NCBI RefSeq assembly: GCF_000337795.1
Contig: NZ_AOLP01000015.1
Location: 1 to 58,941, forward strand
DNA from: Haloferax denitrificans ATCC 35960
GTDB taxonomy: Archaea > Halobacteriota > Halobacteria > Halobacteriales > Haloferacaceae
Reading direction: 5' to 3'
DNA: 58,941 nucleotides
The notes beneath the pieces are model-generated. The model made no database searches, was not told where the DNA came from, and was given only the letters and a program-made list of their open reading frames with translations. Shown piece after piece: positions 1-58,941 of the stretch (positions within the stretch are counted from its first letter, which is position 1; every line of letters starts with the position of its first letter). Both the position numbers and the translations under genes were made by a program.

Positions 1-2
1 AA

Positions 3-818
3 CTTCGGCTCGTCGGCACGGGCACCCAGACCCGATACGAGTTCACCGTCAGCGAGGCGCTCGAAGCGTCGGGCGACACCATCGAGACGTGGGACACCAT
101 CGACGGCACCTCCGCCAGCGGTTGGATTACGACCGAGGGCGTCGAGGACACGTTCAATTTCGCGGGGAGCGTCACCTCCTTCGGCTTCGTCGAAGGCGAG
201 GCCGAGATTTACGTCGACGGCGAGCAGGTGACTGCGAGCACGGTCACGGACGCGACGACCGATTCGAGCACGGACGGCTCGACGGATTCGACGACGGACT
301 CGACGACGGACTCCACCGACAGCCAGAACGAACTGCGCCTCGTCGGCACCGGCGTCGAGACGCAGTACGAAGTCGCCGTCAGCGGCACGCTCGAAGCCTC
401 CGGCGACACCGTCGAACAGTGGGACGACGTGTCCGAAAGCTCCGCGACGGGCTGGGTAACCACCGACGGCGTCGAGGACACGTACGCGTTCACGGGCACG
501 ATTACGTCGCTGTCGTTCCTCGAAGGCGAGGCCGAGGTCTACGTCAACGGCACGCGGGTCGACCCCGCCGTGTTCTCCCTGCCGAACACCCTCGTGGTCG
601 AGGGCGACGGCGCGGAGACGACGTACGAGTTCATGGTCTCCGGCGACATCCTGAACGACCCGCTCGTCGGGGCGACGGAGAGCGACGACAGCCTCACCAA
701 CGGCAAGGCGAAGGGGTCGGTCACGGACGGTATCGACGCCTTCCGGTTCTCGGGCGACATCAAGAAGATGAACCTGGTCGGCGACGCGGCGCTGACGTTC
801 GAGGACAACGACGGCTGA
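3..818 (+). CDS. C-terminal part of a repeat-containing secreted-type protein (5' end outside window)
   Basis: The reading frame is open from the first bases of the window, so the N-terminus is missing. About 271 residues remain. They hold two clear copies of a unit of roughly 75-80 residues that opens with LRLVGTG and contains a GW(I/V)TT(E/D)GVEDT segment, then a more diverged third copy beginning near NTLVVEGDG. A Thr/Asp/Ser-rich linker (repeats of TDST) joins copies one and two, as is common in haloarchaeal surface proteins. The protein is strongly acidic and no catalytic motif is visible. No membrane segment or PGF-type sorting tail is present at the C-terminus, so anchoring, if any, would have to be N-terminal (lipobox). 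I do not recognise the family. A surface or secreted role is inferred from composition and from the neighbouring polysaccharide-related genes. Confidence 0.75.
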   Translation, partial: LRLVGTGTQTRYEFTVSEALEASGDTIETWDTIDGTSASGWITTEGVEDTFNFAGSVTSFGFVEGEAEIYVDGEQVTASTVTDATTDSSTDGSTDSTTDSTTDSTDSQNELRLVGTGVETQYEVAVSGTLEASGDTVEQWDDVSESSATGWVTTDGVEDTYAFTGTITSLSFLEGEAEVYVNGTRVDPAVFSLPNTLVVEGDGAETTYEFMVSGDILNDPLVGATESDDSLTNGKAKGSVTDGIDAFRFSGDIKKMNLVGDAALTFEDNDG

Positions 819-925
819 GGCGACGGCAGGAAAACGGCACGACAGCACAGCACGGACACAGACACTACACGCGCGCCACCGCCCGCGCGGTGACGCCGCA
901 GACGACAGAGGCACCCGTTTTCGCA

Positions 926-943
926 TTTCGACGCGGTTTTTTT
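926..943 (+). terminator. T-rich terminator
   Basis: A run of seven T (937-943) follows a short T-rich stretch about 120 bases after the stop of the first gene and before the convergent stop at 1013. Archaeal transcription commonly ends at such oligo-T tracts without needing a hairpin. Confidence 0.4.
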
Positions 944-1012
944 GAGGTTCCACGCGACAGCCGAGCGGCCGCCGCGTTCCGCGACGGAGTGACGGTCGCT
1001 CGCGGGACCGAG

Positions 1013-2059
1013 CTACGCCGCGTCGTCGCCGGCGTCCGCGCCGTCGGTCGGCTCTTCGGTCACGGTGACCCAGACGTACGCCGAGCGGTACGCCGTGTCG
1101 GTGCTCGACTCCGCCGGCGCATCGCCCTCGTACAGGTAGTACGTGAGTCGGAGGTCCTCGCCGGTCAACGTCGGGGCGAAGCTGTGGCGGGTCCGCCACG
1201 TCTCGCCGTCTTCGACGGTCTCCGTCCGCGACCCGAGCGCCTGTCGCTCCACGACCGTCGTCTCGCCGTTCACCCGCTCGACGCGCTGGAGTTCGGCCAC
1301 GAGCGTGTAGCTCGTCGCCTCGCCCTCGTCGTTCTCGACGGAGACGAACAGCGTGCTCTGCTCGCCGACCGTCAGCGCCTCGGGGTAGTCGGCGGCGACG
1401 AACTCGCCGCCGGCGTCCCGCGTGAGAAGCGACAGGCTCGAATACGACTCGCCCGTTCCCGGCGCGACGAGCGCGTAGCTCAGACTCGCGACGGCCAAGA
1501 CGATGGCGGCGGCGAGCGCGACGTTCAGAAGCGAATCGACCCGCGAGGGCTGGTCGAACGACCGGACAACGTCGGCGTACCAGCGCCGAATCGGGACGTG
1601 GAACCGCTCCGCCTCGGGGAGTCGCCGCCGCCGGACTTCGCCGACTGCGAGGCCGCCGACGATGACCGCCGACAGCGCGGCGATGACGGGCGCGGGGGCC
1701 AGTCCGACGCCGGCCCAGAGGAGCGACAGCCCGACGACTGGGAGCAACGCGACGCTCATTCCGAAGGCGAGCGCGAGGCGCTCCACGAGGCCGAGGTTCG
1801 GTTGCCACTCGAACCGACCGAACGACGGTCCTTCGACGGCTCCGTCTGACGACCCGGCGGGGAACAGCGCGAGCAACAGCGCGTAGCCGGGCAGAAACAG
1901 CAGTACGGGGAGTCCGACGAGGGCTTGGACGGTCGAAACGACGTCGAGAACCGCGACGAGGCTACTCGCAACGACGATGACCAGCGCGAAGGGCACGTCC
2001 AGCGAGAGCTCGCCGAGCGCCCGGTTTAACCGTCCTTTGCTGTGTGATGTGGACCCCAT
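1013..2059 (-). CDS. DUF1616 family membrane protein
   Basis: A 348-residue protein with hydrophobic segments near residues 22-40 and 46-66, a further pair near 92-110 and 118-138, and one near 180-200. An acidic extracellular-type domain follows (about 205-335) with beta-rich spacing and a DGETWRTRHSF-like segment. This membrane core plus C-terminal domain matches haloarchaeal DUF1616 proteins, which often sit in polysaccharide or protein-glycosylation clusters. Their biochemical role is not established. The gene starts at an ATG next to an A/T-rich upstream stretch and is followed at a distance by the convergent first gene. Upstream on the same strand lies a GT2 glycosyltransferase, which supports a role in surface glycan assembly (inference). 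Confidence 0.7.
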   Translation of the reverse strand: MGSTSHSKGRLNRALGELSLDVPFALVIVVASSLVAVLDVVSTVQALVGLPVLLFLPGYALLLALFPAGSSDGAVEGPSFGRFEWQPNLGLVERLALAFGMSVALLPVVGLSLLWAGVGLAPAPVIAALSAVIVGGLAVGEVRRRRLPEAERFHVPIRRWYADVVRSFDQPSRVDSLLNVALAAAIVLAVASLSYALVAPGTGESYSSLSLLTRDAGGEFVAADYPEALTVGEQSTLFVSVENDEGEATSYTLVAELQRVERVNGETTVVERQALGSRTETVEDGETWRTRHSFAPTLTGEDLRLTYYLYEGDAPAESSTDTAYRSAYVWVTVTEEPTDGADAGDDAA

Positions 2060-2132
2060 TACTGGATAGATGACGCGACTAGGCTGTTGTTATTGATATC
2101 CTCACACCCACGTTTTCGCGGGTACGAGGTGA

Positions 2133-3257
2133 CTAACTCCCCGTTATCCCGCGCTCTGTGACGCCGTCGGACGCGCTTTCTCCGCGCTCGCCGCTCTCGT
2201 CGGCACCGCCGCCGCCGCGAGCGGGCCGCGGGTCGCTCGGTGCGTCCCGCTCGAACGACGCCGACGGCTCCGCGGCGACCTGTAACCGTTCGTTCTCGCG
2301 GCTGTCGAGGAGCATCGCGCCCCCGAGCGACCCGAGACCGGCGAGGACCCCGGCGAGGGGCCGCCGGTTCGAGCGGTTCTTCGACGTGACCCCGGTCGCC
2401 AGCCGGAACGCGCCGGCGAGGACGCTCACGACGCCGAGCGCGTAGAGGGCGGCCACCGGGTGGACGCCGCCGTCGAGGTACCGCACGCGGAGCCGCCAGA
2501 GGAAGTCCCTGAGCAGGAGGAACGACAGCCCGGGGACGAACGTCGAGTACCTGATGCCGCTTTCCTCGTCGCCGTAGCGGGCGCGCATCGGCACGGTTGC
2601 CACCCGCTTTTCCGCGACGTTCAGGTGCACGAGCAGGTCGTTCAGGAAGCCGTACTGGTCGTACAGCCGGTCGAACTCCAGTTCCGCGAGCGCGTCCGCC
2701 GAGACGGCCGTGTAGCCGTTCTGCGGGTCGCGGATGTGCCAGTAGCCGCTGGCGATGCGCGTCAGCCCGGACAACAGGAGGTTGCCGAACAGCCGCCACG
2801 GCGGCATCCCCCGGCGGGTGTCCCGCGCCGCGAGTCGGTCGCCGACGGCGTAGTCGGCGTCCCCGTCGACGACGGGGTCGATGATGGCGGGCATGATGTC
2901 CGGGTCCATCTGGCCGTCGCCGTCCATCACGACGACGACGTCCATCTCGTCCGCGAGCGCGCGCTCGTAGCCGGTCTTGACGGCCGCGCCGCGTCCGCGA
3001 TTGACCGGGTGTCGAATCGGGACGACGCGTCTGTCGAGCGACGCGCCGCCGTCGGCCGCGGCGACGACGGGCGCGGCCACGCGCTCGTTCGCGCGGGCGG
3101 CGTGTCGCCGAATCACCTCCCACGTCCCGTCGTTCGAGCGGTCGTCGACGACGTACGCGCGGTCGACGAACGCGGGGAGCGTGTCGATGACGCCGCCGAC
3201 GAACCGCGCCTCGTCGTACGCGGGCACGACGACGCCCACGGCGTTACCGCGATACAT
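2133..3257 (-). CDS. GT2 family glycosyltransferase, polyprenyl/dolichyl-phosphate type
   Basis: The start is taken at the ATG at 3257 (374 residues). The frame stays open further upstream, but that extension is Arg-rich and unlike the family. The GT-A fold begins at once: VVVPAYDE near residue 9, VVDDRSNDGT near 33, HPVNRGRGAAVKTG near 78 and the metal-binding DGDG near 106. The conserved RDPQNGYTA segment lies around 170. The C-terminal third carries two probable membrane helices (about 262-285 and 298-316). This is the layout of DPM1/DPG-like synthases that transfer a hexose from a nucleotide sugar to a lipid phosphate at the cytoplasmic face. The tail is Ser/Gly/Asp-rich. With DUF1616 downstream and a polysaccharide deacetylase upstream on the same strand, a role in surface glycan synthesis is likely. 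Donor and acceptor are unknown. Confidence 0.85.
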   Translation of the reverse strand: MYRGNAVGVVVPAYDEARFVGGVIDTLPAFVDRAYVVDDRSNDGTWEVIRRHAARANERVAAPVVAAADGGASLDRRVVPIRHPVNRGRGAAVKTGYERALADEMDVVVVMDGDGQMDPDIMPAIIDPVVDGDADYAVGDRLAARDTRRGMPPWRLFGNLLLSGLTRIASGYWHIRDPQNGYTAVSADALAELEFDRLYDQYGFLNDLLVHLNVAEKRVATVPMRARYGDEESGIRYSTFVPGLSFLLLRDFLWRLRVRYLDGGVHPVAALYALGVVSVLAGAFRLATGVTSKNRSNRRPLAGVLAGLGSLGGAMLLDSRENERLQVAAEPSASFERDAPSDPRPARGGGGADESGERGESASDGVTERGITGS

Positions 3258-3611
3258 CGCCCCTCGCTCGCGACCCCTGTGTTGTACGCCGTGCGTCGGC
3301 CGGCCAGCCGCCGTGGGACGGCGCTCCCGGCGGCGACGAATCGAGTCGGTGGGTGCGTAGGAACATTGATACTTCGACCCGCTGATTGGGCCGTTCGGGT
3401 CTTTGTTAGTCGTCAGCAACACGTATGAAAACGCGACCTTCAGGCGTTCTTGGGGGTTAGAACGGGTGTCTAACGTTCTTCGAAACGTGACTGACAGAAT
3501 CCAAATCACGTTCGGAATGACTGTCTAGAAAAGTATCATATCGGCGTGGTCGGGTCGGCGTGCCGAGCGGGTTTCCGTGGACCGCGTTTCCGCACCGGGC
3601 GAGTCGCCCCG
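3258..3611. other. Intergenic region upstream of the glycosyltransferase
   Basis: About 350 bases with no convincing gene. The part from 3360 to 3545 is clearly richer in A/T than the flanking genes and probably contains the promoter of the minus-strand glycosyltransferase. It holds a perfect 6-bp inverted repeat, GTTAGA (3456-3461) and TCTAAC (3469-3474), separated by seven bases. This could be an operator or a small hairpin. Confidence 0.4.
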
Positions 3612-4916
3612 TCAGACGGTGTCTCGAATCGACTCCCAGTAGCTGGACGCCGTGACCACGTCCAACCCGAGTTCGTCCACGTAGTCCATCGTCTCGGCGA
3701 ACGCCGCCGGGCTGACGGAGCGTCCCTTCCCGGTCACGTCGTGGTACATGAGCACCGAGAGCTGGTTGTACTGCGCGGCGAAATCGAGCGCCCGCTTCGC
3801 CTTCTGCACGTCGTCGCCGTCGGTTCGGCCGACGATTTGCGGGTCGGATATCGCGCCGGTCGGTCCTCCGACCGTCACGAACCCGAGGTAGTGGTAGTCG
3901 CTCGCGGCGTCGAGAGCCGATTCGTCGTACCGACCGTAGGGCCAGATGATGAAGTCCGCCCCGCGTTCGAACCCGTTTTCGACGAGCCACGCCTTCGACT
4001 CCCTGATGCTCGCGCGCTGGTCGGCGGGCGAGAGGTCGCGGAACGAGTCCGACTGCTGGGGGTGGCTCACCATGTCCCAGCCGGAGTCGACCATCTCGTC
4101 CATCCCCGAGCGCGGGATGCGGTGGCTCGACCCCACGGTCCACGGGATGACGCCGACGACGCCGGGGAAGCCGTGGGACTCCAGTATCGGATACGCCGTG
4201 TCGTACTGGCTCCGGGTGTTGTCGTCGAACGTAATCATCACCTTGCCCGCGTCGGCGCGCGGCGTGGCCCGGAGGGAGTCGACGTAGAACCGCGCCGTCG
4301 TCCCGCCGCCGGTGTACAGCTGGATGCTTATCTCGGTGACGTTGGACAGGTCCGGCGACCCGGTGACGCGCCGCGGGCCGAGGTCGAGGCGTTGCCAGCC
4401 GGCCGCCCAGACGTGGCGGCCGAGAAGGAGCGTGTTGTCGTAGTCGGGCGCGGCGAGGCGAACCGTGATGCCCTCGGTGTCGGGCGTTTCGAGGTTGACG
4501 GCCAGCGACAGGTCCGCATCGGAGAGGTCGATGCCGCCGTCGAACGTCCGGTAAATCCACACCCGCTCGTCGGCGGGCGTCGCTTCGAGGCGGAGCGACT
4601 GCGAGCCGCAGTAGACGACGTCTTCTTCGACGGCGTACCGCCCCGCGAACGTCCCCCAGAGCCGCTCGTCCTCGAAGTCGTCGACGAGCCAGCCCGCGTC
4701 TCTGAACCGCTCTCGACTGTTGAACGCGACCGCCAGCGGGTCGCCCGCCGCGTCGACGCTGGGGTCGTCGTAGCTGAACCGCGGGGTCGGAGCCGGAGTC
4801 GGCGGCTCGCTCGTCGGCGGTGCCGGAGGCGTGCCGGCCGGTTCCCCACCCCTCGCGACGCACCCGCTGAGCACGGCGGCGCTCAGCCCGAGATATGAAC
4901 GCCGTGACAAATCCAT
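3612..4916 (-). CDS. Polysaccharide deacetylase (NodB/CE4-like) Tat lipoprotein
   Basis: The start is chosen at the ATG at 4916, because the protein then opens with MDLSRRSYLGLSAAVLSGC: a twin-arginine motif followed by a lipobox with the lipidated Cys near residue 19. A Thr/Pro-rich linker follows. Residues about 45-205 form a beta-sandwich-like domain of carbohydrate-binding appearance, and residues about 220-434 form a NodB-type domain. Its first motif is the metal-binding TFDDN near residue 230 and its second is the SHPQQ His-containing motif near 290, with IWPYGRYD later. The family removes N- or O-acetyl groups from polysaccharides outside the cell. In the second motif HPQQ replaces the more usual H(S/T)xxH, so the metal set may be incomplete or variant. 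Expected substrate: a surface glycan or exopolysaccharide. Confidence 0.8.
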   Translation of the reverse strand: MDLSRRSYLGLSAAVLSGCVARGGEPAGTPPAPPTSEPPTPAPTPRFSYDDPSVDAAGDPLAVAFNSRERFRDAGWLVDDFEDERLWGTFAGRYAVEEDVVYCGSQSLRLEATPADERVWIYRTFDGGIDLSDADLSLAVNLETPDTEGITVRLAAPDYDNTLLLGRHVWAAGWQRLDLGPRRVTGSPDLSNVTEISIQLYTGGGTTARFYVDSLRATPRADAGKVMITFDDNTRSQYDTAYPILESHGFPGVVGVIPWTVGSSHRIPRSGMDEMVDSGWDMVSHPQQSDSFRDLSPADQRASIRESKAWLVENGFERGADFIIWPYGRYDESALDAASDYHYLGFVTVGGPTGAISDPQIVGRTDGDDVQKAKRALDFAAQYNQLSVLMYHDVTGKGRSVSPAAFAETMDYVDELGLDVVTASSYWESIRDTV

Positions 4917-5270
4917 ACGAATAACTGTCGCCACGAGTGGATAGTAATGCGACTCGTAATTTCAGTAGTCTCGGACTGAAACCGTCGAGAACCGCGAATA
5001 CGCCGGTTCTGACCGGTCTTTCCGAACGTCCCTTTCCCCGGTTTCGCCGCTACCGCCACGCCTTGATTTCACGCCCCTCGCGGCGTTAGCCGCGGTTACA
5101 CACCGTTTACCAATCACCTTCCCGGTCCAACTGACGGGAAACATGTGTAATCGACGGTGGTCCCTCTCTCTCCCATCTTCACCTCGCTCTCCGCGGCGAT
5201 GTGACACCGACGCTCGACGGACGCCCGACGGCCATCACGAACGCCCCGACCGCACGGAGGTCCCCCGCCG
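4917..5270. other. Divergent promoter region between two surface lipoprotein genes
   Basis: About 350 bases separate the deacetylase (minus strand) from the beta-helix lipoprotein (plus strand). No conserved reading frame is visible. A/T-rich stretches near 4920-4985 and 5095-5150 are candidate promoter positions for the two directions. I see no repeat or clear operator. Confidence 0.35.
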
Positions 5271-6704
5271 GTGAAGCGCAGAACCTACCTGCGGACGCTC
5301 GGCGCCGTCGGCGTCGGTGCCGCGCTCGCCGGCTGTAACACGCCGGACGAGGAGACGCCGACCGAGACGCCGACATCGACCGAGTCGACGCCCACGCCCG
5401 AACCGGAACTCACCGTCCTCGACGCGGTCGACGACCTCGGGATGGACCCGACGGGACAGGAGCCGGTCGACGACATCCTCGACGAGACGTACGGCGACGA
5501 CACGGCCATCGAGTTCCCGCCGGGCGACTATCTCATCACCCGCGAGCACGACTGGGACCGCGGCGTCTCGAACTTCCGGCTCGTCGGCCTCGGCGACTCG
5601 CACAAGGACGTGCAGTTCGTCTTCCCCCCGGCGGACCCCGGCGAGCAGTTCCGGATGCTCCGCATCACGAGCGGGACAGGCCACGTCCTGCAGAACTTCT
5701 CCATCCAGCAGACCGAAGACGACACCACGAGCGCCGATATCTGGCTCGCGAACGACGACGGCGCGCTCATCGAGGACGTCGAGTGGCTCGGCCGCACCCC
5801 CACCGACAACCACGCCCGCGACCAACTGCTCCTCTTCGACTGCACCTCGGTCGACGGCGTCAACGTCATCCGCCGCGTCTACATGCGCGAGGGCGCGGCG
5901 CTCCCCGGCTATCCGAACGGCGTCGCCGGGATTCGCATCACCGAGCGCTCCGTCGGCGAGGTCAGGATGATAGACTGCCACATCGAACAGCGCGGGTCGT
6001 CGTCGTTCCGCGCGACCCACACCCGCGGCGTCCTCCGCGTCGAGGGCGGCCTGTTCAAGAACAACGACAACACGAACATGCGCATCTCCGCGGGCGACCA
6101 CCCCACGAAGACCTCGTGGATTAAGGGCGCGACCGTCATCGTCGACGCCGACAACCTCAACGAACACGCCCGCGAGGGAGACCGACTCGACAGCCCCGAA
6201 GGGCTCCGCATCGACTCCACCGGCCACGGCTACACGGGCGTCCTCATCGAGGACTGCGACTTCGTCTACCGGTCGAGTCCGTCCTCGCCGGGCATCATCA
6301 CCGTCCCGACCTACGGGAGCCACGGCGGCTTCACGATGCGCAACTGCCGCATCGTCAACGACACCGGCGTCCAGACCATCTACGCGGGGCCGGTCGACAC
6401 CGACATCGCGCGAGAGCCGTGGGGGATGATTCTCGAAAACGTCACCATCTCGGGGGCGTGCGAGAGCCAGCCCTACGGCTCGGCGGTCGTCATCGACGAG
6501 AACCGAAACGGCTCCCGAATCGTCGATAGCTGTATCTACCTGCCGAACGGCCGGGTCGGCGGCGTGCTCGTCAACCGCGCGTCGGACTGCTCGGTCGAAA
6601 ACACCAGCATCAACGTCAGCGGCCCGCCGACCCGGAGTCGGAACGCCGAGCTCGTCCTCGAAGACGTGTCCTACACCGCGACCTGCGCGTTCCGCGACGA
6701 GTGA
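5271..6704 (+). CDS. Right-handed parallel beta-helix Tat lipoprotein
   Basis: The gene begins with GTG and encodes about 477 residues. The N-terminus MKRRTYLRTLGAVGVGAALAGC is a Tat signal ending in a lipobox, so the protein should be exported folded and lipid-anchored at Cys22. A short Thr/Pro/Glu linker follows. From about residue 85 to the end, turns such as NFSIQ, IEDVEWLG, VRMIDCHIEQRG, MRNCRIVNDTG and VENTSINVSG recur about every 20-25 residues, which is the signature of a pectate-lyase-like beta-helix (PbH1 repeats). Such proteins bind, cleave or epimerise polysaccharides. No catalytic triad can be assigned by eye. Its place next to a deacetylase and glycosyltransferase supports action on a surface or environmental glycan. 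Confidence 0.8.
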   Translation: MKRRTYLRTLGAVGVGAALAGCNTPDEETPTETPTSTESTPTPEPELTVLDAVDDLGMDPTGQEPVDDILDETYGDDTAIEFPPGDYLITREHDWDRGVSNFRLVGLGDSHKDVQFVFPPADPGEQFRMLRITSGTGHVLQNFSIQQTEDDTTSADIWLANDDGALIEDVEWLGRTPTDNHARDQLLLFDCTSVDGVNVIRRVYMREGAALPGYPNGVAGIRITERSVGEVRMIDCHIEQRGSSSFRATHTRGVLRVEGGLFKNNDNTNMRISAGDHPTKTSWIKGATVIVDADNLNEHAREGDRLDSPEGLRIDSTGHGYTGVLIEDCDFVYRSSPSSPGIITVPTYGSHGGFTMRNCRIVNDTGVQTIYAGPVDTDIAREPWGMILENVTISGACESQPYGSAVVIDENRNGSRIVDSCIYLPNGRVGGVLVNRASDCSVENTSINVSGPPTRSRNAELVLEDVSYTATCAFRDE

Positions 6705-6848
6705 GGGTGCGTCGGCGACGGCGCTGTCGGCGTCACCGGTCGTCGGTAATCTGTCGTGGCCGAACTGGCCAGCGCGCGCAGACAGGTCGGTATGACGCCG
6801 GTCAGAACAGTAGCAAACCTCAACCAGTCGTCTGTTCTACCAGCGAAT

Positions 6849-7124
6849 ATGGCCACATCGGTGAAGATAGACGACGAGACGAAGTCCCGTCTCGAACGGT
6901 TACAGGCCGAGATTCGGCTGAAGACCGGGAACCGAGTGACCCAGCAGGAGGTCCTGGCGCGGCTCGTCGAGAACGCCGTCGAGTCCAAGGCGGACCTCAT
7001 CGACTCGTTCCGCCGGAAGCGCGTCCCGCTTTCGGAATCCGAGCGCGAGCGGTTCCACGACGGGATGGTCTCGTCCGGCGTCACGACGACCGAAGAGGAC
7101 ATCGACGACGTGCTGTACGGATGA
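6849..7124 (+). CDS. VapB-like antitoxin (ribbon-helix-helix)
   Basis: The start is placed at the ATG at 6849, giving a 91-residue protein opening MATSVKIDDETKSRLERLQ. The frame continues upstream without resemblance to the family. The beta-strand plus two-helix pattern of residues 1-45 is a MetJ/Arc/CopG-type DNA-binding domain, and the acidic C-terminal tail ending DDVLYG is typical of haloarchaeal VapB antitoxins that wrap a PIN-domain toxin. Its stop overlaps the ATG of a vapC start at 7121 (ATGA overlap), the normal coupling of a vapBC pair, but that toxin gene is broken. As an orphan the protein may still act as a repressor. Confidence 0.75.
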   Translation: MATSVKIDDETKSRLERLQAEIRLKTGNRVTQQEVLARLVENAVESKADLIDSFRRKRVPLSESERERFHDGMVSSGVTTTEEDIDDVLYG

Positions 7125-7150
7125 GCGTCTTCGTCGACACCGGCGCGTTC
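7121..7150 (+). pseudogene. Remnant of vapC (PIN-domain RNase toxin), first ten codons only
   Basis: Immediately overlapping the antitoxin stop is an ATG followed by codons for MSVFVDTGAF. This is the conserved first beta-strand of VapC PIN domains with the first catalytic Asp at residue 6. Homology to a PIN domain ends there: the frame runs on to a stop at 7280-7282 with a Pro/Arg-rich sequence that reads the complement of the opposing small membrane gene. The rest of the toxin has evidently been deleted, with the junction close to 7150. Confidence 0.65.
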
Positions 7151-7358
7151 AGAAATACGCCTTCCCGGTTACGAACAGTAGCAAGACTATCGGCACCAGC
7201 GTCAGTGCCAGGCCCACGACGCCTCTCGCGTAGTTCCCTTCCACGAGTCCCCGCGCCCACCCCCTTCCGAGATGAAACATGAACAGGAGCGGGACAACTA
7301 AAACCGCGTTGCGGAGCGAAACGCCCGCCCCTTCAGTAGTGGACTCAGATGACGACAT
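7149..7358 (-). CDS. Small two-helix membrane protein
   Basis: Encodes 69 residues with a polar Ser/Glu/Thr-rich N-terminus and two hydrophobic segments (about residues 17-30 and 46-66) around a short basic loop containing RGWARG. The stop codon lies exactly at the point where vapC homology ends, so the gene may have been joined to the vapBC locus by the deletion. I do not recognise a family and no function can be proposed. Confidence 0.55.
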   Translation of the reverse strand: MSSSESTTEGAGVSLRNAVLVVPLLFMFHLGRGWARGLVEGNYARGVVGLALTLVPIVLLLFVTGKAYF

Positions 7359-7558
7359 TTCGTGGTACTCCCACTCGTTCTTCTATCGGCATCTCCCGTT
7401 AATCCGCATTCTACTCTCTCAATCGGTTCAGACGATTCCGACCGGAATAAAATCACCGCGGTGCTGATTGCATTCCCTCCGTCAGCACACCACTTCGGCA
7501 CGCGCGCGATATCTCAATACCTCCGATGAAAGCGGCGACGCCACGACCGCCGGCCTAC

Positions 7559-8857
7559 TCAGCGACCCCTGAAGTTGAGTCCCGGCGTCAGCGTGATGCC
7601 GGTCCCTCGTTCTGTCACTTCGTCACCGTCGCCGTCGCGGTCGCCGGCCGATTCCGCCTCGGCCTCGTCGCCCCCGCGGTTGAACACCGCGTGGTGCACG
7701 TAGCGGGCGAAGGGAACCGGGTCGTCGAGGCGCGCGAGGTCGAATCTCGGCTCGCGGTAGATGGACGACGCGACCTCCCAGACGGTCTTGAGGAACGACG
7801 GGCGCTCGACGAGCGGCGAGTCGTCGCGGCGGACGCTCATCACGTAGCCGAGTTCGCCCCAGAGGTAGTGGGTGCCGACGCCGAGTTCGTAGCCCGGTTC
7901 GATGCGGTGTTTCTGCCCGGTCGCCTGCAACCAGTAGTAGTACGGGAAGTCGGCCCCGGCCCGGACGGTCGAGGGGAGCGACTGCCACATCCGGGGGTTG
8001 ATTTCGATGAGTTTGAACTCGCCCGTCTCGGCGTCCTTGAGGTACTCGATGCACGCGAGGCCGTGCCAGTCGATGTGTCCGAGGAGCTTCCGCGCGACGG
8101 ATTCGAGTTCCGGGTCGTACACCGAGGTCCGGTAGACGCCGCCGCCGCCGGTGTAGGAGTTCCCGCGAATCTGGAGGTGCTGGAACGTCGCCAGCGGTTC
8201 GCCGTGGTCGTACAGCGCCGCGAACATGTACTTGTCCTCGGTCGGGACGTAGTCCTGTACGATGGGGTCGTGTTTCATCTCGGCGTATATCTCGTCGGCG
8301 TCGGGCCGGTCGCCGGGCCGGACGTGGCGGACGCTCTTGACGATGTCGTACTCGTGGGGGTCGTAGCTGTCGACGTACTCGCCGGCGACGACGTTGTACC
8401 GCGGCTTGATAATCGAGGGCTTGTCGAACGCCGCAATCTCGCTGAACAGGCGGGTCCGCGGCATGGGGACGCCGGCCTCGACGGCGGCCTCGTAGAGGAG
8501 CTTTCGGTCGTGGACCCGGCGGAGCGTCTCGAAGTCGGGGACGACGAGGTCGACGTACTGCTCGAACTCGTCGAGGTACTTCGAGAAGACGTAGCCGTCC
8601 TCCGGCCGCGTCGGGATGATGGTCTTCACGTCCGGTCGGGCGGCGATGCCGACGAGGGCGTCCTTGTAGGCCACGAGGTCGTCTTTCGGCGCGGGGATGC
8701 GGACGAGTTCGTCGCAGAACCGAGACGAGGCCGCCGGCGTGTCGTCGTGTTCGGAGGCCATGACCGTGTGGACGCCCCGCTCGCCGAGCGACCGGACGCA
8801 GGTGTAGTTGCCCGATGGAACGAGTACCGATTCTCGGGCGTGCGCGCGTTTGGACAT
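7559..8857 (-). CDS. ATP-grasp carboxylate-amine ligase family protein
   Basis: A 432-residue protein. The N-terminal part (about 9-110) is a pre-ATP-grasp Rossmann-like domain with VLVPSGNYTCVRSLGERG. The ATP-grasp fold runs from about 115 to 330: a SIIKPRY segment near 155 for nucleotide binding, a Gly-rich SYTGGGGVY loop near 240, and LIEINPRMWQSLP near 285, whose Glu and Asn normally bind Mg2+. An acidic, low-complexity tail follows residue 380. Members of this group join a carboxylate to an amine through an acyl-phosphate. In haloarchaea they are often found near surface-glycan or capsule genes, but the substrate is unknown. The gene stands alone, with no operon partner. Confidence 0.8.
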   Translation of the reverse strand: MSKRAHARESVLVPSGNYTCVRSLGERGVHTVMASEHDDTPAASSRFCDELVRIPAPKDDLVAYKDALVGIAARPDVKTIIPTRPEDGYVFSKYLDEFEQYVDLVVPDFETLRRVHDRKLLYEAAVEAGVPMPRTRLFSEIAAFDKPSIIKPRYNVVAGEYVDSYDPHEYDIVKSVRHVRPGDRPDADEIYAEMKHDPIVQDYVPTEDKYMFAALYDHGEPLATFQHLQIRGNSYTGGGGVYRTSVYDPELESVARKLLGHIDWHGLACIEYLKDAETGEFKLIEINPRMWQSLPSTVRAGADFPYYYWLQATGQKHRIEPGYELGVGTHYLWGELGYVMSVRRDDSPLVERPSFLKTVWEVASSIYREPRFDLARLDDPVPFARYVHHAVFNRGGDEAEAESAGDRDGDGDEVTERGTGITLTPGLNFRGR

Positions 8858-9239
8858 GCCTGAACCGTCGCGCGGTGGCGGAATTAGTATGGGTTCGCTA
8901 ACGGACTCAGGGTCGGTGACGGGAGACGGTTCCGACCGCTCGACTCGGCGGCCGAAGTGCGGTCGGCCGCCCGCGTCAGGGCGGGACCGCGCCGCCGCGC
9001 GCGAGCGCCGTCGGCGACTGAACTGTGGATTCGCACGCGCCCGACCGGATTCGATTCGTGAAAGTCGAGTAATCCGACGGTTTCGGGTCGGTTATCCACA
9101 GCATACCGGGGAGTTGGCGAAACCGTCGCCCCGGTCGGCCGACCTGTCGAGTCGGCGAGGCGGGCGCTCTCGACCGAAGAACAGTTCGGCGCGGTGCCGA
9201 GCGAGGCGACGCCTCGGGCGGCGCGGGCTGACCGCCGCC
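8858..9239. other. Intergenic region upstream of the ATP-grasp gene
   Basis: About 380 bases. I see no coding signal; frames that remain open are Arg-rich shadows of GC bias. The stretch presumably carries the promoter of the minus-strand ATP-grasp gene. No repeat or hairpin stood out. Confidence 0.3.
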
Positions 9240-9479
9240 TCAGAGCACGTCGTCGTCGAGGCCGCCGGGGTCGCCGGCGGTGTCGAAGAGGTTGTTCTGG
9301 GCGCTCTGGACGAAGTCGGACTGGACGCCGTCCTCGTCGTCGACGGGGGCACCGTAGGCGTCCATTCCCATCGAGAGGAGCTCTTCGACGGCCTGTTCTT
9401 CGCTGATGAACTCTTCGTCGACGAGCTGTTCGAACTCGACGAGCAGTTCGTCCGGGAGATTGACTTCTACGACGGGCAT
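9240..9479 (-). CDS. Small acidic ribbon-helix-helix-like protein
   Basis: The start is taken at the ATG at 9479 (79 residues, opening MPVVEVNLPDELLVEFEQLV). The frame is open upstream but the extension is not protein-like. An N-terminal beta-strand (VVEVNLP) followed by two helices matches the CopG/RHH layout, and the second helix region contains EEFISEEQAVEELLSMG. The tail is Asp/Gly-rich. Haloarchaeal genomes carry many small regulators of this type. With a gene starting divergently at 9676, it could act on the intervening 196 bases, but there is no direct evidence for this. Confidence 0.65.
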   Translation of the reverse strand: MPVVEVNLPDELLVEFEQLVDEEFISEEQAVEELLSMGMDAYGAPVDDEDGVQSDFVQSAQNNLFDTAGDPGGLDDDVL

Positions 9480-9675
9480 AGAGACGCGTTCGTGCTCGAC
9501 GTACTTGAGCGACCGGGTGTGAGTAATCGGGTGTTTCGGTCGCAATCGGTCGCCGCGACTGACACTCCGCGCCGCGCGCCGGTCACAACCGCGTGTCTTA
9601 TCAGTTCTCCGTCGGACCCTCAACGCGACGAGCGGCGGGGCGTCGATTTCCGACGTCCCGGACCGAGGGACCGAC

Positions 9676-10290
9676 GTGACACGCGATACAGATTCCACGA
9701 CCGACGAGGCCTCCGCTCCCGCCGAGAGCGACGCGCTCGGCTGGCTTCCGGAGCGCGTCGAACTGCCGAGCGACGAGTGGGTCATCTACCCGCTCGGCGA
9801 GCCGCGCCCGGCGAACTTCGCGCTCCGCTTCGAGAAGGCCGTCCCCGCGGTGCTCGTCGGTATCGACTCCGGCGACTCGCCGGGCGTGCACGTCCTCCCG
9901 CATCCGGACGGCCTCTCCGTGTCGGCCCGGTTCGGCGGCGTCGTCGACGACTCGGTCCGCGAGTTCGAGCCGCCGGCGTCCGACGCCGAGCGCGAGGCGG
10001 TCGCCGCGTGGGCCCAGACGTGGGTCGACCGCGTCGACGACCGGGCCGAGCGGGCGCGCATCCGGACGGCCTGCGCGCCGGTCCCGAACGCCGGCGACCG
10101 CGTCTCGCGGGCGCTGTTCGAGCACTTCGGGAGCGCGGACGCCGTCGCGGCCGCGGTGCTCGAACGGAACACCGCCGCGCTCAGGCGCGCGTCGGGCGTC
10201 GCCGAGCAGACCGCGGCCGACCTCGTCGTCCACTACGGCACCGACGCGGAGTGGGAGCACTACCGCCGCCACCGCGACGCCGCCCCGTGA
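9676..10290 (+). CDS. Conserved-type hypothetical protein with a C-terminal helix-hairpin-helix
   Basis: Starts at GTG and encodes 204 residues. I do not recognise the family. Residues about 25-100 look like a compact alpha/beta domain (LPSDEWVIYPLG, FEKAVPAVLVGID). Near residues 145-195 the pattern HFGSADAVAAAVLERNTAALRRASGV resembles a helix-hairpin-helix: the FGS.. and ..GV turns separate helices as in DNA-repair proteins. That would suggest nucleic-acid contact, but it is only a pattern by eye. The protein is acidic as expected for a haloarchaeon. A hairpin follows the stop. Confidence 0.6.
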   Translation: MTRDTDSTTDEASAPAESDALGWLPERVELPSDEWVIYPLGEPRPANFALRFEKAVPAVLVGIDSGDSPGVHVLPHPDGLSVSARFGGVVDDSVREFEPPASDAEREAVAAWAQTWVDRVDDRAERARIRTACAPVPNAGDRVSRALFEHFGSADAVAAAVLERNTAALRRASGVAEQTAADLVVHYGTDAEWEHYRRHRDAAP

Positions 10291-10291
10291 C

Positions 10292-10307
10292 TCAAGTCGC
10301 GATTTGA
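10292..10307 (+). terminator. Near-perfect palindrome after the stop codon
   Basis: TCAAGTCGCGATTTGA starts two bases after the TGA at 10288-10290 and is palindromic except for one base pair. It could be a hairpin limiting read-through from the upstream gene, or an operator for the lipoprotein gene starting 42 bases further on. No T-run follows. Confidence 0.3.
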
Positions 10308-10348
10308 CTCTCGCGTAGGGTTATTCCTGTCCGCGACGACTACTGGGT

Positions 10349-11068
10349 ATGTCCCTGACACGACGCACCCTTCTCGGTTCGACCGCCCTCCTCTCGTTCG
10401 GCCTCCTCGCCGGCTGTGTCGGCAACGGCGGCTCGGACGACGGCGCGACGACCGACGACGAACAGACGGACACGCCGACTGACGACCCCACGACCGACGA
10501 GCCGACGGACACGACAGACGACCTCCCGGACGGAAACGGCACCGACGACGGAGCCGGCGGCACCCGCCCGTCCGGCGGCCCCGGCATCTCGCTCGTCGGC
10601 GTCGACGACGCTCCCGACGTGCCGGTCGAACACGAAGTCGAGATAACCGAGGACCTCGCGACCGACGAGCACCCGCCGCAGGTCCGCATCACGCTGACGA
10701 ACACCGGCGACGAGACCGTCGAGGTCGGCGAGGGGAGAACGGTCTTCTTCCAGTACGTCTCGGACACGACGAGCGACCTCGTCTTCCTCCCCGCGGACGG
10801 CGAGTACCCCGCCGAGGCGGGCTGTTGGCGGCTCGAAGACCACATCGCCGTGACCGATGAGTACCGGATTCTCTCGCTCGAACCCGGCGAGTCGCGGTCG
10901 GAACTGGTGGACCTCTACGGCGTCGCCCAGTCCGAGGGCGACGAAGCGAGCTGTCTCCCGGTCGGCGAATTCCGCTTCGAGGCAAGCTTCGCCGTCGGCG
11001 GGCTCTCGGGGGCTTCCGACGACGAGAGACAGGAGGCGACGTGGGGCTTTTCGCTCACGCTGGAGTAG
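10349..11068 (+). CDS. Tat-type lipoprotein of unknown function
   Basis: 239 residues. The N-terminus MSLTRRTLLGSTALLSFGLLAGC has twin arginines, a hydrophobic core and a lipobox with Cys23, so it should be an exported lipoprotein. A Thr/Asp/Gly-rich linker runs to about residue 75. The remainder (80-239) has the strand spacing of an immunoglobulin-like or DUF-type beta-sandwich: PPQVRITLTNTGDETVEVGEG, then PGESRSELVDLYG, as seen in haloarchaeal proteins where a CARDB-like 'tendency of nonpolar' domain is present. Cys residues near 163 and 202 could form a disulfide. No enzymatic motif is seen. TTATT at 10320-10324 lies at about the right distance for a promoter with a short leader. Confidence 0.65.
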   Translation: MSLTRRTLLGSTALLSFGLLAGCVGNGGSDDGATTDDEQTDTPTDDPTTDEPTDTTDDLPDGNGTDDGAGGTRPSGGPGISLVGVDDAPDVPVEHEVEITEDLATDEHPPQVRITLTNTGDETVEVGEGRTVFFQYVSDTTSDLVFLPADGEYPAEAGCWRLEDHIAVTDEYRILSLEPGESRSELVDLYGVAQSEGDEASCLPVGEFRFEASFAVGGLSGASDDERQEATWGFSLTLE

Positions 11069-11083
11069 TCTCCCCGGTCGGCC

Positions 11084-11890
11084 TCAGAGCCCCGACTTGA
11101 GGATGAGGTTCTTCCCGAGGAGCACGTCGAGCGCGAGCGGCACGGCGACCGTGATGAGCATCAGCACCGTCGCCATCGCGTTAATCATCGGCGTGATGCT
11201 CGTGCGAACCATCGTGTAGATTTCGATGGGCGCGGTCGTCGTCGCCGGCTGGACCCAAAACTGGGTCGCGGTGAACTCGCCGAAGCTGATGACGAACGCG
11301 AGGAGCATCCCCGCGGCCAGCCCCGGCGCGATGAGCGGGAGCGTGACCTCGAAGAACGTCTCCAGTTCGTTCGCGCCGAGCGTCATCGCCGCCTCCTCGA
11401 CCGCCCGGTCGAACCCGTAGAGCTGTGCCCGGACGGTGACGAAGATGTACGGTAACACGAGCGTCGTGTGCCCGGCGATGAGAAGCAGGTAGCTCTTTTG
11501 CATCCCCATCCGCGTCAGGAAGGCCGTCAGCGCCACCCCGATGACGACCGGACTGATTATCATCGGCAGGAAGAGCACGCTCGAAAGCACGTTCTTTCCG
11601 GGGAACGACCGGCGGACGAAGCCGAGGGCGGTAATCGTGCCGACGACGCCGGCGCACACCGACGCGCCGAGCGCGACGATGAAACTGTTCGTGAGCGCCG
11701 ACAGCATCCGGTCGCTGTCGAGGAACGCCTCGTACCACGTGAGGCTCAGTCCCTCCGGCGGGAACGTCGGGTACTTCGAGGGCTGGAACGAGATGATGAC
11801 GACCGCGAGCAACGGAAACAGGAGGAACAGGTACACCAGTCCGGTCGTCCCCTTGACCGCGGCCCAGCCGAGTTCGTCGCGACTGCTCAT
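11084..11890 (-). CDS. ABC transporter permease, spermidine/putrescine type (PotC-like)
   Basis: The start is set at the ATG at 11890, whose ATGA overlaps the stop of the upstream permease (268 residues). Six hydrophobic helices are evident. The cytoplasmic EAA loop reads EEAAMTLGANELETFFEVTLPLI, with the conserved EAA, G and LP positions that dock on the ATPase. It forms the second half of the membrane channel with the gene just upstream. Family members of this length import polyamines, but also iron or other small ligands, so the substrate is inferred from neighbours (aminotransferases, aldehyde dehydrogenase). It is the last gene of a four-gene minus-strand operon (15226 down to 11084). 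Confidence 0.85.
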   Translation of the reverse strand: MSSRDELGWAAVKGTTGLVYLFLLFPLLAVVIISFQPSKYPTFPPEGLSLTWYEAFLDSDRMLSALTNSFIVALGASVCAGVVGTITALGFVRRSFPGKNVLSSVLFLPMIISPVVIGVALTAFLTRMGMQKSYLLLIAGHTTLVLPYIFVTVRAQLYGFDRAVEEAAMTLGANELETFFEVTLPLIAPGLAAGMLLAFVISFGEFTATQFWVQPATTTAPIEIYTMVRTSITPMINAMATVLMLITVAVPLALDVLLGKNLILKSGL

Positions 11891-12909
11891 TCCGCGCCAC
11901 CTCCGAACACGTCGTCGAGCCCGACGAACCTGTTGAACACGCTGATGAGGCCGAACAGGACGAACAGGTAGACGACGCCCATCGCGCTCGCCAGCGGCCA
12001 ATCGAGGTTCTGCCCGAACGTCGATTCGATGAGGTTCGCCACCATCGTGTTCGACGGTGCGCCGAGCAGTGCGGGGGCCATGTAGCTCCCGACCGAGAGG
12101 ATGAACACGAGAATCACGCCGGCGCTGACGCCCGGAAGCGTCAGGGGTAGCGTCACCTCGTAGAAGGAGCGGAGCGGCGTCGCGCCCATGGTCTTCGCGC
12201 TCTCGATGAGCGAGCTATCGATTTCGTTGACGCTGTTGTATATCGGGAGAATCATGAACGGCAAGAGCGCCTGCGTCAGCCCCGAGACGACGGCGAGTTC
12301 GGTGTAGAGAAAGCCGCTTGCTTCGATGCCGACCCACCCGAGCATCGACACGAGAAGTCCCTGATTGCCGAGGACGAGAATCCACGCGTAGTAGCGGATG
12401 ATGAGCGGCACCCAGAAGGGGAGCACGACGAGCAAGAGGAGCGCGGCCTTCCACTTCGTGACGGTCCGCCCGAGGAAGTACGCCGGGACGTACCCGAGCA
12501 AGAGCGCGCCGACCGTGACGAACACGCCGTACTTGAGCGACTGAAACAGAATCGTGAGATACAGGTTTTTGAACGTCAGCGAGGCGAGGTCGACGCTCTC
12601 GGTCAGGATGTACTCGTAGTTCGCGAGCGTGAACTCCTGGACGACGACGCCGCCCGCCCCGCGTTGCCAGAACGACAGCGACACGATGTACAGGAGGGGC
12701 GCAAAGAGGAACACCAGCATCCATCCGAGTCCGAACCCCGCCTGCACGGACGCGAACACGCGCTCTCGGCCCGTGATGCGGTCGAACACGCCCGTGACCG
12801 CGTCGGAGCGAAGGACGGCCGTTCGGAGCCCGAACACCCGCTCTCTGAGTTCGCCACCCTCGGCTGACGATGTGCGAACGCCGCCCGTTGACTCCTGTTC
12901 GTTGCTCAT
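11887..12909 (-). CDS. ABC transporter permease, spermidine/putrescine type (PotB-like)
   Basis: 340 residues. An N-terminal cytoplasmic extension of about 50 residues precedes six membrane helices, beginning with FGLGWMLVFLFAPLLYIVSLSFW. The EAA-type loop reads IESAKTMGATPLRSFYEVTLPL and contacts the nucleotide-binding subunit. It overlaps both neighbours by four bases (ATGA at each junction), which implies translational coupling: its start overlaps the stop of the ATPase gene and its stop overlaps the start of the PotC-like gene. It should be the first permease half of the importer. Confidence 0.87.
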   Translation of the reverse strand: MSNEQESTGGVRTSSAEGGELRERVFGLRTAVLRSDAVTGVFDRITGRERVFASVQAGFGLGWMLVFLFAPLLYIVSLSFWQRGAGGVVVQEFTLANYEYILTESVDLASLTFKNLYLTILFQSLKYGVFVTVGALLLGYVPAYFLGRTVTKWKAALLLLVVLPFWVPLIIRYYAWILVLGNQGLLVSMLGWVGIEASGFLYTELAVVSGLTQALLPFMILPIYNSVNEIDSSLIESAKTMGATPLRSFYEVTLPLTLPGVSAGVILVFILSVGSYMAPALLGAPSNTMVANLIESTFGQNLDWPLASAMGVVYLFVLFGLISVFNRFVGLDDVFGGGAE

Positions 12910-13994
12910 GCCGGCTCTCCGTTCGAGGCGTCCTCGACGAGGAGCAGTTTCTCTTCGGGAATCGTGATGAACACCTCGTCGCCCGACCCGTACTCGCCGA
13001 CGTTGGTAAAGCCGTGTTCGGCGACGGTAATCTCCTCGCCCGTCGCGAGCGTACAGAAGAACAGCGTCTTCTCGCCGAGGTAGCTCACCGTCGTCACCGT
13101 CGCGGACAGTTCGTTGGCCGCGCCGGTCGGCGTCTTCGAGATGCTGAGTTTCTCCGCGCGGAGGAACGCCAGCGCCGGCGTGTCATGGGTCAGATTGCTC
13201 TCGCCCGATTCCAGCGACAGCCCCGAGTCGGTCCGGAGCGTGACGCCGTCGTCGTCGGCCGTGACGGTCCCCGAGAGCTTCGTGGACTGGCCGATGAACT
13301 CGCCGACGAACTCGGACTGCGGGTTCTCGTAGATTTCGAGCGGGCTCCCCTGTTGGGACAGTTCGCCCTGGTCGAGGACGATGACGCGGTCCGAAAGCGA
13401 GAACGCCTCCGTCTGGTCGTGGGTGACGTAAATCGTCGTGATGCCGATTTCCTCTTGGATGCGCTCTAACTCGATTCGCATCTGCTGTCTGAGGACGCGG
13501 TCGAGCGCGGAGAGCGGTTCGTCCATCAGGAGGACGTTCGGCTCGAAGACGAGCGCGCGGGCGAGCGCGACGCGCTGTTGTTGCCCGCCGGAGAGCTCGG
13601 TCGGCGAGCGGTCCATCGTCCCCGGAAGCCGGACCATTTCGAGCGCGTCGGCGACGCGTTCGCGTCGTTCCGCCTTGTCGACGCCGCGCATCTTCAGCGG
13701 GAAGCCGACGTTCTCACCCACCGTCTTGTGCGGGAACAGCGCGTAGTGCTGAAACACCATGCCGATGTCGCGCTCGTAGGCCGGCTGTTTCGTCACGTCT
13801 TCCCCACCGATTTCGATGGTCCCCTCGGTCGGGGTTTCCAGCCCGGCTATCATCCGAAGCGTCGTCGTCTTGCCACACCCAGAGGGGCCGAGAAGCGAGA
13901 CGAACTCGCCGCGCTCGGCTTCGAAACTGACGTCCTTGACGGCGCGAACGTCGCCGAACGTCTTCGTCACACCGGAAATTTGTACGTAGCTCAT
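12906..13994 (-). CDS. ABC transporter ATP-binding protein, PotA-like
   Basis: 362 residues with a complete nucleotide-binding domain: Walker A GPSGCGKTT at 36-44, Q-loop VFQHYALFPHK near 80-90, signature LSGGQ at 134-138, Walker B LLMDE at 155-159 and the switch His in YVTHDQTEA near 190. The C-terminal third (about 245-355) is the TOBE/OB-type regulatory domain found in PotA, UgpC and FbpC subunits, with FLRAEKLSISK and SYLGEKTLFF segments. It hydrolyses ATP on the cytoplasmic face to drive import through the two permeases. It lies 50 bases downstream of the binding-protein gene in the same operon. Confidence 0.88.
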   Translation of the reverse strand: MSYVQISGVTKTFGDVRAVKDVSFEAERGEFVSLLGPSGCGKTTTLRMIAGLETPTEGTIEIGGEDVTKQPAYERDIGMVFQHYALFPHKTVGENVGFPLKMRGVDKAERRERVADALEMVRLPGTMDRSPTELSGGQQQRVALARALVFEPNVLLMDEPLSALDRVLRQQMRIELERIQEEIGITTIYVTHDQTEAFSLSDRVIVLDQGELSQQGSPLEIYENPQSEFVGEFIGQSTKLSGTVTADDDGVTLRTDSGLSLESGESNLTHDTPALAFLRAEKLSISKTPTGAANELSATVTTVSYLGEKTLFFCTLATGEEITVAEHGFTNVGEYGSGDEVFITIPEEKLLLVEDASNGEPA

Positions 13995-14044
13995 AGTTGT
14001 GTCGGGGTCAATTTATATTGAAATAACCAGCTGTCGTCGACAGC

Positions 14045-15226
14045 TCAGTAGTTCCCAAGTTTGATCTGTTCGAACGTCCGGGACCACTCCTGCTGGTGTT
14101 CGTTCTTGAACGCCTGGTCTTGGAACGTGAGTCGCTCGCCGCCGGAGGGGTCGAAGTCGGGAAGCGCCTCGACGTCGCTCGACGTGGCCTCGGTGGCCGG
14201 CGGGTAGCCGATGTCCGGCGCGAGGTTCGTGATGACGTCGTCGCGGTAGGCGAACTCGATGAACTTCTCTGCGGTGTAGCGGTTCTTCGACCCCTTGGCG
14301 ATTGCGAGCGTGTCCGTGAACCCGTAGGCGCCTTCCTCCGGAATCCCGTACTTGAGGTTGTCGTAGCCCTCGTCCTGCAGTGAGAGGATGCGGCCACCCC
14401 ACGCCTCGCCGACGTACGCCGTCTCGTTGGAGAAAAGCGACGTGAGTTCCTGCCCGCTCGTCCAGTACTTCTTGACGAGTTCGTGCTGTTCGGCCATCGC
14501 GTCGTACACCTGTTTGACGCCCTCCTCGTAGGACCCGGCGTCACCCACCATCTCGTTGGGGTCCATCCCGAGTTTGAGCGCGGTCGTGAACACCCGGACG
14601 TACGGCACGCCCTCGATGGCGACTTGCCCCGCGAACTCCTCGTCGAACGCGAGGTCCCACGAGAGGCCGTTTGAGTCGTCCACGTAGTCGCTGTTGTAGC
14701 CCATCCCGATGGTCCCGTAGTACAGCGGCGCGACGTGGGTGCTCTCTCCGGGGTCGACGCTGAAGTCCTCGAACACGGGCATCAGGTTCGACCACGTCTC
14801 GATGTTTTCGAGGCGGAGCGGTTCGACGAGGCCCTGCTTGGCCGCCGCGTAGGACGTGGCCGTCGACGGCATGATGACGTCGTACGAGCCCTCGGGGCTG
14901 GACCGCACGTTGGCCAGCATCTTGTCCTGGCCGCCGAAACTCGACTGCTTCACCGTGACGCCGTACTCCTCTTCGAACGGCTCGATGACGTGCTCGTTGA
15001 GCGCCTCCTGGGTCGACCCGCCCCACGAGTAGAAGTTCAGCGTGTCCGACAGCTCTTCGCTTTCGGCGGTCGTCTCCGTCTCGTCCGTCTCGGCTCCGTC
15101 GCTCGCGGTTGTCTCAGCCGTTCCGCCGCTCCCGTCTCCGGTACACCCTGCCAACGCCGCGGAACCGACCGTCGCCGAAGCCCCAGTCGCCTTGAGGAAC
15201 GAGCGCCGGTTGAGTTTCTCTATCAT
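14045..15226 (-). CDS. ABC transporter substrate-binding lipoprotein, PotD-like
   Basis: 393 residues. The N-terminus contains LNRRSFLKATGASATVGSAALAGC, a Tat motif followed by a lipobox with the lipidated Cys near residue 28. An acidic Thr/Glu linker leads into the periplasmic-type binding fold with the family opening LNFYSWGGSTQEALNEHVI near 63 and SYDVIMPSTATSYAAAKQGL near 118. This matches type-2 binding proteins for spermidine/putrescine. The acidic ligand pocket residues cannot be confirmed by eye, so the ligand is not proven. It is the first gene of the operon, preceded by a long A/T-rich promoter region. Confidence 0.85.
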   Translation of the reverse strand: MIEKLNRRSFLKATGASATVGSAALAGCTGDGSGGTAETTASDGAETDETETTAESEELSDTLNFYSWGGSTQEALNEHVIEPFEEEYGVTVKQSSFGGQDKMLANVRSSPEGSYDVIMPSTATSYAAAKQGLVEPLRLENIETWSNLMPVFEDFSVDPGESTHVAPLYYGTIGMGYNSDYVDDSNGLSWDLAFDEEFAGQVAIEGVPYVRVFTTALKLGMDPNEMVGDAGSYEEGVKQVYDAMAEQHELVKKYWTSGQELTSLFSNETAYVGEAWGGRILSLQDEGYDNLKYGIPEEGAYGFTDTLAIAKGSKNRYTAEKFIEFAYRDDVITNLAPDIGYPPATEATSSDVEALPDFDPSGGERLTFQDQAFKNEHQQEWSRTFEQIKLGNY

Positions 15227-15657
15227 GCTACGTCGAGCAATCTCAGTAACATCACTTAAAATTTTCGCGCTAGAGTGGACCCAATAGAATAAAACGAACT
15301 CTAATTAGCTTGAATTCTAAAAACAGGCGCTGAATAATGTAACTCATTGAATATTGCGTGAGAAAAACACGTTCGATGGTGGCGAGTGCCGTCAGTCTCC
15401 GATTTCAGGGCCTTTCGCCTCGAACCCGGGTTTCGAGCGTTCTGTCTCGTGCAACAGTTGGACACACGCAGTTTGATAGGTACTCGTATTCTGGGCTCGC
15501 TCAGTTATGTATCGTGTCGGTCACGCGGTGAAAATCGGAGGAATTGTTAACTAATCCGGCGTGTAGTTCGTGGACCGTTCGTCAAACGAGCCACAGGTAC
15601 TGACGTGATGTGCGGGCAACGCCGTGCGGCGCTCCGGTCGCCGACCGCCGCGACCCC
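15227..15657. promoter_or_regulatory. Promoter region of the polyamine-type ABC operon
   Basis: A 431-base gap between the importer operon and the M20 gene, with no coding signal. The part 15250-15360 is markedly A/T-rich. On the minus strand AAAATTTTAAG (15255-15265) is a good TATA candidate about 30-40 bases upstream of the ATG at 15226. Further upstream, CTAATTAG followed by GAATTC (15301-15320) resembles AATT-rich elements before other units of this catabolic block. Confidence 0.5.
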
Positions 15658-16926
15658 TCACTCGATAATTCGCCGCGTCGCGTCGGCGACGAGGCGCGCC
15701 GTCTCGACGACCTCGTCGACGAGGACGTACTCTCCGGTCCCGTGGACGTTCGCCCCGTCGGGACCGGCGATGACCGTCGGAATCCCGGCGCGTCCACCGA
15801 GGTGGTTGAAGTCGCCGATGCTCGAAAAGTACCCCACGTCCGGGTCGACGCCACGGCGCGTCCGCACGCTCTCGAAGAACGGCGCGACGAGCGGGTGCGT
15901 CTCGTCTGTCACGTACGGTTGGAAGTACATGTCCGGGTCGGGCGTCTCGCGGAGCGAGATGTCGACCTCGCTGTCGAGGTCGAGGCGGTCGGCCACGCGC
16001 CGGGCGTCCGCGAGGACCGATACCGCAGTCTCGCCGGGGACGACGTGTCGGTCGATTTCGAGCGTACAGCGGTCGGGGACCGAAAGCGGTTCGCCGCCGC
16101 CCTCGATGGACAGCAGACAGGTCGACCCGGAGCCGAGTTTCGGGTGTCGGCCGAGGTCCATCTCGTCGATGGCCGCGGCCAGTCGCGCCGCGTCGAGCGC
16201 CGCGTTCACGCCCCGTTCGGGCTGAGAGCCGTGTGCGGCGGTCCCGGTGACGGTAATCTCGTAGAGGAACCGACCGCGAGCGCCGAGGACGAGCGCGGGG
16301 TTCTCGATGTCTCCCTGCGTAATCATCGGCGCTGGCTCGGTCACGACGGCGATGTCGCAGTCGTCGACGACGCCGTCTCGAATCAGGGCGTCGGTCCCGA
16401 GTCCGAACGGACCCTCCTCGTCGACGACGGCGGTCAAGACCACGTCGCCCCGGTAGTCACCGGCGGCGAGCGCCTCGAAGGCGACGAGTATCGCGGCGAG
16501 TCCGCCCTTCATGTCGCACGCGCCCTGCCCGTAGAGCTTCCCGTCCTCGATGCGCCCGGAAGTCGGGTCTTCGGTCCATCCCTCGACGTGCTGGACGGTG
16601 TCCATGTGGCCGTTCAGGAGGACTGTCGGCGCGTCGGGGTCGGTTCCCTCGACGCGAGCGACGACGTTGTCGCCCTCGAAGCCGGTGATATCGGGCTCGC
16701 TGACGCGGTGGTACTCGGGGTCGAGACCGCGGGCGTCCAACCAGTCGTGGATGTAGTCGGCGATTTCGGCCTCCTCGAAGAACGGACTCGGAATCCGAAC
16801 GAGTTCTCGCAGGAGGTCGATAGTCGCGTCGGCGTCGATGCGGTCGGCGGCGTCGGCTTCGACGCTGGCGACCCCTTCGGCCTCGACGCCGGAGGTTCCG
16901 TCGTCGGGTGTCTGCTCTGAAACCAT
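15658..16926 (-). CDS. M20 family metallopeptidase (acetylornithine deacetylase / succinyl-diaminopimelate desuccinylase type)
   Basis: 422 residues. All dinuclear zinc-site elements are visible: GHMDT with His107 and Asp109, ACDMKGG with bridging Asp138, the general-base and metal Glu pair in VVDEEG (170-171), VTEPA with Glu197, and a C-terminal VHGTGEYV His near 394. The dimerisation domain is inserted at about 210-320, with TAAHGSQPERGVNA. These enzymes hydrolyse N-acyl amino acids, typically removing an acetyl or succinyl group. The start lies nine bases after the stop of the class III aminotransferase, so the two are co-transcribed. That suggests deacylation of an N-acylated amine or amino acid before or after transamination. 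Length and motifs are normal; the substrate is unassigned. Confidence 0.85.
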   Translation of the reverse strand: MVSEQTPDDGTSGVEAEGVASVEADAADRIDADATIDLLRELVRIPSPFFEEAEIADYIHDWLDARGLDPEYHRVSEPDITGFEGDNVVARVEGTDPDAPTVLLNGHMDTVQHVEGWTEDPTSGRIEDGKLYGQGACDMKGGLAAILVAFEALAAGDYRGDVVLTAVVDEEGPFGLGTDALIRDGVVDDCDIAVVTEPAPMITQGDIENPALVLGARGRFLYEITVTGTAAHGSQPERGVNAALDAARLAAAIDEMDLGRHPKLGSGSTCLLSIEGGGEPLSVPDRCTLEIDRHVVPGETAVSVLADARRVADRLDLDSEVDISLRETPDPDMYFQPYVTDETHPLVAPFFESVRTRRGVDPDVGYFSSIGDFNHLGGRAGIPTVIAGPDGANVHGTGEYVLVDEVVETARLVADATRRIIE

Positions 16927-16935
16927 CCCGGACGG

Positions 16936-18273
16936 CTACTCCAGCGCGTCCGCGAGCGCGTCGCCGAAGAGCTCGACGCCGGTCGTCGCCTGCGCCTTCG
17001 TGATGGTGAGCGGCGGCGCGAACCGGACAGTGCTCTCGCCGCAGGGGAGAATCATCAGGCCGTGTTCCCACGCGGTGTGCATGACCGCCTCCGAGAGGTC
17101 GCCGTCGGGGTCGCCCGTCTCGGGGTCGACGAACTCAGCGCCAATCATCAGCCCGAGCCCCCGAACGTCGTCGATGTGCGGGTACTCCTCGGCGAGCGCC
17201 CGGAGTTCGCGCTGGAGGTGCGCTCCGACCTCGGTCGAGTTTTCGAGGAGGTTCTCCTCTTCGATGACGTCGATGACCGCGTTCGAGGCGGCGGCGACGA
17301 CCGGGTTGCCGTGGTAGGTGCTCGCGTGCGTTCCCGCGCCCCACGTCATGACGTCCTCTTTGGCGACCATCGCCGACATCGGCAGGCCGTTGGCGATGCC
17401 CTTGCCCATCAGCGTGATGTCGGGTTCGACGCCCCAGTTGTCCATGCCGAACCACTCGCCCGTCCGCCCGAAGCCGGCCTGCACCTCGTCGGCGATGAGG
17501 AGGATGCCGTGGTCGTCGGCGAATTCGCGGAGGCGCTCGTGGAAGCCTTCCGGCGGGACGACGTAGCCGCCTTCGCCCTGCACCGGTTCGACGACGATGC
17601 CGGCGATTTCGTCCACCGGCACCCGGGTCCGAAGCAGGTCTTCGAGCGCGTCGAACGTCGCCCGCATCGCCGCCTCGTCGCCGCCGTACTTCGAGGGCTT
17701 CGGGAACGGGATGTGGTCGACGCCGGGCACGAGGGGACCGAACCCGCGTTTGTACTTGGTCTTGCTCGCGGTGAGCGAGAGCGCGCCCATCGTCCGCCCG
17801 TGGAACGCGCCCTCGAACGCGATGAACCGGTGACGACCCGTGTGGTGACGGGCCAGTTTCATGCCCGCTTCGACCGCCTCGGCCCCGCTGTTCCCGAAGA
17901 ACACCTTCTTCGGGGAGTCGCCGGGCGCGATGGCTTCGAGGCGCTCGGCGAGGCGCGTCGGCTCCGGCGAGTAGTAGTCGCAGAACGCGGGGTGGATGAG
18001 CGAGTCGAGCTGGTCTTTCGCCGCCTCGGCGACCTTCGGATGCCGGTGGCCGACGTTCGTCACGGCGATGCCGCTCGCGAAGTCCCAGAACGTGTTGCCG
18101 TCGACGTCGGTCACGGTCAGCCCCTGTGCGCTCTCCACGGCGAGCGGATAGGCACGCGGCGAACTGGGCGAGATAACGTCGCCGTCCGCCTCGACGAGGG
18201 CTCTCGCGTTGGGTCCGGGAAGCTCCGTCACGATGTTCGGCCCGTCGACCGAACGGTTGTCTTGCTTGCTCAT
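16936..18273 (-). CDS. Class III PLP-dependent aminotransferase (ornithine/4-aminobutyrate type)
   Basis: The start is taken at the ATG at 18273 (445 residues), preceded by an A/T-rich promoter. PLP-fold markers: NSGAEAVEAGMKLA near 120, FHGRTMGALSLT near 150, LIADEVQAGFGRTG near 245 with the cofactor Asp, and MGKGIANGLPMSA near 290 containing the Schiff-base Lys. The C-terminus has the FAPPLTI segment. The length and the VEPVQGEGGY motif match haloarchaeal proteins usually named 4-aminobutyrate or acetylornithine aminotransferases. Archaeal relatives also include ornithine aminotransferases and amino-acid racemases, so the exact reaction is open. It is first in a two-gene unit with the M20 enzyme and divergent from the Lrp gene. 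Confidence 0.87.
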   Translation of the reverse strand: MSKQDNRSVDGPNIVTELPGPNARALVEADGDVISPSSPRAYPLAVESAQGLTVTDVDGNTFWDFASGIAVTNVGHRHPKVAEAAKDQLDSLIHPAFCDYYSPEPTRLAERLEAIAPGDSPKKVFFGNSGAEAVEAGMKLARHHTGRHRFIAFEGAFHGRTMGALSLTASKTKYKRGFGPLVPGVDHIPFPKPSKYGGDEAAMRATFDALEDLLRTRVPVDEIAGIVVEPVQGEGGYVVPPEGFHERLREFADDHGILLIADEVQAGFGRTGEWFGMDNWGVEPDITLMGKGIANGLPMSAMVAKEDVMTWGAGTHASTYHGNPVVAAASNAVIDVIEEENLLENSTEVGAHLQRELRALAEEYPHIDDVRGLGLMIGAEFVDPETGDPDGDLSEAVMHTAWEHGLMILPCGESTVRFAPPLTITKAQATTGVELFGDALADALE

Positions 18274-18285
18274 GACACGGACACA

Positions 18286-18306
18286 GTTGTGACCTATATT
18301 AAATTC
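18286..18306 (-). promoter_or_regulatory. TATA-like promoter of the aminotransferase-M20 unit
   Basis: On the minus strand AATTTAATATAG lies about 20-30 bases upstream of the ATG at 18273, the normal distance for a TATA box with a very short or absent leader in haloarchaea. The surrounding 18290-18360 is strongly A/T-rich. Confidence 0.45.
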
Positions 18307-18526
18307 TGGGGAAATTATTGGACTAGTTTGAATATAGTGGATTTGAAATTGCTTAGAGAAGTACACTTGGGTTCGCGACACGCCGCGGGCTGGCGCGTCT
18401 TCGACGTGCTCGTCGGTGCAGGCGTCGCCGAGTGTGTCCGGGTAGTACTGTTAACTAGTCCCATACCCGTCGTCGCTGACGAGCAATTCCGGCAGATGGT
18501 CCAGAAAATTCACACATTTTGTAAAG

Positions 18527-18550
18527 TATTTATATACTCGATTCGTATAT
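18527..18550 (+). promoter_or_regulatory. TATA box and overlapping inverted repeat upstream of the Lrp gene
   Basis: TATTTATATA (18527-18536) lies 23-32 bases before the ATG at 18559, so the message is nearly leaderless. A perfect inverted repeat overlaps its right end: ATATAC (18532-18537), seven bases, then GTATAT (18545-18550). A dimeric regulator bound here would cover the TATA box and start site. This is the expected geometry for autorepression by an Lrp/AsnC protein (inference). Confidence 0.55.
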
Positions 18551-18558
18551 TTACAACC

Positions 18559-19053
18559 ATGGCCGATGTCAACCTCGACGAGAAAGACTTCGAAATTCTC
18601 CGGTGGCTCGACAGAGAAGGCGACGTGGACGTCGACGAACTGAGCGAAAAGCTCGGCATCAGTCCCTCGACGGTGTACTATCGGATGGAGAAGTACCGCG
18701 AGCAGGGCATCATCGACGGGAAAGTCCCGCAGTTAGACCAGAAGAAACTCGGGCTGAACCTCACCGCCATCAGCGAAATCAAAAGCGAGTACGGGCCCGG
18801 CTACGACGAAATCGGCGAACGCCTCTCTAACCTCTCCGGCGTCCAGACCGCCTACTTCATGCTCGGCGAGAAGTCGTTCATCCTCATCGCGCACCTGCGG
18901 GACCACGACCACCTCCAGAAGTTCGTCGACGACATCATCCACACCGAGGGCGTCTCGCACTCGGCGACGCACATCGTCCTCAAGACGTTCAAAGACGAGC
19001 CTCGCCTGCTCGTCAACTACGAGGACGAGGACCTCGAAGCGCTCCGGTCCTAA
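18559..19053 (+). CDS. Lrp/AsnC family transcriptional regulator
   Basis: 164 residues from the ATG at 18559, chosen because of the TATA box just upstream and the typical opening (LDEKDFEILRWLDREG). Residues 1-60 form the winged helix-turn-helix, with recognition helix region ISPSTVYYRMEKYREQGII. Residues about 65-150 form the ligand-binding alpha/beta RAM domain: LNLTAISEIKSEYG, VQTAYFMLGEKSFILIAHLRD. Such proteins sense amino acids or related metabolites. It lies between the aminotransferase-M20 unit (divergent) and the CoA-transferase operon (downstream), so it is the likely local regulator of this catabolic block. A T-run follows its stop. Confidence 0.88.
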   Translation: MADVNLDEKDFEILRWLDREGDVDVDELSEKLGISPSTVYYRMEKYREQGIIDGKVPQLDQKKLGLNLTAISEIKSEYGPGYDEIGERLSNLSGVQTAYFMLGEKSFILIAHLRDHDHLQKFVDDIIHTEGVSHSATHIVLKTFKDEPRLLVNYEDEDLEALRS

Positions 19054-19064
19054 CTCGCTTCGAC

Positions 19065-19070
19065 TTTTTT
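19065..19070 (+). terminator. Oligo-T terminator after the Lrp gene
   Basis: A run of six T begins 12 bases after the stop codon at 19051-19053, consistent with T-tract termination in archaea. Confidence 0.45.
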
Positions 19071-19163
19071 CCGAGCCGGTGTCCGAGCGTGCCCCCGGAG
19101 CGACGCGTGTGTTTCTGACGTTGTCGCTCTCAGTTCTCCGGACGCCTCCCAAATTCAATCTAC

Positions 19164-19218
19164 TACAAATTATCTAATTCAGATTTGTAACGAGTATCGT
19201 CAGAGGAAGATAAAAATA
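19164..19218 (+). promoter_or_regulatory. Inverted repeat and TATA-like box upstream of the CoA-transferase operon
   Basis: A perfect 7-bp inverted repeat, TACAAAT (19164-19170) and ATTTGTA (19183-19189) with a 12-base spacer containing CTAATT, lies upstream of a TATA-like TAAAAATA (19211-19218). The box is 25-32 bases before the ATG at 19243, so the repeat sits where an activator would bind. Confidence 0.5.
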
Positions 19219-19242
19219 GGATTACTACGAACCGTGGGGTCG

Positions 19243-20160
19243 ATGACGAAGGTAACAGACATGACGAACGCCATCTCGGGGGCCGTAGACGAGGGCGACA
19301 CCGTCTACCTCGGCGGGTTCACGCACCTCATCCCCTTCGCCGCGGGCCACGAGATAATCAGGCAGGGGTACGAGGACCTGCATCTCGTCCGCGCGACGCC
19401 GGACCTCGTCTTCGACCAGCTAATCGCCGCGGGCTGTGCGTCGTCGGTCACGTTCTCGTGGGCCGGAAACCCCGGCGTCGGGAGCCTCCGGGCGTTCCGC
19501 CGGGCCGTCGAAGACGGCGTCCCCAACGAGATTGCCATCGACGAGTACTCGCATTTCGGCCTCGTCTCGCGGCTGTTCGCGGGCGCGAGAGACATGCCGT
19601 TCGCGCCGCTTCGGAGCCTCGTCGGCTCCGGGCTCCCCGAGCACAACGACCACATCCGAACCGTCGAGAACCCGTTCGACCCCGACGAGTCGGTGTGCGT
19701 CGTCCCGCCGCTCAAACCGGACGTCTCTATCGTTCGGGCGCAACGCGCCAGTCCCGAGGGCGACGCCCACATCTGGGGTATCTCCGGCGACGTGACGGAC
19801 GCGGCGTTCGCCGCCGACACCGTCGTCCTCGCCGTGGAGGAACTCGTCGACACCGAGGCGCTCCGAAGCGACCCGAACCGGACCGAGATTCCCGGCACGG
19901 TCGTCGACTACGTCGTCGAAGAGCCGTACGGCTCGCACCCGTCGTACACGCAGGGCTACTACGGCCGCGACAACGACGCCTACCTCGACTGGAACGAGGT
20001 GTCGGAGAGCCACGAGTCCACCCTCGAATGGCTCGACGAGTGGGTCTACGGCGTCGACACCCGCCGGGAGTACGTCGAGAAACTCGGCGTCGACCGGCTC
20101 CTCGACCTCGAACCGACCCACGACTACGCCGAACCAATCGACATGGGGCGGTACGCATGA
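19243..20160 (+). CDS. CoA-transferase family I, alpha subunit (GctA-like)
   Basis: The start is set at the ATG at 19243, after GGGGT; a GTG nine bases earlier is possible. 305 residues, close to glutaconate CoA-transferase subunit A. The Gly-rich opening VDEGDTVYLGGFTHLIPFAAGHEII and the central VVPPLKPDVSIVRAQRASPEGDAHIWG are typical of the family. The subunit binds CoA and pairs with the beta subunit, which supplies the catalytic Glu. Its stop overlaps the next start (ATGA). First gene of a five-gene operon. The acid it activates is unknown. Homologues include GctAB and the IpdAB ring-opening hydrolases, so hydrolysis rather than transfer is also conceivable. Confidence 0.83.
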   Translation: MTKVTDMTNAISGAVDEGDTVYLGGFTHLIPFAAGHEIIRQGYEDLHLVRATPDLVFDQLIAAGCASSVTFSWAGNPGVGSLRAFRRAVEDGVPNEIAIDEYSHFGLVSRLFAGARDMPFAPLRSLVGSGLPEHNDHIRTVENPFDPDESVCVVPPLKPDVSIVRAQRASPEGDAHIWGISGDVTDAAFAADTVVLAVEELVDTEALRSDPNRTEIPGTVVDYVVEEPYGSHPSYTQGYYGRDNDAYLDWNEVSESHESTLEWLDEWVYGVDTRREYVEKLGVDRLLDLEPTHDYAEPIDMGRYA

Positions 20161-20957
20161 GCCGAGGCGACGCGACCGACTCGGACGAGTCTGTGGACTA
20201 CACCGACACGGAGCTGATGATAACCCGCGCGGCACAGGAACTGCGGAACGACGACACCGTGCTCGTCGGGGTGGGCGTGCCGAACCTCGCGTGCAACCTC
20301 GCGAAGCGGACGCACGCGCCGGACCTCCAGATGATTTACGAGTCCGGCACGGTCGATTCGAACCCCGACGCGCTCCCGCTTTCCATCGGCGACCCGGTGT
20401 TGGCGACGGGCGCGCGAAGCATCGTCCCGATGTACGAGGGCTTCAGCCGCTACCTGCAGGGCGGCCGCGTCGACGTGGGCTTCCTCGGCGGCGCGCAAAT
20501 CGACAAGCGCGGGAACATCAACTCGACGGCCATCGGCGACTACGGCGACCCGACGGTGCGGCTTCCCGGGAGCGGCGGGGCGTGCGAAATCTCCAGTAAC
20601 GCCCACCGGACGCTCATCATCGCCCCGCACCAGAAGCGGCGGTTCCCCGAATCGGTCGATTTCGTCACCTCGCCGGGCTACCTCGACGGCGAGGAGTCCC
20701 GCGAGGACCTCGGCCTCCGTGGCGGCCCGGAGGCGGTCATCACCGACAAGGCGGTCATGAAGTTCGACGACGACGGCGAGCTGTACGTCGAGACGCTCCA
20801 TCCCGGCGTCACCCGCGAGGAGGTGCAGGCGGCGACGGGGTGGGAGATTCGCTTCGCCGACGACGTGACCGCGACGCCGACGCCCGACGCCGACGAGATT
20901 CGACTCATCCGGGAGGAACTCGACCCCGACGGCGTCTACACCGGAGGTGGCGACTAG
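20157..20957 (+). CDS. CoA-transferase family I, beta subunit (GctB-like)
   Basis: The ATG at 20157 overlaps the alpha-subunit stop by four bases, giving 266 residues. The proposed catalytic Glu lies in YESGTVDSNPDALPLSIGDP near residue 62, at the position of the Glu that forms the acyl-glutamyl anhydride and CoA thioester in this family. VDVGFLGGAQIDKRGNINSTAIG (residues about 105-127) is also well conserved in GctB-type subunits. It forms a heteromeric enzyme with the preceding gene and transfers CoA to a carboxylic acid, upstream of thiolytic cleavage by the next gene product. Start and stop overlap both neighbours, so expression is tightly coupled. Confidence 0.83.
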   Translation: MSRGDATDSDESVDYTDTELMITRAAQELRNDDTVLVGVGVPNLACNLAKRTHAPDLQMIYESGTVDSNPDALPLSIGDPVLATGARSIVPMYEGFSRYLQGGRVDVGFLGGAQIDKRGNINSTAIGDYGDPTVRLPGSGGACEISSNAHRTLIIAPHQKRRFPESVDFVTSPGYLDGEESREDLGLRGGPEAVITDKAVMKFDDDGELYVETLHPGVTREEVQAATGWEIRFADDVTATPTPDADEIRLIREELDPDGVYTGGGD

Positions 20958-22120
20958 TGCGCGACGTGGCCATCGTCGGCGCGGGACAGACGCCCTACGG
21001 CGACCACCCCGAGGCGGGCATCAAAGAGCTGTTCGCGTCGGCGTTCGGCGCGATGGCCGACTCGGTCGACCGGGGTTTCGACGCGACCGCCCTCGACGCG
21101 GCCTACGTCGGCAGTCTCGGCGTCGGCGGCTCCCAACTCGGCATCACCGGGGCGTCGCTCACGTCGCACCTCGGGCTGACCGGACTCCCGGTCCAGCGGG
21201 TCGAAAACGCCTGCGCGTCGGGCGGGTTCGCCCTCCTCGACGCGGTCCACGCGGTCGGGTCGGGCGCGAGCGACGCCGTCCTCGCGGCGGGCGTCGAGAA
21301 GATGCTCGACCTCAGCGGCGACCGCTCGAAGTACTGGCTCGGCGTCAGCGGCGACACCGAGTACGAGCGTCTCGCGGGCATGACGTTCGCGGGGGTCTAC
21401 GCCATCGCCGCCCGGCGATACCTCCACGAGACGGACGCCGAACGCGAACACCTCTCGCGGGTGGCGGTGAAGAACCACGAGAACGGCGCGGTCAACCCCA
21501 AAGCCCAGTTCCAGCGGGAAGTCTCGCTGGAGAGGGCGACCGGCGCGCCGGAAATCGCCGCCCCGCTGAACCTCTACGACGCCTGTCCGACGACCGACGG
21601 GGCGGCCTGCGCGCTCGTCGTGCCGGCGGACGAGGCCCGCGAGTACACCGACGACCCGGTGTACGTCACCGGCTTCGGCGGCGGAAGCGACCACCTCGCG
21701 CTCCACGACCGCGAGACGATTACGTCGCTGTCGGCGGTCCGCGAGGCCGCAGAGGCGGCGTACGACCGCGCCGACAAGACGCCGGAGGACGTGGACTTCG
21801 CGGAGGTCCACGACTGCTTTACCATCGCCGAACTGCTGGCGTACGAGGACCTCGGCTTTGCCGACCGCGGCGAGGGCTGGCGACTCATCGCGGAGGGCCG
21901 AACCCGACGCGACGGCGACCTCCCGGTCAACACGAGCGGCGGGCTGAAGGCGAAGGGCCACCCGCTGGGTGCGACCGGCATCGGGCAGGTCGTCGAGGTG
22001 TTCGACCAGCTCCGCGGCGACGCGGGCGACAGGCAGGTCGACGGCGACGTCGCGCTCTCGCACAACGTCGGCGGCTCCGGCGGCGCGGCGACCGTCTTCA
22101 TCTACGAGGTGGACGCATGA
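20957..22120 (+). CDS. Thiolase family protein (SCP2-type acetyl-CoA acetyltransferase)
   Basis: Starts with GTG at 20957, sharing one base with the previous stop (TAGTG). 387 residues. The nucleophilic Cys86 is in VENACASGGFALLDA. The His motifs are EVHDCFTIAELL near 282 and GGLKAKGHPLGATGIGQV near 332. The usual C-terminal Cys motif is replaced by HNVGGSGGAATVF, as in SCP2-type archaeal thiolases that work with a DUF35 partner. It should either cleave a 3-oxoacyl-CoA or condense two acyl-CoAs. In this degradative context cleavage is more likely. Relatives that pair with DUF35 can also act as retro-aldolases (Ltp2/ChsH2), which is an alternative reading. Confidence 0.84.
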   Translation: MRDVAIVGAGQTPYGDHPEAGIKELFASAFGAMADSVDRGFDATALDAAYVGSLGVGGSQLGITGASLTSHLGLTGLPVQRVENACASGGFALLDAVHAVGSGASDAVLAAGVEKMLDLSGDRSKYWLGVSGDTEYERLAGMTFAGVYAIAARRYLHETDAEREHLSRVAVKNHENGAVNPKAQFQREVSLERATGAPEIAAPLNLYDACPTTDGAACALVVPADEAREYTDDPVYVTGFGGGSDHLALHDRETITSLSAVREAAEAAYDRADKTPEDVDFAEVHDCFTIAELLAYEDLGFADRGEGWRLIAEGRTRRDGDLPVNTSGGLKAKGHPLGATGIGQVVEVFDQLRGDAGDRQVDGDVALSHNVGGSGGAATVFIYEVDA

Positions 22121-23097
22121 GCGTCGGCCTCACCGACTACGGCGTCTCACTGCCGACGTATCACGTCACCGCCGAGGTCTACGAGGAGGTCTGGGGTCGC
22201 TTCGCGGCCCGCATCGACCGGAAGACCGTCCCGGCGTACGACGAGGACGCGATGACGCTGGCGACGGCGGCCGCGCGGGAAGTCGACGCGGCCGACGCGG
22301 AGACGCTCGCCGTCGCCACGACGACGCACCCGCAGGCCGGAACGCTCCTCAGCGGGCCGCTCTCCCGGTCTGTCGGTCTCGACGGGCCGTGTCGGACGCT
22401 GGAGTTCGGCAGTTCGTGGAAGGCCGGACTCGAAGCGCTCGACGCGGCGCTGTCGTTCGGCTCGGGACTGGTCGTCGCGTCCGATACGCCCGAGGCACCG
22501 TCTGACGAAGACACCGAACACATCCTCGGGGCCGGGGCCGCGGCGTTCGCCGTCGGCGACGACGACCCGCTGGCGACGGTCGCGGGAAGCGCCCACTACG
22601 TCGACGCCTACCTCCCGGCGAAGTTCCGGGACGGCGCGGACCTCACCGACCTCTCGCTCGGCGGCTACACGACCGAGGGGTTCGTCGAGGCGCTGTCCGC
22701 CGTCGTCGACGACGCCCTCGCGGACGCGGGGCTTTCGACCGACGACATCGACCACGCGGTGTTCCCGCAGGACGACGTGAAGATGTCGTGGCGCGGCGGC
22801 GGCCGACTCGGCTTCGACGCCGACCAGATGAGCGCCGGGTTCGTCGTCAATCGCATGGGGTTCGCGGCCGCCGCGTCGCCGCTCGTCGGTCTCGCGGCCG
22901 CGCTCGACGCGGCCGAGGCGGGCGCGCACGTCCTCGTCGCCGGCTACGGCTACGGCCACGGGGCGAGCGCGTTCGTCCTCGAAACCACGCCGGCAATCGA
23001 GGCACCGGACTCGGACGCGGGCGTCGACGACGCGCTCGACGCGACGACGGCGTTGGAGTACGGCGAGTTCGCGCGACTCCGGGAGGTGAGCCGCTGA
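22117..23097 (+). CDS. HMG-CoA synthase-like / thiolase-fold protein lacking catalytic residues
   Basis: 326 residues; ATGA overlap with the thiolase stop. The overall fold is that of archaeal HMG-CoA synthase: N-terminal VGLTDYGVSLPTYHV, a central LEFGSSWKAGLEALDAAL helix region and C-terminal GFVVNRMGFAAAASPL. By eye, the canonical catalytic positions are altered. The EFACKAG motif that holds the nucleophile reads EFGSSWKAG (residues 96-104, no Cys). The FHQP motif with the catalytic His reads FPQDD (216-220). The Glu-containing GSE motif reads ATTTH (67-71). A Cys occurs at residue 92 but is out of register. In archaea HMG-CoA synthase forms a channelling complex with thiolase and DUF35; here the protein may be a structural or acyl-channelling paralogue. 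Confidence 0.7.
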   Translation: MSVGLTDYGVSLPTYHVTAEVYEEVWGRFAARIDRKTVPAYDEDAMTLATAAAREVDAADAETLAVATTTHPQAGTLLSGPLSRSVGLDGPCRTLEFGSSWKAGLEALDAALSFGSGLVVASDTPEAPSDEDTEHILGAGAAAFAVGDDDPLATVAGSAHYVDAYLPAKFRDGADLTDLSLGGYTTEGFVEALSAVVDDALADAGLSTDDIDHAVFPQDDVKMSWRGGGRLGFDADQMSAGFVVNRMGFAAAASPLVGLAAALDAAEAGAHVLVAGYGYGHGASAFVLETTPAIEAPDSDAGVDDALDATTALEYGEFARLREVSR

Positions 23098-23516
23098 TGG
23101 GGGCGCACATCTCGATACCGATGTACGAGCGGACGGTCGGCCAGCGACTCGCCTTCGAGGGCGAACGCTGTACCGACTGCGGAACCGTCGCGTTCCCGCC
23201 GAAGGGCGCGTGTCCCGACTGCCGGAACGACGAGTTCGAGACGGTCGACCTCTCGGGAACGGGAACCGTCTACTCCCACACGGTGCTCTCGCCGGGCGGC
23301 GCGCCGCCGGAGTTCGCCGGACAGGCCCGCGCGGAGGGCCGGTACGTGGCCGCCATCGTCGAACTCGACGAGGGGCCGCGAATCACCGCGCAACTGACCG
23401 ATATCGACCCCGAGACGGTCGAAATCGGGATGCCGGTCTCGGGCCGAATCCGCCGCATCTACGAGGAGGAAGGCGTCGTCAGATACGGGTTCAAGTTCGG
23501 CCCCGCCGACGACTGA
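23097..23516 (+). CDS. DUF35 OB-fold protein with rubredoxin-like zinc ribbon (thiolase partner)
   Basis: The ATG at 23097 shares one base with the preceding TGA. 139 residues. Four Cys at 25, 28, 39 and 42 (CTDC and CPDC) form the N-terminal zinc ribbon. Residues about 55-130 form the OB fold, with GTGTVYSHTVLS and VSGRIRRIYEEEGVVRYGFKF. DUF35 proteins bind the CoA moiety and bridge thiolase and HMG-CoA synthase in an archaeal acyl-transfer complex, so the order thiolase, HMGCS-like, DUF35 predicts a three-subunit assembly. It is the last gene of the CoA operon. Confidence 0.86.
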   Translation: MGAHISIPMYERTVGQRLAFEGERCTDCGTVAFPPKGACPDCRNDEFETVDLSGTGTVYSHTVLSPGGAPPEFAGQARAEGRYVAAIVELDEGPRITAQLTDIDPETVEIGMPVSGRIRRIYEEEGVVRYGFKFGPADD

Positions 23517-23557
23517 GCCGTCGCCCGCCCGCCCGTCCGACCGCGTTTGGCATTCCG

Positions 23558-23638
23558 CGGTTCGGAGGTCGGAGCCGAGGAGCTTCGGTTCGGGAGGTCG
23601 GAGCCACGGTTCGGAGGTCGGAGCCGCGGTCCGGGAGG
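23558..23638. repeat. Imperfect tandem repeat CGGTTCGGAGGTCGGAGCC
   Basis: Three near-identical copies of a 19-20-base unit begin at 23558, 23586 and 23607, followed by a partial fourth at 23627. They lie in the 263-base gap between the DUF35 gene and the aldehyde dehydrogenase gene. The repeat is GC-rich and non-coding. It may be 3' untranslated sequence of the operon or simply slippage-prone spacer. Confidence 0.6.
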
Positions 23639-23689
23639 CGCGGCGCGCTCGTGTCGCGTGTACCCCTCCTATCGACCGCTCGTCGAGTT

Positions 23690-23740
23690 GGAATAATTCC
23701 TAATTCGAGAACGGAATTTGCCTCCAGTTAGATTTATTAA
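23690..23740 (+). promoter_or_regulatory. Inverted repeats and TATA-like box upstream of aldehyde dehydrogenase
   Basis: GGAAT-A-ATTCC (23690-23700) and AATTC-N7-GAATT (23702-23718) are two adjacent inverted repeats, followed by TTTATTAA (23733-23740), a TATA candidate about 40 bases before the ATG at 23780. The AATT-rich element resembles those before the other units of the catabolic block. Confidence 0.4.
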
Positions 23741-23779
23741 TGGCCGATTTGTTGTGCGTGGTAGACGAGGACAGTCAGC

Positions 23780-25306
23780 ATGCAGTTAGAACACTACAAC
23801 GACTCGGTGCAGGAGAACCACCGACAGGCGAGGGAGGACGCTCGGGCGCTCGGCGCGTTCGAGGCGTGGATAGACGGCGGTTCGCGGGCGGCCGCGAGCG
23901 GCGAGACGTTCGACACCCGCGACCCGGTCGTGGACGACCCCATCCTCTCGGTCCCCCGGTGCGACGAGGCGGACGTTGACGCCGCCGTCGAGGCCGCGTG
24001 GGACGCCTGCGACGGCGAGTGGGGACAGACGACGCCCGAAGAGCGCTCCCGAACGCTTCAGGAGTGGGTCTCGGTCCTCCGCGACCACCTCGACGAACTC
24101 GCGCTCTTGGAGAGCCTCGACACGGGCAAGCCCCTCGCGTACGCCGAGGGCGAGGTGACGAAGGGTCTCGACTTCATCGAGTACTACGCGAACATCTGCC
24201 GGGCCGAGGGCGGAAAGCAAATCGCGGCCGCGAACGACGCCCACATCTACACGCGCCGCGAGCCGTACGGCGTCGTCGGCTGTGTCACGCCGTGGAACTA
24301 CCCGCTCGTCCTCACCTCGTGGAAAATCGGCCCCGCGCTCGCCGCGGGCAACGCCGTCGTGCTCAAGCCCGCCGAACAGAGCCCGCTCACGGCGCTTCGC
24401 ATCGCCGAACTCTCCGAGGGCATCCTCCCCGACGGCGTCTTCAACGTCGTCCCCGGCTTCGGCGACGAGGCGGGCGCGTCCGTCACGGGCCACCCCGACG
24501 TTCGGAAGGTCTCCTTTACGGGCGAGGACGTGACCGGCGAGGCCGTCATGTCGGCGGCGGCGGAGAACATCACGCCGGTGACGCTGGAACTCGGCGGTAA
24601 GTCCCCGTTCGTCGTCTTCCCCGACGCCGACGTCGAACAGGCCGCAGAGACCGTCGCCGGGAGCATCACCTACAACACCGGCCAGTCCTGCGACGCCTGT
24701 TCGCGCGCTATCGTCCACGAGGACGTGCGCGACGAGTTCGTCGAGCGACTGGTCGAGGAAGTCGAGTCGCACACCATCGGCGACCCGCTGGCCGAAGACA
24801 CCACCTTCGGGCCGCTCGTCTCGCGGGCGCAGTACGACAAGGTGAACTCCTATCTCAAACTCGGGGTCGAAGAGGGCGCGACGCTCGCCACCGGCGGCGG
24901 CTCGGTCGAAGGCGAGGGCCTCGACGGCGGCTGGTTCGTCGAACCCGCGGTGTTCGTCGACGCGGAAAACGACATGCGAATCGCCCAAGAGGAGATATTC
25001 GGCCCCGTCGAGACGGTCGTCACGTTCAGCACCTACGAGGAGGCCATCGAACTGGCGAACGACGTGCCGTTCGGACTCGCGGCCGGCGTCGCCACCGAAA
25101 ACGGGTCGCTGGCGCACCGCGCGGCCGCGGACATCGACGCCGGGAGCATCTGGGTGAACAAGTACTACGGCCGAACCGTCACCGGAAGCCCGTTCGGCGG
25201 CTTCAAGCGCTCCGGGATGGGCCGCGAGTGCGCCCGAGACACCCTCACGAGCTACACGCAGGAGAAGACGGTCCACGTCCCCATCGAGCAGGACCCGACG
25301 CTCTGA
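23780..25306 (+). CDS. NAD(P)-dependent aldehyde dehydrogenase
   Basis: 508 residues, a full-length ALDH. Key residues: Asn173 in TPWNYPLVLTS, Lys196 in VLKPAEQSPL, general base Glu270 in LELGGKSP, and nucleophile Cys304 in NTGQSCDACSRA. C-terminal EEIFGPV and NKYYGRTVTGSPFGGFKRSG segments are present. The enzyme oxidises an aldehyde to the acid. Sequence style is that of betaine-aldehyde, aminobutyraldehyde and succinate-semialdehyde dehydrogenases. Between two class III aminotransferases and near a polyamine-type importer, oxidation of an amino-aldehyde or semialdehyde is the likely role (inference). It is monocistronic with its own promoter and is followed by a separately promoted aminotransferase. 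Confidence 0.88.
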   Translation: MQLEHYNDSVQENHRQAREDARALGAFEAWIDGGSRAAASGETFDTRDPVVDDPILSVPRCDEADVDAAVEAAWDACDGEWGQTTPEERSRTLQEWVSVLRDHLDELALLESLDTGKPLAYAEGEVTKGLDFIEYYANICRAEGGKQIAAANDAHIYTRREPYGVVGCVTPWNYPLVLTSWKIGPALAAGNAVVLKPAEQSPLTALRIAELSEGILPDGVFNVVPGFGDEAGASVTGHPDVRKVSFTGEDVTGEAVMSAAAENITPVTLELGGKSPFVVFPDADVEQAAETVAGSITYNTGQSCDACSRAIVHEDVRDEFVERLVEEVESHTIGDPLAEDTTFGPLVSRAQYDKVNSYLKLGVEEGATLATGGGSVEGEGLDGGWFVEPAVFVDAENDMRIAQEEIFGPVETVVTFSTYEEAIELANDVPFGLAAGVATENGSLAHRAAADIDAGSIWVNKYYGRTVTGSPFGGFKRSGMGRECARDTLTSYTQEKTVHVPIEQDPTL

Positions 25307-25387
25307 GCCGACCGCGGAACGGCCCCGCATCCTCTTTTGTCTGCACGGTCCCCGACAGCGGTCGCACTCTTCTCGGTTTCAAACGAA

Positions 25388-25450
25388 ACTATCCAATTTA
25401 GAATTTCTACAAACTAATTTGCTCTCAGTAAGACTTATTTCATTATAGGG
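25388..25450 (+). promoter_or_regulatory. A/T-rich promoter of the second class III aminotransferase
   Basis: An A/T-rich stretch of the 162-base gap contains CAAACTAATTTG (25410-25421, a 4-bp inverted repeat with CTAATT), then ACTTATTTCATTATAG (25433-25448), which offers TATA-like sequence 20-35 bases before the ATG at 25469. Confidence 0.4.
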
Positions 25451-25468
25451 TGCAGTCCATCGTGATAG

Positions 25469-26830
25469 ATGGCACAACAGCAGAACCACATCTTCTACAA
25501 GTGGGGAGGTGGTGTCGAGCCAGACCTTCCGCGAGTCGACCACGCCACCGACGAGTTTCTCGTGACCGAGTCGGGGGAGGAACTCGTCGACGCGGCGGCG
25601 GGTGCGGCGGTCACCAACCTCGGCCACTCGGTTCCGGGCATCGAGCAGATATTCGAATCGCAGTCCGCCGACGTTTCGTATCTCAGTCTCTCGCACTTCT
25701 CGCACGACGCGCCCGAGCAGTTGGCGCGGACGCTCGCGTCGCGGTCGCCGGGCGACCTGGAGAAAGTGTTTTTCACTAACTCGGGTAGTGAGGCGAACGA
25801 GGCAGCGTTCAAACTCGCCCGCGAGTACTTCCGCGCGCGCGGAAAGACCGAGAAGTCGGTCGTCGTCTCGCGGTGGCAGTCGTACCACGGGGCGACGTTC
25901 GGCGCGCTGTCGGCCACCGGGAACACGCTCCGCCGCCGCGGGTTCGAACCGTACCTCACCGACTGGGAGCACATCTCCCCGGCGTACCCGTACCGCTGGT
26001 CGTTCGACGGGACCGACGAAGAACAGGCCCGAGCGGCCGCCCGCGAACTGGAGACGACGATTCGACAGCGCGGTCCCGAGACGGTCGCCGCGTTCGTCGC
26101 GGAACCGGTCGGCGGCGCGAGCATTCCCGCGGCCGCCCCGCACCCGGCGTACTACGAGGAGATTCGCGCCATCTGCGACGAGTACGACGTGCTGTTCATC
26201 GCCGACGAGGTGATGACCGGGTTCGGGCGGACGGGCCCGCTTTTCGCCATGGAACGCTACGGCGTCACGCCCGACATGATGACACTCGGAAAGGGACTCA
26301 CCGGCGGCTACACGCCGATGAGCGCCGTCCTCGTGAGCGACGCCGTGGCCGACGAGTTCGCCCGCGACGACGTGTCGTTCGCTCACGGCCACACGTTCGC
26401 CGGAAACCCGCTTTCGGCGGCCGTCGCCAACTTCGTGGTCGAGCAGTACACCGACGGCGTGCTCGAACGGGGCCGAGCGCGCGGCGCGCAACTCGCCTCC
26501 GAACTCGACGCGCTCCGAGACCACCCGATGGTCGGCGACTTCCGCGCGGTCGGCCCGATGGTCGGCCTCGAATTCGTCGCTGACAGAGCATCGAAAGCGC
26601 CGTTCGACCCCGAACTGAAGGTGTACGAGCAGGTCTACGACGCGGCGCTCGACCGCGGCGTCTACACCTACCCGGGCCGCGGGTCAGTCGACGGCGTCGC
26701 GGGCGACCACCTGATGCTCGCGCCACCGCTGACGCTCAGTAAGGCGTCCGTCTCGAGAATTGCCACCGCCGTCGAAGCGGCCGTCGAAGCGGTGTACGAC
26801 CGAGTTTCCCGCGCGACGACGGCGCGGTAG
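25469..26830 (+). CDS. Class III PLP-dependent aminotransferase (second paralogue)
   Basis: 453 residues. PLP-fold markers: TNSGSEANEAAFKLAREYF near 103, SYHGATFGALSATG near 140, LFIADEVMTGFGRTG near 238, TLGKGLTGGYTPMSAVL near 270 with the Schiff-base Lys, and HGHTFAGNPLSAAV near 310. The KVFFTNSGSEANE and GRTGPLFA style is closer to omega-amino acid or beta-alanine:pyruvate transaminases than to the paralogue at 16936-18273, so the two probably act on different amines. It directly follows the aldehyde dehydrogenase in the same direction. An omega-transaminase plus aldehyde dehydrogenase converts a terminal amine to a carboxylate, which fits polyamine or omega-amino acid breakdown. Confidence 0.86.
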   Translation: MAQQQNHIFYKWGGGVEPDLPRVDHATDEFLVTESGEELVDAAAGAAVTNLGHSVPGIEQIFESQSADVSYLSLSHFSHDAPEQLARTLASRSPGDLEKVFFTNSGSEANEAAFKLAREYFRARGKTEKSVVVSRWQSYHGATFGALSATGNTLRRRGFEPYLTDWEHISPAYPYRWSFDGTDEEQARAAARELETTIRQRGPETVAAFVAEPVGGASIPAAAPHPAYYEEIRAICDEYDVLFIADEVMTGFGRTGPLFAMERYGVTPDMMTLGKGLTGGYTPMSAVLVSDAVADEFARDDVSFAHGHTFAGNPLSAAVANFVVEQYTDGVLERGRARGAQLASELDALRDHPMVGDFRAVGPMVGLEFVADRASKAPFDPELKVYEQVYDAALDRGVYTYPGRGSVDGVAGDHLMLAPPLTLSKASVSRIATAVEAAVEAVYDRVSRATTAR

Positions 26831-26839
26831 CGACCGCCC

Positions 26840-26896
26840 GCTCGCTCGCTCGCTCACTCACTCACTCACTCGCTCACTCACTCACTCACTCACTCG
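26840..26896. repeat. CTCA/CTCG tetranucleotide repeat
   Basis: About fourteen copies of a four-base unit (CTCG grading into CTCA) fill the gap between the convergent aminotransferase and SMC-like genes. The SMC-like stop codon (26886-26888) lies inside the repeat. Because the unit length is four, every frame meets TGA within a few codons, so slippage would change only the last residues. Confidence 0.8.
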
Positions 26897-28667
26897 GTGC
26901 GGCGGTCGAGTCCGAGACGACCGACCAGTCCGCGGGGTCGATGTCGTGTCCCTCGACGGCGCCGTGTTCGGGATACGCCGTCGTGACGAGATACGTCGCC
27001 CTCCCGGAGAGGTAGTCGGTCAGTCGCCCGAGGTTCTCGTCGGCGATGCCGCCGAGGCGGTCCACGAGCATGACCGGCACGCGTTCCGCCACGTCGAACG
27101 CCTCGTAGCCCGCGAGCGCCGTCGCGAGTCCGAGGAGTTCGACCTCGCCCTCGCTGAGCGCGTCGAGCGACGCCTCGCGGCCCTCGCGGGCGACGACCAG
27201 TTCGAACTCGCTCGTCAGTCGCGCGCTCTCGAACCCCGTCTCGAACAGCGGGACGATGTCCCGAATCGCGTCGTCGAACGCGTCTCGTGTCTCCTTCTTT
27301 ATCTCTTGTTTCCGCCGCCGGAGGCGGGTTATCTCTTCGGTGAGCGACTGACGCTGTGAACGCAGTGATTCGAGCTCCTCGGACTTCGACTCGGCCGATT
27401 CGAGTTCCGACTTCGCGTCGTCGAGGCGCGCCTTTGCGTACTTCAGGTCGCTTTCGATATCGGTCACCTGTTCGGCATCCGATTCGATTCGCTCGCGGAG
27501 GTCGTCGATTCGCTCGGCGAGTTCGTCGTCGCGTTCGCGCGCGTCGTCGAGGCGGCGTTCGAGGTCCGACCGGCGCTCGCGGAGCTCCCGAACGTCGGTC
27601 TGAAGCTCCCGTTCGCGTCGGCGTCGCTTCTCGCGCGATTCGACGCGCTCCGTGAGTTCCTCGACGCGTTCGCGGCTCGCCTCGGCCGCCTCGGTGCGGC
27701 GGTCGATTCGCTCGGCGAGGTCGTCGAGCCGCGCCGTCACTGACGAGGCGTCCGTCTCGGCACCGCAGACCCAACACGCGAGGTCGTCGTCGACGAGGCC
27801 GTGGGTCACGTCGGTCAGCAGTTCGGTCCGGTCTTCGGCCACGACGCGGCGGTTCGCGTCGTAGACGTCCCGAAGGAGTTCGATATCGCGTTCCTGCTGG
27901 CGGAGCTCCCGCTTCGCCGCGTCGAGTTCGCGCGCCAGCTCATCGTCGTCTTCCACGTCGAGTCCGTCGAGTTCCTCGCGGCTCGATTCGAGTCGCTCTC
28001 GGACCCGCCCGGCGGTCGATTCGAGCCGGTCGATGCGGCTCTGGACGCGGGAGCGCTCCGCGCGGGCGTCGCTGAGCGCCTCGCGCGTCTCGTCGCCGCC
28101 GGCGGCGTCCGCGGACGCCGCGCGCTTCGCTTCCAACTCCTCGACCTCGGCTTCGAGTTCCGACACTCGACCGGCCAGCGTCGGCAGGCGTTCGGCCGCG
28201 TCTTCGGCCTCCGAGAGCGCCTCGTCCACGCGGTCGCGCTCGCGGCGCGCCGCGGCGATGTTCGCGTCGATGTCCTCGAAGTCGAGCGGGCGCGTCAGGA
28301 GGGGTTCGAGGTCGTCGCCCTCGCGGACGGCCCACCGAATCTCGTTTTCCTCGCCGAGGAACGCGAACAGGTCGGCGCAGACGCGGTCGACCTCGTCGGA
28401 CAGGTACGGCTCGCCGGTCGTCCGGACGTGGCGTCCGTCTCGGGCCAACTCGACGGTGTACTCGCTTTCGTCCGTCGAAAGCGAGACGCGCCCCTCGGCC
28501 GCGCCCTCGGTCAGCGGCGACGCCGTCCCGAAGGCGGTCGCTATCGCGGCGAGGAAGCTCGATTTCCCCTGCCAGTTGCTCGCGCGGACCGCGTTCAACC
28601 CGGGTTCGAGCGTCGCGCTCCCGCGCCGAATCCCGGCGACGTTCTCCACGTCGAGCCGCCAGCTCAT
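26886..28667 (-). CDS. Archaea-specific SMC-related protein (Sph-like)
   Basis: 593 residues. N-terminal ATPase half: SNWQGKSSFLAAI near 30-42 is a Walker A. A long, highly charged coiled coil (about 130-480) is interrupted near 297-300 by CWVC, a Rad50-like zinc-hook Cys pair. C-terminal half: signature-like LSEGEVELLG near 517, then a Walker B region VMLVDRLGGI near 549 in which Arg follows the Asp where a catalytic Glu is usual. The protein is much shorter than true SMC (about 1,150 residues), as expected for this haloarchaeal family. It is translationally coupled to rdfA (ATGA overlap at 28664-28667). In Haloferax the corresponding Sph/RdfA pair is linked to cell-shape control, so a shape or cytoskeletal role is likely here. 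Confidence 0.82.
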   Translation of the reverse strand: MSWRLDVENVAGIRRGSATLEPGLNAVRASNWQGKSSFLAAIATAFGTASPLTEGAAEGRVSLSTDESEYTVELARDGRHVRTTGEPYLSDEVDRVCADLFAFLGEENEIRWAVREGDDLEPLLTRPLDFEDIDANIAAARRERDRVDEALSEAEDAAERLPTLAGRVSELEAEVEELEAKRAASADAAGGDETREALSDARAERSRVQSRIDRLESTAGRVRERLESSREELDGLDVEDDDELARELDAAKRELRQQERDIELLRDVYDANRRVVAEDRTELLTDVTHGLVDDDLACWVCGAETDASSVTARLDDLAERIDRRTEAAEASRERVEELTERVESREKRRRRERELQTDVRELRERRSDLERRLDDARERDDELAERIDDLRERIESDAEQVTDIESDLKYAKARLDDAKSELESAESKSEELESLRSQRQSLTEEITRLRRRKQEIKKETRDAFDDAIRDIVPLFETGFESARLTSEFELVVAREGREASLDALSEGEVELLGLATALAGYEAFDVAERVPVMLVDRLGGIADENLGRLTDYLSGRATYLVTTAYPEHGAVEGHDIDPADWSVVSDSTAAPSE

Positions 28668-29452
28668 GCCATTCCGGCGGCCGCGACGAGTTCGAGCGCC
28701 GCCCCGGAGAACTCGCCGAGCGCGAGGCCGGCGCTGGAGAGCGCGCCGATGGGGAGCACCGCCCGGAGCCGCCCGCCCGAGTCGGCCCCGCCGTCGGGCG
28801 CGACGCCGGTCTCGCGGACGGCCTCCTCAGCCATCTCGTCGGCACCGGCGTGGTGCTCCTGACAGACGAACCCGCGGTCGAGCGCGTCTTCGAGCGGGAC
28901 CCGCGTCGGGCACTCCGCGCAGGACACCTTCACCTGCACGTCGACGCCGGCGTCTCCGGCTCCGGCGAGCCGCCCTTTCTTCCCCAGCGACGCGAGCGCC
29001 GACTCGGCCTTCTGTCTGACCGTCTCGCGCGCGATGTCGACGCTGTTTCGCTCCCAGTCAGAGGACGCCTCGACGGTCGGCTTCTCGCCGTCGAGACAGT
29101 CGTTGAGGTGGCGTCGCATCGTGCTCCACGACGCCATCGCGCCCGTCAGCTCGTCGGCGTCGATGCCGTCCGTCGCGAGGTCGGCGGCCACGTCCCCGTA
29201 GTCGAGTTCGTCGTCGCCGACGAGGGCCTCGTACTCCGCGTCGAGGCGCACGTCGGTCACGTCGCGACCGTTCCGCTCGTAGACGCGCGCGAGCAGTCGC
29301 TTGTTGAACCACGTCGTGAGCGACTTGTACCCCTCGCTTTCGCCGCCGTCGGCCCCGGTCCACCGCGCCAGCAGATAGTCGTCGACGGAGTCGTACCTGC
29401 CGGTCGGCGCGGCGAGCCCGTGCCGTTCGATTGCCACGTCGACCTTGCACAT
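28664..29452 (-). CDS. rdfA: RdfA family protein (rod-determining factor)
   Basis: The start is placed at the ATG at 29452 (262 residues, opening MCKVDVAIERHGLAAPTGRY), 19 codons inside the longest frame, because RdfA proteins begin with this CKVDxVIxxxGL-like segment. The N-terminal half (1-150) is helical with a conserved TTWFNKRLL and SWSTMRRHLNDCL. Near 190-220 the sequence CAECP then CQEHH suggests a small metal site. The C-terminus has a hydrophobic Ala/Gly-rich segment. RdfA is known as a rod-shape determinant in Haloferax volcanii and is encoded beside an SMC-like gene, the same arrangement as here. Membrane association of the C-terminus is possible but not clear. Confidence 0.8.
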   Translation of the reverse strand: MCKVDVAIERHGLAAPTGRYDSVDDYLLARWTGADGGESEGYKSLTTWFNKRLLARVYERNGRDVTDVRLDAEYEALVGDDELDYGDVAADLATDGIDADELTGAMASWSTMRRHLNDCLDGEKPTVEASSDWERNSVDIARETVRQKAESALASLGKKGRLAGAGDAGVDVQVKVSCAECPTRVPLEDALDRGFVCQEHHAGADEMAEEAVRETGVAPDGGADSGGRLRAVLPIGALSSAGLALGEFSGAALELVAAAGMA

Positions 29453-29516
29453 TGTCTCGTTGCACGAAACTGGTGGCGCGACGGTAATAAGACTACGCTT
29501 GGCGGGCAACCTCGTC

Positions 29517-30374
29517 TCAGTCCCGGCCGCTGTCGTCTGTCTGTTGTGTCTCCACCCGCCGCTCGCCTTCCTGCTGTTCTGCTTCCTGTCGCTCTGCTTC
29601 TCGCTGTTCTGCTTCCTGCCGTTCTGCTTCCTGCCGTTCTGCTTCCTGCCGTTCTGCTTCCTGCCGTTCTGCTTCCTGCCGTTCTGCTTCTCGCTGTTCT
29701 GTTTCTTGCCGCTCTGCCTCCCGTCGCTCGGCTTGCCGTCGCTCGTTGCGCTGTTTGGTCCGGAACTGTCGGAAGCGCTCTTCTTGTTCGCGCTCGTCGA
29801 GGTACCGCCGGATACGTCGTTTCTCCACTTCCAACTCCGGGATGAGCCGCTGAGAGAGATAGTTGACGCGGAGCCGAAGCCGCCGAATCTCCGCGAGGAG
29901 ACGTAGGAGGACCGCCCGCATCTCCGCCAGCCTGACGACGTCCTCTACGACCGACTCGTAGGACCCGACGATTTCGTCGTCGAGCGCGCTCGTGCCGAGG
30001 ACGCCGTACCCCCGCCCGTCGAGCGACCGCCGCGCCGACGTGCTCAGAAAGAACGGGACGGTCAGCCCGACGAGCTTCGTCTCGGAGACGATGAGCTCCG
30101 TGTGAGTGCTCCGCGCCTCCGAGAGCGCGCGAAGCGCGATTTCGCCCTCCCGCTCTGCGCCCCAGACGTGGAGCTCAGCCGCGTCGCGGAACGCCTCGTC
30201 GGTCTCGCGGCGCAGTTCCGTCCACCGGTCTAACAGGTCGAGAAGGACGAAAACGAGACTGTCGCGTCGGCGTTCGAGGATGCGTTCTCCCTTCCGCGCG
30301 AGCGCTAGCTCGTCGGTCACCGAGAGTAACTCGCGGCGCGTCGGGGCCGTCCGCCGGTGTCGCCGATTTGGCAT
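29517..30374 (-). CDS. Stand-alone A/V-type ATP synthase subunit D-like protein with repetitive charged tail
   Basis: The start is taken at the ATG at 30374 (285 residues, opening MPNRRHRRTAPTRRELL). The pattern PTRRELLSVTDELALARKGERILERRRDSLV is that of subunit D (central rotor stalk), and the C-terminal helix RLRVNYLSQRLIPEL followed by IRRYLDEREQEERFR is also diagnostic. The usual RNxMG-like centre is not conserved. Residues about 215-285 are an added tail of pentapeptides such as EAERQ, encoded by 15-base DNA repeats. No other ATPase subunit gene is nearby, so this is a paralogue and probably not the rotor subunit of the main ATP synthase. It may act as a two-helix coiled-coil scaffold. 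It lies upstream of rdfA on the same strand, 64 bases apart. Confidence 0.75.
   Translation of the reverse strand: MPNRRHRRTAPTRRELLSVTDELALARKGERILERRRDSLVFVLLDLLDRWTELRRETDEAFRDAAELHVWGAEREGEIALRALSEARSTHTELIVSETKLVGLTVPFFLSTSARRSLDGRGYGVLGTSALDDEIVGSYESVVEDVVRLAEMRAVLLRLLAEIRRLRLRVNYLSQRLIPELEVEKRRIRRYLDEREQEERFRQFRTKQRNERRQAERREAERQETEQREAERQEAERQEAERQEAERQEAERQEAEQREAERQEAEQQEGERRVETQQTDDSGRD
29571..29735. repeat. 15-bp coding minisatellite in the subunit D-like gene
   Basis: About ten tandem copies of a 15-base unit (core TGCCGTTCTGCTTCC on the plus strand). The five or six central copies, about 29610-29695, are almost identical. On the minus strand they encode the pentapeptide series EAERQ. 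The unit is a multiple of three, so copy-number changes would alter tail length without frameshift. Confidence 0.85.
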
Positions 30375-30400
30375 TGTATACGCTACGGTCGCCCCGACGG

Positions 30401-30410
30401 TTGATATACT
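30401..30410 (-). promoter_or_regulatory. TATA box of the subunit D-like gene
   Basis: On the minus strand AGTATATCAA lies 27-36 bases upstream of the ATG at 30374, a good TATA position for a short-leader haloarchaeal message. Confidence 0.45.
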
Positions 30411-30437
30411 TGTGTCACCGACACGTCCCAGCCGATT

Positions 30438-30460
30438 TGACAAGGACTAAGCCGTTGTCA
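30438..30460. promoter_or_regulatory. Palindromic operator candidate, copy A (TGACAA-N11-TTGTCA)
   Basis: TGACAA (30438-30443) and TTGTCA (30455-30460) are perfect inverted arms (one extra T/A pair extends them to seven) around an 11-base spacer containing ACTAAG. It lies 21 bases before the ATG of the ABC exporter gene at 30482 and between that gene and the divergent subunit D-like gene. The same design recurs at 37262-37284 and 40477-40499. Confidence 0.6.
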
Positions 30461-30481
30461 ATATCGACTCGAACACGAGCT

Positions 30482-31465
30482 ATGTCTGGACACACGGCCG
30501 CCGAGTCGACGCGCCCGGCGGTCACGGCGACAGCCGTGAGGAAGCAGTACGGCGACACCGTCGCGGTTCGGGACGTGTCGCTCGACGTTCACGAGGGCGA
30601 GGTGTTCGGTCTCATCGGCCCGAACGGGGCCGGGAAATCGACGCTCCTCGGCCTGCTGACGGGGACGCGAATCCCGACCGAGGGTTCGGTTCGGGTGTTC
30701 GGCGAGTCGCCGACCGCGGTCGACCGCTCGCGGATGAGCGTGCTCCCGCAGGAGTTCTCGCCCCACCGGCGACTCTCGGGCCGCGAACTCGTCTCTTACT
30801 ACGCCGGGCTCTACCCGGACCCGCTGTCGGTCGACGAGGTACTCGACCGGGTCGGTCTCGACGCCGGGGACGCGGCGACGGCCTACACCGACCTCTCGGG
30901 GGGTCAACAGCGCCGCGTCTGCGTCGGCGCGGCGCTCGTCAACGACCCCGAACTGCTGTTTCTGGACGAGCCGACCACCGGCATCGACCCCGCGGGCCGC
31001 CGCGACGTGTGGGACCTCGTCGACTCGCTGGCCGACGGCGGGACCGCCGTCGTGCTCACCACGCACTACATGGCCGAAGCCGAGCACCTCGCCGACCGCG
31101 TCGGACTCCTCACGGACGGCGAACTCGTCCGCGTCGGCCCGCCCCGGGACCTCGTCCAGCGCTTCGGCGGCGAGACCCGACTCGCGGTCCGGACCGAGCG
31201 CCCCCGCGCGCTCGACCTCGACGCGACGCCCCTCGACGGCCGCCGGTACGGCGACTACGAGTACCGCTTTTTCGACGCCGGTCCCGACGACCTGACCGCG
31301 ATGCTCGACCACCTCGACGCGGCCGACATCGCCTACGAGGAGGTGAGTCTCGTCCGCCCGACGCTGGAGGACGTGTACCTCAACCTCGCCAGCGAGCGCG
31401 GCCACGACTGCATCGCCAGCGCCGGTCCGGCGGGCCTCGCCGGGAACGCCGAGGTGACGCGATGA
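30482..31465 (+). CDS. ABC-2 type exporter ATP-binding protein
   Basis: The start is the ATG at 30482 (327 residues). Walker A GPNGAGKST at 46-54, Q-loop SVLPQEFSPHR near 84, signature LSGGQQRR near 140, Walker B LLFLDEPTTG near 162, H-loop LTTHYM near 195. The C-terminal 90 residues are the DUF4162-like regulatory extension usual in these subunits (RPTLEDVYLNLASERG). It overlaps its permease gene by four bases. The cargo is unknown; this class exports drugs, lipids or antibiotics. The palindrome just upstream probably controls the pair. Confidence 0.85.
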   Translation: MSGHTAAESTRPAVTATAVRKQYGDTVAVRDVSLDVHEGEVFGLIGPNGAGKSTLLGLLTGTRIPTEGSVRVFGESPTAVDRSRMSVLPQEFSPHRRLSGRELVSYYAGLYPDPLSVDEVLDRVGLDAGDAATAYTDLSGGQQRRVCVGAALVNDPELLFLDEPTTGIDPAGRRDVWDLVDSLADGGTAVVLTTHYMAEAEHLADRVGLLTDGELVRVGPPRDLVQRFGGETRLAVRTERPRALDLDATPLDGRRYGDYEYRFFDAGPDDLTAMLDHLDAADIAYEEVSLVRPTLEDVYLNLASERGHDCIASAGPAGLAGNAEVTR

Positions 31466-32313
31466 CGGCCGCGGAGACGGGCGGAACGGACGAGACGGCC
31501 GCGGCGGTCGAGACGAGAGAGACGGCCGACGGCGGTCAGACCCGCGGGTTCGCCGAGGCGGCCCGCCGGGTCCGCGCGGAGGCCGTCGCCGAGACGCGCG
31601 CGTTCATCCGGCGGCGGACGGCCGTCTTCTTCACGTTCTTCTTTCCCGTCTTCATCGTCCTCATCTTCGGCGTCCTCGTCAAGACCGGCGCGACCGGCGG
31701 CCTGTTCTCCCGCCCGGACACGTACTACCTGCCCGCGTACCTCGGCGTCGTCGTCGTGTTGACGCCCCTGTCGCGGGTCGGAAGCACCGTCGCGCGAAAC
31801 CGGGCGTCCCGCCGCTTCGAGAAGCTGGCGACGACGCCGCTTTCGCGTCTGGAGTGGCTCTCCGCCCATGCGGCCGTGAACGTCGCGCTCATCGGCCTCG
31901 CGGGCGTCCTGCTCGTCGGCGTCCTCGCCGCCGTCGGCGACCTCGGCGCGGCCCCCTCGCTCGGCGGCGACGCGCTGGTCGTCGCCTTCCTCGTCGTCGG
32001 TATCGCCCTGTTCTGCGGGCTCGGCTCGCTCATCGGCTCGCTCGCGGACTCCGAAGACGGCGTCATCGCCGCCAGCAACGCCGTCGGCATCCCGATGGTC
32101 CTCCTCGCGGACACGTTCGTCCCCGCGTCCAGACTCCCCGCGGCGCTCCGCCCGGTGGTCGACGCGCTCCCGCTCACCTACTTCGCGCGCGGCGTGCGCG
32201 CCGCCGTCGCCGGCGGCCAGCTCCCGACCGCGCTCTCCGACCTCGCTATCCTCTGTGGCTTCGCCGTCGCGCTGTTCGCGCTCTCGGCGCGACTGCTCCC
32301 GTGGCGCGAGTGA
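31462..32313 (+). CDS. ABC-2 type transporter permease
   Basis: 283 residues from an ATG that overlaps the ATPase stop (ATGA). A Thr/Glu-rich cytoplasmic N-terminus of about 50 residues precedes six hydrophobic helices: FFTFFFPVFIVLIFGVLV first, then YLPAYLGVVVVLTPL, and so on. The intervening RNRASRRFEKLATTPLSRLEWL loop is the typical ABC-2 cytoplasmic coupling region, and LPLTYFARGVRAAV near the end is characteristic. With the ATPase it forms a homodimeric exporter. Confidence 0.84.
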   Translation: MTAAETGGTDETAAAVETRETADGGQTRGFAEAARRVRAEAVAETRAFIRRRTAVFFTFFFPVFIVLIFGVLVKTGATGGLFSRPDTYYLPAYLGVVVVLTPLSRVGSTVARNRASRRFEKLATTPLSRLEWLSAHAAVNVALIGLAGVLLVGVLAAVGDLGAAPSLGGDALVVAFLVVGIALFCGLGSLIGSLADSEDGVIAASNAVGIPMVLLADTFVPASRLPAALRPVVDALPLTYFARGVRAAVAGGQLPTALSDLAILCGFAVALFALSARLLPWRE

Positions 32314-32319
32314 GGCCGC

Positions 32320-34758
32320 TCACTCGCCGTCGCCGTTCCGGATGTGATAGTCGTCGCGGCGGCGCTTGAACCACCGCGTCACCCACGAGATGACGCCGAG
32401 GTCGCGCTTCGCCATGATGACCGTGCTCGCGGCGTCGCGGCCGACCGTCTCCGGAATCGCGCCGAAGACGAGCTGTTGAAGCAGGCCCTCTCTCGTCGCC
32501 CCGATGACCGTCAGGTCGAACTCCTCGGTCGCGGCGACGATGGTCGCCGCCACGTCCTCGCCCTCGCGGACCGAGGTCGTCACCCTGACCTCGTCGTCGC
32601 CGACCGCGGCGGCCGTCGAGTCCACCCGGCGCTGGGCGTCCTCGCGGTCGCTCTCGTCGGCGTCGGGCGCGACGACGTTCATCACGTGAACCGTGGCGTC
32701 GTTGGTCCGCGCGATGGCGCGGCACACCTCCGCGGCGAGTTCGGCGTGCGGGCCGCCCGCGGTCGGCAGGAGAATCGAGTCCACCTCGCCGTCGGTCGGG
32801 CCGATGCGCTCGACGAGCACGTCGCAGGGGGCCTTGGTCACGACCTCGTCGACGTTGCTCCCGAGGATGTAGTCGCGGCGGCGACCCCGGCCGCGCCAGC
32901 CCATCAACACCACGTCGCTGTCGTGTTCCTCGATGGTGTTGAGGATGGCCGTTCCGGCGTCGTGGCCCAGCCTGACCGTCCCGCCGACGGGCACGTCGGC
33001 GTCGGTCGCCAGCTCCATCACGGCGGCGATGGTCTCGCGCTTCTCGTCGACGAACCGCCGCCCCTCCGAAATCGGCGTCTGCGACGGCACCTCGACGGCG
33101 CTCATCACGAGAATCTCGGCGTCGCGGTCGCGCGCCACGTCGATGGCGGTCCGCATCAACTGCGCCGCGTTGTCGGGGTTGGCAATCGGGACGAGCACCT
33201 GCGACTCGCGCCGCTCGGGGGCGCGTTCGGTCACGACGGTCGGGGTCTCCTCTTCGAGCTTCTCGGCCTCTTTGCCCTCGGAGTAGCCGTAGTACACGAC
33301 GAGTCCGAGCGCCATCCAGACGGCCGTGGTCACGAGCGCGACGAAGCCCTCTGACCCCGCGCCGAGCCCCGGCGTCAGCCCGAGTTCGAGGAGCAAAAAC
33401 GGCGTCAGGATGAACTGGAGAACGATGCCGATGAGCGGGGGCCACGGCATGTACGGAATCTTGTACGTCCGCGGCAGGTCGGGGTGGGTCGCCCGCATCT
33501 TGACGACGGTCCAGTTCACCTGAATGAACAGGAAGATGAACATGATGTCGGCGGCGGCCGCGACGCTCTCGATGGGGAGCAACACGGCCATGAGACCGAT
33601 GAGGACCGCCGAGAGGCCGATTGCCCAGTGGGGCGTCCGCTTGTCGCCGTGGATGCGCCCGAAGAAGCCCGGGAGGACGCGGTCCCGGCCCATGGCGAAC
33701 GACACCCGCGAGGAGGAGTAGATGGTCGCGTTGAGCGCGCTCATCGTCGCCGCGAGCCCGGCGAACAGGAGGAGCGGGACGCCGTACGGGACGAACTGCC
33801 CGGCGGCCTCGATGATGCCGAGTTCGCCGAGGTTGCCGAGGACCTGCCACGTCGGCGCGGCGGTCGTGAGTCCCGCGCGACTCGCGAGCTCGGCGGTCAC
33901 GTCGATACCGCCGATGGCCGCGAAGGCGACGAGGACGTAGATGGGGACCACGATTGCCATCGAGTAGAACACCGCCTTCGGGACGTTGGTGCCGGGGTCG
34001 ACGACCTCCTCGCCCGACTGGACGATTATCTCGTAGCCCTCGAAGGCGATGTAGGTAAAGCCCATCGCGCCGATGACGCCGACGAGGCCGTTGGGCGCGA
34101 ACGACGGACTGTCGAGGAACGTCGCCGTCCAGTTCGGCTCGCGCACCGTCGCGAGGATGCCGAAGGCCACGAAGACGCCGAGGATGAGAATCTTGATGGT
34201 CGTGACGACGACGCCCGCCTTCCCCGTCTCCTCGGCCCCGCGGTAGTTGATGTAGGCGAACGCGAGCACCATCACCACCGCGAGCAGTTTCTCCACGAGC
34301 AGGCGGTCGAACAGGCCGAACAGGGCGAACCCGTCGGGCAGGCCGGCGAACACCACGAAGAACTCGGTGAGGAAGACGCCGAACGTCACGGCGTAGAGCG
34401 CGCACGCGACGGCGTGGGCGAACCAGCTCATCCACCCGGCGTAGAAGCCGTTGGGGTCGACCAGCGCCTCTTTCACCCAGAGGTAGCCGCCGCCCGCCTC
34501 GGGGAACGCCGCCCCGAGTTCGGCGTAGGAGACGGCGGTGAACATCGCCACCAGTCCGTTGAGTATGAACGCCACCGTGAGCGCCGGGCCGGCCAGCCCG
34601 GCCGCGAATCCGGTCAGCGCGAAGACGCCCGCGCCGATCATCGCGCCGACGCCGATAAACGTGATATCGGCGAGGCTCATGTCGCGCGAGAGTTCCGTTT
34701 CCACCGACTCTGCACCGGGTGCGTCGCCGCCCCCGGCGGTCGATTGCGTGTCGGCCAT
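32320..34758 (-). CDS. APC superfamily amino acid permease fused to two UspA domains
   Basis: 812 residues. Residues about 20-475 are an APC-type transporter with around twelve helices, including the first-helix motif VGAMIGAGVFALTGFAAG and EAGGGYLWVKEAL. Residues about 505-640 and 650-785 are two universal stress protein domains. The first has DSDVVLMGWRGRGRRRDYILGSNVDEVV, close to the ATP-binding G-2x-G-9x-G(S/N) pattern; the second has a degenerate version (VIGATREGLLQQLVFGAIPE). Such fusions are common in haloarchaea and may couple uptake to nucleotide or stress state. A structured element lies 28 bases upstream of the ATG, and secY is the next gene upstream on the same strand. Confidence 0.87.
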   Translation of the reverse strand: MADTQSTAGGGDAPGAESVETELSRDMSLADITFIGVGAMIGAGVFALTGFAAGLAGPALTVAFILNGLVAMFTAVSYAELGAAFPEAGGGYLWVKEALVDPNGFYAGWMSWFAHAVACALYAVTFGVFLTEFFVVFAGLPDGFALFGLFDRLLVEKLLAVVMVLAFAYINYRGAEETGKAGVVVTTIKILILGVFVAFGILATVREPNWTATFLDSPSFAPNGLVGVIGAMGFTYIAFEGYEIIVQSGEEVVDPGTNVPKAVFYSMAIVVPIYVLVAFAAIGGIDVTAELASRAGLTTAAPTWQVLGNLGELGIIEAAGQFVPYGVPLLLFAGLAATMSALNATIYSSSRVSFAMGRDRVLPGFFGRIHGDKRTPHWAIGLSAVLIGLMAVLLPIESVAAAADIMFIFLFIQVNWTVVKMRATHPDLPRTYKIPYMPWPPLIGIVLQFILTPFLLLELGLTPGLGAGSEGFVALVTTAVWMALGLVVYYGYSEGKEAEKLEEETPTVVTERAPERRESQVLVPIANPDNAAQLMRTAIDVARDRDAEILVMSAVEVPSQTPISEGRRFVDEKRETIAAVMELATDADVPVGGTVRLGHDAGTAILNTIEEHDSDVVLMGWRGRGRRRDYILGSNVDEVVTKAPCDVLVERIGPTDGEVDSILLPTAGGPHAELAAEVCRAIARTNDATVHVMNVVAPDADESDREDAQRRVDSTAAAVGDDEVRVTTSVREGEDVAATIVAATEEFDLTVIGATREGLLQQLVFGAIPETVGRDAASTVIMAKRDLGVISWVTRWFKRRRDDYHIRNGDGE

Positions 34759-34785
34759 CAGTTGAACTCTCGAAGGGCGGGCAGA

Positions 34786-34857
34786 AAAACCCCGATGTGT
34801 GGCGGCCCGGATTCGAGCCGCCGTCGTCGGGTTCTCACCCGCAGAATACGGGGTTTT
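34786..34857 (-). ncRNA. Predicted three-way-junction structure upstream of the permease-UspA gene
   Basis: Between secY and the permease gene an outer stem of nine perfect pairs (AAAACCCCG at 34786-34794 with CGGGGTTTT at 34849-34857) encloses two inner hairpins: GGCGGC/GCCGCC (34801-34806, 34817-34822, ten-base loop) and CGGGT/ACCCG (34828-34832, 34837-34841, four-base loop). Read on the minus strand it ends with GGGG followed by five T, 28 bases before the ATG at 34758. It could be a secY terminator or a structured 5' leader of the permease. The type given is a best fit: a separate RNA is not shown. Confidence 0.4.
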
Positions 34858-34881
34858 CTCGCCCCGGTTCGGCTCGGCGCG

Positions 34882-36348
34882 CTACCCGCCGAACATCGTC
34901 CGCATCATGGGGTGCATCTCCATGAGCTGTTCTTCGGCGATTTCCTCGTACAGCTTGTACGTGATAGAGACCGTGAGGAGGAGCGAGGTCCCCGAGACGC
35001 CGCCGATGGTGCCGAGCATGTTCGCCATGACGGCGAGCAGGCCGACGAGGACGCCGCCGACGACCGTCACCTGCGGGATGTACCGCTCCATGACCCGCTC
35101 TATCACCTGCGGGTTGCGGCGGAAGCCGGGAATCTGCATCCCGGAGTTCTGAATCTGCCGCGCGGTCGCCTCCGGACCCATGTCGGCGGTCTCGACCCAG
35201 AAGATGGAGAAGATGGCCCCGCCGACGAGCATCAGCGTCAGGTCGATGGCGACGCGGACGAGAATCTGCCACGGCTCCTGCGACGCCGACCCGAGCCACC
35301 ACATCCACTGGCTGGGCGCGTGAATCGGGTTCAGGTAGTAGAACAGGCCGCCGGTGACCTGCCCGCTCGTGTACTGGCCGAGCCACGCTGGCATGCCGAC
35401 CCACTGGCTGTTGAGGATGCGCCCGAGGAACTGGACGTTCGCCTGCAGGGCGCGGACGAAAATCATCGGCAGGACGCTCGCGTAGATGAGCTTCACGGGG
35501 AAGCGACCGCGAGCGCCCTTGACGCGGGCGTGCGAGAGGGGAATCTCGACGCGGACGCTCTCGGCGTAGACGACGATGCCGAAGATGAGAAGCGTCGTGA
35601 TGAGCGGGACGATGCCGCCCACGCCGAACAGGAGCGCCTGTATCCCGCCCGCCGTCGCGAGCGACGGGACCGTCTCGGTCCCGGCGAGGACGTGGACCCA
35701 CTCGGAGACGATGCCGGTCGTCGACGCGCCGAAGGCGGGGTCGGCGAAGAGGCCGCCGACGAGGCGCTGGCTGACGCCGGCGATGATGAACAGGCCGACG
35801 CCGGAGCCGACGCCCCACTTGCTGACGACTTCGTCCATGAACAGCACGAGCGCGCCGCCGGCGAATATCTGCGCGAAGATGAGCCACTTCACGCCGACCG
35901 CTCCGACGCCGAGGGCGCTCGCGACCGCCGGGTCGGCCGGGAGGTAGCCCCCGGCGAAGACGATGGGGAGGCCTTGGAGGGCGATCATCCCGAAGACGAG
36001 CAGTTTCTGGAGGCCCTGATAGAGGATTTGGTCGCCCGGGTCGTCCGTGTCGAGGCCGAGCAGGTCCCCGCCCTGTAGCAGTTGGAGGACGATGCTCGCG
36101 GTGACGATGGGACCGATACCCAACTGGAGAATCGTTCCCTGTCCCCCGCCGAGGATGGAGCGGAACTGCCCGAAGATGTCCTGGCTCCCCGTCCCGACGC
36201 CGAACAGCGTGACGTTCGTCAGGAAGAAGTACAGGACGAGAATCCCGGCGGTCCAGCCGAGCTTTCGGCGGAACGGGACGTGGCCGTCCGGGCGGGCCAC
36301 GGCGGGCATCCGACTCAGAACCGGTGCTGCGGTGTCTTTCCAACTCAT
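34882..36348 (-). CDS. secY: Preprotein translocase subunit SecY
   Basis: 488 residues from the ATG at 36348; an upstream in-frame ATG would add 20 unlikely residues. Opens MSWKDTAAPVLSRMPAVARP and has ten predicted helices. Recognisable elements are the LQLGIGPIVTASIVLQLL stretch of helix 2, VVSKWGVGSGVGLFIIAGV, the cytoplasmic loop with VKGARGRFPVKLIYASVLPMI, and the C-terminal LYEEIAEEQLMEMHPMMR. SecY is the protein-conducting channel for Sec-dependent export and membrane insertion. In most archaea it follows rpl15 at the end of the spc ribosomal-protein operon; here the upstream neighbour is a membrane protein of unknown role and no ribosomal gene is in the window. Confidence 0.93.
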   Translation of the reverse strand: MSWKDTAAPVLSRMPAVARPDGHVPFRRKLGWTAGILVLYFFLTNVTLFGVGTGSQDIFGQFRSILGGGQGTILQLGIGPIVTASIVLQLLQGGDLLGLDTDDPGDQILYQGLQKLLVFGMIALQGLPIVFAGGYLPADPAVASALGVGAVGVKWLIFAQIFAGGALVLFMDEVVSKWGVGSGVGLFIIAGVSQRLVGGLFADPAFGASTTGIVSEWVHVLAGTETVPSLATAGGIQALLFGVGGIVPLITTLLIFGIVVYAESVRVEIPLSHARVKGARGRFPVKLIYASVLPMIFVRALQANVQFLGRILNSQWVGMPAWLGQYTSGQVTGGLFYYLNPIHAPSQWMWWLGSASQEPWQILVRVAIDLTLMLVGGAIFSIFWVETADMGPEATARQIQNSGMQIPGFRRNPQVIERVMERYIPQVTVVGGVLVGLLAVMANMLGTIGGVSGTSLLLTVSITYKLYEEIAEEQLMEMHPMMRTMFGG

Positions 36349-36509
36349 GGTCGATTGCGAGTGGCTGTTGGCGATTGCATGGTCTGTCGCGCCGACCGGC
36401 GTCGTCACTACGCGAGCGGCGTCCGCACGGGATGCCGTCGCTGTGCTCGCGAATCGGCGTTTCAGTCAGTCGTGGCCAGTCGTCGCGTATAACTGTATCG
36501 ATGCGGTGA

Positions 36510-37220
36510 CTATCCGTCGGCCGGCGTCGGTGCCGACGGGGACGCCGCGGACCCGGCCGTCGGAACCGGTTCGTCGAACGATTCGCGCGGCTCGGCGTCG
36601 ACGACACGGAGCGGACGCCGCCGGCCCGCCCGGTCGAACGCGGCCACGCAGTCGTCGTCCCACGGCGGGACCGCGACGAGGACGACTTCGCGGAGCGTGT
36701 CGCGCTTCGTCGCCGCCAGCGGTCCCCACGGGTGCGAGACGAACTGCCCCGGCGTCCGCCCCGGCGCGGTCGCGAGGTCGACGCCGAAGACGCCCCGGAC
36801 CGCCGCGCCGGCGCTCGGGTGGACGAAGTGGCTGAACACCCGTCGGGTCTCGTCGAGCGACTCCGCCCCGTCTAACTCGCCCGCGGCGGCCGTGCCGAGC
36901 GACAGCGATTCGCGGCTCGGTTCGGCGCGCGCCGCCCGGTCCAACAGCGCGTCGAGCAGTCCGCGCGTGACGTACACCGCCTCGCGCTCCGCCCCGCCGC
37001 GTCGCCGAGCGCGACGCGGCCCGACGAGCCGGGTGGCGACGGCGACCCACCAGAGGCCGACGCCCAGCACTTCGGCGTCGCTCGCGGCCCGTAGCTCCCA
37101 CGGGGGATGCGGCAGTCCGAGTCGAAGCGTCGTGACCTGCACGGCGAGTCCGAGGAGGACGAGGACGGCTCCGAGCGCGGTGACGAGACGAGTGAGGCGG
37201 GCGACGGAATCGCGGTTCAT
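36510..37220 (-). CDS. Membrane-anchored protein of unknown function
   Basis: The start is taken at the ATG at 37220 (236 residues), giving a short basic N-terminus before the first hydrophobic helix (about 8-28). A second helix lies near 48-64. The remaining 160 residues are soluble, with FSHFVHPSAGAAVRGVFGVDL, GQFVSHPWGPLAATKRDTLREVVLVAVPPWDDDC as conserved-looking pieces. I do not recognise a family. Copy B of the palindromic motif lies 42-64 bases upstream of the start, the same spacing as copy C before the gene at 39984-40436. Confidence 0.65.
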   Translation of the reverse strand: MNRDSVARLTRLVTALGAVLVLLGLAVQVTTLRLGLPHPPWELRAASDAEVLGVGLWWVAVATRLVGPRRARRRGGAEREAVYVTRGLLDALLDRAARAEPSRESLSLGTAAAGELDGAESLDETRRVFSHFVHPSAGAAVRGVFGVDLATAPGRTPGQFVSHPWGPLAATKRDTLREVVLVAVPPWDDDCVAAFDRAGRRRPLRVVDAEPRESFDEPVPTAGSAASPSAPTPADG

Positions 37221-37261
37221 CGGTGTGCTGTGGTCGGTCAGTCGCGGTGTCGTTTTCGGTT

Positions 37262-37284
37262 TGGCAATCACTAAGTGGTTGTCA
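37262..37284. promoter_or_regulatory. Palindromic operator candidate, copy B (TGGCAA-N11-TTGTCA)
   Basis: Arms TGGCAA (37262-37267) and TTGTCA (37279-37284) differ from a perfect palindrome by one base, and the 11-base spacer again contains ACTAAG. It lies between the divergent genes starting at 37220 (minus) and 37520 (plus). Confidence 0.6.
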
Positions 37285-37314
37285 GATGTTTCAGAGTCTC
37301 CATCCTTGAAAAAG

Positions 37315-37359
37315 ACTATAAGCGTCCACGCGAAACCCCCGATTGCCGTGTTTCACGGC
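37315..37359 (+). promoter_or_regulatory. TATA-like box and hairpin in a long leader
   Basis: ACTATAAG near 37315-37322 is a TATA-like sequence 31 bases after motif copy B. About 25 bases on, GCCGTG-TTT-CACGGC (37345-37359) is a perfect 6-bp hairpin. A transcript starting near 37345 would carry about 175 untranslated bases before the ATG at 37520. The rest of the 37221-37519 gap shows no gene. Confidence 0.35.
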
Positions 37360-37519
37360 CACGAAGCGGCCAACTGCTACCATCGTCTTCGATCTGATAG
37401 CCCCCTCGGTGATAGAGCCTGCCCGGTGTCGTCACCGTTGACCGCTTCGACACGCGACACCCCATCCGACGCAGTCCCCTTGTTTCGGCATCGCGTCGGC
37501 GGGTGCGCGCTCGACACCC

Positions 37520-37885
37520 ATGACGAGTACACAGCCACGATTGCCGGTCGAACGCTCGCTCGCTCGAACGACGCTCGGCGTCGACCTCGCGTCGGCGGCG
37601 GCGCTCGCCGTCGCGGCCGTCGTGTTCCGCGGCCCCCCGGCGGAGGTCGGCGACGACGTCGTCGCCAGCGTCCTCCTGTTGGGCGTCGCCTGTGCCGGCC
37701 TGTTACAGCTCGCGGCGCGTGGCGACCTCTCCTACGCCACGAAGTCCGCGGGTACCCTCGTCGGCCTGTGGCTCGTCGGCGTGTCGTTCGACCTCGGCGC
37801 GGGTCACCTCCTGATGTGGGTCGGCGTCGTCGCGGGCGGCTGTGTCGTCGCGACGCACGCCGCGCTCGTGCGCGCCGCCCTCTGA
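37520..37885 (+). CDS. Small membrane protein, four probable helices
   Basis: 121 residues. Hydrophobic stretches at about 22-40, 48-64, 76-92 and 98-118 suggest four short transmembrane helices with little soluble sequence. The N-terminal 20 residues are basic and cytoplasmic by the positive-inside rule. No conserved motif or family was recognised. It precedes the ClC channel gene in the same direction by about 75 bases and could be co-transcribed with it. Confidence 0.6.
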   Translation: MTSTQPRLPVERSLARTTLGVDLASAAALAVAAVVFRGPPAEVGDDVVASVLLLGVACAGLLQLAARGDLSYATKSAGTLVGLWLVGVSFDLGAGHLLMWVGVVAGGCVVATHAALVRAAL

Positions 37886-37961
37886 CCCGCCTCGCGGCCG
37901 CTCGCCGGTTCGGCGTTCGAAACGAAACTGACAAACGCCCCATCGAGCAAGAGTGACTCGG

Positions 37962-39923
37962 ATGCCCCAACACCCGAGTGACGAGTCTACCCTGCGCGCG
38001 CGGATTCGCAGGGCGATACGGACGGCGGAGGTCGAGCCGCGGTACGAAGATATCGCGATGAACGTGCTAGCGGTCGCCATCGGCGTCGTCGCCGGGCTCG
38101 GGGCCGTCGTCTTCCGGGTCGGCATCTGGGTCGTGCAGGAACTGCTCTACGGCACCTCGCTCAATCCGGGCAACGTCTCGTTCGCGCTCGTGCCCGTGAC
38201 CAACGCCTTCGACCTCCTGTCCCCGCTCGGGCCGCTCCGCTACGCGGCCATCCCCGCGCTGGGCGGCCTCCTCGTCGGCGTCGTCGTCCTGCTCACGACC
38301 GACGCGGTCAAGGGCCACGGCGTGCCGAGCGTCCTCGACGCGATGCTGAACCGCGGCGGCCGCATCAGCCCGAAAATCGCCCTCTACAAGACGCTCGCGT
38401 CGAGCGTCGCCATCGGGAGCGGGGCGTCGCTCGGCCGCGAGGGTCCCATCATCCAAATCGGGAGCGCCGCCGGGTCCTTTTTCGGCCGGTTCGTCCGCTC
38501 GCGGCACACGCGGACGCTCGTCGCGGCCGGGGCGGCCGCGGGCATCGCGGGCACGTTCAACACGCCCATCGGGGGCATCATGTTCGCGCTCGAAATCCTC
38601 CTCGCGGAGTACTACCTCGGCCACGTCATCACGGTGGTCCTCGCCGCGCTGACGGCGACGGCGGTCGCACGCCCAATTCTGGAGTTCTCGCCGACCCCCG
38701 GCATCCGCGAGTTCCTCGTGCCGGCGTCCTACCAGCTGGTGACGCCGGCGGTCGAACTTCCCATCTACCTGCTTTTGGGGGCCGTCGTCGGCCTCGTCGG
38801 CGCGGGCCTCGTGAAACTGCTCTACGGCGTCGAGCACTTCTTCGAGCGCCTCGACGCGCCGGGCTATCTCAAGCCCGCGCTCGGCGGGCTCCTGCTCGGC
38901 GTGAGCGTCCTCGTCGGGACCGTCGTCCTCGGCGTCGCCCCGGGGGAGGCCGCCGGCCTCCTCCTCGGGGTCGGCTACGGCGTCGTCCACCGGAGCATCG
39001 ACGGCGGCTTCCTCTTCGGCGCGCTCGTCGCCCTGGCGGTCCTCAAGGCGGTCGGGTTCTCCCTGTCGGTCGGGAGCGGGAGCTCGGGCGGCGTGTTCTC
39101 GCCGTCGCTGTTCGTGGGGGCCACCGTCGGCGGCGCGTTCGGCCTCGCGGTCCACGCGCTCGTCCCCGGGACGGCCCCCTCGGGCGCGTACGCGTTGGTC
39201 GGGATGGGCGGCATCTTCGCCGCGACCGCGGGCGCGCCGCTCACCGCCATCATCATCATCTTCGAACTCACCGGCCAGTACACCATCATCCTCCCGCTTC
39301 TCATGGTCAGCGTCGTCGGGAGCGAAATCGCGAGCTACCTCCTCAACGGCAGTACCATCTACACGCAGAAGCTCCGAGACCTCGGCTACACGGTCCAAGA
39401 GCGCCGCATCGGGAGCATCGAGGACGTGCACGTCGCCGACGTGATGACGACCGCCGTCGACACCGTCAAAGTCGGAACGCCGCTTTCGGAGGCCGTCAAC
39501 CGGCTCCGAGACACCGACCACGGCGGGCTTCCCATCGTCGAAGCGGACGAGTCGCTCGCCGGTATCGTCGTCCAGAGCGACGCCCAGGGGTACCTGACCG
39601 AGAACATCGAGGCCCTCGACGGCGACGACGACCCGGCGGCGGACCCGCCGGTCGAGGAAGTCGGCACGCGGACCGTCGTCACGACGACGCCGAACAGCAA
39701 CCTCCTCCACGTCGTGGACGCGATGGAAGCCGCCGACGTGGGCCGCGTCCCGGTCGTCGACGGGGCGACGGTCGTCGGCATCGTCACGCGGAGCGACGTG
39801 CTCGACGCCTACGACGACATCCCCATCGAGTCGGCGGTCGAGCCGATGCGCTGTCGCCGAGGCGACGAGGGGGCGCAGTCGGAGTCGCGGGCGGCGCCCC
39901 CCGCCGCGGCGGGAGACCGCTGA
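37962..39923 (+). CDS. ClC-type chloride channel/antiporter with C-terminal CBS pair
   Basis: The ATG at 37962 is used; a GTG nine bases earlier is possible. About 653 residues. The membrane part (about 35-455) has the ClC selectivity motifs: GSGASLGREGPIIQIG near 148 (GREGP contains the gating Glu), GTFNTPIGG near 185, and GSGSSGGVFSPSLFVGA near 370. Two CBS domains follow (about 490-550 and 570-635), with VADVMTTAVDTV and VVTTTPNSNLLHVVDAME, and usually bind adenine nucleotides to gate transport. Presence of the gating Glu leaves Cl-/H+ exchange possible. In a salt-in halophile it would help set intracellular chloride. Confidence 0.9.
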   Translation: MPQHPSDESTLRARIRRAIRTAEVEPRYEDIAMNVLAVAIGVVAGLGAVVFRVGIWVVQELLYGTSLNPGNVSFALVPVTNAFDLLSPLGPLRYAAIPALGGLLVGVVVLLTTDAVKGHGVPSVLDAMLNRGGRISPKIALYKTLASSVAIGSGASLGREGPIIQIGSAAGSFFGRFVRSRHTRTLVAAGAAAGIAGTFNTPIGGIMFALEILLAEYYLGHVITVVLAALTATAVARPILEFSPTPGIREFLVPASYQLVTPAVELPIYLLLGAVVGLVGAGLVKLLYGVEHFFERLDAPGYLKPALGGLLLGVSVLVGTVVLGVAPGEAAGLLLGVGYGVVHRSIDGGFLFGALVALAVLKAVGFSLSVGSGSSGGVFSPSLFVGATVGGAFGLAVHALVPGTAPSGAYALVGMGGIFAATAGAPLTAIIIIFELTGQYTIILPLLMVSVVGSEIASYLLNGSTIYTQKLRDLGYTVQERRIGSIEDVHVADVMTTAVDTVKVGTPLSEAVNRLRDTDHGGLPIVEADESLAGIVVQSDAQGYLTENIEALDGDDDPAADPPVEEVGTRTVVTTTPNSNLLHVVDAMEAADVGRVPVVDGATVVGIVTRSDVLDAYDDIPIESAVEPMRCRRGDEGAQSESRAAPPAAAGDR

Positions 39924-39924
39924 G

Positions 39925-39977
39925 CCGACCGCCGAGCCGACCGCCGAGCCAACCGCCGAGCCGACCGACGAGTCGGC
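39925..39977. repeat. 12-bp GC-rich tandem repeat ending in a stem-loop
   Basis: About four copies of CCGCCGAGCCGA-type units fill the 60-base gap between convergent genes, ending in the hairpin GCCGAC (39960-39965), six-base loop, GTCGGC (39972-39977). It probably separates the two converging transcripts. Confidence 0.5.
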
Positions 39978-39983
39978 GGAAAA

Positions 39984-40436
39984 TCAGTTCGCGCCGACCT
40001 CGGGACCGATGAGGACCCAGTGGAGTCGGTCCTCGCCGCCGGGGTGGCGCTCCCACCGGACGTGGTAGACGGCGGGCCCGTGCGGGCATGACGCACAGCC
40101 CTCGGCGCACGGCGTCCGCTTGTGGATTTCGAGGTAGCCCGCGTGCGGCACGACTCGCGTGAGCACCTCGTCCGGCCCGCGGAACCGGGCGATTGCCGCC
40201 TCGCGGTCGAGTCCGTCACCGTCGCGGTCGCCGAACTCGCCGTCGCCGTTTCCATCGTCGCCGTCGGGGTACTCACCCACGCGACGGCGTCCGCTCAACG
40301 CTCCGCGTGCCCGACCGTTTTTGACGTACTCGACGAGCGCTTCGAGTTCGGCCTCGTCGAGTTCGCTCTCGTCGAGTTCGGTCGTCGTCGCGGGCGAGTC
40401 GCTCGGCTCTCGCCGCTCGGGTTCGTCGCGGTCCAT
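39984..40436 (-). CDS. Acidic protein with a C-terminal Cys cluster, unknown function
   Basis: 150 residues. The first 80 are low-complexity Asp/Glu/Arg-rich with a short ELEALVEYVKNG helix. The C-terminal 65 residues look folded and carry CAEGCASCPHGPAVYHVRW: three Cys and a His in CxxxCxxCPHGP spacing, suggestive of a zinc or iron-sulfur site. The HGPAVYHVRWE part resembles segments of small haloarchaeal conserved proteins, but I cannot name the family. Motif copy C lies 41-63 bases upstream of its ATG and a TATA-like GTATAAA (minus strand, 40461-40467) about 27 bases upstream. Confidence 0.65.
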   Translation of the reverse strand: MDRDEPERREPSDSPATTTELDESELDEAELEALVEYVKNGRARGALSGRRRVGEYPDGDDGNGDGEFGDRDGDGLDREAAIARFRGPDEVLTRVVPHAGYLEIHKRTPCAEGCASCPHGPAVYHVRWERHPGGEDRLHWVLIGPEVGAN

Positions 40437-40476
40437 GTCGAACTCTCGTCGCGGCGTCGGTTTATACGAACCGGTT

Positions 40477-40499
40477 TGAAAACCACTTAGGGGTTGTCA
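40477..40499. promoter_or_regulatory. Palindromic operator candidate, copy C (TGAAAA-N11-TTGTCA)
   Basis: Arms TGAAAA (40477-40482) and TTGTCA (40494-40499) with one mismatch and an 11-base spacer containing ACTTAG (CTAAG on the minus strand). It sits just upstream of the TATA-like box of the gene at 39984-40436. Confidence 0.6.
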
Positions 40500-40541
40500 C
40501 GGCCCCCGCGACGCACGCTTCGAGGGGCGGTTTCGCGTCGC

Positions 40542-41456
40542 TCAGGACGAGGTCGTGGACTCCGAGTCCGAGCGAGCGGTCCCGGAGGGGTCGATTCCGA
40601 GGAGCTTCTGACAGAGCTGTCTGGCGGCGAACGAACAGAGGAAGTACCAGACGATCCACGCGGGCATGGGGCCGAAGACGGCGTCCTGCCAGCCCACCCG
40701 GCCGACGAGCGGGAGGATTACGTGCGCGGAGCCGGCGGCGACGTGGCCGCCGCGGACTTTCCAGCGCATCCAGAGGAACGCCGGGATGGTGACGAGCATT
40801 ATCCAGACCATCGGCTTGAACTGGGCTTTCATGACGCTCCACTGGTCGCCCATCGCCTCCATCTGCTCCGATTCGATGCGTTCGAGCGCGTCGTCGTCGC
40901 CGCGCTCTTTCGCCGCCTCCCGGCGCGACTTCAGGTCGTCCATCCGGGCCTGGTGGCGTTCGAGGAGTTCCGTGTCCTTCAGCCGGTCCTGCATCACGGT
41001 CGTGTAGAGGCCGGTCGCCGCGGCGAGGACGATGACCACGGCGTAGAACGGTATCGAGTGCGCCAGCGCCCCGAGCACGACGTTGTCGATGCCGGCGACC
41101 GCGTTTCGGACGCCGGCGTTCCAGTAGCCGGCGAACAGGACGACGACGCCGAGCGCGCCGAGCTTGTCCCACCGAGACCACGACGAGTCGGCGTCGCTTT
41201 CGTCTTCGGCGTTGGGGTCGCGAGACTGCAGTTTCGAGGCGATTCGCTCCGGGTCGGACAGGACGAAGCCGCCGGCCGCGGCGTCGGTCAGGACGCCCCG
41301 CTCGATGAGGCGACCCCACTGACCGCTCGACAGCGCGTCGTTCACGTCGCGCCAGCGGAGCTCTTCGGTCCCCTGTTTCGACCGCTCGACGACGACCGAG
41401 AGCGCCTCCCGCATCGCCGGATTGTCCAGTAACGTCTCTAGGGAGTCTGCGGGCAT
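40542..41456 (-). CDS. DUF106 family membrane protein (archaeal Oxa1/EMC3-like insertase)
   Basis: 304 residues. An N-terminal soluble part (1-90) has a winged-helix-like pattern (RWRDVNDALSSGQWGRLIERGVL). The Oxa1-like core follows: helix one near 138-160, a charged coiled-coil hairpin (about 165-212, with LERHQARMDDLKSRREAAKERGDD split by a turn), a helix MKAQFKPMVWIMLVTIPAFLWMRW near 218-240, and a third helix near 268-288. This is the three-helix plus coiled-coil layout of DUF106, related to YidC, EMC3 and TMCO1 insertases. It would help place membrane proteins. In many archaea DUF106 lies near secY; here they are about 4 kb apart on the same strand. Confidence 0.83.
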   Translation of the reverse strand: MPADSLETLLDNPAMREALSVVVERSKQGTEELRWRDVNDALSSGQWGRLIERGVLTDAAAGGFVLSDPERIASKLQSRDPNAEDESDADSSWSRWDKLGALGVVVLFAGYWNAGVRNAVAGIDNVVLGALAHSIPFYAVVIVLAAATGLYTTVMQDRLKDTELLERHQARMDDLKSRREAAKERGDDDALERIESEQMEAMGDQWSVMKAQFKPMVWIMLVTIPAFLWMRWKVRGGHVAAGSAHVILPLVGRVGWQDAVFGPMPAWIVWYFLCSFAARQLCQKLLGIDPSGTARSDSESTTSS

Positions 41457-41843
41457 TCACTCGCCCCTATTCGAGCGGTCGTTATCAACGCTTCCCTCCG
41501 CCGGAGCCCGGCCGCGGTGACGCTCGGTGGCTCGGTGTCGCCCCGGCGGGCCGTCGCGGTCCCGTCGGACGCCGGTTTTCTACTGTGATATCTGGACTTC
41601 GAGTGGTTTGCGAACGCCGGTCAGAACCGGGAAAAAACACGTTTCATCGATATCTGTGTCTCTCAAATCCGATACACAGGTCTCGAATTACTCCGGACAC
41701 GGTGGTGTTTCCCGCCGGACCGCGGCCGCTTTGCGTCGGCGTCGCCGCCGCGGACAGCCGTCGCGCCGGCCGTCTGCGACCGACCCGTCCTCGCTTTGTC
41801 ACGGGTCGTCCGCGCCCGGCGACGGGCGGAACGAGCTCACCGC
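41457..41843. other. Intergenic region between DUF106 and MATE genes
   Basis: About 390 bases without a convincing gene. It must contain the DUF106 promoter near 41460-41500. A moderately A/T-rich part (41580-41690) holds a 5-bp hairpin, CCGGT-CAGA-ACCGG (41617-41630), followed on the plus strand by six A (41632-41637); read on the minus strand this gives a T6 tract that could end the MATE transcript. GATATCTG occurs twice (about 41587 and 41653). Confidence 0.35.
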
Positions 41844-43310
41844 TCAGTCCATCCCGCTCGATAGCTCCACGTCGTCGTTCTCCAACTCGCCGCCGGCCGG
41901 CGACCCGCGGACGTCACCCTCGCGCCAGGTTCCTTGCCGGAACCAGAGCCACGCGATGGTCGCGCCCACGATGTTCGAGACGAAAAAGGCGATCCAGATG
42001 CCCCGAACGTCGGTGGTCCCGAGGAACCAGAAGTCCGTCGGGAGGAGCCCCTGCGACGCGACGAAGGCGACCGGAAGCCGGATGCCGGCGAGGGTGACGA
42101 CCGATATCACCGCGGCGATGAGGGTCTTGCCCGCGCCCCGGAAGCCGCCGGAAAAGGCCCGCATGATGCCGATGAAGCCGAACGACAGCGAGACGTACCG
42201 CAGGAACTCCGCGCCCACTTCGAGCACCTCGGCGTCGGTCGTGAACACCGAGACGATGGGTTCGGGAACGAGGAAGATGGCGACGCCGAGCAGGCCGAGG
42301 ACGAAGAACAGGCCCTTGGCGGCGACGTAGTTCGCCTGCTCCGCGCGGTCGTACTTCCCCGCGCCGATGTTCTGGCCGGACATCGTCTCGACGCCGCGGG
42401 CGACGGCGATAGCGGGGAGGAAGATGACCGAGAACACGCGGGTCCCGATGCCGAACGCCGCGACGACGGAGGTCGAAAACAGCCCGACGACGATGAGAAG
42501 CGCGTTGATAGAGAGCGCGCGGCCCGTCCCCTCGATGCTGGCGGGGATGCCGATGCGGAGAATCTTCCGCAGGTACTCGAAGTCCGGCCGCATGTCCGCG
42601 AGGTGAATCTGGATGCCTCTGCTCCCCGACACCATGATGGCGATGCCGACGACCATCGCGAGGACCCGCGAGATGACGGTGGCGATGGCCGCGCCCTGAA
42701 TCCCGAGCTGGGGGAACTGCACCGGTCCGAGCGCCCACCCGTTGATGAAAAACGGGTCGAGGACGACGTTGAGGACGACGGTTCCGAACATCACCAGCAT
42801 CGGCGTGATGGTGTCGCCCGCCCCGCGCATCAGCGAGATGAACACGAAGAAGCCGAACATGAACGGGAGGCCGAGCGCGATGACCTGCATGTAGGCCGTC
42901 GCGCCCGGCAACACGTCCGGCGAGGCCCCGAGGAAGTCGAGGAACGGCCGGACGACGGGGTAGCCGAGCCCGCCGAGTATCGCGGAGCCGAGGAGCGCGA
43001 ACGTGACGGTCTGCGAGGCCGCGTACTCGGCTTTGTCCGTCTCCTCGGCCCCGGTGTGCTGGGCGACGAGGACGCTCCCGGCGACGGACAGCCCCATCCC
43101 GAGCGAGATGAGGAGAAACACCATCGGGAAGGCGAACGAGATGGCGGCCAGCGCCTCCGTCGAGTACTGGCCGAGCCAGAACGTGTCCGCGAGGTTGTAG
43201 GCGGTCTGGAGGAGGTTCGTGACGACGATGGGAAGCGACAGGTAGAGAAGCGGCCTGACGATGCCGCCCTCGGTGAGGTTGAGTTCCTCTTGTCCCTTGA
43301 ACAGGCTCAT
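41844..43310 (-). CDS. MATE family multidrug efflux transporter
   Basis: 488 residues with about twelve hydrophobic helices in two similar halves. The opening MSLFKGQEELNLTEGGIVRPLLYLSLPIVVTNLL and NLADTFWLGQYSTEALAA are typical of NorM/DinF-type MATE proteins, as is GIGTRVFSVIFLPAIAVARG in the second half. It would export cationic compounds using a Na+ or H+ gradient. It is translationally coupled to a TetR regulator (ATGA overlap at 43307-43310) whose operator-like palindrome lies upstream of both, so expression is probably induced by a TetR ligand, perhaps the exported compound. Confidence 0.88.
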   Translation of the reverse strand: MSLFKGQEELNLTEGGIVRPLLYLSLPIVVTNLLQTAYNLADTFWLGQYSTEALAAISFAFPMVFLLISLGMGLSVAGSVLVAQHTGAEETDKAEYAASQTVTFALLGSAILGGLGYPVVRPFLDFLGASPDVLPGATAYMQVIALGLPFMFGFFVFISLMRGAGDTITPMLVMFGTVVLNVVLDPFFINGWALGPVQFPQLGIQGAAIATVISRVLAMVVGIAIMVSGSRGIQIHLADMRPDFEYLRKILRIGIPASIEGTGRALSINALLIVVGLFSTSVVAAFGIGTRVFSVIFLPAIAVARGVETMSGQNIGAGKYDRAEQANYVAAKGLFFVLGLLGVAIFLVPEPIVSVFTTDAEVLEVGAEFLRYVSLSFGFIGIMRAFSGGFRGAGKTLIAAVISVVTLAGIRLPVAFVASQGLLPTDFWFLGTTDVRGIWIAFFVSNIVGATIAWLWFRQGTWREGDVRGSPAGGELENDDVELSSGMD

Positions 43311-43897
43311 CCGTCCGCCCCCTCACCCGGCGTCCAGCCGAGGCGGAGCTCCAGCGCGTCCTCGACGATTCGCCGGGTCTCCGCGGGATGTTCGTCGAGC
43401 GCGACGGCGCGGGCGTGCGCGCCGTTGCTCATGGTCGTGATTAGCCGCGCAACCTCTTCGGGGTCGGCCTCGTCGAACCGGCCGGCCGCCACGCCGTCGC
43501 GGACGATGTCGGCGACGACTCCGCGCATCACGCCGTCGAAGTCGAGGAAGCGCTCGCGGAACAGCTCGTGGTAGGGCGCTTGGGCCTTCAGTTCCATGAT
43601 AGCCACGGGAAAGCCGTCCGATTCGGGGTCCTTCGGACTGAAAACCGCGTCGAGAACCGTGTCGAGACGCTTTCGCGGGTCGGCCGCGCCGCACGATAGC
43701 TTCGACTCGAACCGCTCGATGAGGTCGTCGAGAAACGCGTTCAGGAGCTCCTCTTTCGTGTCGAAGTGGTAGTGAATCGCGGCGCTCGTCATCGACGACT
43801 CGTCCGCGATTCGCTGTACCGTCAGGCCGGCGTACCCGTGTTCGCAGAGCGCCCGATTGGTCGCATCGAGTATCTCGGCTCTGGTCTCTCCGTCCAT
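43307..43897 (-). CDS. TetR/AcrR family transcriptional repressor
   Basis: 196 residues. N-terminal HTH: AEILDATNRALCEHGYAGLTVQRIADESSMTSAAIHYHFDTKEELLNAFLDD, the standard TetR three-helix pattern. The C-terminal 130 residues are the helical ligand-binding and dimer domain (BetI/YfiR-like). It heads a two-gene operon with the MATE pump. The perfect palindrome 16 bases upstream of its start predicts autoregulation. Confidence 0.88.
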   Translation of the reverse strand: MDGETRAEILDATNRALCEHGYAGLTVQRIADESSMTSAAIHYHFDTKEELLNAFLDDLIERFESKLSCGAADPRKRLDTVLDAVFSPKDPESDGFPVAIMELKAQAPYHELFRERFLDFDGVMRGVVADIVRDGVAAGRFDEADPEEVARLITTMSNGAHARAVALDEHPAETRRIVEDALELRLGWTPGEGADG

Positions 43898-43912
43898 CTT
43901 CTGCCCCGACTT

Positions 43913-43926
43913 ACTGACTGGTCAGT
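43913..43926. promoter_or_regulatory. TetR operator candidate ACTGAC-TG-GTCAGT
   Basis: A perfect 6-bp inverted repeat with a two-base centre, 16-29 bases upstream of the tetR start codon. Palindromes of the form TTACTGAC..GTCAGTAA are typical TetR-family sites. Its place over the core promoter implies repression of the tetR-MATE operon. Confidence 0.7.
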
Positions 43927-43994
43927 TAAGAGGCTTTGGACCCCGAACGGCTCTGTGGGGGCGTCTCACCCCGCCCGACTGCCGGTGTTTCTAA

Positions 43995-44011
43995 GTACCC
44001 GAATCGGGTAC
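43995..44011. promoter_or_regulatory. Palindrome GTACCCG-AAT-CGGGTAC upstream of the histidine kinase
   Basis: Perfect 7-bp arms with a three-base centre, ending ten bases before the GTG at 44022; GTACCCGA is also repeated directly at 43995 and 44008. It could be an operator, or a hairpin that hides the start of the message. It is distinct from the TetR palindrome 70 bases away. Confidence 0.5.
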
Positions 44012-44021
44012 CCGAGTACAC

Positions 44022-46058
44022 GTGTCTCTCTTGCCGTCACCGTACGTGGGCGCGCTCGTCCTCGCGACCGTGCTATCCGCCGGCGTCGCGAGCTACGGGT
44101 GGCGGTACCGAGACGAGCCGAGCGGACGCTGGTTCATCGCCCTCACCGTGAGCGCCGGCTGTTGGTCGCTTTTCGAGCTGTCTTTCCTCGTCGCCGACTC
44201 GCCGGACGCCCGGTTCCTGTGGTTCGTTTTGGAGTCGGTTCCCGCGGAGTGGTCGGTGTTTTTCACCCTGCTTTTCGCCCTCGAAATCGCGGGCTACGAG
44301 CGGTGGGTCTCGCGGCGGACCGCCGCGCTCCTCGCCGTGTGGCCCGTGCTGGCTATCACGGGAGTGGCGACGAACGCCCTCGGAGTCCACGCGCTCCTGT
44401 GGGAGTCGCTGTCGTTTGCGACCGTCGGCGGAATCACCGCGACCGAGGTCGTTCCCGGGCCGCTGTTCTGGGTCGACGTGGCCTACAGCTACGTCGCCAT
44501 CGGAGCCGCGCTCGTCGTCCTCGGCATCCACTGTCTCCGGAGCCGACAGATATACAGGAAACAGGCGCTCGTCCTGTTCGTCGCAATCCTCACTCCCGCC
44601 GTCGTCGGCTCGGCCTATCTCCTGAGCCCGTTTATGCCCGCCAACCCCATCGCCGTCTCGTTCGCCGTCACGTCGTCGCTCTTCGCGGTGGGCCTCTCGC
44701 GGTACCGCATCCTCGACATCAGCCCCATCGCGCGCGACCTCGTCATCGAACGGATGGCCGACCCCGTCGTCGTCGTCGACCGAAAGGGCAGACTGGCCGA
44801 CAGCAACCCGGCGGCGAGGGCGCTTTTCGACGGCTCTCCCTCGTCGCTTGGCTCCCCCGTCGCCGACGTGTTCGGCGCAGAGACCGCGTCGGCGCTCGAA
44901 GCCGGCGGGGAACTGCGGGTCGTCGACGACAACGGCGAGGCGCGGCACTTCGAGGTCGACCGGTCGGCCGTGACCGACGGCCGAGACGTGGTTCGCGGCC
45001 ACCTGCACATCCTCCACGACATCACCGAGCGCCGCGTCCGCGAGCGGTGGTTTCGCGCGCTCACGGAGAACGCCTCCGACCTCATCTTCGTCCTCGACGC
45101 CGACGGCTCGGTCACCTACCTGAGCGACTCGGCCGCCCAGACGCTCGGGGCCGACGAGGACCCGAGCGAGGTGCGGTCGCTGAAGCGGTTTCTCCACCCC
45201 GACGACGAGGACGCCGCCACCGAGACGTTCCGGGAGGCGTTGGAGCGCCCCGACGAGGACGCCACCGCCGAACTCCGGTTCCGCAGTTCGACCCGCGGGT
45301 GGCGCGTCTTCGGCGTCCGGTGTCGGAACCTCCTCGACGACCCCGTCGTCGGCGGCGTCGTCGTCAACGCCCAGGACGTGACCGACCGACGGAAGCACGA
45401 ACAACAGCTCGAAACGTTCGCCAACGTCGTCTCCCACGACCTGCGTAACCCGCTGAACGTGGCGGCGGGCTACCTCGAACTGGTGAAGGAGGCCGACCGA
45501 CCGGACCCGGACCACGTCGAGCGAATCGAGGCGGCCCACGAGCGCATGGGCGAGATAATCAGCGACGTGCTCGCGCTCGCCCGCGGCGGGACGGTCGACG
45601 AGCGCGAGACGGTCTCGCTCGACGCCGTCGCGGCGGAGGCGTGGACGAACGTCGAAACCGGCACCGCCACGCTCGATACCGCGGGGAGCGCGTCGTTCGC
45701 CGCGGACCGGACCCGGCTCCTCCAGCTCTTCGAGAACCTGTTTCGGAACGCGATCGAACACGTCGGCGACGGCGTGACGGTCACGGTCGGCGCGACCCGC
45801 GACGGCTTTTTCGTCGCGGACGACGGCCCCGGCGTGCCGCCGGCCGACCGCCCGAAGCTCTTCGAGTCCGGCTTCACCACGGCCGACGACGGCACCGGCT
45901 TCGGCCTCGCCATCGTCCGAGCCATCGCCGACGCCCACGGCTGGTCGGTCGGCTACGAGGACGCCCCGGGCGCCGGCGCGCGGTTCGTGATTCGCGGCGT
46001 CGAGCACGCTGGAGACGCGGCTCAGGACTCGACTCCGGCGTCGTCGGACGACGCCTGA
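44022..46058 (+). CDS. Membrane sensor histidine kinase (7TM-PAS-PAS)
   Basis: Begins with GTG; 678 residues. About seven hydrophobic helices in residues 8-225 match the haloarchaeal N-terminal 7TM histidine-kinase domain. A first PAS domain lies at about 241-340 and a second at 345-458. The HisKA motif FANVVSHDLRNPLN contains the phosphorylatable His472. The ATPase domain (about 560-665) has LFENLFRNAIEH (N box), VADDGPGVP (G1) and GTGFGLAI (G2). No response regulator is adjacent, as is usual in haloarchaea. The signal is unknown. The gene is monocistronic and divergent from the TetR-MATE operon. Confidence 0.87.
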   Translation: MSLLPSPYVGALVLATVLSAGVASYGWRYRDEPSGRWFIALTVSAGCWSLFELSFLVADSPDARFLWFVLESVPAEWSVFFTLLFALEIAGYERWVSRRTAALLAVWPVLAITGVATNALGVHALLWESLSFATVGGITATEVVPGPLFWVDVAYSYVAIGAALVVLGIHCLRSRQIYRKQALVLFVAILTPAVVGSAYLLSPFMPANPIAVSFAVTSSLFAVGLSRYRILDISPIARDLVIERMADPVVVVDRKGRLADSNPAARALFDGSPSSLGSPVADVFGAETASALEAGGELRVVDDNGEARHFEVDRSAVTDGRDVVRGHLHILHDITERRVRERWFRALTENASDLIFVLDADGSVTYLSDSAAQTLGADEDPSEVRSLKRFLHPDDEDAATETFREALERPDEDATAELRFRSSTRGWRVFGVRCRNLLDDPVVGGVVVNAQDVTDRRKHEQQLETFANVVSHDLRNPLNVAAGYLELVKEADRPDPDHVERIEAAHERMGEIISDVLALARGGTVDERETVSLDAVAAEAWTNVETGTATLDTAGSASFAADRTRLLQLFENLFRNAIEHVGDGVTVTVGATRDGFFVADDGPGVPPADRPKLFESGFTTADDGTGFGLAIVRAIADAHGWSVGYEDAPGAGARFVIRGVEHAGDAAQDSTPASSDDA

Positions 46059-46095
46059 TGACGGCCGACGCCGCCGTGACTGGACCGCCGCCGCG

Positions 46096-47259
46096 CTACC
46101 AAAACCGGTTCTCGTCGAGTCGTCGGAGCGCTTCCTCGACGGTCGCCTCGTTGCGGGAGAACGTAAACCGGACCCAGTCGGCGGAGCCCTCGGTGTAGAA
46201 ACTGCTCCCGGGGACGACGGCGACGCCGGCCTCGCGGACGAGCCTGTGGGCGAACTCGGTGTCGTCGGCGTCGCTCGGATAGCGCGTCAGCATGTAGTAC
46301 GCGCCGTCCGGTTTCACGGGGTCGAGGCCGACTTCGCGGAGGCCGTCGTACAGCAGTTCGCCGCGGCGCTCGTAGGAGTCCGAGAGGTCGTCGTAGTAGT
46401 CAGCCGGGAGCGACAGCGCCTCGACGCCCGCCCGCTGGAACGGCGTCGGCGCGCAGATGCTCGTGTAGTCGTGGACCTTCCGCAACTCGGCCGAAAGCGG
46501 TTCGGGCGCGAGCGCGAACCCGACGCGCCAGCCCGTCACGGAGTACGTCTTCGACAGCCCCGTACAGACGACGGTCCGCCCGGCGAGGCCGTCGATTTCG
46601 ACCGGGCTGACGTAGTCGTCTGCGTAGACGATGTGCTCGTATATCTCGTCGGTGACGACGACGAGGTCCTCCTCGGCGGCGACGTCCGCGACGAGTTCGA
46701 GTTCGGCGGGCGAAAAGACGTTCCCCGTCGGGTTGTGCGGGTGATTGAGAATCAGCATCGACGCGTCCTCGGCGGCGTCCCACAGCGCGTCGGCGTCGAG
46801 TTCGAGGCCGTCTGTGATGTCGAGCGGCATCGGCTCGCCCCCGGCGAACTGGACGGCCGGGATGTAGCTCTCGTAGGTCGGCTCGAAGTAGATGACGCCG
46901 TCGCCGGGGTCGCAGAGCGCGAGGAGCGTCGAGACGACGGCCTCGCTCGTCCCGGTGGTGACGGTGACCTCAGTTTCGGGGTCGTAGCGGACACCCTTCC
47001 ACTCGGCGTAGCGCTCCGAGACCGCCTCGCGGAGTTCCGGCAGGCCCCACGTGATGGTGTACTGGCTCGACGTGTCGATTGCGTCTTTGGCGGCTTCTTT
47101 CACGCTCGCCGGCGTCTCGTCCTCGTCGGGAATCCCCTGCGAGAGGTTGATTGCGTCGTGTTCGTGCGCCTCGCGGGTCATCTCCCGGATGACGGACTCG
47201 CGGGTTCCGGCGACGCGCTCGCTCCCGATGCGTCGGGAAAAGGGGGACGGTGTCGGCAT
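46096..47259 (-). CDS. Class I/II PLP-dependent aminotransferase
   Basis: The start is set at the ATG at 47259 (387 residues); an in-frame ATG eight codons upstream is also possible. Fold type I markers: INLSQGIPDEDET near 40, QYTITWGLPELREAV, NHPHNPTGNVFSP near 170 with the PLP-contact Asn, VVTDEIYEHIVY near 200, and TGLSKTYSVTGWRVGF near 230 with the Schiff-base Lys. The final SRNEATVEEALRRL contains the carboxylate-binding Arg region. It probably transaminates aspartate or an aromatic amino acid with 2-oxoglutarate. It stands alone, divergent from acetyl-CoA synthetase 1. Confidence 0.88.
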   Translation of the reverse strand: MPTPSPFSRRIGSERVAGTRESVIREMTREAHEHDAINLSQGIPDEDETPASVKEAAKDAIDTSSQYTITWGLPELREAVSERYAEWKGVRYDPETEVTVTTGTSEAVVSTLLALCDPGDGVIYFEPTYESYIPAVQFAGGEPMPLDITDGLELDADALWDAAEDASMLILNHPHNPTGNVFSPAELELVADVAAEEDLVVVTDEIYEHIVYADDYVSPVEIDGLAGRTVVCTGLSKTYSVTGWRVGFALAPEPLSAELRKVHDYTSICAPTPFQRAGVEALSLPADYYDDLSDSYERRGELLYDGLREVGLDPVKPDGAYYMLTRYPSDADDTEFAHRLVREAGVAVVPGSSFYTEGSADWVRFTFSRNEATVEEALRRLDENRFW

Positions 47260-47334
47260 ACGTGGGCTGGGACTGGCTGACACAAGAAGCTTGGCGGACG
47301 CGCTCGGCGCGCCGGGTCGCCTCTCCCGACGAAC

Positions 47335-47342
47335 GTTTTAAT
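47335..47342 (+). promoter_or_regulatory. TATA box of acetyl-CoA synthetase 1
   Basis: GTTTTAAT lies 26-33 bases before the ATG at 47368, the normal position for a nearly leaderless haloarchaeal transcript. Confidence 0.45.
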
Positions 47343-47367
47343 GCGATGAGGCCGACGTACCACCTGT

Positions 47368-49320
47368 ATGTCGAACCGTCGCGGGCCGGACTTCGAAACG
47401 AGGATGGCCGGAGACGAGGAGATTCCGCCTCCGCCGCAGTTCGTCGAGCAGGCCACCGTCACTGACGACTCGGTCTACGACGAGTTCGAGGAGAACTGGC
47501 CCGACTGCTGGGCCCGAGCGGCGGCGACGCTCGACTGGTTCGACCCGTACGAGTCGGTCCTCCCGGACGACGAACCCCCGTTCGAGTGGTTCGCCGGCGG
47601 GACGCTGAACGCCTGCTACAACTGTCTCGACCGGCACGTCGAAGCCGGCGCGAAAAACCGCGTCGCCATCAAGTGGGAGAGCCACCTCGGCGAGACGCGG
47701 ACGTACACGTATCAAGACCTCTACCGCGAGGTCAACGAGTTCGCGGCCGCGCTCCGCGCGCAGGGCGTCGAAGAAGACGACGTGGTCACGCTCTACATGC
47801 CGATGATTCCGGAACTGCCAATCGCCATGCTCGCGTGCGCCCGCATCGGCGCACCCCACAACGTCGTCTTCGCGGGGCTGTCGGCCGACGCGCTGGCGAC
47901 GCGGCTGGAGAGCGCGGACTCGCGGTTCCTCGTCACCTGCGACGGCTACTACCGGCGGGGGAGCGCCATCTTCCTGAAGAGCAAGGCCGACGACGCTCGT
48001 CTCAAGGCCGCCCACGACCTCGAAGAGATGGTCGTCGTCGAGCACCTCGGCGAGACCGGACACCTCGGCGCGGGACAGCACACCTACGACGAACTGGTCG
48101 AAGCCCACGCCGGCGCGGAGGTCGAGCCGGTCGAGCGAGCGGCCGACGACGTGCTGTTTCTCATCCACACGTCGGGGACGACGGGCGAGCCGAAGCGCGT
48201 CGAACACGTCACCGGCGGCTACCTCGCCCACGTCACGTGGACGTCGCAGGCGGTGTTGGACCTCAAGCCCGAGGACACGTATCTCTGTACGGCGAACATC
48301 GGCTGGATTAGCGGCCACTCGTACGTGGTCTACGGGCCGCTGGCGCTCGGAACGACGGCGGTGATGTACGAGGGGACGCCGAACTACCCGGAGCGCGACC
48401 GCATCTGGGACCTCATCGAGGAGAACGCCGTCGACGTGTTCTACACCGCGCCGACGGCGATTCGGTCGTTCATGAAGTGGGACACGTCGCTCCCCGAGTC
48501 GCGGGACCTGTCGAGTCTCCGCCTGCTCGGGACGGTCGGCGAGCCAATCGACCCGCGGGCGTGGAAGTGGTACTACGAACACGTCGGCAACGGGAACTGC
48601 CCCGTCGTGGACACGTGGTGGCAGACCGAGACCGGCGGGATGATGATAACGACCCTGCCGGGCGTGAAAAACATGAAACCCGGCTCCGCCGGCCCGCCGC
48701 TCCCCGGCGTCGGCGCTCGGGTCGTCGACGGCCGCGGCGAGGAAGTGCCCGCGAACGAGGCCGGCTATCTCGTTCTCACGCGCCCGTGGCCCGGGATGCC
48801 GCTCGCACTGCGACGCGGCCACCGGTGGGGCGAGGACGCGGCGAAGTTCGACGTGGACGGGTGGCACTACTTCACCGGCGACGGCGCGAAAGTAGACGAC
48901 GACGGCTACGTCACCGTGCTCGGGCGCGTGGACGACGTCATCAACGTCTCGGGCCACCGCCTCGGGACGATGGAAATCGAGTCGGCCATCGTCGGTGTCG
49001 AGGGCGTCGTCGAGGCCGCCGTCGTCAGCGTCGACGACGCCGACGCGGGCGGCATCCACGCCTACGTCACGCTGGAGACGGGCGTCTCCGGAGACGACGA
49101 CCTCCGCGAGCGCATCGCCGCACACGTCCGCGAGCGCATCGGTCCGATTGCCACGCCGGACGCCGTCGTGTTCACGCCCGACCTCCCGAAGACGCGCTCC
49201 GGGAAGATAATGCGCCGGTTCCTCGAAAACATCACTAACGGCGAGGAGTTCGGCGACACGTCCGCGCTCCAGAACCCGGAAATCGTCGGCGAACTCGAAT
49301 CCATCGTCCGAGACGACTGA
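47368..49320 (+). CDS. Acetyl-CoA synthetase (AMP-forming), copy 1
   Basis: 650 residues. All adenylate-forming motifs are recognisable: HTSGTTGEPKR (P-loop, 267-277), YGPLALGTTAVMYEGTP, VDTWWQTETGG (acetate and ATP pocket), the VLGRVDDVINVSGHRLGTMEIE hinge, and KTRSGKIMRR with the catalytic, acetylatable Lys. In the P-loop the usual Gly after PK is Arg (residue 277), while copy 2 keeps PKGV. Copy 1 is also shorter in the region before the P-loop and has a Pro-rich N-terminus. It shares long identical stretches with copy 2 (for example the segment around TYTYQDLYREVNEFAAALRA), so the two are recent paralogues or have undergone gene conversion. It may prefer a different short acid. Confidence 0.85.
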   Translation: MSNRRGPDFETRMAGDEEIPPPPQFVEQATVTDDSVYDEFEENWPDCWARAAATLDWFDPYESVLPDDEPPFEWFAGGTLNACYNCLDRHVEAGAKNRVAIKWESHLGETRTYTYQDLYREVNEFAAALRAQGVEEDDVVTLYMPMIPELPIAMLACARIGAPHNVVFAGLSADALATRLESADSRFLVTCDGYYRRGSAIFLKSKADDARLKAAHDLEEMVVVEHLGETGHLGAGQHTYDELVEAHAGAEVEPVERAADDVLFLIHTSGTTGEPKRVEHVTGGYLAHVTWTSQAVLDLKPEDTYLCTANIGWISGHSYVVYGPLALGTTAVMYEGTPNYPERDRIWDLIEENAVDVFYTAPTAIRSFMKWDTSLPESRDLSSLRLLGTVGEPIDPRAWKWYYEHVGNGNCPVVDTWWQTETGGMMITTLPGVKNMKPGSAGPPLPGVGARVVDGRGEEVPANEAGYLVLTRPWPGMPLALRRGHRWGEDAAKFDVDGWHYFTGDGAKVDDDGYVTVLGRVDDVINVSGHRLGTMEIESAIVGVEGVVEAAVVSVDDADAGGIHAYVTLETGVSGDDDLRERIAAHVRERIGPIATPDAVVFTPDLPKTRSGKIMRRFLENITNGEEFGDTSALQNPEIVGELESIVRDD

Positions 49321-49427
49321 CGGCGTTTCGGATATTTCAATCTCGACGAAACGGAGTTGAGGCCGTTGAAAGCGGTTCTCCCGTAGTTTGCCGTTTCAAC
49401 CCTATCAATTCCTCCGCCTACCGGAAG

Positions 49428-49433
49428 ATTTAG
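49428..49433 (+). promoter_or_regulatory. TATA-like box of the Bat-type regulator gene
   Basis: ATTTAG lies about 29-34 bases upstream of the ATG at 49462 in an otherwise GC-rich spacer. Confidence 0.3.
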
Positions 49434-49461
49434 TTCGGTCTTAGACAGTGTTGCGAAACGA

Positions 49462-50124
49462 ATGCGGGGCGAAAACTCCGAACCGACGCCGCTGTCGGCG
49501 GGTGGCTACGAGCGACTGCGACGGGCGACAGAGACGTACCGCGAGGACCTCGTGCTTCGTCTCGGCGCGGAAGTCGGTCTCACGCCGGCCGAGATGAGCC
49601 AGTTCGAACCCGCACACGTGACCCAGCGGCGACGCGGGGGAACAGAGCTCTGCTTCCTCGCCGTCCCGACCGACGGGCGGGAGGCGTACCTGCCGGACGG
49701 GGTCGAACACGACCTGCGGAAGTACGTCACGTCGACCGGCATCGACGAGACGGAGCGAGTGCTTCCGGTCACGCCGCGGCGTCTCCAGATGCTCGTGGCG
49801 TCGGTCGGAACGCGGGCCGCCGAAACGACCGGCCGCGAGGAGTTGGCGGAGGTTTCGACCCGCGACCTGCGTCGGCACTTCGCCCGAACGATGCTCGCCG
49901 ACGGCGTCCCGCCGAGCGTCGTCATGCGAATCGGCGGATGGGACCGAATCGAGAGTCTCGCCCCGCTCCTCGACGACCCGAGCGACGGCGAGGTGTTCGA
50001 TGCGCTCTCGCCGGCCCCCGTCGACGGCGGCGGGGCGGCGGGCGTGCCGGCGGCGGCGAGGCTGACCGACTGCGTCGGGTCGTCGAGACCGCCCGAAGCG
50101 TCGGGTCGGCGCTCTCGGCGGTGA
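49462..50124 (+). CDS. Bat-type regulator, N-terminal half (frameshifted gene)
   Basis: Residues 1 to about 195 form a tyrosine-recombinase-like domain as found at the N-terminus of some haloarchaeal bacterio-opsin-activator (Bat) proteins: VLRLGAEVGLTPAEMSQFEP near 30, VSTRDLRRHFARTMLADGVPP near 133 and VVMRIGGWDRIESLAPLL near 155. It probably binds DNA or is structural; the active-site Tyr is not present. After about 50030 the frame changes from acidic, protein-like sequence to Ser/Arg-rich nonsense ending at 50124, while the matching continuation is found in another frame from about 50052. The intact gene would be one protein of about 590 residues. Confidence 0.6.
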   Translation: MRGENSEPTPLSAGGYERLRRATETYREDLVLRLGAEVGLTPAEMSQFEPAHVTQRRRGGTELCFLAVPTDGREAYLPDGVEHDLRKYVTSTGIDETERVLPVTPRRLQMLVASVGTRAAETTGREELAEVSTRDLRRHFARTMLADGVPPSVVMRIGGWDRIESLAPLLDDPSDGEVFDALSPAPVDGGGAAGVPAAARLTDCVGSSRPPEASGRRSRR

Positions 50125-51236
50125 ACACCCGAAACGAGGTCGAACAGGCGGTCTGTGACGGACTCGCCGAGTCTGACCAGTACCGTTTCGCTTGGGTCGA
50201 GTCGGGCGAAACCGACGCGCGAGCGTCGCTCACCGCCGCCGGCGTCGACGAGGGAGCGCTCGAAGCGGTCCGTCAGTCACTCGCCGGTCGGGGCGCGGAT
50301 TTCACTCGACGCGCGTGCGACGCCCGCGACGTCCAGACGGCGCGTCTCGACTCGCTCCCGAATTCGGAACCCGGGCCGCTCGCCGTCGTTCCGCTGGTAC
50401 ACGGCGAAACCGCCTACGGCGCGCTCTACGTCGCCCTCGACGCCGAGGAGGTCGCCGACCCCGAGGCGGCCGTCCTGGTGACGCTGGGTCGCCACGTCGG
50501 GCAGGCAATCGCCGCCGCCGAGCGCCGGAAGCTACTGCTGGCCGACACGGTCGTTCAACTGGAGTTCAAATCCTCGGACGAGCGGGACGTGCTCGTTCGA
50601 CTCTCCGCCGACCTCGGCTGTTCGATTCGGCTCCGCGGCGTCGTCCCCATCGAAGGACGGTCTCTGCTGTGTTTCCTCACCGTCCGGGAGGCGACGACGG
50701 ACGCGGTGTTCGACGAGTTGCAGACGGCGGCCGACGTCGAGCACATCCGCCTGATTCGGGACCGAGGGACGGAGTCGCTCCTCGAAGTCGCGCTCTCGGC
50801 GGGGTCGACGATTACGTCGCTCACCTCCTACGACGGCACCGTCTCGCGGTTCGTCGCGGAGGACGGCGTCGCCCGTTTCGTCGGCGAGTTCTCGAACGAA
50901 ACGCCACTGCGAGACGTGATGGCCGACCTGACCGACGCCTACCCCGACACCGAACTCGTCGCGAAACAGGAAGTCGAACGGCCCACGCGAAACACCGCCG
51001 ACTTCCGGGCGTCGCTCGTTGCGCGACTCACCGACAAGCAACAGTCCGTCCTGCGAGCGGCCTACCTCGCCGGCTATTTCGAGTGGCCCCGCGGCAGTAC
51101 CGCCGAGGACCTCGCCGATTCGATAGATATCTCGTCGCCGACGCTCCACCAGCACCTCCGGACCGCACAGCAGAAGCTCATGACCGCGTTCTTCGACGAC
51201 GACTCCGACGAACGCGCTTCGAGCCTAAACCCTTAG
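50052..51236 (+). CDS. Bat-type regulator, C-terminal half: GAF-like, bacterio-opsin activator and HTH-10 domains
   Basis: From about 50052 the third frame encodes about 394 residues continuing the preceding gene after a one-base shift in a GGC-rich stretch. A GAF domain (about the first 150, with DRLRRVVETARSVGSALSAVN and GETAYGALYVALD) is followed by the bacterio-opsin-activator domain (EFKSSDERDVLVRLSADLGC to VERPTRNTADF). The C-terminal HTH-10 contains LTDKQQSVLRAAYLAGYFEWPRGSTAEDLADSIDISSPTLHQHLRTAQQKL in pattern. Lying between two acetyl-CoA synthetases it is the likely activator of acetate genes. No strong start codon is near, but GTG at 50121 could restart translation. Start given here is the approximate frame junction. 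Confidence 0.6.
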   Translation, partial: GGEADRLRRVVETARSVGSALSAVNTRNEVEQAVCDGLAESDQYRFAWVESGETDARASLTAAGVDEGALEAVRQSLAGRGADFTRRACDARDVQTARLDSLPNSEPGPLAVVPLVHGETAYGALYVALDAEEVADPEAAVLVTLGRHVGQAIAAAERRKLLLADTVVQLEFKSSDERDVLVRLSADLGCSIRLRGVVPIEGRSLLCFLTVREATTDAVFDELQTAADVEHIRLIRDRGTESLLEVALSAGSTITSLTSYDGTVSRFVAEDGVARFVGEFSNETPLRDVMADLTDAYPDTELVAKQEVERPTRNTADFRASLVARLTDKQQSVLRAAYLAGYFEWPRGSTAEDLADSIDISSPTLHQHLRTAQQKLMTAFFDDDSDERASSLNP

Positions 51237-51238
51237 GC
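51223..51238. terminator. Hairpin GCCTAA-ACCC-TTAGGC across the stop codon
   Basis: A perfect 6-bp inverted repeat with a four-base loop covers the TAG at 51234-51236 of the Bat-type gene. It could end the transcript or be a regulator site for the A/T-rich promoter region that follows. Confidence 0.4.
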
Positions 51239-51354
51239 GTGCGACGCCTTGACACACAATCGTTCATTATTGATTGGAAATTTACTAAATAATTCCGTCA
51301 GTAGCCAATTCTCTCCAAGTCCGGCTCTGAAGCCTGTGAAAACCCTCAATGACT

Positions 51355-51405
51355 ATTATGCATAATCGTTGTGTTATTTTTCGATAATTAGTTACCTTAC
51401 TTATG
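51355..51405 (+). promoter_or_regulatory. Promoter of acetyl-CoA synthetase 2 with palindrome ATTATGCATAAT
   Basis: The 198-base gap 51237-51434 is strikingly A/T-rich. A perfect 12-bp palindrome (51355-51366) lies about 70-80 bases before the ATG at 51435. The stretch GATAATTAG and TTACTTATG (about 51382-51405) gives TATA candidates 30-50 bases before the start. Confidence 0.5.
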
Positions 51406-51434
51406 CCCCTTGTCGAGACTCGTTAGCACGTACT

Positions 51435-53429
51435 ATGGCACAGGGTGACGCTGAACTGGAGGCACGGCTGGCAGAACAAGACGAGTTCGAACCCTCCGAG
51501 GAGTTCGTCGCGCAGGCGAACGTCTCGGACCCCGATATCTACGACGAGTTCGAGGAGAACTGGCCCGACTGTTGGGAGCGGGCCGCCGAGATGCTCGACT
51601 GGGACGAAGCGTACGACGAGGTGCTGGACGACTCGAACCCGCCGTTCTACGAGTGGTTTACGGGTGGCGAACTGAACGCCTGTTACAACTGCGTAGACCG
51701 CCACGTCGAAAACGGGGACAAGAACCGCGTCGCCATCAAGTGGGAAGGCGAACACGGTGAGACGCGGACGTACACGTATCAGGACCTCTACCGCGAGGTC
51801 AACGAGTTCGCGGCCGCGCTCCGCGCGCAGGGCGTCGAAGAAGACGACGTGGTGACGCTCTACATGCCGATGATTCCGGAACTGCCCATCGCCATGCTGG
51901 CCTGCGCCCGCATCGGCGCACCCCACAACGTCGTCTTCGCGGGCTTCTCGGCCGACGCGCTGGCGACGCGGATGAACGCCGCGGACTCGCGGTTCCTCGT
52001 CACCTGCGACGGCTACTACCGCCGCGGCGACCCGCTCGACCACCTCGACAAAGCTAACGAGGGTCTCGACGGCGTCGACCACGGCGTCGACGCGACCGTC
52101 GTCGTCGACCGCCTCGGCGACGACGGCTTCGGCCACGACCTGAAGGGCAACCAGCACGACTGGGACGACCTCCTCGACGCCCAGAGCGGCGAGCGCGTCG
52201 CGCCGGTCGAACGCGACGCCGAGGACATGCTGTTCCTGATGTACACGTCGGGGACGACGGGCCAGCCGAAGGGCGTCAAACACACCACCGGCGGCTATCT
52301 CTCCTACGCGACGTGGACTTCCCACGCCGTTCTCGACATCGAGAAGGAAGACACCTACTGGTGTTCGGCCGACATCGGCTGGATTACGGGTCATTCGTAC
52401 ATCGTCTACGGGCCGCTCGCGCTCGGCTCGACGACGGTGATGTACGAGGGGACGCCCGACTTCCCCAACCGCGACCGGATGTGGGAACTCGTCGAGAAGT
52501 ACGCGGTCGACATCTTCTACACCGCGCCGACGGCGATTCGCGCGTTCATGAAGTGGGGCAGTAAGTTCCCCGAATCGCGGGACCTGTCGAGCCTGCGCCT
52601 GCTCGGGACGGTCGGCGAGCCCATCAACCCCCGCGCGTGGAAGTGGTACTACGAACACATCGGCAACGAGGACTGCCCCATCGTCGACACGTGGTGGCAG
52701 ACCGAGACCGGCGGGATGATGGTGACGACCCTACCGGGCGTCAAGAACATGAAGCCCGGCTCCGCCGGGCCGCCACTGCCGGGTATCGACGCCCAAATCG
52801 TCGACACCAACGGCGACGAAGTGGAACCCGGCCGAGCGGGCTATCTCACGGTGAACAAGCCGTGGCCGGGGATGCTCCGGACGCTCTACAACAACGACGA
52901 GCGCTACGTCTCCGAGTACTGGGCGGAGTACTCCGACACCGACAGCGACGACCCCGACGACTGGGTCTACTTCCCCGAGGACGGCGCGAAAGTGGACGAA
53001 GACGGCTACATCACCGTGCTCGGTCGCGTCGACGACGTTCTCAACGTCTCGGGCCACCGCCTCGGGACGATGGAAATCGAGTCGGCCATCGTCGGCGTCG
53101 AGGGCGTCGCCGAAGCCGCCGTCGTCGGCGGCAACCACGAGGTGAAAGGCGAGGCCGTCTACGCCTACGTCATCACCGAAGACGGGTACGAGGAGGGTGC
53201 AGACCTTCGCGCGCGTATCATCGAGGGCGTCGAGGACGCTATCGGCCCCATCGCCAGACCCGAACAGGTCGTGTTCACGCCCGAACTGCCGAAGACGCGC
53301 TCGGGCAAAATCATGCGCCGCCTGCTCGAAGACGTGGCGAACGGCGCGGAACTGGGTGACACCTCGACGCTCCGAAACCCCGAAGTCGTCGAGGAAATCG
53401 CGGCGAAGGTCCGCGCACAGAGCGACTGA
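51435..53429 (+). CDS. acs: Acetyl-CoA synthetase (AMP-forming), copy 2
   Basis: The start is the ATG at 51435 (664 residues). Canonical motifs: YTSGTTGQPKGVKHT near 272, YGPLALGSTTVMYEGTPDF, VDTWWQTETGGMM, a YFPEDGAKVDEDGYITVLGRVDDVLNVSGHR hinge region in pattern, and KTRSGKIMRR with the Lys that is acetylated to switch off Acs. It converts acetate, ATP and CoA to acetyl-CoA, AMP and pyrophosphate. It is followed at 53481 by the symporter small subunit, large subunit and UspA in one direction, forming an acetate uptake and activation unit. The strong A/T-rich promoter and the Bat-type gene upstream suggest substrate-dependent induction. Confidence 0.9.
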   Translation: MAQGDAELEARLAEQDEFEPSEEFVAQANVSDPDIYDEFEENWPDCWERAAEMLDWDEAYDEVLDDSNPPFYEWFTGGELNACYNCVDRHVENGDKNRVAIKWEGEHGETRTYTYQDLYREVNEFAAALRAQGVEEDDVVTLYMPMIPELPIAMLACARIGAPHNVVFAGFSADALATRMNAADSRFLVTCDGYYRRGDPLDHLDKANEGLDGVDHGVDATVVVDRLGDDGFGHDLKGNQHDWDDLLDAQSGERVAPVERDAEDMLFLMYTSGTTGQPKGVKHTTGGYLSYATWTSHAVLDIEKEDTYWCSADIGWITGHSYIVYGPLALGSTTVMYEGTPDFPNRDRMWELVEKYAVDIFYTAPTAIRAFMKWGSKFPESRDLSSLRLLGTVGEPINPRAWKWYYEHIGNEDCPIVDTWWQTETGGMMVTTLPGVKNMKPGSAGPPLPGIDAQIVDTNGDEVEPGRAGYLTVNKPWPGMLRTLYNNDERYVSEYWAEYSDTDSDDPDDWVYFPEDGAKVDEDGYITVLGRVDDVLNVSGHRLGTMEIESAIVGVEGVAEAAVVGGNHEVKGEAVYAYVITEDGYEEGADLRARIIEGVEDAIGPIARPEQVVFTPELPKTRSGKIMRRLLEDVANGAELGDTSTLRNPEVVEEIAAKVRAQSD

Positions 53430-53480
53430 ACGGCCCCAATCGGCCGAGCGTATCGAGTGTAATCATCAGCCGACGAATCT

Positions 53481-53918
53481 ATGTCAAGCCAAACCACCGA
53501 GTCAGAAATCGACTCACACGCACCGAACGCCGACCGGAGCACAGCTTCCGACCACGAGGAGATAGACTACCTCTCGCGGGAGGTGAACCTGCTGAAACCG
53601 AGCACCCCGTTCATGCGAGACCACCTGAAAGTAATCTGGACCGGTTTCGTCGCGTGGGCGCTTCTCACGTTCGGCCCGCCGGTTCTCACCTACCTCGCAC
53701 CGGCGACGATGACCGCGGAGCTTCCGGTCATCGGCTTCCCGGCGCACTACTTCCTCGTCGCCGTGTTGTCGCCGACCAGTTCGCTCGTGCTCGCGTTCGT
53801 CTACTCGCGCAAGCGCGACCAACTCGACAAGCGGTACGGCATCGACCACGCGGCGTCGACGTCGCGCTCGACGGGCGAGAGTGAGGCCGCCGTCGCCGAC
53901 GGAGGGCGCGTCGAATGA
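53481..53918 (+). CDS. DUF4212 protein, small subunit of a sodium/solute symporter
   Basis: 145 residues. A polar, acidic N-terminus of about 45 residues leads to two hydrophobic helices (about 53-75 and 88-108) with WTGFVAWALLTFGPPVLTYLAP and FPAHYFLVAVLSPTSSLVLAFVYSRKRDQLDKRYGI in pattern, the hallmark of DUF4212. Such proteins are encoded directly before a large SSS-family subunit and are thought to be its partner. The stop overlaps the next start by four bases. It lies about 50 bases after acs copy 2. Confidence 0.86.
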   Translation: MSSQTTESEIDSHAPNADRSTASDHEEIDYLSREVNLLKPSTPFMRDHLKVIWTGFVAWALLTFGPPVLTYLAPATMTAELPVIGFPAHYFLVAVLSPTSSLVLAFVYSRKRDQLDKRYGIDHAASTSRSTGESEAAVADGGRVE

Positions 53919-55564
53919 CGCCGAGCGTGTTCCTCCAGTCGGGCGACCTGCTTCCCGAGGCGCTCAACATCTCGTTCAAACTCGTGCCGGCCGTCATGGT
54001 CGTCGGGATGTTGGCCCTGTTTCTCGCCATCGGCTACGTGTTCAAAGTCGCCGACACCGAGGGAATGTGGGTCGCCGGCCGGTCGATTGGAAACGTCGAA
54101 AACGGGATGGCCATCGGCGCGAACTGGATGTCGGCGGCGTCGTATCTCGGACTGGCGGGGTTGGTCGCCCTCGCGGGCTTCTACGGGCTCGCGTTCATCA
54201 TCGGCTGGACGGCTGGCTACTTCGTCCTCCTTATCTTCCTTGCCGCGCAGATGCGTCGGTTCGGGAAGTACACCGCACCCGACTTCGTCGGCGACCGATT
54301 CAACTCCGACACGGCGCGGGCGATCGGCGCGCTGACGACCATCCTCATCGGATTCGTCTACTCGGTCGGACAGGCCCGCGGGATGGGCCTCGTCGGACTG
54401 TACGTCTTCGGGACCGACTACGTCACGATGGTCATCGTCATGATGGCGATTACCGTGGGCTATCTGACCATCTCCGGCATGATGGGCGCGACGAAGAACA
54501 TGGCCGTCCAGTACGTCATCCTCATCATCGCGTTCCTGACGGCCGTCTACGTCGTCGGATTCACCGGCGGCTACTCGACCGTCCTCCCGCAGATCGAGTA
54601 CGGCCAGCTCATCGGTGAACTGTCCGCGGAGTTCTCCGAACCGTTCGCCAACGCGGGGTTCTACCTCTGGATTGCCACGGCGTTCTCGCTCATCTTCGGG
54701 ACCTGCGGCCTCCCGCACGTGTTGGTGCGGTTCTACACGGTCGAAAACGAGAAGACGGCGCGGCAGTCGACCGTCTGGGGGCTGTTTTTCATCCTGCTCC
54801 TGTACTGGAGCGCCCCGGCGCTGGCGGCGTTCGGCGTCGACCTCTACGACGCCTCCCAGTACGGCCCGACGTTCGCGGCCAACGGCGGCATGAGCGGCGG
54901 TGAGGGCGACCTCATCGTGGTGCTCGCGGCACAGCTTTCGAACCTGCCGACGTGGTTCGTCGGCCTCGTGGCCGCCGGCGGCATCGCCGCCGCCATCGCG
55001 ACGACGGCGGGACTGTTCATCACCGCCTCGTCCGCCGTCTCCCACGACATCTACACGAACATCATCAACCCCGACGCGACCCAGCGCCAGCAGGTGTTCG
55101 TCGGTCGGGCGACCATCGTGGCGCTCGGCGTCATCGTGACGATAACCGCGTTCGACCCGCCGGCGCTCGTCGGCGAACTGGTCGCGCTCGCGTTCTCGCT
55201 TGCGGCCATCGTGCTGTTCCCGATGTTCTTCCTCGGTCTCTGGTGGGAGAACACCAACCGTCAGGGCGCGCTTGCGGGCATGAGCGTCGGCCTCACGCTC
55301 TGGGTCGCCGCGGTGGTCAACGACCTCATCTTCCACTTCAGCGACGCCTTCGCCGAGTTCGTGCCGGCCATCGGCGCGGCGCTCGTCGGTACGCCGCTGG
55401 TGTTCGTCGTCACCATCGCCGTCTCGATGGCGACGGACGAACCGCCCGAGCGAATCAAGAAGATGGTCAGGCAGTGTCACAGCCCGGAACCGATGGGCCA
55501 GCAACAGTCCGCAGAAGACGTCGTCATGAGCGCCGACGGGGGCCAGTCCCCCGCGGACGACTAA
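53915..55564 (+). CDS. Sodium/solute symporter (SSS family, acetate/organic acid type)
   Basis: 549 residues, about thirteen helices. Family segments: MWVAGRSIGNVENGMAIGANWMSAASYLG near 50, GKYTAPDFVGDRF near 112, YSVGQARGMGLVG near 150 and ITASSAVSHDIYTNII near 365. This corresponds to the VC_2705-type symporters close to acetate permease ActP. Na+ or H+ driven uptake of acetate or a related short acid is likely because the gene follows acetyl-CoA synthetase. It is coupled to the DUF4212 gene by an ATGA overlap and followed by uspA after three bases. Confidence 0.88.
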   Translation: MTPSVFLQSGDLLPEALNISFKLVPAVMVVGMLALFLAIGYVFKVADTEGMWVAGRSIGNVENGMAIGANWMSAASYLGLAGLVALAGFYGLAFIIGWTAGYFVLLIFLAAQMRRFGKYTAPDFVGDRFNSDTARAIGALTTILIGFVYSVGQARGMGLVGLYVFGTDYVTMVIVMMAITVGYLTISGMMGATKNMAVQYVILIIAFLTAVYVVGFTGGYSTVLPQIEYGQLIGELSAEFSEPFANAGFYLWIATAFSLIFGTCGLPHVLVRFYTVENEKTARQSTVWGLFFILLLYWSAPALAAFGVDLYDASQYGPTFAANGGMSGGEGDLIVVLAAQLSNLPTWFVGLVAAGGIAAAIATTAGLFITASSAVSHDIYTNIINPDATQRQQVFVGRATIVALGVIVTITAFDPPALVGELVALAFSLAAIVLFPMFFLGLWWENTNRQGALAGMSVGLTLWVAAVVNDLIFHFSDAFAEFVPAIGAALVGTPLVFVVTIAVSMATDEPPERIKKMVRQCHSPEPMGQQQSAEDVVMSADGGQSPADD

Positions 55565-55567
55565 CCA

Positions 55568-56056
55568 ATGTACGAACACATCCTCGTTCCGACTGACGGA
55601 AGCGACGCGGCGGAGTACGCCGTCGAACAGGCGGTCGACCTCGCCTCGAAGTACGGCGCGACGGTCCACGCGCTGTACGTCGTCGACGTCGACGCCACCA
55701 GCTACTCGCTTGGGACAGAGCAGGTCGACCGCATCCGGCAGGGCCGCCTCGACGATATGCCCGAAGTGAAGCAGGCGGCCGACAAGGCCACGGGCTACGT
55801 CGCCGACGCCGCCGCCGAACACGGGCTGGCCGTCCGCGAACACGTCGTCGCGGGCGAACCGGCGCGCGCCATCAGGAAGTTCGTCGAGGACAACGACATC
55901 GACCTCGTCGTGATGGGCTCGCACGGTCGCTCCGGTCTCTCCCGGGTCGTCCTCGGGAGCGTGACCGAACGCGTTCTGCGGCGGACGCGGCTCCCGGTGC
56001 TCGTCGTCGACGTCCACGAAAAGGACGCGGAAACAGAAGCGGAAGCGGAAGCGTAA
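55568..56056 (+). CDS. Universal stress protein (UspA family)
   Basis: 162 residues. Opens MYEHILVPTDGSDAAEYAVEQAV and has the ATP-binding loop VVMGSHGRSGLSRVVLGSVTERVL (G-2x-G-9x-G-S) near 115-135, so it should bind ATP. The C-terminus adds a short Glu/Ala repeat tail. It follows the symporter by three bases and is clearly in the same operon. UspA partners of symporters are thought to modulate transport or signal energy state. Confidence 0.88.
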   Translation: MYEHILVPTDGSDAAEYAVEQAVDLASKYGATVHALYVVDVDATSYSLGTEQVDRIRQGRLDDMPEVKQAADKATGYVADAAAEHGLAVREHVVAGEPARAIRKFVEDNDIDLVVMGSHGRSGLSRVVLGSVTERVLRRTRLPVLVVDVHEKDAETEAEAEA

Positions 56057-56124
56057 CCGATGTACGACACGACCCACGCGAGGACGAGCACTCGACCCGC
56101 GACTCCCGACGGGGTGGACCGCCG

Positions 56125-56340
56125 ATGAGCCTCGCGGAGACGATTCGCACCCACGTGCGCGAGCACCGCTCGGGCATGCTGACCGACCTGCTTTTCGCCC
56201 TCGTGTGGGTGACGGTCGTTTCGGTCCTGTTCGACGTTCTCGACGGGCCGCAGTGGGCGTTCTACCTCTGTCTGGGTGCCGGCGTCGTCGCGTACTTCGG
56301 CTTCTTCGCATCGGTCGAAGCCGCGCGCGAACAGCGCTGA
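56125..56340 (+). CDS. Small two-helix membrane protein
   Basis: 71 residues with two hydrophobic helices (about 19-38 and 43-62) and a charged cytoplasmic tail ending AAREQR. No family was recognised. It lies 68 bases after uspA in the same direction and may be the last gene of the acetate symporter operon. Confidence 0.6.
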   Translation: MSLAETIRTHVREHRSGMLTDLLFALVWVTVVSVLFDVLDGPQWAFYLCLGAGVVAYFGFFASVEAAREQR

Positions 56341-56412
56341 CCCCGGACTCACCCCCGGACTATTTTCTCGTCCTGACTCGGAGCGGTTGCCGATTCCCGG
56401 TCGCCGGCGCGG

Positions 56413-56856
56413 TTACTCGTTCGTCGCCGTCGGTGACGGCGGGTCAGACGTCGTCAACGCCGCGCCGACCTTCGCGCCCGCTTCGCCGAGGAGCGCCGAC
56501 AGGCCGAACCCGAGTAGGCCGACCGTCGCGACCCCGCCGAGCACCATCAGCCAGCCCGCGCCGACGAACCACGTCGGGCCGGACAGCCCGCTTGCGAACG
56601 CGAGCACGTCGAACAGCACCCACAGGATGGGAAGGCCGCCGACGAGTCCCGTCTGGACGCCGACGCCGGTCGCCGTTCCGTGCCGTCGCTTCGCCACCGC
56701 GCCGACGACGAGTCCGGCGAAGAACACCGCGGTCAGCGACATCGCCGACCGCCCGTCCAGATAGCTCCACGAGACGAACGCCGCCGCGACGAGGCCACCG
56801 ACGAGGCTGTACCGCCGCCGCCACGAGAGGCCGGTCGGCGGGCGAAATCCGGTCAT
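56413..56856 (-). CDS. Small membrane protein, DUF5518-like
   Basis: 147 residues with about four hydrophobic helices (near 17-33, 38-54, 64-86, 98-124) and short basic loops (RRRYS, KRRHG). Gly/Ala-rich packing and length fit DUF5518-type haloarchaeal membrane proteins, though the match is by general appearance only. No partner gene is close; the convergent gene ends at 56340. Confidence 0.55.
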   Translation of the reverse strand: MTGFRPPTGLSWRRRYSLVGGLVAAAFVSWSYLDGRSAMSLTAVFFAGLVVGAVAKRRHGTATGVGVQTGLVGGLPILWVLFDVLAFASGLSGPTWFVGAGWLMVLGGVATVGLLGFGLSALLGEAGAKVGAALTTSDPPSPTATNE

Positions 56857-56925
56857 ACGTCTGTTCGTGTCTCCCAGCTAATAGCTCTGTTCACGAACCG
56901 CCGAAAAAATCGGGACGCTTCGGGG

Positions 56926-58941
56926 CTACTCGTCGCGCTCTCGCCGCCGGTAGGCGATGCCCAGACCGGCGGCGAGTAGCACGGCGACGACGGCCAGCGT
57001 CCATCCGGTGGCGTTGCCGCCGTCGTCGCCGGTCTCGTCGCCGTCGGTCTCACCGCCGGTCGACTCGGCGGTCGAGCCGTCGACCGACGCCGCCGTCTCG
57101 GTCTCGCCTGCGTCCTCGACGGTGACACTGCCGACGACCCGGTCGCCGACCGCGAGTTCGTACGTTCCGGCCTCGTCGAACGCGTAGCTGAGCGTGGCCG
57201 TCCCGTTCTCGAACGCGCCGAGCTCCACGGTCTGGCCGGCGACGCGCTCGCCGTCGACCAGTAAGTCGAGTTCGTGGGACCCCCCCGCGCCGCCGCGGTT
57301 CGCCACGTCGACCGAGAGTTCGACTTCCTCTCCGACCGACACGCTCGTCTCGGTGATATCGGCGGCGGTCGTCTCGAAGACGGGGACGGTCGAGCCGATA
57401 CTGAACCGCGACAGGCCGGGCGAGGTCGCCTCGAAGACGTAGCGCATCTCGGACTCGTCGACGAGACTGGCGTCGAGTCTGCGCCACTGCGTCTGTTCGT
57501 CGCGGTAGAGCGCGACCGAATCCGGTCCGGTGTTCGTCTCCTCGAAGTAGCGCTTCCGCACGTTGAACGTGAACGTCACGTCCTCGATGTCGTCGTCGTG
57601 TATGGTGTGGCCGACAACGACGTAGCCCGCCGGCCTCGCTCCCGTCTCGCGCTGGAAGCGCTCGCTCGTGGCTTCGTCCTCGGACGCCTCGTACGTCGTG
57701 ACGTCCAGCGAGAAGTCGTCCCCGTTTCTCACGTTCATCGAGAGCTGTGCGACCGAGACGGTCTCGTCGGTTGACGACGAGTCGCCGGCGGTCCCGGAGT
57801 CGTCGGTCTCGGCCCCGCCGGTTTCGGTGTCGCCCGCCGGCGGTTCGAGCGGGATGACGACGGGGCGGCTCGTGTCGATGTTCGTCACCGACACGTCCGA
57901 CCGCTTCGTCGTCCCTTCGCTCGCCGTCTCGACGACGACCTCCGCGTCGTCGCCCGTCTCCTCGGTCGTCTCCGCGGTCGCCCCCGACGAAGACGACGAG
58001 GAGGATGAGGACGACGACGATGACGACGAGGACGACGATTCTTCGGTCACGGTGACGGTCATCGTGTCCGAATCGACGTTGCCGGCGGCGTCAGTCACGT
58101 TCAGGGTGACGGTGTAGGTGCCGGTCGAGTCGTAGCTGTGCGTCTCGGTGGCGTTCGTCGCGTTCGCGCCGTCACCGAAGTCCCACTCGTAGCTGTCGAT
58201 GACGCCGTTGTCGGTCGACCCGCTGGCGTTGAACTCGACTGCGGTCCCCTCCGTGACCGACACGTTGTCGCCGGCGTCGGCGGCGGGTGCGGTCGTGTCG
58301 TTGACGGTCACGACCAGCGAGTCGGAATCGGCGTTGCCGCCGCCGTCGGTCACCGTCAGCACCACGTCGTACGTGCCGGGGTCGGCGAACGTGTGGTTCG
58401 GAGTCGCCCCGGTCGCGTTCGCGGAGCCGTCGTCGAAGTCCCACTCGTAGCTGTCGATGACGCCGTTGTCGGTCGAGGCGGAGCCGTCGAAGTCGACGTC
58501 GGTGTCCTCGTCGACGGTCTGGTTGCTCCCGGCGTCGGCGGTGGGTGCGGTCGTGTCGTTGACCGTCGCGGTGAGCGTGTCGAACGCGCTGTTGCCGACG
58601 GTGTCGGTCACGTTCAGGGTGACGGTGTAGGTGCCGGGGTCGGCGAACGCGTGGGTGGCGTTCTCGCCGGTCGCGTTCGCGGAGCCGTCGCCGAAGTCCC
58701 ACTCGTAAGTCGCGACTCCCGAGGCGTCGGTCGCCGTCGCGTTGAACTCGGCGGTGGTGTCCTCGTCGACGGTCTGGTCCGCGCCCGCGTCTGCGGTGGG
58801 CGCGGTCGCGTCGTTGACGGTCACGACGAGCGTGTCGGCGTCGGCGTTGCCGCCGCCGTCGGTCACGTTCAGCGTGACGTTGTAGGTGCCGGGGTCGGCG
58901 AACGTGTGACTCGGAGTCGCTCCGGTCGCGTTCGCGGAGCC
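56926..58941 (-). CDS. PKD-domain surface protein with PGF-pre-PGF-like domain (5' end outside window)
   Basis: The frame is open to the window edge, so the N-terminus is missing; 671 residues are visible. At least three PKD repeats of about 88 residues are present, each with TADAG, YEWDFGDG and DPGTYTVTLNVTD and joined by VTVNDTTAP linkers. A polyserine run of about 18 residues follows. Next comes a PGF-pre-PGF-like domain (about 300 to 500 of the visible part, with VVVGHTIHDDDIEDVTFTFNV and SRFSIGST), then a CARDB-like beta domain (VSVGEEVELSVDVANRG). The C-terminus has a Thr/Asp/Gly linker, one membrane helix and RRRERDE. It should be a cell-surface protein anchored by the C-terminal helix. 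The PGF tripeptide of archaeosortase substrates is not present. Confidence 0.85.
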   Translation of the reverse strand, partial: GSANATGATPSHTFADPGTYNVTLNVTDGGGNADADTLVVTVNDATAPTADAGADQTVDEDTTAEFNATATDASGVATYEWDFGDGSANATGENATHAFADPGTYTVTLNVTDTVGNSAFDTLTATVNDTTAPTADAGSNQTVDEDTDVDFDGSASTDNGVIDSYEWDFDDGSANATGATPNHTFADPGTYDVVLTVTDGGGNADSDSLVVTVNDTTAPAADAGDNVSVTEGTAVEFNASGSTDNGVIDSYEWDFGDGANATNATETHSYDSTGTYTVTLNVTDAAGNVDSDTMTVTVTEESSSSSSSSSSSSSSSSSSGATAETTEETGDDAEVVVETASEGTTKRSDVSVTNIDTSRPVVIPLEPPAGDTETGGAETDDSGTAGDSSSTDETVSVAQLSMNVRNGDDFSLDVTTYEASEDEATSERFQRETGARPAGYVVVGHTIHDDDIEDVTFTFNVRKRYFEETNTGPDSVALYRDEQTQWRRLDASLVDESEMRYVFEATSPGLSRFSIGSTVPVFETTAADITETSVSVGEEVELSVDVANRGGAGGSHELDLLVDGERVAGQTVELGAFENGTATLSYAFDEAGTYELAVGDRVVGSVTVEDAGETETAASVDGSTAESTGGETDGDETGDDGGNATGWTLAVVAVLLAAGLGIAYRRRERDE

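Follow-up and report, generated by a model that had tools for sequence, protein, structure and literature searches.

The window, a stretch of 58,941 nucleotides from the genome of Haloferax denitrificans ATCC 35960, harbours a gene for a paralogue of the A/V-ATPase rotor subunit D (hereafter orphan D), which lies 64 nt in front of an RdfA-family gene (rdfA2). The latter overlaps by 4 nt with a gene for an archaea-specific SMC-related protein (ASRP2). On the other side of D, genes for an amino acid permease, a second SecY (SecY2), a membrane-type protein, a 150-residue protein and a DUF106 protein follow on the same strand, and a 25-bp palindrome, approximately TTGACAACnnCTTAGnnGTTGTCAA, is located upstream of D, of the gene before SecY2 and of the gene for the 150-residue protein (Table 1).

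Table 1. Features of the orphan D locus (positions in the window; a dot marks features given without strand)
Feature	Positions	Strand	Remarks
15-bp tandem repeat coding for the EAERQ-type tail	29567-29721	.	10.3 copies, 85% matches
Orphan A/V-ATPase subunit D paralogue, 285 aa	29517-30374	-	ATG at 30374; PF01813, core dN/dS, D fold
rdfA2, divergent RdfA-family gene, 262 aa	28664-29452	-	PF21811, about 128-129 bits
ASRP2, archaea-specific SMC-related protein	26886-28667	-	NF045487, 457.6 bits; 4-nt overlap with rdfA2
TATA-like box of rdfA2, in the gap below D	29485-29491	-	By eye; CGTAGTCTTATTACCG strictly conserved in all orthologous loci
TATA-like box of D	30402-30408	-	Distance to the ATG about 30 nt; leaderless-type promoter, by eye; TATATC conserved in five orthologous loci
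25-bp palindrome TTGACAAC-GGCTTAGTC-CTTGTCAA upstream of D	30437-30461	.	Retained in Haloferax sp. Q22 (L036) despite absent ABC genes
Amino acid permease with Usp domains	32320-34758	-	70-72% identity to the Haloarcula and Halobaculum module proteins
SecY2, plasmid-type SecY	34882-36408	-	PF00344, 233 bits; 71% identical in Haloarcula plasmid module
Membrane-type protein, about 235 aa, upstream of SecY2	36510-37219	-	Start inferred; Haloarcula orthologue 51% over 136 aa
Palindrome upstream of SecY2 operon	37261-37285	.	Orthologous site in Haloarcula
150-aa protein below third palindrome	39984-40436	-	
Third palindrome, before gene for 150-aa protein	40476-40500	.	
DUF106 protein, EMC3/TMCO1-like (membrane insertase family)	40542-41456	-	Orthologue L128:5776-6690, PF01956, 142 bits

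In a profile search, orphan D is matched by ATP-synt_D (PF01813) with 128.5 bits (cut-off 25.7, E = 3.8e-37), residues 15-207 corresponding to positions 1-195 of the 196 in the profile, i.e., to its whole length. A single-sequence AlphaFold model of the protein (mean pLDDT 73.5) exceeds a pLDDT of 90 across much of two shaft helices and falls below 50 in residues 79-131. When this model was submitted to Foldseek, subunit D of the Thermus V/A-ATPase ranked first among PDB entries (E = 6e-6), and the Enterococcus D was also top-ranked; VIA-align rows were set aside as generic coiled coils. Judged from the sequence and the model, orphan D is a genuine subunit D with a predicted complete two-helix shaft fold. 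The original prediction of a paralogue, whose core resembles the rotor subunit at both ends of the coiled coil, was thus borne out, as PF01813 matches end to end and a separate D is encoded elsewhere in the genome. Public records label the protein “V-type ATP synthase subunit D”, a name that is probably misleading as to its function.

The separate, canonical D (C9:360656-361237; 199 bits with PF01813) belongs to an operon that also contains the genes for subunits I, K, E, C, F, A and B, and therefore encodes a complete A-ATPase. No gene for another A-ATPase subunit was detected in the window or in the orthologous loci, including A- or B-like genes at E = 1e-3, and the predicted lack of an ATPase operon accordingly holds for these regions. 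The canonical D also rules out that orphan D is the sole D gene of the genome, the one finding that was to overturn the idea of a paralogue. Since the complete A-ATPase operon has its own D and no ATPase subunits are encoded in the window, orphan D, being neither co-encoded with A-ATPase subunits nor a single D, is not the working rotor; it was probably recruited to a new job.

Second D genes are rare among haloarchaea. A family census of 392 haloarchaeal genomes, cross-checked by individual matches and a genus search, yielded a real, unlinked second D in at least six; listed are four Haloferax genomes, one other member of the Haloferacaceae (G266), whose orthologue is 55% identical to the Haloferax orphan D, and one genome with a different orphan type (G285). 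Loci of orphan D are known from H. sulfurifontis, H. massiliensis and Haloferax sp. Q22, and the gene is also present on two Haloferax plasmids in PLSDB; it is plasmid-borne in those relatives for which complete plasmids are available. Further matches were not counted, either because they fell below the cut-off (G021, G068, G231), were split over contig ends (G040), or stemmed from an incomplete gene at the border of a contig with 83% identity to canonical D (G086). With these discounted, a widespread occurrence of a second D was rejected.

The core of orphan D evolves with a dN/dS ratio of 0.11-0.17 (ten pairs), which is lower than that of most rdfA2 and ASRP2 pairs and argues that the protein is in use. 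By this sequence-based measure orphan D is under strong purifying selection, and a decaying pseudogene is ruled out. In a phylogenetic tree, the orphans from Haloferax and G266 share a stem of approximately 2.6 changes per column and the canonical haloarchaeal D proteins differ little; the tree carries a long-branch warning, and the exact point of origin is unsure. The residues shared by archaeal and Thermus D, as expected of a working rotor, are incompletely represented: of 38 rotor positions at which euryarchaeal and Thermus D agree, orphan D keeps 26 and has lost 12, and nine of the latter are also lost in the G266 orthologue. The losses mostly reside in the two coiled-coil helices, where EF is replaced by VL and RRVNALE by LRVNYLS. 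Both PTR at the N-terminus and RVN in the C-terminal helix are kept. Contrary to the claim that the middle motif is not conserved, GxxxP and GYGxLG remain, and E76 G77, G103, P107 and GYGxLG (residues 122-127) are invariant in an alignment of the orphans, the second orphan type and canonical D. The charge of the protein is inverted; the core has a predicted pI of 9.9 (10.2 in the G266 orthologue) versus 4.8 for canonical D, and this basic core stands amid a proteome of acidic proteins.

These features bear on the main rival of the adaptor role discussed below, according to which orphan D, under control of its gene neighbourhood, replaces canonical D in the housekeeping A3B3 ring or plugs it, thereby altering or blocking its activity; the long C-terminal helix would then project from the ring. 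The complete D fold, in which both shaft helices are present, agrees with such a function, as does the retention of 33 of 54 universal D positions including PTR and RVN, given that Thermus D itself keeps 38. However, E33, F34, R158, A162, E164 and K194 are lost although Thermus D retains them, and this occurred even though the partner subunits would be ordinary haloarchaeal ones. Together with the strong charge inversion, these losses render an alternative rotor or brake unlikely, albeit worth serious consideration.

The C-terminal tail of orphan D is charged, helical in the AlphaFold model and indeed built from DNA repeats, as had been noticed originally. Yet the EAERQ-type array is a lineage-specific trait rather than a feature of the family: orthologues comprise 240-285 residues, the length of the tail varies between them, and the G266 orthologue from another genus extends only about 20 residues beyond the core. 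Canonical D also possesses a shorter charged tail, and the EAERQ tail looks like an ordinary repeat expansion thereof.

In six loci, D, rdfA2 and ASRP2 adjoin one another in the same orientation, while the flanks of the trio vary on both sides. The divergent pair of ABC transporter genes beside D (30476-32320) is missing at this place in Haloferax sp. Q22, and approximately 15 kb between ASRP2 and the next conserved gene (about 11200-26850), which include ABC transporter, aldehyde dehydrogenase- and aminotransferase-like genes, are absent from three orthologous loci. As predicted, D lies just upstream of an RdfA-family gene adjoining an SMC-like gene (PF21811 and NF045487, respectively). The pair is not a main copy, however: RdfA2 reaches only about half the family score of the genome's two main RdfA proteins (249 and 238 bits) and is 23-25% identical to these two, the copies with which it was compared. 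On these values the pair is a divergent extra copy of a plasmid type. According to the study on the Haloferax volcanii RdfA-Sph3 cell-shape locus, haloarchaea possess several RdfA paralogues, most of which adjoin SMC-like genes (PMC10869688). The window shares with that locus, as described there, an RdfA-family/SMC-like pair in the same order, and differs by the divergent plasmid type of the pair and the D paralogue in front; neither the D gene nor its setting with SecY2 and the EMC3-like gene is mentioned in the passages of that work consulted.

The association of D with this pair was examined at two levels. Among 15 Haloferax genomes the co-occurrence is exact, since four contain D as well as the divergent pair and 11 contain neither. 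This constitutes weak evidence, as the trio represents a single inherited plasmid block. In other genera the correlation breaks down: the RdfA2-ASRP2 type is also found in Halosolutus, Haloarcula, Halorubrum, Halobaculum, Haloterrigena and Halomarina (46-54% identity), and no D gene is listed in the annotated stretches bearing the pair or the larger gene set. Most plasmids with an RdfA2-ASRP2 pair lack D. In G266, D has unrelated neighbour genes, and the nearest divergent RdfA-ASRP pair resides on the same replicon at a distance of about 365 kb. This 596-kb replicon (contig C3, L187-L216) contains five sites with RdfA-family matches and four with SMC-like genes. The rarity of a second D and the unrelated neighbours in G266 would fit a passenger gene, i.e., a duplicate that was retained on a plasmid next to accidental neighbours and has no role among them. 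The strong purifying selection and the conserved promoter and palindrome argue against this view, which we regard as quite improbable.

The palindrome occurs three times in the window versus 0.26 sites expected, and it recurs in the corresponding gene sets of four other genera. A matrix derived solely from Haloferax sites, applied to 141 kb of such DNA from other genera, detected eight sites of at least 14 bits, seven of which exceeded 20 bits; the same DNA reversed yielded none, and a 596-kb control replicon contained no site above 15 bits. Promoter-associated sites in at least five haloarchaeal genera include L175 4883, 14182 and 15194, L176 17017, L177 14179, and L130 5931 and 9481. Palindrome-like places in C4 and C8, one about 250 nt before a hydrolase gene and one inside glyA, were left uncounted. 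The regulator CsmR binds TATCA-N4-TGATA (PMC13286277), a motif unlike the palindrome, and its assignment as a CsmR site is not supported. In Haloarcula, a palindrome is situated 60 nt ahead of the gene orthologous to the one that precedes SecY2, and in Halosolutus, where D is absent, it is located directly above the TATA-like box of rdfA2. The latter arrangement suggests an insertion of D downstream of the palindrome and in front of rdfA2. The two genes may be transcribed separately, since rdfA2 retains a strictly conserved TATA-like box below D.

The genes accompanying the palindromes are conserved beyond Haloferax. In Haloarcula, Halorubrum and Halobaculum, the RdfA2-ASRP2 pair occurs together with the EMC3-like DUF106 gene, the product of which is 51-56% identical in three other genera, and Haloarcula adds SecY2 (71% identical) and the permease (72%). 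The stretch from 32320 to 41456 of the window is common to Haloferax and Haloarcula (L175 6701-20069) at 51-72% identity. An orthologue of the 150-residue protein has no match in Pfam, and no paper linking DUF106, SecY and haloarchaea was found in the literature. D, RdfA2-ASRP2, SecY2, the EMC3-like DUF106 protein and the permease form one plasmid module, which other genera possess without D.

FliJ and YscO, which form the stalks of export ATPases in flagellar and type III systems, provide a precedent for a rotor-like coiled coil outside ATP synthase. An analogous stalk acting with SecY2 and the EMC3-like protein might be envisaged, since the palindrome connects D to the SecY2 operon and Foldseek retrieved YscO (4mh6, E = 0.033). 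Yet this match is weak, coiled coils match easily, and the sequence of orphan D is clearly that of a subunit D. Moreover, a partner hexameric ATPase was not found, as the window and the orthologous loci revealed no gene resembling those for subunits A and B of the A-ATPase (E = 1e-3), and the SecY2 module of other genera does without D. An export stalk is therefore very unlikely.

We tentatively favour, at a confidence that falls somewhat short of even, that orphan D is a neofunctionalised rotor subunit paralogue in a regulated plasmid module, and that it serves as an adaptor for RdfA2 and ASRP2, or for DNA, the partner being one that we infer. A regulator binding the palindrome would govern both D and the SecY2 operon, and the rod formed by the basic coiled coil would link to the acidic RdfA2 (pI 4.3 in an orthologous plasmid) and SMC-like ASRP2 (pI 4.5), or to DNA, instead of turning inside an ATP synthase. 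The adaptor role is favoured by a second D existing beside a full A-ATPase operon with no ATPase subunits nearby and a low dN/dS, by the loss of 12 of 38 rotor positions, most of which a 55%-identical orthologue has lost as well, by the opposite charges of D and RdfA2/ASRP2, by the gene order that is kept while flanks change, and by the palindrome that D shares with two other module genes. It is weakened by RdfA2-ASRP2 pairs without D in other genera, by the G266 orthologue away from any such pair, by the separate rdfA2 TATA-like box, by the single inherited block underlying the Haloferax co-occurrence, and by the fact that DNA or the acidic A3B3 ring would be equally plausible binding partners of a basic core. 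The scaffold role in shape or chromosome organisation that was proposed originally is possible.

Alternatively, orphan D might bind plasmid DNA together with the SMC-like protein and act in plasmid maintenance, as a nucleoid or partition factor. The basic core amid an acidic proteome, the plasmid location in relatives and the SMC-like neighbour are consistent with such a rod. The core adopts the subunit D fold, however, without a match to a DNA-binding domain in Pfam, and most RdfA2-ASRP2 plasmids lack D, which makes this explanation rather unlikely.

Compared to the Thermus V/A-ATPase D (PF01813; 3a5c/6qum chain G), the adaptor candidate is alike in its whole-length sequence, shaft fold, PTR and middle G/P motifs, and unlike in being a second copy without ATPase operon, in its lost rotor positions, basic core and expanded charged tail. 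More doubtful than the adaptor role itself is the broader scenario that the shaft of a rotary ATPase found a use apart from any ATPase, namely in an envelope or shape module that is plasmid-borne, palindrome-regulated and composed of RdfA2/SMC-like proteins, a second SecY and an EMC3-like insertase. If true, orphan D would be the shaft of a rotary motor that has left the motor. The gene marks a conserved plasmid module (RdfA2-ASRP2, SecY2, EMC3-like protein, permease) with a control signal of its own, and this module makes testable why haloarchaea hold several RdfA-SMC pairs. The second orphan type in G285 (L100 9515-10219, minus strand) has no ATPase genes around it, is 50% identical to canonical D and keeps 43 of the 54 universal positions.
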